In this document: piece after piece, positions 1 through 25,004 of the stretch
Numbering within the stretch: the stretch's first letter is position 1
Layout of the letters: the number at the start of each line of letters is the position of its first letter
IMG/VR virus record: IMGVR_UViG_3300049483_000100
Coordinates: 1 to 25,004 of that record
Reading direction: 5' to 3' (one strand)
Length of the DNA: 25,004 nt
Source of the DNA: a virus
The notes under the pieces: generated by a model
The model's database searches: none
The model's input: only the letters and a program-made list of their open reading frames with translations
Told to the model about the DNA's origin: nothing
Program-made: the position numbers and the translations under genes

Positions 1-1225
1 GGACTGAGAAGCCCTGGATGTTGCCATTGACCAACCCGTCAGAAGTGCGTGTGTCACCAATGTAAGCGTTGTAGTCGATGTCGAAGACGGGGGCGGTCCG
101 ACCCGAGGTCTGGTTCGCGTTCAGGCCAAGATGCACGCCGTTCGACGCGGATGTCGAGTAGTTCACGAAGGCGTTGTTGCGAACGACGATGGCTCCGTCG
201 ATACAATGCGGCGTGTTCGCGTCGGGGAGTTGCAGGTTGTTGGTGACGTTGTTGATGAAGGTGAAGCCAGAGACGCTCCGAACGTCCGGGATGGGTTCGC
301 CGAAGTCGCTCGTCGCGTAGAACTTGACGTTCTTGATGGTGAGGTTGATTACGCTTGCCGCTCCGCCGCACTCCGCGCCCGACCTCTGCGCGGCGTCGTT
401 CTCGCCAATCGACAGAACGTGGTTGTAGATGTCCTCCATCTGCCCGCCGTCGTAGACGCAGTCGGTGCAGTATTCGATATGCCCGCCGTTGCGCCCTCCG
501 TGAACAGATACGTTGCGGAAGGTTATCCTATTTGACATGTGGCCTGCGCGCCCGCCGCAGTCAATCAGGCTACTGTTGAAGCATTGCCCCATCGCAAACC
601 CGTCTATTGACGGGGAGGAAATCTTTGTCGGCGAGCGCGTGATGACTACGTTCTCGGCGAGTTGATCGGAGCCGTCCACGATGAACAGGACGCCGAAGTT
701 GTTGGTGAAATCCCTTATATTCAAGTTACGCAGGATATTGTGCTGTGAAGTGAACGACCCACCATAGACAACGCCCCCGGAGGTGCTGAATCCGTCAATC
801 GTGATGTAGCTACGCGAGGGGGTAGTCAGCGAGATCGGGTTCTGGGTTCCCGTGGAGGCGATTAAGCACGGCGTAGCGCATCCTGTGTCCCCGCAGGCGG
901 TGATTCCGTCATCGGTGCAGTTGAATGTGATACGGTCAGATTCATTTACCGGAGCAACCTGTGTATTGATTGAGTCGTTTGCGTATCCACCTCCGTGGAC
1001 CCATACAGTAGACCCACGTGTGACTACATTGCCTGCCAATGATACCTTGTTGAGAGCGCAGTTGGGGCTGTTGGTGCCAGGTCCAGCGATGTAATCCACA
1101 TCCACCTGCCCATTGCATTGTACGGCGGTTCCGCCAAGCAGTCGGACATACAGCGTGGCGGCATTTGCCGTTGCCATGGCCCCGAATACCAGAACAATGG
1201 CTACTATTGTGCGTATCAGACGCAT
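1..1225 (-). CDS. Secreted right-handed beta-helix protein, tailspike/adhesin-like (3' end cut by window edge)
   Basis: The frame is open from the ATG at 1225 to the window edge (408 codons, no stop), so the C-terminus is missing. The first ~22 residues are a clear Sec signal peptide: basic MRLIR, hydrophobic core IVAIVLVFGAMA, then a TANA/A cleavage site. The mature part has many short Asn/Gly/Val-rich strands (for example ITIDGFSTSGG, LRNLNIRDF, ITFRNVSVHGG, INLTIKNVKFYA), the usual look of a parallel beta-helix as in pectate-lyase-like tailspikes. Cysteines are frequent near residues 100-120 (NCTDD, TACGD, GCATPC), which suits an exported, disulfide-bonded protein. An AAGGAG lies 9 bases before the ATG. 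The ATG overlaps the stop of the upstream fibre gene by one base (TAATG). It could be a receptor-binding or glycan-degrading protein; no catalytic residues can be assigned. Confidence 0.8.
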   Translation of the reverse strand, partial: MRLIRTIVAIVLVFGAMATANAATLYVRLLGGTAVQCNGQVDVDYIAGPGTNSPNCALNKVSLAGNVVTRGSTVWVHGGGYANDSINTQVAPVNESDRITFNCTDDGITACGDTGCATPCLIASTGTQNPISLTTPSRSYITIDGFSTSGGVVYGGSFTSQHNILRNLNIRDFTNNFGVLFIVDGSDQLAENVVITRSPTKISSPSIDGFAMGQCFNSSLIDCGGRAGHMSNRITFRNVSVHGGRNGGHIEYCTDCVYDGGQMEDIYNHVLSIGENDAAQRSGAECGGAASVINLTIKNVKFYATSDFGEPIPDVRSVSGFTFINNVTNNLQLPDANTPHCIDGAIVVRNNAFVNYSTSASNGVHLGLNANQTSGRTAPVFDIDYNAYIGDTRTSDGLVNGNIQGFSV

Positions 1226-3849
1226 TAGTTCACACTCCTTGAGATCTCAACCCAATTAGTGCCATTACAGATCAATTTCAATGTCGAGTCGGCAACAGCG
1301 GTTGTAAAGTTTCCATTCAGCTTCAGGTTGCTACCATCAGTAACATCGAAAGTGGCACCAACGCCCCATATGATTGTAAGTTCACGCGATATGTTCTCTG
1401 CTGCCGTATCGCATGTATTGATAGTAGTTATAGCCGTCCCGCCAGTAAGAACGATGACGTTGCAGTCGTCTATGGTTATAGTTCCGGCAGAGGTTGTTGT
1501 CACGCATGTGCCTTGAGCGAATGAGCCGACATGGACAATGGTCCCGGTGATATTCACTACTCCTGTGGCATTGGCAGTCAAGTTGATGTTTTTACCTGCG
1601 TCCTGTGGCTGTAACGTCAGCTCTCCGTGTGGATTGATGTTGAGGTTGCTGTAAATTGCACCATTCCACTGATCTCCGATTGAGGCAACGGAAAGCGTTG
1701 GAGGAGATGCAGGCCATATGGTGTTGACATACATTACACCCGAGGCGTTATCGATCTTGAACTGATTCGCAGACGCCGCAGCAGTGCACTTTGTCTTGTA
1801 TCCTGTCGTCCCGCTCCATGTGGATATACCGTCAGCAACACAGGTTCCCGTGCCTACCGACGATGAGATGTAGTTTGGTGAGCCCGATACAACGGGAAAG
1901 ACATAGATGCCGGATGAGGCTGATGCTATATCGAAGGAAGTAACGCCGCCACCGTATGTAGAATTGAATAGTCTGCCGGAGGGTGGCGCGGATAAGTCGA
2001 TGCTTCCTGCGGAAATGGTCAGACCGGTGGAAAGAGTCATGCTTTTGCCCGTAAGCAGTCCATCGCTTGCTCTCATGCTGAAGAAACTCGATGCTCCTAC
2101 TCTCCAATCGAAGAAAAGGCTTGTTGGATCTGACGCAGTATTGATAAGCTGATATCTGAATACGGGAACAATGCCGGTAGTATTAAGTGTTCCTTGCCAG
2201 ATTTCATAGGATGCGACATTGGCTCCAGTAAGCGAATATCCCAGGTTGGTATGGCCTGTCGTGTTGCCAGGAAGCGTCTCGGTGGTCTGGTTATTGAAAG
2301 CGTTGATTCCAGTAAAGGTATTAGCTGAACCTAATTGCGGTGTTGTCGCTGTCGAGGGTATGGTGGAATTGCTGTTGGGGAAGACGTAATTGTGAAGCGC
2401 CGTTGGCCCGGAGACATTGAAGAAGGCTGTTCCAGTGCCTCCGTTGGCGACTGGCAAGACGCCTGCGACCTCGGAAGCGAGGTCCACATTGGCGGTCCCG
2501 CCTCCGTCAATGACGACTGAGGTTGCAGCCACGCCTCCTGAACAAGATCCCCACGAAGGGTCTGCGCCGCTGCCCCCGTTGAGCAGACACTTGGTTGAAA
2601 CGGTGTTGACGTTGTCATCGGTGAATTTAGCTAATGGCAGTATGCCTGCGGCTTCTGCGGTGGCGAGGTCTACCTCGTTCGTGGTTGACCCTGAGCCAGT
2701 GTATTTGGTGGCCGTGACGCTGCCAGTGCCTGAAAGGATGATGCTTGCGCCTGTGTCCACGGTGAGAGATGAGCCTGCGCCCATAAGCAATGACTGGCCG
2801 GTGTTCGGGGTGGCTCCTCCAGTGATCGCGGAAAAGGCTGTTCCGGCAGTAGCGGCGCAGGTTCCCCATGCAGGATCGCCTCCACCTCCCCCCGAAAGCA
2901 GGCATTGATTAGCGGTGCCAGAGTCGGTCAGACTTGCTAGAGGCAATGCCGCAGAAAGCGATGTAGCGACAATGGTGCCGCTTCCTGATGTAGCCATGCT
3001 AGATCCTGTACCAACAGTCATGGCAGCAGACAGATTTGTTCCGCTTGTCAAAGAATCGAATCCCGTACCTCCCGCAGCAGTTCCTACAGCAGATTCCGAA
3101 CCATTCTCGCACTTGGTGAACGAGGTCGCACCGTTCTTGACATAGATCCCATAGATTCCTGCGGCGCAAGTCGGATTACTTCCTGCCGGGGAGAACATTG
3201 CGCCTACGTTTGCAGCGTAGTCTCCAACTGTGCCATCGCCCGCAGTCTCAAGGAAGTAGTTCCCGGTAGCGATTCCATTTGGCGGGTTAAAGACGTTGAT
3301 GCCATTCTCGAATAGACACACTTGCTGTGTGGTGGAATTGTCGCAGTCAGTAAATCCAAGCCCGCCTGATTTGATAGCCCCTGTCCCCGCCGCCATCATT
3401 GGACCTGTCCCGGTGCCTGCCGTGGTCAGGCCATGGTTGTCAGGCAGCGCGATGACATTGCCGTAACTGTCAGCGGTAGTGGATGCGTCCTGCGCTACGA
3501 TTTTGCTAGGGGTGTAGAGAATGCCTCCGGTGACATTCAGATTGGCGTCGTAGGAAAACGCGCCTGCTGATCCTGCGAATTGGACGGCCCCTGCGGTTCC
3601 GGCTGCGGATGCAGAAGGCGACGGAATAAGCGTCCAGTTGCCAGTGCCGTCCGCATCGTTGTCGTAGCAGCGATAGGTCTTACCATCCGCTACACGTGTC
3701 ACAAGCCCTGTGATGGAGATAGAGCAGGTGGCATTGTCTACTGGAGGAGGAGTGATGACTATGACAGGAGCGGTGGTTGCTGCCATCAGCACGCACCCCG
3801 CCGCTGCCATGACCGCCGCCACCGCGAGCTTATTCATGGTGTTGCGCAC
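1225..3849 (-). CDS. Large tail fibre-like protein with N-terminal signal peptide (874 aa)
   Basis: The sequence is rich in Gly, Ala, Ser and Thr, with repeated low-complexity shaft segments such as LPVANGGTG (about residues 465-473) and GGTGF (260-264), common in phage tail fibres. Two copies of a Cys-bracketed module, CLLSGGGGGDPAWGTC (316-331) and CLLNGGSGADPSWGSC (421-436), lie 105 residues apart, each preceded by an LPLA-x-(F/L)TD stretch. The C-terminus (about 780-874) ends in LKLICNGTNWVEIS, like the tips of other fibres. The N-terminus (MNKLAVAAVMAAAGCVLMAATTAP) looks like a signal peptide, with AAGC resembling a lipobox. The start is GTG at 3849, with AAAGGA 7-8 bases upstream; an ATG four codons later is the alternative. 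The role in host binding is inferred from composition and from its place after connector-type genes. Confidence 0.75.
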   Translation of the reverse strand: MRNTMNKLAVAAVMAAAGCVLMAATTAPVIVITPPPVDNATCSISITGLVTRVADGKTYRCYDNDADGTGNWTLIPSPSASAAGTAGAVQFAGSAGAFSYDANLNVTGGILYTPSKIVAQDASTTADSYGNVIALPDNHGLTTAGTGTGPMMAAGTGAIKSGGLGFTDCDNSTTQQVCLFENGINVFNPPNGIATGNYFLETAGDGTVGDYAANVGAMFSPAGSNPTCAAGIYGIYVKNGATSFTKCENGSESAVGTAAGGTGFDSLTSGTNLSAAMTVGTGSSMATSGSGTIVATSLSAALPLASLTDSGTANQCLLSGGGGGDPAWGTCAATAGTAFSAITGGATPNTGQSLLMGAGSSLTVDTGASIILSGTGSVTATKYTGSGSTTNEVDLATAEAAGILPLAKFTDDNVNTVSTKCLLNGGSGADPSWGSCSGGVAATSVVIDGGGTANVDLASEVAGVLPVANGGTGTAFFNVSGPTALHNYVFPNSNSTIPSTATTPQLGSANTFTGINAFNNQTTETLPGNTTGHTNLGYSLTGANVASYEIWQGTLNTTGIVPVFRYQLINTASDPTSLFFDWRVGASSFFSMRASDGLLTGKSMTLSTGLTISAGSIDLSAPPSGRLFNSTYGGGVTSFDIASASSGIYVFPVVSGSPNYISSSVGTGTCVADGISTWSGTTGYKTKCTAAASANQFKIDNASGVMYVNTIWPASPPTLSVASIGDQWNGAIYSNLNINPHGELTLQPQDAGKNINLTANATGVVNITGTIVHVGSFAQGTCVTTTSAGTITIDDCNVIVLTGGTAITTINTCDTAAENISRELTIIWGVGATFDVTDGSNLKLNGNFTTAVADSTLKLICNGTNWVEISRSVN

Positions 3850-3862
3850 AGTGAAATCCTTT

Positions 3863-4576
3863 CTAGATGCCGAACGACAGGTCGTTCCAGGCGTAGGAGC
3901 CGTCTGATTGCAGTGCAGCCCACTTCAGGACTGCGGGCGAGCCTGTGTCTTTGACGATGATGAGCGTGTTTTCGTAGGCTGAGGAAGCGGCTGGAAGCGT
4001 AGCCGTGGTGAAGATGCTGAAGGTTGAGACTCCTCCACCGCCACCTCCGGTTCCGGCCACAGCGGCAGGAACGATGGTGATGGCGACGGGCGTGCCTGCG
4101 GCAGAGCGGATAAGCTCCCAAATGTCCACCGTCGAAGCGTGCCAGTAGAAGTAGTTTCCACCGGCGTCGCTTATCACGGTGGAGTTGGTGTTCGCGAGCG
4201 CCCCGTCCATGACCGAGTAGGTCGGCACCCCGCTACCATCGTAGTTGGGCGAGGAGGAGCCGGAATCGCCCTCCAGGTTGAAGATGTAGTCCCCCGCAGC
4301 CACGGTATAGGTTCCGCTCGAAAGAGTGATCGTGGTGGCCGTGGTGGAGGCTACAGAGTAGATCCCTGAGAAGGTGGATGTCCCGATGGGGTTAATTAGG
4401 AGCCTGTTCCCGGCTGTAATGCCATGATTAGCCCGTACGGTAAAGGTGCTGCCAGAGGAGGCAGAGGCCACCTGAGCGCCGGGGTTGTATGCGGAGACGG
4501 AGTAGCCTGCGCCGGGGGCAAGGTAGCCTCCTGAGAGCGTTGTGACGTTGTTTGAGCGGAAGGAGAACGTAGCCAT
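3863..4576 (-). CDS. Virion structural protein, tail fibre/decoration-like (237 aa)
   Basis: This 237-residue protein is Ser/Thr/Gly-rich. Its N-terminal half reads as short beta strands (TFTVRANHG, STTATTITLSSGTYTVAAGDYIFNL). A GGGGGG hinge follows near residue 178, then a C-terminal module ENTLIIVKDTGSPAVLKWAA...DGSYAWNDL. This last module resembles the short C-terminal domains of phage fibre and baseplate-associated proteins, which often end in a D/G-Y/x-W-x-x-L pattern. AAGGAG lies 8 bases before the ATG. It sits 12 bases after the connector candidate and 13 bases before the large fibre, so all three are probably co-translated. The family is not firmly recognised; a fibre-anchoring or short-fibre role is an inference from composition and position. 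Confidence 0.55.
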   Translation of the reverse strand: MATFSFRSNNVTTLSGGYLAPGAGYSVSAYNPGAQVASASSGSTFTVRANHGITAGNRLLINPIGTSTFSGIYSVASTTATTITLSSGTYTVAAGDYIFNLEGDSGSSSPNYDGSGVPTYSVMDGALANTNSTVISDAGGNYFYWHASTVDIWELIRSAAGTPVAITIVPAAVAGTGGGGGGVSTFSIFTTATLPAASSAYENTLIIVKDTGSPAVLKWAALQSDGSYAWNDLSFGI

Positions 4577-4588
4577 TGGCGAGGCTCC

Positions 4589-5329
4589 TTAGTAACCTGG
4601 GTAGTAAGGCCACGAGTAGTAGCCTGCAAATGTAGGAGGTGGTAGACGAAACCGCCTGTGCTGATCCTCGTGCTGACGGTCAGACTTCTCAAAGCGGCTC
4701 AGTGCGTCGCGAGCGTCCATGGCTTTGACCGGAAGCGCCGGGGAGTTTGGGGCATAGATCGTAAGCGCCTCGACCTGCGCCCCGTAGACCAGGGCGTTTT
4801 CGATCTCCTGCGGGGCGTCGAGGATGTCGCCATCCTCTGCAAGCAGCGCAAATCGCTTGTAGTAGGAGCCTTTGATGTATTGGGTGGATGCAGATGCGCC
4901 GTAGTCTGGCTGCGGAAGAAGCCGTATCTTCCCGTCCGCATGGACATTGAACAAGGTGTAGTAGCAGGTGAATGTCCCAAGGGACGCCGGGCGCGTCACG
5001 AACACCTTGTGATACTCGGCGTAGTCGATATAGGTCAGTTCATTGATCTTGTCGCCATGGACATCGGTGACACGAAACTCGATCTCCTTGTAGAACAGGG
5101 TCGGAAGTGACGTATCTGCGCCATTTGTGACAGTGATGATAGCCGTCTCGACCTTGTTGCATTCGTAGAGAGCGGCGTTGAACTTGACGATTTGCTCGTT
5201 GAGGAACTCGCCGCAAGCAGCTAGGATGGTTGGTTGGCGCTCGCCTCCGACTATTCTGGCAACCTTCTTCTTGAGGTAGCCGAATGTGCCGGGCTTGGTG
5301 CTGCTGTAGGAAGTGACTACGGTGCTCAC
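4589..5329 (-). CDS. Probable head-tail connector/adaptor protein (246 aa)
   Basis: The middle of the protein, IRLLPQPDYGASASTQYIKGSYYKRFALLAEDGDILDAPQEIENALVYGA (broken here into its elements: P-x-P-D, a Y-x-K-G/Y-Y strand, a D-D/I-x-x-P-x-E loop, then a helix A-L-V-Y-G-A), matches the general pattern of phage neck/adaptor proteins that dock under the portal. The N-terminal ~60 residues look helical (GYLKKKVARIVGG, CGEFLNEQIVKFNAALYE), as in gp4/gp6-type adaptors. The C-terminus is Tyr/Pro-rich (FAGYYSWPYYPGY). It starts with GTG at 5329, with GGAGG 7 bases upstream, and overlaps the glycosyltransferase stop by four bases (GTGA). Its position before fibre genes fits a connector role, which is inferred rather than proven. 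Confidence 0.5.
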   Translation of the reverse strand: MSTVVTSYSSTKPGTFGYLKKKVARIVGGERQPTILAACGEFLNEQIVKFNAALYECNKVETAIITVTNGADTSLPTLFYKEIEFRVTDVHGDKINELTYIDYAEYHKVFVTRPASLGTFTCYYTLFNVHADGKIRLLPQPDYGASASTQYIKGSYYKRFALLAEDGDILDAPQEIENALVYGAQVEALTIYAPNSPALPVKAMDARDALSRFEKSDRQHEDQHRRFRLPPPTFAGYYSWPYYPGY

Positions 5330-6486
5330 GGGGCAGCCTCCATGACTTCTATTGCGTCGGCCATGCCATTGCCGTCGTCATCAATGACAGGAAGCCCCGT
5401 GACTTCCTCATAGAAATCTTCCCATAGATGAATCTTGGCGTCAATGCTGCGTTCTGCCAAGACCCATTCACGGGCGGCTGCAACCTTCTTGGCGCGAAGG
5501 GCGGCATCGTCTATCAGGGCAAGCAGTGACTCCTTCCACTCATAGGTCGTAGAGGCCCACAGGATGGCTGAATCAGGCACATCAGCGTAGGTAGCCCAGT
5601 CTGTTGCCACACAGGCAGCGCCCATCATGGCCGCTTCCATAGCCTTGAGGTTCGACTTTGCTGCATTGAAGGCGTTGGTGACCACCGGCGCGAGGAAGAT
5701 GTCAGGCGCAAGCCACTTCATTGCCCGCTTATAGAGCGGCACATTCGCAGGCATGATGAAGAATGCGCGATTCTGCGACGGGTCAGAAGTCGAGGGCATC
5801 CACTGCTCCACAGCCCAATCGGGGATCATTGCCATCCAGTAGAGACGCACCTGTGGGCGCTGGCGCATGACTATCTCAAGAGCATCGCGGATCTGGTTGA
5901 TGTCCTCAAGCCGCCCGATTCCTCCAGCGAAGCAAATGCGTATGTCGCCTGATTTTGCCCTGTCCGGGTCCACAGGAAGCTCGTCCCAAGTCTCAGGCTC
6001 CACGCAGTTCGGAAGGATGGCTATCTTCTTGTTGTAGGGAGCGTAGACAGACGCAAGCGCAGCAGTTGTGACGCTCAGTGCGTCGGAATTGCGGAAGTGC
6101 CAGAGCGATGCCTTGCGGAACGACCCTCCTGCCGTATAGCCCTTAAATGAAGTGTTGTAGGGAGGCACATGCAGGACATCGTCATCCGCATCGCAGATGA
6201 TCGGAAGCGACTTGCCGAGTTGCTTGGCTGCGAAGTTTCGCATCATGGCAAGAAGCGCAACATGCTCGACTTCGGTGGTCTGCCCTGAGACAACGACATC
6301 CGCCCACGCTGCCTTCTCTGCCAGAAAGGTCATTGGATCACGTTCGGCAAGCGCATCGTTGCGGTCGTCGCAATACCAGACTTCATGCCCACGCCGCTCA
6401 AGCGCCCGCGCAGGAGTCCAACAGCGATAGTCTCCGACGCCGCCGCCTTGCTTATGTAGATACAGGATCTTCAATTTACGCTTCAA
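5326..6486 (-). CDS. Glycosyltransferase, GT4-like (GT-B fold), with Asp-rich C-terminal tail
   Basis: The protein has about 386 residues. The N-terminal Rossmann half starts with KLKILYLHKQGGGVGDYRCW (residues 4-23), with the GGVGDYR loop typical of GT4 acceptor-binding domains. The C-terminal half has an RICFAGGIGRLEDI strand-loop (183-196) and a nucleotide-sugar region KSNLKAMEAAMMGAACVATD (277-296) with the usual glutamate. It probably transfers a sugar from a nucleotide donor in the host cytoplasm. The last ~20 residues contain DDDGNGMADAIE (369-380), resembling a DxDxNGxxDxxE calcium-binding loop. The chosen start is TTG at 6486, because AGGAG lies 6 bases upstream; a TTG at 6513 has no comparable site. 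It overlaps the methyltransferase stop by 11 bases and the next gene by 4. It is a member of the glycan cassette. Confidence 0.8.
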   Translation of the reverse strand: MKRKLKILYLHKQGGGVGDYRCWTPARALERRGHEVWYCDDRNDALAERDPMTFLAEKAAWADVVVSGQTTEVEHVALLAMMRNFAAKQLGKSLPIICDADDDVLHVPPYNTSFKGYTAGGSFRKASLWHFRNSDALSVTTAALASVYAPYNKKIAILPNCVEPETWDELPVDPDRAKSGDIRICFAGGIGRLEDINQIRDALEIVMRQRPQVRLYWMAMIPDWAVEQWMPSTSDPSQNRAFFIMPANVPLYKRAMKWLAPDIFLAPVVTNAFNAAKSNLKAMEAAMMGAACVATDWATYADVPDSAILWASTTYEWKESLLALIDDAALRAKKVAAAREWVLAERSIDAKIHLWEDFYEEVTGLPVIDDDGNGMADAIEVMEAAP

Positions 6487-8203
6487 TGGTGACTCCTGGC
6501 TTGAGGGCGACAATGTCCGCCTCTGGAAGATCGTTCAGGTAGGATTCGATACGGGCGTGATGAATGACAAATCCTGCTGCGGTAAGTTCGCGCACCCAGT
6601 CTTCAATCGCTGGAAGGAATCTCTTGTGAGAGACGTATAGATTGCGAAGTTCGGGCGTATCCTCCTGCAATGGAACAACGAGGTAGACCCCCTTGCTGGA
6701 TACGCGATACATCTCACGAAGCACGGCGCCAAGATCGTCAACATGCTCAAGCATGTGCGATGAGTAGATCCAGTCGTAGGATGCGTCATCAAGACCAGTG
6801 CTAGCTGCGTCAGATTCAATCACAGGAATGCCAACTGACTTTGCTATCACAAGTTTGTCGGGATTGATGTCGAGGACGCGTATGTCGGCATCTACACACG
6901 CCTTCATAATCTCATCAGCCGCATCCCCATAGCCTCCGCCAAAGTCCACCCATGAGGATGTTGCTACTTCGTCAGGAAGATTGGCGACAACGCGCCTTGC
7001 CCGCATTCGCGCCCATTCGGCGTGCTTGATGTCGTCAAGGCGGTCCTGCTCCTCACGCTGCGCAGCCTTCATGGCCTCAACACGGGCCTTGATCTTGGCC
7101 CATACTTCAGGCTTATACGCCATGATGAGGCCTTCGCACATCATTGGGTTGGATGTCGCGTTGTAATCAAGGTCGCTTCTCCAGCCAACAGTGAAGCCTG
7201 CGTTCTCAATCTTCTGCGCCCACCAATCAACGCTTGCATCGCCATTGTGATGCGCTAGTTCGCGTCTGCGCATTTCGTATGTCTCAAGCGGGACGATGAC
7301 CAGAAGCCCTTGGGAGATGACCCGCGACAGTTCCCGAAGCGACTTAGTGAGATTCAGCGTATGCTCAAGCGTATGTGAGCAATACCCCCAAGCAACCTCA
7401 CCGTCTGCGTAAGGTAGCGATTCCATTAGCCCTTGGCGTGCAGGAACACCGCGCTCACGCGCCCATTCCACCCGATCCGCCTGACCATCGTAACACTCCA
7501 TGGCATTGCGTGTGATCTTGCGGAACTTCTCAGCGGTCATGCCATCGCTTCCGCCAAAGTCAACGCATAGGTCGTCCTCACAGAGATCCCCTGCGGTGAA
7601 GTTTATGAGCATCTTCACACGGGCTGCGGCGCGGGTGGCAAAGCCGGATTGCTCTCCATGGGATGACGTTGCCTGCTGATCCCAGTTCGGCAGCGCCTCC
7701 TTGCGCGCCCACGCATAGGACTGGATCTCCTTCATTTCGCTATGGACTTCCGCAAAACCAACGTCCTCAAGCAGCCTGTCAAGCGCAGGAGCTGAGATGC
7801 GCCAGTAGTCACCGAAGGTAGGCTCAGGATGATAGCGATACATCCACGGGCAATCCATGACCAACCAACCATTAGGAGCAAGGATGCGAAGGCACTCGGC
7901 CAAGGCAGCGCGAAAGTCCCACACATGCTCAATGGTCGAGGTCATAATGATGCGGTCGAATGAGTTGGATGGAAGTCCGGTGTTACAAATGTCGGCAACA
8001 ATGTCGGGATGAGTCTCCGGATCGCAATCAAGCGTCTTGAATGGGCGTGTCTTAAGATACGTCAGATCGTCTTCTGTGGCAGTAGGACCTGCGATGCCTA
8101 CATAGAGAATTCGCTCAGGCTTGTCGATGTCAAGTTCGTTGAGGATCTTTCCGATGACCGTCTGGAGTTCCAGCCGACAAGGTGTTGGTCCGCCGCCATT
8201 CAC
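6476..8203 (-). CDS. Triple-domain class I SAM-dependent methyltransferase (575 aa)
   Basis: Three Methyltransf_11-like units lie in tandem. Unit 1 (about 28-150) has RILYVGIAGP, TLDCDPE as the acidic-loop strand, and FDRIIMTSTIEHVWD as the motif IV region. Unit 2 (about 195-310) has LCVDFGGSDG, the segment ECYDGQADRVEWA, and WGYCSHTLEHTLN. Unit 3 (about 405-515) has WVDFGGGYGD, IRVLDINPDK, and WIYSSHMLEHVDD. A basic/acidic helical linker (about 365-405, KIKARVEAMKAAQREEQDRL) separates units 2 and 3. Each unit keeps the TxEH/LEH sequence common in small-molecule and sugar methyltransferases. It probably methylates sugars or lipids linked to the glycan made by the neighbouring genes; the substrate is not readable. 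It overlaps the deacetylase gene by four bases (ATGA). Confidence 0.85.
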   Translation of the reverse strand: MNGGGPTPCRLELQTVIGKILNELDIDKPERILYVGIAGPTATEDDLTYLKTRPFKTLDCDPETHPDIVADICNTGLPSNSFDRIIMTSTIEHVWDFRAALAECLRILAPNGWLVMDCPWMYRYHPEPTFGDYWRISAPALDRLLEDVGFAEVHSEMKEIQSYAWARKEALPNWDQQATSSHGEQSGFATRAAARVKMLINFTAGDLCEDDLCVDFGGSDGMTAEKFRKITRNAMECYDGQADRVEWARERGVPARQGLMESLPYADGEVAWGYCSHTLEHTLNLTKSLRELSRVISQGLLVIVPLETYEMRRRELAHHNGDASVDWWAQKIENAGFTVGWRSDLDYNATSNPMMCEGLIMAYKPEVWAKIKARVEAMKAAQREEQDRLDDIKHAEWARMRARRVVANLPDEVATSSWVDFGGGYGDAADEIMKACVDADIRVLDINPDKLVIAKSVGIPVIESDAASTGLDDASYDWIYSSHMLEHVDDLGAVLREMYRVSSKGVYLVVPLQEDTPELRNLYVSHKRFLPAIEDWVRELTAAGFVIHHARIESYLNDLPEADIVALKPGVTIEA

Positions 8204-8811
8204 GCCTCACCCCCTGAAGTAATAGGTGTTGGCGCCTCGCCTACCTCGTGAACGAACTTGAACTCACGCGCCTCCGCGTTCGGGACAATGAATTCATCGA
8301 AGTGATCTTCGATGCCATTGCCACTGACGTTCGGAAGATGCCCGTGAAGGCGCATGTAGCGCGGGTTACGAAGCGCCTTGTTGTAGGTGTAGGTGGATGC
8401 TGTGGAGCCAAGCACGCGAAACCCGGCATGGTCGGCAACGACAATCCCCAGCGAGGCGCACGCTGCGTAGACTTCGTCGTTCAGTAGCCACCCAGGAGCG
8501 CGGAAGGATGGCGCGTCAATGCCCTTGTCCTGTGCAAGTTTGATCTTCGCCATGGCCTCTTCCTGCGTCCATGACAGGCATTCGCCAAAGCCATGCCGCC
8601 ACCCGTGAGGAGCAAGTGCCACCCAGTCTCCGAGCGACTTCGCTTCAGCAATCGTGGCTGCGCTACAGCGCGCAGGGATGGTGAATAGCGTGACCTTGAC
8701 GGTTGGCATCTTCTCGCGAAGGCGTGCGATGTAGGCGAGTTTCGGACGCGTGGCATCGCACAGGTCATCGAAGTCAAGAACGACTGGCTTTATGTCGGTA
8801 GCCTTACTCAT
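8200..8811 (-). CDS. NodB-like polysaccharide deacetylase family protein (203 aa)
   Basis: The protein carries the reduced NodB pattern: VVLDFDD (residues 10-16) as the Asp-Asp motif 1, APHGWRHGF (67-75) with the H-x3-H metal-binding pair (H69, H73), and RAPGW (104-108) as motif 3. A later LHGHLPNV (155-162) could supply the C-terminal catalytic histidine. The family removes N- or O-acetyl groups from sugars using a divalent metal. The ATG at 8811 gives an 8-base overlap with the upstream gene (ATGAGTAA); longer in-frame starts would run deep into that gene and are rejected. Similar proteins occur both as true deacetylases and as uncharacterised DUF2334-type relatives, so activity is likely but not certain. 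Confidence 0.7.
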   Translation of the reverse strand: MSKATDIKPVVLDFDDLCDATRPKLAYIARLREKMPTVKVTLFTIPARCSAATIAEAKSLGDWVALAPHGWRHGFGECLSWTQEEAMAKIKLAQDKGIDAPSFRAPGWLLNDEVYAACASLGIVVADHAGFRVLGSTASTYTYNKALRNPRYMRLHGHLPNVSGNGIEDHFDEFIVPNAEAREFKFVHEVGEAPTPITSGGEA

Positions 8812-9529
8812 GCAGCACCTCTCCCGTGTAGGGCGGAATGTAGGGAAGGATCTGGAACAGGTCGTGTAACTCAAAGTAGTCCGGGTCGGCCTCTTCCATC
8901 TTGCGTGTCGGATGCTCGATGCGCACCCATGGGCAGTAAAACAGCGAGACGCCTGTGGTTCCTGCGTGCTGCGCCACTGACGTATCCCCTCCTGCTCCCA
9001 TGGCCTTGCGAACATCGGCGGTGTAGCCATTGAAGAAGCTGATGTGATGGAGGCGGCACGCGCCGCCAAGGATAGGAACCACGGCAAGCGGGATCTTCCC
9101 TTTGAGTTTGATGCGGGCGGCTATTGGCACAGGGTTCTTCAGTCCCTTGATGACAGGAGCGAAAACGCACCTCTGCCCAGAGAACGCATACACCTCGCGT
9201 TCGATTGCCAGCATCTTCTTGAGCCATCTCGGAGTCTTCCAGAGAAGGTCGTCATCCACCTTGACGATGAAGTCGTAGTCTTCTGCCTCGGCGATTCTGA
9301 GGATTGCGGCGAGGGCAACATGCTGACCCACGTTCTCGCCTGACCCGGCAATGTCAAAGCCTGCAAGCGATGTCGGAAGGTCGTGCGAGTTGCGCCAGAG
9401 AATCCATCGTGCAGGCGCTCCCATTGTGGATTGGGCTTTTGTGAGGGATGCGATGGCCGGTGCGACTCGCGCTCCTGCTGCCCGCGAGACGGTGTAGACG
9501 AGGACGCGAGGGCGTTCAATGTCGCTCAC
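8804..9529 (-). CDS. Glycosyltransferase, GT-A fold (GT2-like, DDD motif)
   Basis: The 241-residue protein begins RPRVLVYTVSRAAGARVAPAIASL, a compact first strand and helix of a GT-A fold. It has a metal/nucleotide-sugar motif in FIVKVDDDLLW (residues 87-97; D92-D94). GGACRLHHISFFNGY (155-169) resembles an acceptor loop, and GGDTSVAQHA (180-189) occupies the usual ED/base position. The last ~40 residues are rich in acidic and aromatic residues. It probably adds a sugar to a glycan or protein in the host cytoplasm; donor and acceptor cannot be read. It is coupled by an ATGA overlap to the upstream GT2 gene and by an 8-base overlap to the deacetylase gene, so the three are likely made together. 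Confidence 0.7.
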   Translation of the reverse strand: MSDIERPRVLVYTVSRAAGARVAPAIASLTKAQSTMGAPARWILWRNSHDLPTSLAGFDIAGSGENVGQHVALAAILRIAEAEDYDFIVKVDDDLLWKTPRWLKKMLAIEREVYAFSGQRCVFAPVIKGLKNPVPIAARIKLKGKIPLAVVPILGGACRLHHISFFNGYTADVRKAMGAGGDTSVAQHAGTTGVSLFYCPWVRIEHPTRKMEEADPDYFELHDLFQILPYIPPYTGEVLHE

Positions 9530-10353
9530 AGCATGGCTCCTGTGGTCATGGACTTGGGGTGAGGGGTTTCGCCGAAGGGGCGAGTGAGTTGAAGGTTGTC
9601 TGCGCCCCAGTGATAGCGCATGACGACTTTGTCGATGGGCTTGAAGCGCGAGGCTCCGGCCTTAGCACAGGCGCGAGCCAGAAGCTCCCAATCGCCGAAT
9701 CGTCGCCAACGCTCATTCCACATGGACTCTGTTGTCTCGTGCAGGAACCAGAAGAACCCGCGAGTTGTCATGAAGGAAGAAGTGTCGATGTAGTTGGCGA
9801 AAGGGCTGCTGCACAGTCGCTCAGGATTATGCTCAACTAGCGGCGTCTCACCGACCGGAAGCGTCTGTCCGTCCACAGTATTTTCAGGAGCGCCTTCGTC
9901 GCGCACATACTCCCATCTGCCGTAGACTAGTTGCGGCCAGACATCGCCTTCCTCCATCGCATCGAAGAACGCTCGCAATGCTCCCGGCATGTATTCGTTG
10001 TCGTCATCAAGGAAAGCAATGTAGTCTCCGCGAGATTGCTCAATGCCCTGATTCTTAGGGACGGCCTGATAGCCTGAGTTCTCGCCAAGGCGGTAGGAGC
10101 GCATGAGAATGCCCGCTTCCTCGAAAGTCACAGTCCACTCGCGTAGGACTCGCGCTACATCCTTCTCCGTTGACGCGTCATCGACAACGATGACCTCAAA
10201 ATCGCGGAAGGTGGGAAGCTGCGCGTGGATTGATGCGAGGGCGCGGGCGAGCGTTTTGGGGCGGTTGTAGGTCGAGACAATGACGCTTACTGCCGGGAAC
10301 GGCAGGTCGTCAAGGGCCTCAAACACAGGTGCTTGCTGCGTGACTTCATTCAT
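9526..10353 (-). CDS. Glycosyltransferase family 2 protein (275 aa)
   Basis: This is a textbook GT2 sequence. VSVIVSTYNRPKTLARAL (residues 22-39) is the donor-binding start, VIVVDDAST (54-62) the first Asp pair, and YIAFLDDDNEY (111-121) the DXD metal-binding motif. FGDWELLARA (219-228) fits the D-W-x-L catalytic base region. Family members are inverting enzymes using nucleotide-diphospho sugars. There is no membrane segment, so it should act in the cytoplasm. It starts two bases after the stop of the 167-residue gene; the only purine-rich site upstream is weak, so translational coupling is probable. It overlaps the next glycosyltransferase gene by four bases (ATGA). The acceptor is unknown; virion protein, lipid or host polysaccharide are all possible. 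Confidence 0.88.
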   Translation of the reverse strand: MNEVTQQAPVFEALDDLPFPAVSVIVSTYNRPKTLARALASIHAQLPTFRDFEVIVVDDASTEKDVARVLREWTVTFEEAGILMRSYRLGENSGYQAVPKNQGIEQSRGDYIAFLDDDNEYMPGALRAFFDAMEEGDVWPQLVYGRWEYVRDEGAPENTVDGQTLPVGETPLVEHNPERLCSSPFANYIDTSSFMTTRGFFWFLHETTESMWNERWRRFGDWELLARACAKAGASRFKPIDKVVMRYHWGADNLQLTRPFGETPHPKSMTTGAML

Positions 10354-10355
10354 GG

Positions 10356-10859
10356 CTAGATGTCCTTGTAGAAGAGTCTAAGGTCAGGGTCGCACCATTC
10401 AAGCGAGGGACGCGCATCGTCAAGAGTTGAGCCACTGAGCCAGTCATCCCACACGCGCCCCGGCATGACGCATCCATTACGAAGAAGTGATCCGATGACC
10501 TGGATGTAGCTAGGGCGCACAATGTCGTTGTCGCGGGGCTTTGTTACGTTCACAGCCTTTCCACCATGACCATCAGGGCGAATGATCTCTGCCTCACGAC
10601 CCATTGAATCTGCGCTTACATTGGCAACAACTGATTGCGCAAACCATTCCTCGTCAGCGTGGCCCAGATGAATCACCCCTTGGCGGCGCGGCAGGTCTTG
10701 GTCGTAGATGGTGTATTTTTCGGCAGGGCCGGTGCGCCATCCGAAGAGGCGCAGATACTGTGGACCGCTTCGCTTGTGTGCGTCCATGATGCGCTGAAGC
10801 GTGAATGGGTGCAGGCGCTTCTGCCCAAGCCCTTCGCGTAGATCCCATCTCTTACGCAC
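10356..10859 (-). CDS. Hypothetical protein of the glycan cassette (167 aa)
   Basis: No family is recognised. The start is GTG at 10859, chosen because AAGGAGG lies 6 bases upstream; the frame remains open much further upstream but only as an out-of-frame shadow of the neighbouring gene. The start overlaps that gene's stop by 8 bases (GTGCGTAA). The protein is soluble, with a basic N-terminus (RKRWDLREG) and segments such as GVIHLGHADEEWFAQSVV, AEIIRPDGHGGKAVNV and MPGRVWDDWLSG. The HLGHADEEW and RPDGHGG stretches are His/Asp-rich and could bind metal or a nucleotide-sugar, but nothing decisive is visible. Its placement between the GNAT-like gene and the GT2 gene suggests a job in the same modification pathway. 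Confidence 0.75.
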   Translation of the reverse strand: MRKRWDLREGLGQKRLHPFTLQRIMDAHKRSGPQYLRLFGWRTGPAEKYTIYDQDLPRRQGVIHLGHADEEWFAQSVVANVSADSMGREAEIIRPDGHGGKAVNVTKPRDNDIVRPSYIQVIGSLLRNGCVMPGRVWDDWLSGSTLDDARPSLEWCDPDLRLFYKDI

Positions 10860-11532
10860 GAGATACCTCCTTGATGTCGGCAAGCGTAAGGCCAATATTC
10901 GTGATGCCAAGCCCTTCCTCAAACTTCCATGTCGGAGTGTCGCGATGCTTCTCCCACCCGTAACTGAAAGTGGTGCAACCATGCGCGGAGGCTGCAAGCG
11001 ATGCGTGGAACATGAGCATATTAGCAACGCCGTCCTTCTGGTTCGCGGCATGGATGAGGAAGAAGAGGACAATGGCCGTGTCACCGAAGATGCCAATCTC
11101 ACATACGCCGACGATCTTCTGCGTAAGGTCGCGTGCTACATAGAGTTGCAGTTGATGATCGCGGCAAGTGTAGACATTGTAGTCGTAGACTGCCCAAGGG
11201 AGTTTGGCGAGATTCCAAAGGGTGCCATTGGGGCGATTGTTCTCCCAGTTCACCGGGCGACCTTGACGCTCAGGGCGGGACGCAAGGATCTCGCGCACAG
11301 GGCCGATGATTGAGCCGGTGCGACCAGTGATGCGCTCTGTTCGATACCCACGCCTTGTAGCCTTCCATACGTCGTTACGCGCACGCTTAAGAGGCTTGAG
11401 CGGAAGATGCGCCCATAGAGGGCGCTTATCGTAGCGGTCGGAGGAGTTTTCTGCATACCATGTCCCATACTTCACGAGTTGGTTGCAGTGTGGTGAGAGG
11501 GTCAATGGATCAGAGTGAGGCATCGCACGCAT
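10852..11532 (-). CDS. Hypothetical protein, weak GNAT-like acyltransferase resemblance (226 aa)
   Basis: The first ~110 residues are basic and unassigned (KRARNDVWKATRRGYRTERI). The second half, QLQLYVARDLTQKIVGVCEIGIFGDTAIV followed by NQKDGVANMLMFHASLAASAHGCTTFSYGW, alternates beta strands with one helix in the order seen in GNAT or FemAB-like acyl transferases: a central strand pair, then a helix after a Gly-containing loop, then a strand. No clear acetyl-CoA Q/R-x-x-G-x-G/A signature is present, so this is a weak call. The ATG at 11532 is preceded by GGGAGG at 9 bases; a longer start at 11595 would run through the tRNA-like element and is rejected. It is the first gene of the glycan cassette. 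Confidence 0.7.
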   Translation of the reverse strand: MRAMPHSDPLTLSPHCNQLVKYGTWYAENSSDRYDKRPLWAHLPLKPLKRARNDVWKATRRGYRTERITGRTGSIIGPVREILASRPERQGRPVNWENNRPNGTLWNLAKLPWAVYDYNVYTCRDHQLQLYVARDLTQKIVGVCEIGIFGDTAIVLFFLIHAANQKDGVANMLMFHASLAASAHGCTTFSYGWEKHRDTPTWKFEEGLGITNIGLTLADIKEVSRA

Positions 11533-11548
11533 TGTTGTTTTCCTCCCG

Positions 11549-11616
11549 TGGTGGACCCTGCCGGGATCGAACCGGCATGAACCGCCCCCAAGCACGGGGC
11601 AAGGTGCGGCAGGCCC
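11549..11616 (-). other. tRNA-like element: intact T-arm, acceptor end and CCA, but no D-arm
   Basis: Read leftward, this 68-base stretch ends in GGGTCCACCA, a tRNA 3' end with encoded CCA. Before it is a perfect T-arm, GCCGG-TTCGATC-CCGGC (11576-11560). A five-pair stem GCCCC/GGGGC (11600-11596 and 11588-11584) encloses a seven-base loop GTGCTTG in the anticodon position. The best 5' acceptor strand is GGGCCTG (11616-11610), pairing six of seven positions including a G3-U70 wobble. Only nine bases lie between acceptor and anticodon-like stems, where a D-arm needs about nineteen. It may be a decayed phage tRNA, a tRNA-mimic processing site, or a piece captured from a host tRNA. It sits just before the Shine-Dalgarno of the first cassette gene. 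Confidence 0.4.
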
Positions 11617-11625
11617 AGGAAACTA

Positions 11626-11659
11626 CGCAGCAGGCGGGCGTGCGAGCCTACCTGCTGCG
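11626..11659 (-). other. Strong intergenic hairpin after the 63-aa gene
   Basis: CGCAGCAGG (11626-11634) and CCTGCTGCG (11651-11659) form a perfect nine-base-pair stem. The inner part can add GGGC/GCCT pairs around a GTGCGA loop. It begins eight bases after the stop of the 63-residue gene on the leftward transcript. No run of T follows, so it is not a standard intrinsic terminator. It may block exonucleases, act as a weak terminator, or form one structured unit with the adjacent tRNA-like element. Confidence 0.5.
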
Positions 11660-11667
11660 ATAAAGCG

Positions 11668-11859
11668 TTACTTCGAGTTGTAGCCGCCCGAATCGTTCAT
11701 CGTGCCGGGGCGGGGGGAAGCGGGATCGTCGCCGGAATGCGAGATGACCGTCTTGGGCCAGCCGACATGCTCGTAGTTCGAGCCAGTCCCCTTCATGTAG
11801 TCAGCGGGGTTGGTGATCTGATCGTTCTTGAACCCGGCCATTGCTCTGTCGTTTGCCAT
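11668..11859 (-). CDS. Small hydrophilic protein downstream of capsid gene (63 aa)
   Basis: This 63-residue protein has an optimal Shine-Dalgarno (AAGGAG, 6 bases before ATG). It is hydrophilic and probably unstructured at the C-terminus (SGDDPASPRPGTMNDSGGYNSK), with an N-terminal part GFKNDQITNPADYMKGTGSNYEHVGWPKTVI. No family is recognised. It lies between the capsid terminator and the hairpin/tRNA-like stretch, so it would be made from transcripts that read through the terminator. A capsid accessory or decoration role is possible by position only. Confidence 0.7.
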   Translation of the reverse strand: MANDRAMAGFKNDQITNPADYMKGTGSNYEHVGWPKTVISHSGDDPASPRPGTMNDSGGYNSK

Positions 11860-11876
11860 TGAAGGCTCCTTCGTCG

Positions 11877-11908
11877 AAAAGCGCAGACGCCCCGAAGGAC
11901 GCCTGCGC
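11877..11908 (-). terminator. Rho-independent-type terminator after the major capsid gene
   Basis: On the leftward transcript, GCGCAGGCGTCC and GGGCGTCTGCGC form a 12-pair stem (two G-U pairs) closed by a stable TTCG tetraloop, followed directly by TTTT (11880-11877). It begins nine bases after the capsid stop. The T-run is short and the Shine-Dalgarno of the 63-residue gene follows at once, so partial read-through is expected. Such an arrangement would give more capsid mRNA than downstream cassette mRNA. Confidence 0.8.
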
Positions 11909-11916
11909 GTTTGGGT

Positions 11917-12891
11917 TTACAGCGAGCGCGAGGAGAGGATGCGGACCATCCGATACTCCGTCGAGGTGTAGTTGACCGGGATGGCGGTGAAGAAGCACTT
12001 CGCGCCGACCGAGCCATACTGGTTGACCGGATCTGCTGCACCTGCGGACCCAAGCTGCTTCACGAAGGTCTGGGGAGCGCCGAGCCCTTCCAGTTCCGTG
12101 ACGTAGTAGGACTCAGGAGCGAAGATCCAAGTGTAAGCCGTCGAGGCCGTGGTGATGCACAGCGGGCCAGTGGAAGCCTTCTGCTTCGTGGACTCGACGA
12201 ACTTGACTCCCCAGAACTTGCCGACCTCTCCGTTGAAGATCCGCTCCACCGAGTTCTCGGAGTAGCGCATCACATCCACCCATCCGGCGAACGTCGAAGA
12301 GGTGGCGGTGAAGATGTCGTACTTCAGCTTGGGGTGCATGTATCCGGCGTAGCAGTTCGTGCCGGGGAAGCGCGGGTTCTGCGCAGAGTCGAGCTGCACC
12401 GTCGCCTTGATGATGTCCTTGGCGCGGATGGTGTCGGCGATGAGGACGAGGTTGGAGGTGGCCTTGCCGTTGCCGTAGATCTTCAGACCGTTGGCGCTGA
12501 TCTGATTGAAGGTGTGGGTGTCCATCTCGCGGGCAAGGTCGTATCCGATCTCCTTGATGGCAAGTTGAACCACATCGGAGAGAGCCGTCATTGCGATGAC
12601 ATCGGAGTGCTTGTAGGCGCCCGTGAACTGCTTGAGGGTGCCGGAGATGAGCTGCGAGGACAGGGCGCACAGAGCAGGCGCGGTGCCTTCTGTGACGGAG
12701 GTGGTGATGACTCCGCTCGTCCGCTTGAGGATGCGCGGGATCAGGATGGTCTTACCAGTGCCAAGGGGAATGCGCCGCTTCTCGCCGAAGTCGTAGAGGT
12801 AGAGCGAGGGGCGAAGGTTCTCGCCGATCTTCTTGTCCCAATACTTCGGGAGAAAGCCAAGTGCGAGGGTTGTGGTATTTGTGATTGCCAT
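11917..12891 (-). CDS. Major capsid protein, N4-gp56-like (HK97 fold)
   Basis: The 324-residue protein has the profile of the N4-gp56 major capsid family. It has an N-terminal substrate-like region (MAITNTTTLALGFLPKYWDKKI) and a basic strand-loop IPLGTGKTILIPRILK (41-56) in the E-loop region. A long spine helix follows, TALSDVVQLAIKEIGYDLAREMDTHTFNQI (about 102-131). The C-terminal signature GSAGAADPVNQYGSVGAKCFF (281-301) resembles the family's G-A-x-D-P-x-N-Q-x-G-x-V-G motif, followed by the closing strand YRMVRI. It assembles into the icosahedral shell. AAAGAG lies about 9 bases before the ATG. It follows the candidate scaffold by 15 bases and is followed by a strong terminator, as usual for the most abundant virion protein. 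No cleavage protease is visible nearby. Confidence 0.82.
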   Translation of the reverse strand: MAITNTTTLALGFLPKYWDKKIGENLRPSLYLYDFGEKRRIPLGTGKTILIPRILKRTSGVITTSVTEGTAPALCALSSQLISGTLKQFTGAYKHSDVIAMTALSDVVQLAIKEIGYDLAREMDTHTFNQISANGLKIYGNGKATSNLVLIADTIRAKDIIKATVQLDSAQNPRFPGTNCYAGYMHPKLKYDIFTATSSTFAGWVDVMRYSENSVERIFNGEVGKFWGVKFVESTKQKASTGPLCITTASTAYTWIFAPESYYVTELEGLGAPQTFVKQLGSAGAADPVNQYGSVGAKCFFTAIPVNYTSTEYRMVRILSSRSL

Positions 12892-12906
12892 GTGAGGCTA
12901 CTCTTT

Positions 12907-13968
12907 CTAGCGACTTGCCGCCCGACCGGGCCAGCCAGCGTCATCGTTCCTGATGGAGCCTGGGAACCACTTGTTGACGATGACTTCCATTTCCTTAGAG
13001 GTCTTGGCATTTGCGAGTTCAGCGTTCATTCGCATCTGCTTGGCCTCGTCGGTCAGAGGCTCGACGGGCGAGTTCGCTTGCGAAGGGGAAGCGGTTTCGA
13101 CGTATGTCTGCTGCCGCATGACCCTGCGCGGGTCGATCATCACGGGAGCGGCATTCTGAGCGCGCTGCGACGGGACGATCTGTGGGGTGTTCTGGAACGT
13201 AGATGCCTGAGACTGGGTAGTGAGCCTTCGGGCGTGGGCGAGTTGCAGAACAGTGCGATCACGCTCTGTGGGCGGCAGAAGACGAAGCGATGGAGCATCT
13301 GCGTAGACTGCCGCTTCCTCGACAGGGGAGACATCGAAACCTCCGAACTGTCGATACGCTGCCGAGACTGCTTCCTGCTTGACCGCCTGAGTCTGCTGAA
13401 AGATCCGATTCAGGGCAGGGTCAACCTGCTCCTGAGCGATACGGTTCCAGTCGCCGATGGTCAGGGGTTCATTGGGGTCGCGGTCAGGGAAGGCATTGTA
13501 GGGAGCGGCAGGCGGCTGCGGCGCGTAGCCATACTGCGGAACCGGCTGCGAGGCTGCGAGAGACAGTCTTGCGGAGAGTTCTGCGTTCTGGGCTGCGAGA
13601 GCGGCGACCTGAGCCTCATATTGACGGCGGATCTCGCCTTTCTCGTTTTCGCTGCGACCGTATTTGACGCGGAAGTCCTCAGTGCCAGGAGCCTGCGAGA
13701 TAGGAGCATACTCCTGCTGCGGAGCGTATTCAGTGGCAGAGGCTTCCAACTGGAGCGCCGGGCCAGTGAGAGCAGGCGTTCCATCCTGGTAGCGTCCGCC
13801 ATCCTGAAAGCGGTTCGCAGAATCGTCGTTCATCCACTGTGAAGTCATGTCGTTGATCGCCGACTCCCCGAGACGCGCTTGCGCGGAGGCAATGTCTGCG
13901 TCGGAAGGGGTCGAGGGAGCGACCTGAATCACGTTTGGATCGCGGGGCTGTGCAAATGGATCAGGCAT
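12907..13968 (-). CDS. Candidate capsid scaffolding protein (353 aa)
   Basis: The gene lies directly upstream of the capsid gene, the standard place for scaffolds. The product is hydrophilic and mostly disordered-looking, rich in Gln, Ala, Pro, Asp and Glu, with no Cys visible. A helical, probably coiled-coil stretch runs from about residue 107 to 140 (ENEKGEIRRQYEAQVAALAAQNAELSARL), followed by a Pro/Tyr/Gln linker (QPVPQYGYAPQPPAAPYNAF). The C-terminal part has another helix (EPLTDEAKQMRMNAELANAKTSKEMEVIVNKWF), which could be the capsid-binding end. Scaffolds fill the procapsid and leave before or during packaging. An AGGA lies 8 bases before the ATG. The call rests on position and composition rather than on a family signature. 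Confidence 0.6.
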   Translation of the reverse strand: MPDPFAQPRDPNVIQVAPSTPSDADIASAQARLGESAINDMTSQWMNDDSANRFQDGGRYQDGTPALTGPALQLEASATEYAPQQEYAPISQAPGTEDFRVKYGRSENEKGEIRRQYEAQVAALAAQNAELSARLSLAASQPVPQYGYAPQPPAAPYNAFPDRDPNEPLTIGDWNRIAQEQVDPALNRIFQQTQAVKQEAVSAAYRQFGGFDVSPVEEAAVYADAPSLRLLPPTERDRTVLQLAHARRLTTQSQASTFQNTPQIVPSQRAQNAAPVMIDPRRVMRQQTYVETASPSQANSPVEPLTDEAKQMRMNAELANAKTSKEMEVIVNKWFPGSIRNDDAGWPGRAASR

Positions 13969-13980
13969 CGGTAAGTCCTA

Positions 13981-14079
13981 TCAGGCGCCGTTGAAAGCGC
14001 AAGCGGCGATGACCAAGACATCCACGCCGTAAGAGCGCGTCTGGGAAATCGCACAGGGGATCATTGAAGAGTGCGTCAT
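13981..14079 (-). CDS. Possible very small coupled protein (32 aa)
   Basis: An ATG at 14079 overlaps the stop of the 154-residue gene by four bases (ATGA), as in many gene pairs here. The frame runs 32 codons to a TGA 12 bases before the scaffold gene. The product has a hydrophobic stretch GVDVLVIAACAFNGA. It has no Shine-Dalgarno of its own, so it would depend on coupling. It also overlaps a strong palindrome, so it may be coincidental. Confidence 0.3.
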   Translation of the reverse strand: MTHSSMIPCAISQTRSYGVDVLVIAACAFNGA

Positions 14080-14135
14080 ATTGACGCACCTGCACTATAG
14101 TGCATGTTTTCGTCACGAGCGTCAAGTTTAGACGC
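14071..14135 (-). promoter_or_regulatory. Palindrome cluster before the scaffold-capsid genes
   Basis: Three inverted repeats lie within 65 bases. GTGCGTCA-N3-TGACGCAC (14071-14089) is perfect over 16 paired bases. TGCACTATAGTGCA (14091-14104) is a perfect 14-base palindrome. GCGTC-N7-GACGC (14119-14135) is the third. On the leftward strand a TTGACG box (14125-14120) precedes CACTAT at 17 bases or TATAGT at 20 bases, so a promoter for scaffold and capsid is possible, with the palindromes as operators. The cluster overlaps the last codons of the 154-residue gene. The binding protein is unknown. Confidence 0.5.
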
Positions 14136-14540
14136 TGCTTCAAGTTGCCGCTGTTGGATGGCGAACCAATCGGCGTATTGGCGGCGAGCGGCTTCGGGGA
14201 TGCCCGTGACTGTGTCGAGGGCGAAGATGATTGCCTGTATCTCGGTGGTGTCGAGCGGGGGCTTACGCGCCGGGCGGAACTTGCCGAGTGCAAGGTCTTC
14301 AACAAGCGCCGTGCGTGCAGCCTTGATCTTGCCGACAAGGTCGCGCCATCCCTCGCACTTGTCGAGGTCGTCCATGATGGACGCTGTATGGATCATTCGA
14401 CGCATGGCGTCTGCGGGATCGCCTGTTGGCTCTGCCGGTTCAAGCGGCTTGAGGGCCGCGTAGTAGGCGGAAAGGTCAATGCAGCGAGTGCATTGCGGTC
14501 GTGGGTCAAGTAGGCGGGCAAGGCGACGGCGTATGCTCAC
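14076..14540 (-). CDS. Hypothetical virion-operon protein coupled to portal (154 aa)
   Basis: No family is recognised. The protein is soluble, mostly helical and charged, with an Arg-rich N-terminus (MSIRRRLARLLDPRP), a CTRC pair near residues 17-20, and helices such as DAMRRMIHTASIMDDLDKCEGWRDL and QYADWFAIQQRQLEAASKLDA. Its ATG overlaps the portal stop by four bases (ATGA), so the two products are probably made in a fixed ratio. Position between portal and scaffold suggests a head-assembly or head-completion role, but no motif supports a specific one. Its 3' end carries the palindrome cluster, which may constrain the last codons. Confidence 0.75.
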   Translation of the reverse strand: MSIRRRLARLLDPRPQCTRCIDLSAYYAALKPLEPAEPTGDPADAMRRMIHTASIMDDLDKCEGWRDLVGKIKAARTALVEDLALGKFRPARKPPLDTTEIQAIIFALDTVTGIPEAARRQYADWFAIQQRQLEAASKLDARDENMHYSAGASI

Positions 14541-16471
14541 ATGGCTCCTTGCGTGGAAGGTCCGGCATTGGCGGGAAGCTGTGGAGCGCCAGCGCCTTGC
14601 CCAATCTGACCAGGGCCACCGCCCCCAACCTGTGCAGGTGAACCCGCGACACCGCTTCCTAACCCCTGCGGAGCGCCCATCATCATCTGGGCCTGCTGCA
14701 CTTCCATCTCGGTCTTGATGTAGCGGTGGATGTCCTTCTTGCCAATCTCGCGCATGAAGTCGGTAAGGACTGCATCGGCACGGATGTATGGACCATAGAT
14801 AGGCGATGCCCCAAACTCAACAAGACGCTGATACTGGTCAATGCGCTGCTGCTTACTGATGCCAAGAAGCCCGCCGCCAATGACAAAGTCAACAGGCACC
14901 TGGATACTCGAAAGGTCAAGCGTCACATCGTAGTCAATGCCGTCTGAGCCAAGGATGCGAGCAACATGCTCCTTGGGCATACGCATCTGAAGAAGCGCAA
15001 AGGTGCGATTGAGAAGCTCGCGCTTGAAGGTCTGGTCAAGCCAGAGCGCGTGCGCGTTGAAGCGCATGGAGCCTTGCTGAAGGCGGATCTGCGAGTCGCC
15101 TGTCGTGGGACGGTCAGTCTCCTGTCCGCCTTGGAATAGGTCAGGAACGCCTGCGGCGGCTTCAGCGTGCGCCTCGCGATACTCGTCCTCGCGGTAGGCT
15201 TCGGGAAGATTGGGCTGGCGCGCAAGGGACATGAATGCGTCACGAGGATTGCCATTGACTCCGATGGCTCCTCCCGGCTGGAACAGCATCTCGTTCGATG
15301 TGATGCCCGATGACTTGTCGTAGACGTATTGGCCCCAGACATTCAGGTAGGTCTGATCCATGCGCATGTTGGAAAGGCGCGTCTGCTGATCGACCATTGG
15401 ACCGGAATACTTCAAGGGCGATTCGCCGTAGAGTTGGCCGGGGATGGGGATGCACTTGATCCCGAAGTAAGGGGGCTTGGCGTCAGGGGTTGGCGCAGGG
15501 ATGTCGCGAATGACAACGGACTTCTGCGCAATGACGACTAGCCGCCACTCTGCCATATCCGGGCCACGAGCCGCCTTCGGGGTCCATCCCCAACACTGCC
15601 AGAGTCCAATGGTGTCGCGAGCGGGAGGGTTGGCTGTGGTTTGAGGGATGTTTTCTGTGGACTGTGGTTCCTGGTAGGAGCGGGAGAGTTGATTGATGCC
15701 CGCCCCGCCACGCCCACGAAGTTCTTCGAGGTTCGAGTAGACTCCCCCACCCATGCGCTCATTCGTTGTCTCCAGTTCCTCAAGAGTGGTGTCCATCTCC
15801 TCGATGAACCACATTGCCTTGCCTGAAGGGTCAGCCTTGATGCGGTCGAGTTGGCAGTAGGAGAAGTCGGGACGATCTGCAACGACTTCGTTTACAGTCG
15901 TCTTGGACATGGCGACGGACTGCACTTCACCTGTCTCTGGATTGATGGCTATCTTTGGCTCAAGGATGGCGCGAGTCTGATACTCTTCCTTCCAGATGAC
16001 CTTGCCCCAGACATGCCCCATGATGACGCAATACTTAAGCGCCTCATAGGCTGTAGGGAAGATGTTCATCTCCTCAAGTTGCTCGTGCATGAGGGATTCG
16101 ATTGCAAGCTCCCACCGCTCGTCCATACCTTCTGTGCCGCGCACAGAGAACCAGTCAGGGGAGTCGAACATGGAGAGGATGTGGCGCGGGAAGATTGTCT
16201 CGACGATCTTGAAGCATGTCGGGATGACTTCGTTCGAGCGCCACCAGTCGAAGGGCTGCGTCATGGGCTGTCGGAAGGCGCGATACCAACGCCAATAGCG
16301 CGCCCACGAGAGTTCCGCGCCGGACTGCTGCTGGTATTCAAGCGCTTGGCGATAGCGCGTGTGCCAGAGAGACAGCACAGGATCGCCTGCGCCAGACGAC
16401 ATCCCTTCCATTGGAAGAGGGATATGGTCTAGCGATTCCCGGTCAGAGAAGAGTGCTGTCGGGGTCATCAT
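14537..16471 (-). CDS. Portal protein (644 aa)
   Basis: The product has the length and layout of podovirus-type portals. The N-terminal helical region WHTRYRQALEYQQQSGAELSWARYWRWYRAF (about 36-66) is followed by the membrane-avoiding wing segment PTCFKIVETIFPRHILSMFDSPDWFSVRG (85-113). A typical portal core has EALKYCVIMGHVWGKVIWKEEY (about 143-164) and GIKCIPIPGQLYGESPLKYSGPMVDQQTRLSNMRMDQ. The G-x-S-P-L-K-Y-x-x-P-x-V/Q segment and following helix form the channel-lining stem region in this family. The last ~55 residues are Gly/Ala/Gln-rich and disordered. The portal forms the dodecameric DNA gate at one capsid vertex and docks terminase. Its location after large terminase and before scaffold and capsid is canonical. 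No strong Shine-Dalgarno precedes the ATG; an ATG one codon later is equally possible. Confidence 0.87.
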   Translation of the reverse strand: MMTPTALFSDRESLDHIPLPMEGMSSGAGDPVLSLWHTRYRQALEYQQQSGAELSWARYWRWYRAFRQPMTQPFDWWRSNEVIPTCFKIVETIFPRHILSMFDSPDWFSVRGTEGMDERWELAIESLMHEQLEEMNIFPTAYEALKYCVIMGHVWGKVIWKEEYQTRAILEPKIAINPETGEVQSVAMSKTTVNEVVADRPDFSYCQLDRIKADPSGKAMWFIEEMDTTLEELETTNERMGGGVYSNLEELRGRGGAGINQLSRSYQEPQSTENIPQTTANPPARDTIGLWQCWGWTPKAARGPDMAEWRLVVIAQKSVVIRDIPAPTPDAKPPYFGIKCIPIPGQLYGESPLKYSGPMVDQQTRLSNMRMDQTYLNVWGQYVYDKSSGITSNEMLFQPGGAIGVNGNPRDAFMSLARQPNLPEAYREDEYREAHAEAAAGVPDLFQGGQETDRPTTGDSQIRLQQGSMRFNAHALWLDQTFKRELLNRTFALLQMRMPKEHVARILGSDGIDYDVTLDLSSIQVPVDFVIGGGLLGISKQQRIDQYQRLVEFGASPIYGPYIRADAVLTDFMREIGKKDIHRYIKTEMEVQQAQMMMGAPQGLGSGVAGSPAQVGGGGPGQIGQGAGAPQLPANAGPSTQGAM

Positions 16472-16480
16472 GGAGCGAGG

Positions 16481-16675
16481 TTACTTACGTCCTGCGCCAG
16501 AGCCGGGATAGCCAAACTCCTCAAAGGGGGTTCGCTGCGAAATCTTCTGACCCTCAAGCGGAGTGTCGGCAAGAGATCCATTGTCGGTGCAAGGGGTGTA
16601 GGCGTAGTCCTCAAAGGTGAGAGGCTGCGAGTAGCCCTTGGACTTGTCTGGTTCGTAGTTGGATTCGCGGCTCAT
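16481..16675 (-). CDS. Small hydrophilic protein between terminase and portal (64 aa)
   Basis: The ATG at 16675 is preceded by AAAGGTGG and overlaps the stop of the 30-residue gene by one base (TAATG). A longer in-frame start at 16753 would overlap that gene fully and lacks a ribosome site. The product is acidic and Tyr/Pro/Ser-rich (DKSKGYSQPLTFEDYAYTPCTDNG, then RTPFEEFGYPGSGAGRK) with no predicted fold or membrane segment. No family is recognised; small disordered proteins at this place often belong to head assembly, but this is only positional. Confidence 0.65.
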   Translation of the reverse strand: MSRESNYEPDKSKGYSQPLTFEDYAYTPCTDNGSLADTPLEGQKISQRTPFEEFGYPGSGAGRK

Positions 16676-16767
16676 TACTTGCCACCTTTCTTCATAAAGG
16701 GTGGGAGCGACTTCTTTGCAGGAGGCGCGGACTTCTTCGGGGCGGGCATACACTTGTCTGACTTCAT
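16675..16767 (-). CDS. Tiny Lys/Pro-rich peptide (30 aa)
   Basis: The frame MKSDKCMPAPKKSAPPAKKS... ends in MKKGGK, with 10 lysines in 30 residues. A GGGAGG lies 6 bases before its ATG, one of the strongest sites in the window, and its stop overlaps the next ATG (TAATG). The AAGK/PP repeats resemble short histone-tail or nucleic-acid-binding peptides. It directly follows the triple repeat downstream of the large terminase, so it may be the first product of a new transcript. Function unknown. Confidence 0.6.
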   Translation of the reverse strand: MKSDKCMPAPKKSAPPAKKSLPPFMKKGGK

Positions 16768-16792
16768 AGAAAACCTCCCAGTGATAAGTTTA

Positions 16793-16838
16793 GCGTCAAC
16801 TTGGCACATGCGTCAATTTGGCGCAGTCAATTTGGCAC
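16793..16838 (-). promoter_or_regulatory. Triple GTCAAnTTGGC repeat, likely operator/promoter
   Basis: On the plus strand, GCGTCAACTTGGCAC (16793-16807), GCGTCAATTTGGCGC (16810-16824) and GTCAATTTGGCAC (16826-16838) follow each other with a 16-17 base period. Read leftward, each contains a TTGAC box, and TTGACG-N18-TAAACT fits a sigma-70 promoter roughly (5/6 and 4/6). It overlaps the last codons of the large terminase and precedes the 30-residue gene. One helical turn and a half between units suggests cooperative binding of a regulator. Confidence 0.55.
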
Positions 16839-18881
16839 ACCGTCCCACCCTGTAATATTGCCTTTGGCAACCTTCCATAGAGCCGCGCCCTCGTGGTTGG
16901 ACTGCTGAACCATAGGCGATCCCGGCACACGCCATCCGCCCACATCTCCCACGACATTCTGCTTTCGGACTTTTACGTCTGGGTGGAAGAAGTTCGCAAG
17001 GGCGTCGGCAGCATCGTCTGAGGAATACTGGCCAAGGTTCACTAGTTCCTTCTTGATCTGCAAAATGATGGGGTTTGGCGAGTAGGAGCCATCCTTGTTG
17101 CGACGACGCACAAAGAAGATTTCTTGGCGCTGGAATGGGCCTTGTAGCGCGTCCTTGATACGAATCTCCTTGCGACCCATGGCATTGATTGTGATCGGGC
17201 GATAGTCGAGCGGCAGATGGACCGCATTGAAGGCATCGCGGATCGAAGTGCCTAGCGTGTCCTCGCTCACCTTCTGCTTGACGATTGTTACGATTCCGTA
17301 GGTGCGCGCCATGGAGACAAGGATGTCCAGGAACTCCTTGCTGCGCAGGGTCTGCGAGCGCGTGGCGTCAGAAAAGATGTAGAGACGACCTTGGGCGTCC
17401 CAACCGCCCGCAAGCATGACTGTGTGGTCGCCGCCGCGCTTAGCAGCATCGTCCTTCAGTGCCGTGTCTATGCAGATCATTTTGCCGAACAGAACTGGTG
17501 GTGCTTGCGGAGGGTCAATCTCAAGGAACCATTCCTCAAGAAAGGGTTCGGTGCCAGGGGCGCGGCAGATGTTCATGTACTGCTGCCACCAGAAGGTTTC
17601 GCCAAGTTCAGGGTCGAGGCGCATCGCCTCTAGCATGTCGAGGAGGATGGCGCGGGAGAAGCGCGTCGGGAAGATTGGATCGCCTGATTCGAAGTCGGGC
17701 TTGCCATCCTTCTCAAAGGCTGCGCGGACAATCCATTCGTAGGGTGTTGAGGTGGCCGTGCCGCCCTGGGACTCTGGCACCATGACTGAGTAGAGGTCGT
17801 AGTGCGCGTAGCGAGTCCCGAGGATGCGGATGATGCCTCCGGGGTCGAGTAGCGGCAGGACTTTGTTGAACGATGCGCGGGCCTTGGAGGCTTGTTCCTC
17901 GGTGGCTACGTGCTTACGCTCGATGGGGTCATCGAAGAGAATTACGTCGAAGTGCTGCGAGGCGAGGGAGGCGTCAAGGTGCGCGGAGGTGAGCGAGGGC
18001 GCGGTGATGGTGATGTCCGTGCGGGAGGGGATGGTGAACTCCTGCTCCGTGCCGAAGCGGGCGTCTACTGGAGGACAGGCTTCTGGAAAGAGCCAGCGCA
18101 TGCGAGGGTTGCGATGGAAGGCGTCCTTGGCGACTCCGGCGAAGTTGATGGCGTTCTTCTCGACTGCGCTGACGACGAGGATGCGCCAGTTCGGGTGCGT
18201 GATGAGAAGCCATACGGCGAAGGCGAGAGTGACAACGCTGCTCTTGAAGTGTCCGCGAGGGGCAAGGATGCCGCGCCGCTTCTTGGTCAGGTCTTGGACG
18301 TATTCGCACCACTCCTTGTGCAAGGGCTCGTAGAAGACTGACTTCTTGTAGCAGCAGCCTTCAATGCCTTCCGAGGGCGGCGTGGTGCTGCCATTGCATT
18401 CGATGCTTGGGTGGAAGACGACTTCGGTGAGCATGACCCACAGCGAGTTCTTTGCAGCGATGCGGAGGGTTTGGCGGTATTGCTCCTCAGCGTCGGCCTG
18501 AAGGCGGCGGGCAGCAAGTTCCTGCTCCTTGGTGAGAAGGGCGTCAGCGATGTTTAAGGGCTCTGCGGCGCGGATGGTGGCGTCGAGCATGGCAGTGCTG
18601 CGGATGATCTGCTGCGCCACGGTGTTTTGCGTAGGCAGGGCAAGGACAGCGTCTTCGGCGGCTGAGGAGGCAGAGTTCTGACGCGCCTTGGCAAGACGAA
18701 CAGCGCTAGCGACTTCTTCTGCCGGAAGCCCTAGTCTGTGTAATCGCTGATAAACAGCATTGGGAGTCTCAGAGAGGGCTACGTTGTAAGGCCCGCGCTT
18801 GGCGCGCTTCTTGAGCGCCTTCTCTGCTGCGGCGGCTTCGCGTGCGAGGCGCTTCTTGAGGTTGTAGTCGCCCTGTCCCAT
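16827..18881 (-). CDS. terL: Terminase large subunit
   Basis: The 684-residue protein pumps phage DNA into the procapsid and cuts it. Its ATPase has a Walker A in LAPRGHFKSS (206-215), a Walker B in VILFDDP (313-319) and a coupling motif ILGTRYA (353-359). The nuclease half begins with MICIDTALKDD (468-478, catalytic D472) and ends with SSDDAADALANFFHP (620-634), supplying further metal-binding aspartates. The ~200 residues before Walker A are longer than usual: a Lys/Ala helix (residues 8-30), then SETPNAVYQRLHRLGLPAEEVASAVRLAKARQ (37-68), which could bind DNA. The ATG at 18881 lies 10 bases after the preceding stop; a longer reading from 19010 would overlap that gene and is rejected. No good Shine-Dalgarno is visible, so coupling to the upstream gene is likely. 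Confidence 0.95.
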   Translation of the reverse strand: MGQGDYNLKKRLAREAAAAEKALKKRAKRGPYNVALSETPNAVYQRLHRLGLPAEEVASAVRLAKARQNSASSAAEDAVLALPTQNTVAQQIIRSTAMLDATIRAAEPLNIADALLTKEQELAARRLQADAEEQYRQTLRIAAKNSLWVMLTEVVFHPSIECNGSTTPPSEGIEGCCYKKSVFYEPLHKEWCEYVQDLTKKRRGILAPRGHFKSSVVTLAFAVWLLITHPNWRILVVSAVEKNAINFAGVAKDAFHRNPRMRWLFPEACPPVDARFGTEQEFTIPSRTDITITAPSLTSAHLDASLASQHFDVILFDDPIERKHVATEEQASKARASFNKVLPLLDPGGIIRILGTRYAHYDLYSVMVPESQGGTATSTPYEWIVRAAFEKDGKPDFESGDPIFPTRFSRAILLDMLEAMRLDPELGETFWWQQYMNICRAPGTEPFLEEWFLEIDPPQAPPVLFGKMICIDTALKDDAAKRGGDHTVMLAGGWDAQGRLYIFSDATRSQTLRSKEFLDILVSMARTYGIVTIVKQKVSEDTLGTSIRDAFNAVHLPLDYRPITINAMGRKEIRIKDALQGPFQRQEIFFVRRRNKDGSYSPNPIILQIKKELVNLGQYSSDDAADALANFFHPDVKVRKQNVVGDVGGWRVPGSPMVQQSNHEGAALWKVAKGNITGWDGVPN

Positions 18882-18891
18882 CGTAAGCTGC

Positions 18892-19434
18892 TTATGATGC
18901 GGACGTAGGCCCAGACTCGGGCGTCCCTGTGCCATTCGTTGGCGGGCAGAGAAGCGCAAGGGAGTCTTCGCCCATCTTGGTTGCAGCCGCGGCAGCGTCC
19001 TTTGGCGCAAGCATCCCTTGGAAGCGGACTATTTGCTCGACATACCAAGAGGTTTTCTTCAGGTCGGCACGCTGGCGAGGATCGCGCGTGTCCCAGACAA
19101 TGGTTTGCTTCTCGCCTTGGATTGTGGAGAGCACTTTGAGGGAGAAGGCTCCTTGAGCCATGATGGCCTCGCGATGATCCTTGGCAGTCATGCCATCTTC
19201 GCCTACCGGGGGGATGGGGTAGGAGAGGGCGGAGTAGATGTTCTCATGGGCCTGGAGGACTTCCCGCTGCGCGGCGAGGTTTTTCGTTTCCTCTGTGGCA
19301 AGAGCGACATCGGCTTTACTGACGAGCTTTGGCGGGGACCATTCAGAGAGGGCTAGTTCCTGCGAAGGGACTTCAGAGATCAGTTCCGCTCGCGCAGCAG
19401 GAAGTTTTGCTTTGAATGCCATAGAGGCATCCAT
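18892..19434 (-). CDS. Candidate terminase small subunit or packaging accessory protein (180 aa)
   Basis: The call rests mainly on position: first gene of the leftward unit, 10 bases before terL. The protein is largely helical and charged, with long helices around KADVALATEETKNLAAQREVLQAHENIYSAL (about 40-70) and TAKDHREAIMAQGAFSLKVLSTIQGEKQ, then DLKKTSWYVEQIVRFQGMLAP, and an Ala-rich then disordered C-terminus (PPTNGTGTPESGPTSAS). Small terminases recognise the packaging site and usually have an N-terminal helix-turn-helix plus oligomerisation helices; no clear helix-turn-helix is seen here. Neither the ATG at 19434 nor the one at 19422 has a strong ribosome site. Confidence 0.55.
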   Translation of the reverse strand: MDASMAFKAKLPAARAELISEVPSQELALSEWSPPKLVSKADVALATEETKNLAAQREVLQAHENIYSALSYPIPPVGEDGMTAKDHREAIMAQGAFSLKVLSTIQGEKQTIVWDTRDPRQRADLKKTSWYVEQIVRFQGMLAPKDAAAAATKMGEDSLALLCPPTNGTGTPESGPTSAS

Positions 19435-19783
19435 TGTGCGCCAATGCGGCAGAGTGCGTCAATTTGGCAGGGCGCGAGGGGGACGAGTTGCAGCGATTGG
19501 CGTATTTGTCTATGCCAGGCAAATTGCGGTTGCGTGGCACAAGGCTTGCTGCTAAGGTAATGACCGCAGGACGCAGTACGAATTGGCCGCACCGGAGACA
19601 GTATGCGATGACCCTTGGCTCTGACCGATACCAATCCCGTTCTCGCTTGAGATGGCCCATCCATAGATCCCCAACGCCTCCGGTGCCGCAAGGAAAGCGT
19701 CTGGTCAACGCTTATACGCAGATCCCCTCCTGCGCCTTGCGTTACATGCGTCGGCCTATGGATGGGCCTTCTGAGGTGGGAGC
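19435..19783. promoter_or_regulatory. Divergent intergenic control region with structured leader
   Basis: This ~350-base gap separates leftward virion genes from rightward replication genes. Near its left end is GCGTCAATTTGGCAG (19456-19470), a copy of the motif at 16793-16838. Further right, GGCCCATCCATAG (19654-19666) and CTATGGATGGGCC (19756-19768) are perfect 13-base inverted repeats that would close a ~115-base stem-loop in the rightward leader. Inside is a smaller hairpin AAGCGT-N7-ACGCTT (19695-19713). A frame of about 59 codons (19608-19787) crosses this area and overlaps the ATPase start by GTGA, with GGAG 10 bases upstream; it may be a leader peptide or coincidence. No convincing -35/-10 pair was found for either direction. 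Confidence 0.5.
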
Positions 19784-20848
19784 GTGAGCGAATCTGAGGC
19801 GAAGGTGGTCGGATGGGAACAGAACCCACTCCTACAGAAGATTGGTTTCGCCCCGTTCACAGTCAAGCAATTCTACGAAGATGAGATTGAGCCTATTCCT
19901 TGGGCTGTCAACGGGGAACTCATCATGGAGAGCGGCTTTACAACAATCTCCGGTGAAGGCGGCATAGGCAAGTCTTACCTACTTATCTCCCTAGCGATTG
20001 CTCTCGCATCAGGAACGCCCTGGTTTGGGTTCTTCGATGTCACGCGACCCTACAAGGTGCTGTATATCGACATGGAGATGCCCGCGAAGGCCACAAAACT
20101 CAGGTTCCAGAGGATGACACGCGGCGCGTTTAAAGAGCCGCTAGAGATGCTTGAGGCTAACCTGATGGTCATAGGGCAAGGCATCTTCAGCGTAGACAAC
20201 ACTGAGGGTGTAGAGGCGCTCAATGCCGTTGTCAGGAAGGAGAAGATCGACTTCGTCCTGATCGACTCTTTCCGGCAGATCTTTGGTGGAGACGAGAAAG
20301 ACAGCCAGTTCACTGTAAAAATCTTCAAGGAGTTGTCGAAGATCCGTAACCAACACAACTGCGGCTTTATCTTCATTGACCACCAGCGAAAGCCATCCGG
20401 TATCGCGGAGTTGAATAAACCCAAGGACAGGCTGACAGGTAGCGCCAACAAGCGAAACAACCTCGACAACCACATTGTCGCCGAGGAAGGTCCGGTTGAC
20501 GACTCCATCCATGTCATCCCTGAGAAGGACCGGCACGGGGAGGGCGCAAGCGGCACAGACCCCTTCGATGTCCACTTTGACCACGACGACCGCAATGACG
20601 AAAACGGACCCTTCCGGCTGATCTATGACCCGGAGGCTTCCGGGGATGATCAGGCCCAGATTTTAAGGTTCCTGAAGACCCAGCCAGACGGTGCTGCCCC
20701 TGTGTCCAAAATCCAACTGGACACAAGTGGACAAAAGGGACACAAGAAAGCTGTCCAGCGTGCGACCGCGAAGCTGGTCAAGCGTAACCTGTTGAAAAAG
20801 CAATGGGTTGGCCGTGTCATGTGGGCCATTTTGCAACTGGACAAATAG
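19784..20848 (+). CDS. RepA-like RecA-fold ATPase / replicative helicase (354 aa)
   Basis: The core matches the AAA_25/RepA group of hexameric ATPases: Walker A GEGGIGKSY (57-65), Walker B FVLIDSFRQIF (157-167), and a third motif GFIFIDHQRKPSG (194-206) where DnaB/RepA-like helicases have the glutamine/histidine switch. KVLYIDMEMP (91-100) holds the conserved Asp-Glu pair after the Walker A domain. The C-terminal ~65 residues (QAQILRFLKTQPDGAAPVSKI then KKAVQRATAKLVKRNLLKKQWVG) look like a winged helix, suited to DNA binding. The likely role is unwinding at the phage origin, where the adjacent repeat array lies. It starts with GTG at 19784; GAGG is 7 bases upstream. It is the first gene of the rightward unit. 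Confidence 0.85.
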   Translation: MSESEAKVVGWEQNPLLQKIGFAPFTVKQFYEDEIEPIPWAVNGELIMESGFTTISGEGGIGKSYLLISLAIALASGTPWFGFFDVTRPYKVLYIDMEMPAKATKLRFQRMTRGAFKEPLEMLEANLMVIGQGIFSVDNTEGVEALNAVVRKEKIDFVLIDSFRQIFGGDEKDSQFTVKIFKELSKIRNQHNCGFIFIDHQRKPSGIAELNKPKDRLTGSANKRNNLDNHIVAEEGPVDDSIHVIPEKDRHGEGASGTDPFDVHFDHDDRNDENGPFRLIYDPEASGDDQAQILRFLKTQPDGAAPVSKIQLDTSGQKGHKKAVQRATAKLVKRNLLKKQWVGRVMWAILQLDK

Positions 20849-20982
20849 GCAAGTGGACACGCAACTGGACAAAACATGCTCATACTAAAAAAGCTAGGCA
20901 GGGCGCGGGTAATGTGTCCAACTGGACAGTGGACACCTACCCCCTATAGATATCGGGGGCTGTCCACTTGTTCTGTTGTCCA
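20703..20982 (+). repeat. TGGACA repeat array with dyad: candidate replication origin
   Basis: At least twelve TGGACA/TGTCCA hexamers fall in 280 bases. Most belong to two variants, CAACTGGACA (near 20714, 20833, 20862, 20918 and inverted at 20977) and CAAGTGGACA (near 20725, 20851, and inverted at 20961; CAGTGGACA near 20928). The first copies lie in the 3' codons of the ATPase gene; the rest lie in the 186-base spacer after it. The spacer has a dyad: direct copies to the left, CCCCC-TATAGATATC-GGGGG (20940-20959) at the centre, inverted copies to the right. Such arrays are typical binding sites for replication initiators (iterons). An alternative is an autoregulatory operator. The spacer holds no convincing gene. 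Confidence 0.65.
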
Positions 20983-21034
20983 GTTGCGGGGTGCTTCAAC
21001 CTACCCCGCAGATACGTCATTGGAGGCAGTCTAA

Positions 21035-21658
21035 ATGTGTGACCATTCCAACGGGCTATGCGTGTGGGGGGAGCATCTTGTGGCTCCCATCCCACCGCCC
21101 AGGCCCCATGAGGAGGCTAAGTTGACCACAGAGGGCCACCAACATGTATTTGAGTGGAGTTGGAAGTATTCGTGCTTCAAGTGCGCATGCACAGCCGTTG
21201 ACGCGCCACCATTACACGAGGAGCAATCCATGAGCGGAGAGTGTCGCTGCAAGGTGTGTGAGGAGTGGGTGCCTGCGAGGTTGCAGCCTGAGGGCGCAGG
21301 GGAGGCTGCTGCTACCCCTCCCCCGCAGAGGTACGTACAAACAGAAAGATCGGAGCAGAAGAGAAAATCGGGGCATGCGCAGATGCCTTACGCGCAGACG
21401 CCCTATGCCTCTGGCCTTATGGCTGCAACCCCGGCTGAAAACCTGCGAGTTGCCCCTGTAGCGCGTCATGATGGCGTAGGATTGACGTTCCCTGCTACGC
21501 CAATGCCGCCGCCCTTCTACGCGGATGCGATGCTCCCAGGGCAGCCTGTGAGGTCATGCGTGGATTGTGGAGTGAGTTGGAAGGGTGAGCCTGAGGGGTG
21601 TCCTAGGGACTGTCAGCGCCGTAGGAAGGCTACGGCTATGGCTCAGGAGGTGCGCTGA
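21035..21658 (+). CDS. Cys-rich protein, probable zinc-binding (207 aa)
   Basis: Four cysteine clusters are visible: CDHSNGLC at the N-terminus, CFKCAC (47-52), CRCKVCEEW (70-78) and SCVDCGVSW...GCPRDC near the C-terminus. The pattern CxxC repeated with spacing of 15-25 residues is that of zinc ribbons or knuckles, though no named family is recognised. A Pro/Gln/Ala-rich linker (about 85-165) joins the two halves. GGAGG lies 8 bases before the ATG. It is the first gene after the repeat array, and the next gene starts within its stop codon (TGATG). A role in binding nucleic acid or host protein early in infection is possible only by analogy. Confidence 0.7.
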   Translation: MCDHSNGLCVWGEHLVAPIPPPRPHEEAKLTTEGHQHVFEWSWKYSCFKCACTAVDAPPLHEEQSMSGECRCKVCEEWVPARLQPEGAGEAAATPPPQRYVQTERSEQKRKSGHAQMPYAQTPYASGLMAATPAENLRVAPVARHDGVGLTFPATPMPPPFYADAMLPGQPVRSCVDCGVSWKGEPEGCPRDCQRRRKATAMAQEVR

Positions 21659-21879
21659 TGAGTCGCGCATCGAGGTATCTTGCCGCTGTCCCACCCGCGC
21701 TCAAGACTCCCGCAGGGACGTTCAGTGTGCGTATTGACGGGCATTTACATCTGCCTACTGCGCCTCAATACGCTTGCGATCCTTGCAATGTAACTGACAA
21801 TCTAAGCCCTCGGGACGCATTGGCTTTAGCTGATTGGATCAGGGACACTTTTGGCGACGAAGAAGAGGAGGTGCGCTGA
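21658..21879 (+). CDS. Small hypothetical protein (73 aa)
   Basis: The ATG overlaps the previous stop by one base, with AGGAGG inside the final codons of that gene. The N-terminal half has two strand-like segments (GTFSVRIDGHLHLPT) and a CDPC pair; the C-terminal half is a helix ending in an acidic tail (ALADWIRDTFGDEEEEVR). No family is recognised. The SPRDALALADWI segment is reminiscent of short phage proteins that act on host factors, but nothing defines a target. Confidence 0.7.
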   Translation: MSRASRYLAAVPPALKTPAGTFSVRIDGHLHLPTAPQYACDPCNVTDNLSPRDALALADWIRDTFGDEEEEVR

Positions 21880-22091
21880 TGGCGAGAGCGAAGGCGTCTG
21901 AGCGTATGGACAAAGAATCTGCCCTCACGATTGGCAGCGTCTTGATCTTCAAACACCTTGTGGTAGGGGGGTATCTACCACGCGATATGAGTGAATACGA
22001 ACGCCATATTGCCTTTGATGTGATTAAGGTTCCACTGCGCCTGTTTGGTGAATCCTACGCCAAGTGTCCGAAGAAAAAGGGGGTGCGCTGA
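21879..22091 (+). CDS. Small hypothetical protein (70 aa)
   Basis: The start ATG at 21879 overlaps the previous stop (TGATG), preceded by AGGAGG; a longer in-frame start at 21834 would lie inside the upstream gene and is rejected. The product is basic at both ends (MARAKASERMDKES and CPKKKGVR), with a hydrophobic middle LTIGSVLIFKHLVVGGYL that is too polar to be sure of a membrane span. No family recognised. Confidence 0.7.
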   Translation: MARAKASERMDKESALTIGSVLIFKHLVVGGYLPRDMSEYERHIAFDVIKVPLRLFGESYAKCPKKKGVR

Positions 22092-22504
22092 TGGCAATCG
22101 CACATGAATTTCCCGGCAAGGCTATCTCTAGTGTTATGAGCGTTTACCTCCAGAAGCAGCTTTTTGGCCTGTGCCGTGCGCTTGACACGAACGCTGCGTC
22201 AGCAAACACGAGCATCGGCTTCAGGACCGAGGATGCAATGCAGCGAATGGTCTTGGAGATGAAGCGTTACGTCTGGAGCCAGAAGCTTGGGCGTCTGGTC
22301 TACGAAGTTCCTGCGACATGGTTTGAACACCTGAAGAAAGACTACGCTCCGCGATGGGTGCTAAGGCGTTGGCCGGTGAAATGGAGCGAGATCAAGGTCG
22401 ATATGTTCGCGCTTTACCCTAACTTTGCGCCACCGCTTCCTGATCAAACCGTTGCTGGATACAATTTCCTGGTGCGCCGCGCTGACGACGAAGGAGGCTG
22501 CTGA
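22091..22504 (+). CDS. Hypothetical protein (137 aa)
   Basis: The ATG at 22091 overlaps the previous stop by one base; its Shine-Dalgarno is a weaker GGGGG inside the preceding codons. The protein is aromatic-rich and basic (MKRYVWSQKLGRLVYEVPATWFEHLKKDYAPRWVLRRWPVKWSEIKVDMFALYP), with a mixed alpha-beta look. Trp and Tyr are much more common than in its neighbours. No family is recognised. Phage proteins of this type sometimes modify host enzymes, but no motif supports this here. Confidence 0.72.
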   Translation: MAIAHEFPGKAISSVMSVYLQKQLFGLCRALDTNAASANTSIGFRTEDAMQRMVLEMKRYVWSQKLGRLVYEVPATWFEHLKKDYAPRWVLRRWPVKWSEIKVDMFALYPNFAPPLPDQTVAGYNFLVRRADDEGGC

Positions 22505-22878
22505 TGGGAGCTACGCATGTGCCTTTGAACCTACAGATCCTGGCGAGCGATCAGCCGCATGAAGACGGCGTAATTCCTGTGCCGTGCGACGAATGTTTCC
22601 GTGTGATTGAGCGAGCAATGTTCGAGGCGCTTGATGCCAATGGTGAGCGCACTCAGATTTCTGAGTTCATCCGCAGGCGCATCTATGAAGTTTTGCTTGG
22701 AGAGGGCGTTGATCCAGGGCGCGGGGTGAAGGATGTGAGTGCGACAGGGATGCTGCACGTGGCAAAACTGCGCGAAGCGAAGGCAAGGCGTAAAATGAAG
22801 GCCGTGTGTATTTGTGGAACGAACCACGTGCCTGAACCTCTAACACGGTGCTTGAGGCATCCTGAAAGGAGCGAGTGA
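22504..22878 (+). CDS. Hypothetical protein with Cys pairs (124 aa)
   Basis: The start overlaps the previous stop (TGATG), with AGGAGG ahead. It has a CDEC pair near residues 28-31 (VPCDECFRVIERAMFEAL), a helical middle (SEFIRRRIYEVLLGEG), and a basic C-terminal part with CICGTNHVPEPLTRC (about 101-115). The two Cys groups could hold one zinc ion. No family is recognised. The next tiny gene starts inside its stop codon, with AAGGAG six bases ahead. Confidence 0.72.
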   Translation: MGATHVPLNLQILASDQPHEDGVIPVPCDECFRVIERAMFEALDANGERTQISEFIRRRIYEVLLGEGVDPGRGVKDVSATGMLHVAKLREAKARRKMKAVCICGTNHVPEPLTRCLRHPERSE

Positions 22879-22958
22879 TGCGTGAAATGGCATTGATTCG
22901 CAGATTTGTCGCGCTAGTAGAATGTGCGGCATGGCAGGCTTACGGAGGTGTGGCATGA
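22878..22958 (+). CDS. Tiny protein (26 aa)
   Basis: The frame MREMALIRRFVALVECAAWQAYGGVA has a strong AAGGAG six bases before its ATG, which overlaps the previous stop by one base. Its own stop overlaps the start of the next gene (ATGA). The mildly amphipathic helix RRFVALVECAAWQAY could lie at a membrane. It may mainly serve to couple translation of the following membrane protein. Confidence 0.5.
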   Translation: MREMALIRRFVALVECAAWQAYGGVA

Positions 22959-23092
22959 GCGTTGCTCTGAGTATTCTGGGAGGCATTGCACTCTTCCTTG
23001 GCGCGGCTGCGGCGCTTGGCGTCATTGCCGGGTGGGTGCTGGTGAAGATCTGGAAGCGGAAGCGCCAGAGTTATAACGACAGTGATGAGTAG
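22955..23092 (+). CDS. Single-pass membrane protein (45 aa)
   Basis: A hydrophobic segment of ~25 residues (VALSILGGIALFLGAAAALGVIAGWVLV) is followed by a basic patch KIWKRKR and an acidic tail SYNDSDE, predicting an N-out, C-in inner-membrane protein. Gly and Ala repeats (GGxAxxxGAAAAxG) could promote helix packing. GGAGGT lies 6-7 bases before the ATG. Size and topology resemble small phage inhibitors or superinfection-exclusion proteins, but also pinholin-like proteins; no function can be assigned. Confidence 0.65.
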   Translation: MSVALSILGGIALFLGAAAALGVIAGWVLVKIWKRKRQSYNDSDE

Positions 23093-23131
23093 CGATAGGC
23101 GCTCTTAACTATTTCACGGAGGCGTTGACCA

Positions 23132-23296
23132 ATGAAGCATGACACGAAAGAACTTGTCGTGAAGTTCCTTGAGAACTACATTGACTACGTGCTTGAAACG
23201 ACTGATGGATGCGATGGCGGATGGCAAGGTAAGATCCGCGAGGCACGTAAGCTGGTTGCGCTTGTCCTTGACGAGCCGACTGTGATGGAGCGATGA
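23132..23296 (+). CDS. Small hypothetical protein (54 aa)
   Basis: GGAGG lies 9 bases before the ATG; 39 bases separate it from the membrane protein gene. The product is acidic and helical (MKHDTKELVVKFLENYIDYVLETTDG then GKIREARKLVALVLDEP), probably a two-helix hairpin around a Gly-rich turn CDGGWQGK. Its stop overlaps the next start by four bases (ATGA). No family recognised. Confidence 0.65.
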   Translation: MKHDTKELVVKFLENYIDYVLETTDGCDGGWQGKIREARKLVALVLDEPTVMER

Positions 23297-23604
23297 GCAT
23301 GAGCAGTAACCTCAACCTCTTAGAACTAGGCATATTCTGCATAAACCCTGACTGTCGTCACCCGCGCAACATGCACGCTGTGCTTGCAGCGACCCGCGAG
23401 GTCGGCGGCTGCGAGATAGATACGTGCCGCTGTCGCAGGTTCATGGCGCAGGAAGGAGTGGTGCAGTTCGACCTTGCGCCTAAAGACGAGCCGCATGTGA
23501 CTGTCACGCGCGTTGTGGCGTGGGGCGATGCGCTCGATGAAGACGAAGGCGCGCTCGACACGTTTCCTCTTCCAGATGACGATGTCGCCGGGTGGCCTGT
23601 ATGA
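23293..23604 (+). CDS. Cys-containing acidic protein (103 aa)
   Basis: The N-terminal half carries CINPDCRHP (16-24) and CEIDTCRCRRF (40-50), together enough to bind one zinc ion in a CxxxxC/CxxxxCxC arrangement. The C-terminal half is very acidic (WGDALDEDEGALDTFPLPDDDVAG), a feature of DNA-mimic proteins such as some anti-restriction factors, although the acidic patch here is short. It is coupled by ATGA overlaps on both sides. No named family recognised. Confidence 0.7.
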   Translation: MSMSSNLNLLELGIFCINPDCRHPRNMHAVLAATREVGGCEIDTCRCRRFMAQEGVVQFDLAPKDEPHVTVTRVVAWGDALDEDEGALDTFPLPDDDVAGWPV

Positions 23605-23981
23605 GCGGCTACGCAGTTGTGATGATCGTCTGGACAACGATTGACTCAAGCCTTGACCATGGCACGCGAGGAAGCGAGAACCCACACGTCTCAGAGGACA
23701 GGCTCATCGAGATCCAGAAGGCGTATCCCTATGACAACTGGATTCTCGGGCGCACCCGTATCATGCCGGGTTGTGGCGACCTGGACGACCTCGGACCCGC
23801 CTGCGAGTTCGTGGCTGTGGCTCATATCAACCACGCAGATGCTGAAGCCATCCTTAAGGTGATGAGTCAATACCAGTGGGAATACCCAGACGAGGCCGCT
23901 GTGATGTGGAAGTCTGATGAAATGGACCGCTACGCCTACAGAAGCGTTTCCATGTATAGGGCTGATAAGGAGGGAATATGA
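23601..23981 (+). CDS. Hypothetical protein (126 aa)
   Basis: The start at 23601 overlaps the previous stop by four bases (ATGA); a GTG three codons earlier is less likely. The product has a beta strand start (YAVVMIVWTTID), then an acidic region and a helix ADAEAILKVMSQYQWEYPDEAA followed by aromatic/Met-rich sequence ending in MYRADKEGI. The alternation of strand, loop and helix suggests a compact alpha-beta fold. No family recognised. Confidence 0.7.
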   Translation: MSGYAVVMIVWTTIDSSLDHGTRGSENPHVSEDRLIEIQKAYPYDNWILGRTRIMPGCGDLDDLGPACEFVAVAHINHADAEAILKVMSQYQWEYPDEAAVMWKSDEMDRYAYRSVSMYRADKEGI

Positions 23982-24193
23982 ACGACGGCGACATGATCGA
24001 CGAGCGGGTCAGCCGAGCGCTTGATATTGCACGCCGCTACGGCGGGATAGATGGTGCCCATCACAAGGCCTGGGTTATTGACCAGATGGTGCAGACTCTC
24101 ACCGGGGACGGTTACAGCGAGTGGGTCAGCGATGCCAAGCAAGGCGAGGACGGGCCTGAGACTTATGAATGGGACGAAGGTATCGCCCCATGA
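23978..24193 (+). CDS. Small acidic protein (71 aa)
   Basis: It is coupled by an ATGA overlap and has GGAGG a few bases ahead. Almost every fourth residue is Asp or Glu (MNDGDMIDERVSRALDIARRYGG, then DAKQGEDGPETYEWDEG). An amphipathic helix spans residues 8-22 and another HHKAWVIDQMVQTLTG follows. It is a candidate small inhibitor or antirepressor by character only. No family recognised. Confidence 0.68.
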   Translation: MNDGDMIDERVSRALDIARRYGGIDGAHHKAWVIDQMVQTLTGDGYSEWVSDAKQGEDGPETYEWDEGIAP

Positions 24194-24522
24194 GCGAGCC
24201 TGACCCGTGGCCTGAACATGATGCTGACGCAGACCATCGTGACGATAAACTCTATGACACCTACCCATGCAATATCCCTGAGCATACAGACCACCTTACA
24301 CAGGAAGAAGCTCGCACTTGCAATATATTGGGACTCATATTAAACCGCAGCAATAGCTTCGCTATCTTCAATGGCAGCATGGCGATTGGCAATGATCCTC
24401 GTTTTCACGCTCAGAGCGATACTTCCCAGTTGCCGCTGTCACAGGAACCTACAATCAGCTTTGAGGAACGCGCAGCGCGAGTGCCACGCTCGCTTGAAGC
24501 TATGCTAAAGGAGGAGAACTGA
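24190..24522 (+). CDS. Hypothetical protein (110 aa)
   Basis: The ATG at 24190 overlaps the previous stop by four bases; an upstream in-frame start at 24169 is rejected because it lies in the previous gene. The N-terminal third is acidic and His-rich (PWPEHDADADHRDDKL), the middle holds a hydrophobic helix around EEARTCNILGLILNRSNSFAIF, and the end is basic to acidic (RAARVPRSLEAMLKEEN). No family recognised. Confidence 0.68.
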   Translation: MSEPDPWPEHDADADHRDDKLYDTYPCNIPEHTDHLTQEEARTCNILGLILNRSNSFAIFNGSMAIGNDPRFHAQSDTSQLPLSQEPTISFEERAARVPRSLEAMLKEEN

Positions 24523-24728
24523 TGATCGGTCATTTCTGCGATGAATGCGGCGGCGCGCGCTCCACAACCGCCCGCGAGACACTTCCAATCCTTGCCACCA
24601 TCGCCGCAGGCTTTGCTGCATCAGGCCAATACCGCAACGCTGACGACATGTGTGACGCTGTCAGCCTCGTCTACGACCAACTCGTGCGGCTTGCTCACAC
24701 GAAGTGCCGCGAGAACGCAAAGGAGTAG
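24522..24728 (+). CDS. Small CxxC protein, possible zinc-binding (68 aa)
   Basis: CDECGG near the N-terminus (6-11) is a zinc-knuckle half; a second Cys group C43 and C62 (DMCDAVS, THTKCREN) could complete a site. The rest is helical (LPILATIAAGFAASGQYRNADDMCDAVSLVYDQLVRLAH). AAAGGAG lies just before the ATG, which overlaps the previous stop by one base (TGATG). No family recognised. Confidence 0.65.
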   Translation: MIGHFCDECGGARSTTARETLPILATIAAGFAASGQYRNADDMCDAVSLVYDQLVRLAHTKCRENAKE

Positions 24729-24733
24729 CGCGC

Positions 24734-24892
24734 ATGGACTCCCCTACAGACCTCGCCCCCGCCATCAACTACTTCCTCTCAGCCTATTGGCCTGTCCTGC
24801 TGCTAGGAGCCTTACTTATCTTCAACATCCTCGCAGGCGACCCCGCTGGAGAAATATGGCGCAGCACAGCACGTAAACTGCGCAGGCACTAG
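24734..24892 (+). CDS. Small membrane protein (52 aa)
   Basis: One hydrophobic span of about 20 residues (YFLSAYWPVLLLGALLIFNIL) lies between a short acidic N-terminus and a basic C-terminus (RSTARKLRRH), predicting an N-out inner-membrane protein. AAAGGAG is 8 bases before the ATG at 24734; longer upstream starts lie inside the previous gene. It resembles minimal holin-like or exclusion proteins in size and topology, without further evidence. Its stop codon begins the tandem repeat array. Confidence 0.6.
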   Translation: MDSPTDLAPAINYFLSAYWPVLLLGALLIFNILAGDPAGEIWRSTARKLRRH

Positions 24893-24988
24893 CCTATAGC
24901 TACAGCCTATAGCTGCAACCTATAGCTACAGCCTATAGCTACAGCCTATAGCTGCAACCTACAGCTACAGCCTATAGCTACTAGCTAC
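24889..24988. repeat. 13-bp tandem repeat array with 39-bp higher-order unit
   Basis: Seven consecutive 13-base units run from 24889 to 24979, then a partial copy. Type A is ACAGCCTATAGCT; type B is GCAACCTATAGCT or GCAACCTACAGCT. The order after the first degenerate unit is A-B-A-A-B-A, that is two 39-base blocks of A-B-A. Each unit carries a CTATAG core. No gene crosses the array and no A-rich or T-rich flank is seen; the last 16 bases of the window are unique. It could be a second initiator-binding array, a partition or packaging site, or slippage-prone repeat. Confidence 0.8.
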
Positions 24989-25004
24989 CCAACAACGCTA
25001 CCCC

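Follow-up and report, generated by a model that had tools for sequence, protein, structure and literature searches.

A putative virion-glycosylation cassette between the capsid and adaptor genes of an uncultivated short-tailed phage

Virion glycosylation has so far been reported in a few mycobacteriophages. According to PMC12363180, which cites Freeman 2023, the capsid and tail-tube proteins of Che8, Corndog and Myrna are glycosylated by phage glycosyltransferases. In the cluster O mycobacteriophages (Corndog), an O-methyltransferase and glycosyltransferases are encoded between portal and protease; capsid modification was proposed by the authors, and the modification gene products of Corndog are not themselves virion parts (PMC4351075). 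In a survey of marine pelagimyophages, clusters of glycosyltransferases were read as host-surface modifiers (PMC7029224). The window analysed here, a whole stretch of 25,004 bases, also has genes for glycosyltransferases and a methyltransferase within its virion operon.

The cassette and its boundary genes

The window comprises the whole record IMGVR_UViG_3300049483_000100, which is probably a fragment of the virus genome, and its source is an uncultivated short-tailed phage. The genes of positions 1-19434 form the late operon and all lie on the minus strand, in the order terminase, SU10-type portal, scaffold-like protein, N4-gp56 capsid, 63-aa protein, seven-gene cassette, SU10-type adaptor and then fibre-like proteins. 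The portal gene matched PF23899 (SU10-type) and the terminase phrog_38. The features from the capsid gene to the adaptor gene are as follows.

11917..12891, minus strand: major capsid protein, N4-gp56 family, upstream boundary of the cassette (TIGR04387, E=1.2e-37; phrog_1357, E=1.1e-37)
11668..11859, minus strand: 63-aa protein downstream of the capsid gene (coding bias; its position is that of a small gene of about 55-200 aa in relatives)
11533..11667, minus strand: 135-bp gap with a strong hairpin (CGCAGCAGG...CCTGCTGCG), followed by a degenerate tRNA-like element (11549-11623)
10852..11532, minus strand: gene 1, weak GNAT/FemAB-like acyltransferase candidate, 226 aa (PF13508, E=4.6e-4, below cut-off; pepcterm_femAB, E=0.0024; YpeA, E=0.009)
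10356..10859, minus strand: gene 2, orphan, 167 aa (coding bias)
9526..10353, minus strand: gene 3, GT2-family (GT-A) glycosyltransferase (PF00535, E=1.2e-25; chondroitin synthase 2z87, E=4e-16)
8804..9529, minus strand: gene 4, second GT-A glycosyltransferase with a KVDDD motif (C-terminal half of the fused dual glycosyltransferase, i-Evalue 1.9e-13; L228 orthologue, E=4.7e-30)
8200..8811, minus strand: gene 5, CE4/NodB-like deacetylase, predicted cytosolic (conserved D16, H69, H73 and LHGH; Foldseek CE4 matches; L228 orthologue with 42% identity)
6476..8203, minus strand: gene 6, three fused SAM methyltransferase domains (PF08241 in three stretches, E=5.8e-35)
5326..6486, minus strand: gene 7, GT-B (GT4-like) glycosyltransferase, last gene of the cassette (phrog_7162, E=5.3e-25; L002 homologue, tblastn 2e-18)
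4589..5329, minus strand: SU10-type head-tail adaptor, downstream boundary of the cassette (PF24175, E=1.5e-12)

The cassette that the earlier note had placed between the capsid and connector genes was recovered as seven minus-strand ORFs within the virion operon, extending from the GT4-like stop at 5326 to the GNAT-like ATG at 11532. The junctions from gene 1 to gene 7 are -8, +2, -4, -8, -4 and -11 bp, that is, overlaps of 4-11 bp and a single 2-bp gap, in agreement with the junctions of 2 to 11 bases described before. Gene 7 starts with TTG at 6486, preceded by AGGAG, and overlaps the adaptor gene by 4 bp. Coding potential was confined to the annotated frame in all seven ORFs, and their codon usage resembled that of the structural genes; both results included the orphan. 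A search for sigma-70-like promoters between 4500 and 13000 gave no site, and thus none between the cassette genes.

For the 63-aa protein no homologue was found. The tRNA-like element in the gap behind its gene (11549-11623) is degenerate, with a perfect T-arm, discriminator A and CCA present. An Rfam search of the gap gave no credible match, and when the element was considered as an integration scar, no second copy was found at the other end of the cassette.

Identity of the cassette products

The predicted products were compared with domain and protein libraries and with the related IMG/VR records described below. Gene 3 scored 90.8 bits against PF00535 (cut-off 23.3) and belongs to the GT2 family. 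Gene 4 remained below the cut-off of the same model (12.1 bits, E=0.19), and no library match above cut-off was obtained. It was nevertheless identified as a GT-A enzyme because it is homologous to the C-terminal half of fused dual glycosyltransferases; this half reached 22.8 bits in L221, just below the PF00535 cut-off of 23.3. The fused protein, with an N-terminal half like gene 3 and a C-terminal half like gene 4, was present in five independent records, and gene 3 is the counterpart of the N-terminal half in L221-L226. The two GT-A genes are separate in L228, as in the window, and fused in most other core-bearing records. As the pair forms a single protein in most relatives, joint action is implied. 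The best solved-structure match for the GT2 domain and for the fused relatives, by sequence, was chondroitin synthase.

The score of gene 5 against PF01522 was 14.8 bits (cut-off 23.1, E=0.028), and the product is therefore classified as CE4-like only. This weak assignment was strengthened by the conservation of the motifs and by structure comparison. The metal triad D16, H69 and H73, the motif F-x-x-P-x-W and LHGH were invariant in seven relatives, while the catalytic-base residue before the metal Asp was Asp in the window, L226 and L225, and His in L221, L223, L224 and L227. In a Foldseek search with the model of gene 5, CE4 enzymes made up nearly all PDB matches at E<=0.001. The product is accordingly predicted to have the NodB (beta/alpha) barrel fold, in a model of low confidence (pTM 0.59, pLDDT 58).

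Gene 6 is a member of the PF08241 family, and its domains 2 and 3 are related duplicates (E=3e-18). Gene 7 was assigned by PHROG_7162 and scored 24.4 bits against Pfam Glyco_trans_1_2, just under the cut-off of 25. Gene 1 reached 20.9 bits, with 27 needed for the curated GNAT cut-off. Gene 2 had no match in Pfam, PHROGs, NCBIfam, phages or genome contigs, and its fold was not predictable (pLDDT 38). Relatives of genes 1 and 2 were not found, and none was detected in the IMG/VR records L228, L221-L226, L229-L231 and L234. No matches were obtained by tblastn of phages with the GNAT-like, orphan, second GT-A and CE4 proteins, or by scans of genome contigs with the orphan and CE4 proteins.

The enzyme identities proposed in the earlier note were thus largely retained. 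The Pfam domain search that it had suggested supported the GT2 enzyme (PF00535) and the triple methyltransferase (PF08241), but left the deacetylase, the second GT-A enzyme and the GNAT-like protein below cut-off. The GT-B enzyme was recognised through PHROG_7162, the second GT-A enzyme through homology to the fused proteins, and the deacetylase, as CE4-like, through motifs and Foldseek. The GNAT-like assignment stayed under threshold, and the acylation step that had been called possible depends on it.

Distribution of the cassette in related phages

Relatives were reached with a GT-B motif pattern and with CE4 alignment scans of IMG/VR, which gave motif-selected sets from many metagenomes. 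Scans of IMG/VR with the single capsid, methyltransferase and terminase proteins gave no relative, and neither did a GT-B alignment scan; a seven-member capsid alignment was too diverse to serve as a query. No close DNA was found in the phage collection.

The earlier note had proposed to check the gene order in related phages, and a shared core was found there at the same site. Among the matches listed, about ten distinct IMG/VR records carry a core of two GT-A domains, methyltransferase, CE4 and GT-B directly downstream of the capsid gene, usually with the adaptor gene next where the record extends that far. L221/L222 (one phage from two samples), L223, L224 and L225 have the order portal, capsid, small gene, dual glycosyltransferase, methyltransferase, CE4, GT-B, adaptor and stabilisation protein; in L223, additional genes separate GT-B from the adaptor. 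L226 agrees with this order as far as its contig reaches, which is to the GT-B gene. In L228, L229, L230, L231 and L234 the core occurs with variations, and in L229 it was seen through the CE4 gene near the contig end. To call the adaptor and stabilisation genes of relatives, profiles were built here from annotated seed sequences; the L221 adaptor escaped recognition by Pfam.

A total of 119 contigs with the GT-B motif were among the matches listed, many of them too short to show capsid and adaptor together. The capsid gene lay upstream in 29, an adaptor gene downstream within 9 kb in 37, either in 46 and both in 20; the adaptor was directly next to the GT-B gene in 26. The content of the site varies: radical SAM, PhyH and other methyltransferase genes occur in L002, L003, L227 and L232, and in two named uncultivated phages, ctQWt234 and ctKR88, it is occupied by similar cassettes with a different set of enzymes.

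Loci were also selected through the capsid, regardless of glycan genes. In 46 of them the capsid gene was followed by an adaptor or a stabilisation gene, and none of these, a sample that leans towards relatives of one human-gut phage, had a recognisable glycan gene in between. The cassette is therefore dispensable for an N4-gp56-type head, and such cassettes occupy the capsid-adaptor junction recurrently but optionally.

The identities to L228 were 42% for NodB, 42% for GT2, 28% for the second GT-A enzyme, 34% for the second methyltransferase domain, 37% for the capsid and 33% for the portal. As the core is present at the same site in about ten phages and has diverged about as far as the capsid gene, it has been long retained and is no fresh insertion, so that the word "inserted" in the earlier note does not hold in the sense of a recent event. 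By these identities, the retention of the core reaches back about as far as the divergence of the virion genes.

Predicted function and comparison with known systems

The locus is probably a late-expressed virion-glycosylation cassette. Its core is found at this position in about ten further environmental phages, and its most likely function is therefore to decorate the virus particle with a methylated sugar structure. We infer that, in the cytosol, the GT-A pair and the GT-B enzyme would use nucleotide-sugars of the host to glycosylate a virion protein; candidate acceptors are the capsid, a fibre or a small protein associated with the capsid. The presence of a CE4 enzyme implies N-acetylated sugars, from which it would strip N-acetyl groups; the methyltransferases would then cap hydroxyl or amino groups, and an acyl or aminoacyl group may be attached by the GNAT-like protein. 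The particle would then carry a short glycan, methylated and in part deacetylated, which could provide shielding, stability or adhesion. Genes for sugar-nucleotide synthesis (PF01370, PF00483) were found neither in the window record nor in six related records. The donors are therefore probably supplied by the host, and the small pathway is not the complete one that the earlier note had inferred.

Ser/Thr-rich capsid tails were not supported as acceptor, as capsid C-termini are no richer in Ser/Thr with the cassette than without. For whole capsids the Ser/Thr content was 18.6% with the cassette and 15.2% without, a comparison confounded by ancestry.

The earlier note had named a host surface glycan as the other possible target, and the main rival explanation is that the cassette remodels such a glycan (O-antigen, capsule or S-layer glycan), blocking superinfection or easing the release of progeny. 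CE4 enzymes and methyltransferases are common in polysaccharide clusters, and a late operon would also suit surface modification late in infection. The pelagimyophage clusters were read in this way by the authors of that survey (PMC7029224). Membrane segments and signal peptides were, however, sought in the cassette proteins and not found, and the cassette encodes no flippase, GtrA/GtrB-type transferase or secreted enzyme. It therefore differs from serotype-converting gtrABC clusters, which are defined by the membrane flippase GtrA and the membrane-bound GtrB, and direct transfer from nucleotide-sugar to protein in the cytosol fits better than lipid-linked assembly of a surface glycan. Moreover, expression with the virion operon is late for exclusion, and in phages that have diverged from one another the cassette keeps to the capsid-adaptor site. 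Remodelling of the host surface is thus doubtful, and the virion is the better-fitting of the two targets.

The genes could also form a moron island of loose composition, in which glycan genes gather because insertions are tolerated there, without acting in a joint pathway. The variable gene content in L002, L003, L227 and L232, the orphan and GNAT-like genes without relatives and the tRNA-like relic at the upstream edge would agree with such an origin, but the fixed core in about ten records, its GT-A fusions and its conservation, about equal to that of the virion genes, make it distinctly unlikely. That the enzymes glycosylate or acylate bases of the phage DNA, as a hypermodification against restriction, is very improbable. 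Although glycosyltransferases and GNAT-fold enzymes hypermodify DNA in other phages, a thymidylate-synthase/hydroxymethylase homologue (PF00303) was absent from the seven records searched, namely the window, whose genome is incomplete, and six related records, and base modification is therefore unlikely. The genes also lie in the virion operon, away from replication genes, and we know of no role of a CE4 deacetylase in DNA hypermodification.

Decoration of the virion may even take a more elaborate form, which we regard as a rather long shot: a widespread and undescribed capsid-coating pathway, in which the dual GT-A enzymes, related in sequence to chondroitin synthase, would build an oligo- or polysaccharide on short-tailed phage particles, the CE4 enzyme and methyltransferases would tailor a cationic, methylated coat, and the capsid-adaptor junction would be a dedicated modular locus.

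In the literature covered, mostly freely accessible papers, no description was found of a cassette at the capsid-adaptor junction or of a deacetylase in a virion cassette. The present set of enzymes is larger than those reported and is conserved, with its position fixed in many uncultivated short-tailed phages. Should it decorate capsids, elaborate phage sugar coats would be far more frequent than is now appreciated, which would bear on particle stability, adhesion and immune recognition. The cassette would then offer a compact cytosolic protein-glycosylation pathway that is amenable to tests in E. coli.

On the evidence, the cassette would work like the Corndog-type systems, with CE4 and dual-glycosyltransferase steps in addition. 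Corndog gp35-gp38 resemble it in gene content and position, with an O-methyltransferase and glycosyltransferases in the virion operon beside the capsid genes. Corndog is, however, a long-tailed actinobacteriophage whose four such genes lie elsewhere, between portal and protease; neither a CE4 deacetylase nor a dual glycosyltransferase has been reported for it. Podoviridae sp. ctQWt234 (MW202801.1, Manatee Spring) has an N4-gp56 capsid followed by glycosyltransferases, a methyltransferase, a NodB-annotated protein, a homologous GT-B enzyme and the adaptor, but it encodes radical SAM and PhyH enzymes besides, and its "NodB" protein shows no detectable relation to that of the window; the function of these genes is not discussed in its record. 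The bacterial chondroitin synthase (PDB 2z86/2z87) likewise has two GT-A domains working together, the match being one of sequence and confined to the GT2 domains. L228, L221-L226, L229-L231 and L234 share the same core at the same site, and the GT-A genes of L228 are separate as in the window; in these records, however, the methyltransferases are separate genes, and most have a fused GT-A protein and the methyltransferase before CE4.

Upstream edge of the cassette

11549-11623 (-): degenerate tRNA-like element, immediately upstream of the cassette

This element has a perfect T-arm, a 7-base acceptor strand, and a discriminator A with CCA. ARAGORN called it as tRNA-Ser(GCT), at the relaxed threshold only. 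When the tRNA-like pattern was run over 2.6 Mb, eight of the nine matches were real tRNA-like cloverleaves. The element may be a relic, an att scar or a processing signal.

Fibre-like proteins and a candidate glycan acceptor

2-1225 and 1225-3849 (-): an adjacent pair of fibre/beta-helix-like proteins, each with a Sec signal-peptide-like N-terminus
L227 (related record), 1759-2736: protein containing an extended Ser-Pro repeat (SPSLSPSKSPS...)

The two fibre-like proteins begin with MRLIRTIVAIVLVFGAMATANAA and MRNTMNKLAVAAVMAAAGCVLMA, respectively; such N-termini are uncommon among virion proteins. The N-terminus of the protein at 13352-14725 of L223, an uncultivated phage with the same cassette core, resembles them. 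The Ser-Pro repeat protein is a candidate mucin-like glycan acceptor. It directly precedes a glycosyltransferase/radical SAM/CE4 cluster.

Genes in other phages

L223, 6858-7424: small post-capsid protein with a GroES/Cpn10 domain (PF00166, E=1e-7)
L233, 9402-11315: methyltransferase-CE4-GT2 trio within a virus contig of 203 kb
L012 (phage MW202497.1), 1-4042: GroEL-annotated gene with glycosyltransferase genes on both flanks, just upstream of portal

The small post-capsid protein of L225, which shares the cassette core, resembles the GroES/Cpn10-domain protein by eye. Since the trio lies in a 203-kb contig, cassette parts travel to large phages, and the position of the L012 glycosyltransferase genes indicates that glycan genes settle on the opposite flank of the head module as well.

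Follow-up and report, generated by a model that had tools for sequence, protein, structure and literature searches.

A two-orientation TGGACA iteron array at the 3′ end of a RepA-like helicase gene, a probable replication region of an uncultured phage

What is a dense array of short repeats doing at the 3′ end of a phage ATPase gene, and which protein reads it? The window analysed here is the entire 25,004-base IMG/VR record in which an earlier note had described such an array, and had proposed that it is the phage origin, bound by the ATPase or by a small Cys-rich neighbour.

The repeat array and its dyad

Exact copies of CAASTGGACA were observed eight times within 20714-20986 (273 bases) and nowhere in the remainder of the record. 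The density of iterons at the ATPase 3′ end was confirmed, since 12 TGGACA/TGTCCA cores lie in 20703-20982, compared to a maximum of 4 in any 290-base window of 200 third-order Markov simulations (25 kb of sequence each). When all hexamers were scanned over the full record, this array was the top cluster (P about 1e-16), and the runner-up (P 2e-11), at 24.9 kb, was a tandem array unrelated to it. Seven 13-base tandem repeats (AGCCTATAGCTAC) stand at the record's right end, at 24891-24981. The elements of the TGGACA array, found by exact-match search (iterons), by the hexamer-cluster scan (cores) or by DNA folding over 20915-20986 (dyad), are as follows.

20703..20708, minus strand: core TGTCCA, coding
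20714..20723, plus strand: iteron CAACTGGACA, coding, frame 0
20724..20733, plus strand: iteron CAAGTGGACA, coding, frame 1
20752..20757, minus strand: core TGTCCA, coding
20834..20843, plus strand: iteron CAACTGGACA, in the last codons of the ATPase gene
20850..20859, plus strand: iteron CAAGTGGACA
20862..20871, plus strand: iteron CAACTGGACA
20915..20920, minus strand: core TGTCCA
20919..20928, plus strand: iteron CAACTGGACA, forming TGTCCAACTGGACA with the TGTCCA at 20915
20929..20967, no strand: dyad GTGGACA..CCCCC TATAGATATC GGGGG..TGTCCAC
20930..20935, plus strand: core TGGACA of the truncated iteron AGTGGACA
20961..20970, minus strand: inverted iteron CAAGTGGACA
20977..20986, minus strand: inverted iteron CAACTGGACA

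The array spans the 3′ end of the ATPase gene and the gap that follows, with cores from about -145 to +140 relative to the stop codon. The first copies are coding (QLDTSGQ) in two different reading frames, and there is therefore no protein repeat. The exact copies run in the order C, G, C, G, C, C and then inverted G, C; the two variants had been said to alternate, which holds only approximately because the truncated AGTGGACA at 20930 comes after the sixth exact copy. The positions bear out the description of partly coding direct copies followed by inverted copies beyond a CCCCC/GGGGG stem, as the two final exact iterons are inverted and lie past this dyad. The stem itself is real, but it is not central as had been thought: it lies off centre at 20940-20959, in the right third of the array. 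Folded as DNA over 20915-20986, the hairpin made by the stem and its flanking inverted iterons gave a z of -5.0 and beat 200 of 200 shuffles. The dyad contains an 11-base CTATAGATATC core, and neither a terminator nor a promoter was found at it.

Other signs often looked for at origins were scored over the same region. No DnaA box (TTWTNCACA) was found in 20600-21100, and a pronounced AT-rich stretch was not seen between the iteron sets, where 30-base windows peak at 63% AT (20870-20899). GC skew, which the earlier note had offered as a check, showed no switch at 20.9 kb, and this result counts neither for nor against an origin because the record may be a fragment.

The adjoining helicase and the search for its relatives

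The gene that carries the array, its C-terminal domain and the neighbouring ORF are listed below.

19784..20848, plus strand: AAA_25 / RSF1010 RepA-like helicase gene, 354 aa (PF13481, E 3.9e-30; structure match to RepA 1g8y)
20630..20833, plus strand: predicted C-terminal winged-helix domain, about residues 283-350, the proposed iteron reader (AlphaFold2; PDB matches)
21035..21658, plus strand: Cys-rich ORF, several Cys pairs in its product, without a match in Pfam or PHROG

The AlphaFold2 model of the ATPase (alignment with 21 relatives, mean pLDDT 80) has as its best solved-structure match RSF1010 RepA (1g8y; TM 0.78 by target length), the hexameric replicative helicase of an iteron replicon. 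The model and the PF13481 match both point to the RecA-fold helicase domain that characterizes RSF1010 RepA, and the protein is predicted to be a RepA-like helicase extended at its C terminus by a winged helix. This added domain comprises the last 70 residues and appeared in both AlphaFold2 predictions, that of the whole protein and that of the domain alone. In the PDB it matched other winged helices, among them Rpa2, ADAR1 Zalpha and the MCM4 C-terminal domain; some of these bind protein, so that a winged helix alone is no proof of DNA binding.

Among the neighbours tested, the ATPase is the sole protein with a recognisable replication fold, and no match to the RepC initiator or RepB′ primase families was found among the record proteins scanned. 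The suggestion that the Cys-rich neighbour is the binder found no evidence in its favour.

Protein searches returned no close relatives in viral contigs or in genome contigs, and a search by the DSFRQ codon pattern returned none. A further search for relatives recovered only L404 and L405, which are the contigs of L319 and L360, and phages searched by DNA and by the C-terminal domain yielded no relatives. A two-copy pattern scan returned mostly chance pairs. The sole match in the plasmid search was C. bescii pATHE01, which has a weak GAGCAA cluster at the 3′ end (P 5e-5), and in Bordetella phage BPP-1 (cited in PMC4234260) no repeated hexamer was seen by eye.

Hexamer clusters at the 3′ ends of helicase genes

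A scan of viral contigs for three close TGGACA copies recovered unrelated phages with similar two-orientation clusters. Twelve large ORFs were chosen whose 3′ end lies at or close to such a cluster, and 10 of them carry VapE, AAA_25, DUF5906 or DUF3987 domains (replicative helicase/primase); of the other two, one is an integrase and one had no match. In the reverse survey, VapE and AAA_25 genes were gathered by protein similarity, near-duplicates were removed, and any hexamer over-represented near the 3′ end was accepted at a cut-off of P<1e-6; since the best of many hexamers is picked per locus, these P values are not absolute and are comparable only with those of matched controls.

The association of clusters with helicase 3′ ends was observed directly. 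Of 90 non-redundant viral loci for VapE/AAA_25 helicases, 55 have such a hexamer cluster at the 3′ end. The 5′ ends of these genes gave 0 of 80, and other ORFs gave 6 of 361 at their 3′ ends (Fisher P 1.5e-39). As a positive control, the survey scan was applied to P4 and picked up the type I iterons annotated in crr. Both orientations occur in 53 of the 55 cluster loci, and the median cluster span runs from the stop codon to +239. One survey locus (L236) is the same locus as its query (L178), itself picked by its TGGACA cluster, and without it the count is 54 of 89. The remaining VapE queries were also picked by TGGACA clusters, and their matches mostly carry other hexamers. The idea that TGGACA is a common rule was dropped, as the clusters of relatives use many hexamers, ATCACA at the AAA_25 locus L335 being one. 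In the AAA_25 subset, a clear cluster was found in 14 of 31 loci, leaving over half without one, and the annotated AAA_25 phages Opt-155, Lebethron, CaiB, Baee and CRP-810 showed no 3′ cluster.

The VapE iterons (loci L236-L315) share a loose KNNACM form in 29 of 41 cases, compared to 4.4 expected from the shuffled consensus. None of the 14 AAA_25 iterons has this form, and the P4 iteron GGTGAACA fits it. Iteron type matched the C-terminal domain weakly, with a partial Mantel r of 0.10 (p 0.04, VapE set only), and coevolution of the two is only suggestive.

TGGACA repeats also occur in a second context, other than the helicase 3′ end. Clusters of TGTGGACAATG-like repeats (L182 5044-5444, L154 92-482, L127 826-1158, L223 5201-5417 and L136 1390-1705) lie upstream of a small ORF and an ORF of roughly 508 aa, and the latter gave a weak Terminase_6C match in L154 and L182.

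Candidate functions and known systems

Taken together, these results suggest that the array is probably the replication origin of the phage, or else a region that replication requires in cis, as with P4 crr, and that the winged helix of the helicase itself probably binds it. This is the best-supported reading because of the RepA-type fold, the C-terminal winged helix and the same 3′ placement in P4, in SaPI/PICI and at 55 of 90 loci, and the original proposal of an origin bound by the ATPase appears to stand in part on the same points. We propose a self-recruiting initiator, since layout, helicase and winged helix point to one. In this view the product of the adjoining gene is a ring-shaped SF4 helicase with a RecA fold, of the same type as RSF1010 RepA. 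The TGGACA iterons, in both orientations, would be bound by its C-terminal winged helix, which would load the ring beside the dyad, and the strands would open there for replication to begin. Counted against this reading are the lack of a close relative, of a skew switch in this possibly fragmentary record and of a strong AT-rich stretch, as well as the absence of clusters in most AAA_25 loci and in the annotated AAA_25 phages and the weak link between iteron and C-terminal domain.

The iterons could instead be origin or copy-control sites whose reader is a different protein of the phage or the host, an initiator in its own right such as RSF1010 RepC, with the ATPase recruited indirectly. RSF1010 iterons are indeed read by RepC and not by the RepA helicase (PMC4234260), and a separate reader would also fit the weak match of iteron types to C-terminal domains. 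We nevertheless regard it as unlikely, since the ATPase alone among the tested neighbours has a recognisable replication fold, and it has its own predicted winged helix, a domain of the kind employed by P4 alpha and presumably by pRN1 ORF904 (PMC4234260). An operator or autoregulatory site for a downstream early operon, rather than an origin, has a smaller chance still. The gene at 21035 does begin shortly after the right part of the array, and inverted repeats are possible in operators; however, no promoter-like site was found in the interval between the ATPase gene and that gene, 12 cores across 280 bases, several of them intragenic, would be unusual, and in the survey the 5′ ends of helicase genes, unlike their 3′ ends, were free of such clusters. 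That the array is a packaging or terminase recognition site (pac/cos) is very improbable: in several viral contigs, TGGACA clusters also precede a terminase-like pair of genes, but the cluster of the window sits at a helicase 3′ end, about 1.7 kb from the terminase large-subunit gene (16827-19010, minus strand) with other ORFs between. A chance or coding repeat is the least credible of all, for although some copies lie within coding sequence, they use two frames and both strands, most lie past the stop codon, and no simulation of the 200 reached an equal density.

Beyond this locus, the winged helix and the 3′-end iteron array may form a module that replicative helicases of unrelated types (VapE, D5-like and RepA/AAA_25) carry in phages, with a different iteron for each, the window being a case in which a RepA-type helicase turned into the reader of its own origin; we hold this broader view tentatively and put it at somewhat below even. 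If it is true, the end of the helicase gene would directly show where many phage origins lie, and origins are unknown for most uncultured phages. The survey suggests that phages whose helicase is of VapE or AAA_25 type commonly have the 3′-end layout, with many different iterons, and therefore origins and their cognate DNA-binding domains might be predicted in bulk.

For P4 alpha (PMC4234260), SaPI Rep and SCCmec Cch2 (PMC7581432) and the PICIs (PMC6092414), a self-recruiting initiator such as we propose is already established in outline. The winged helix of P4 alpha reads the iterons, and the protein carries a fused DnaG-type primase (PMC4234260). In P4, the annotated crr (4291-4590) has 10 type I iterons and lies 46 bases 3′ of alpha, which ends at 4636. 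Like the window, it presents short iterons in both orientations over about 300 bases directly 3′ of an initiator helicase gene, and its type I iteron GGTGAACA resembles the GTGGACA of the window, which has GTGGACA and CTGGACA. A further cluster of iterons lies at the P4 ori (9310-9413). The helicase of P4 alpha belongs to SF3, whereas the ATPase of the window has a RecA fold of SF4 type and lacks a primase.

PICI origins lie directly 3′ of rep (PMC6092414), and SaPI Rep and SCCmec Cch2 each use the C-terminal domain to recognise iterons located 3′ of the gene that encodes them (PMC7581432). Like the window, SaPI/PICI (Rep, Pri-Rep) have iterons directly 3′ of rep, in two sets (PMC6092414, PMC7581432); unlike it, they use a DUF927/D5-type helicase, and they have an AT-rich region between the iteron sets, whereas none is evident in the window. 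For pRN1 ORF904, a cis element downstream of the replication gene is required, and one is proposed for phage BIP-1; ORF904 and the BIP-1/BPP-1 replication proteins have a C-terminal winged helix (PMC4234260). These systems differ from the window in having a large stem-loop instead of iterons, and a prim-pol with an SF3 helicase. RSF1010 divides the tasks among RepA, RepC (the iteron binder) and RepB′ (the primase) (PMC4234260), whereas in the window the winged helix is predicted to be fused to the helicase, so that a RepA-type helicase seems to take over the origin reading that is a separate protein's task in RSF1010.

The window shares with the P4/SaPI/PICI type the two-orientation iterons directly 3′ of a helicase gene and, as predicted from the model, the C-terminal winged helix, but it has an AAA_25 domain of RepA fold in place of an SF3/VapE/DUF927/D5 helicase. 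By helicase type it is not a member of the P4/SaPI group, because its motor is RepA/SF4-like and not SF3 or D5-like. The layout is known from P4 and the staphylococcal islands, and what looks new here is the different helicase type that carries it.
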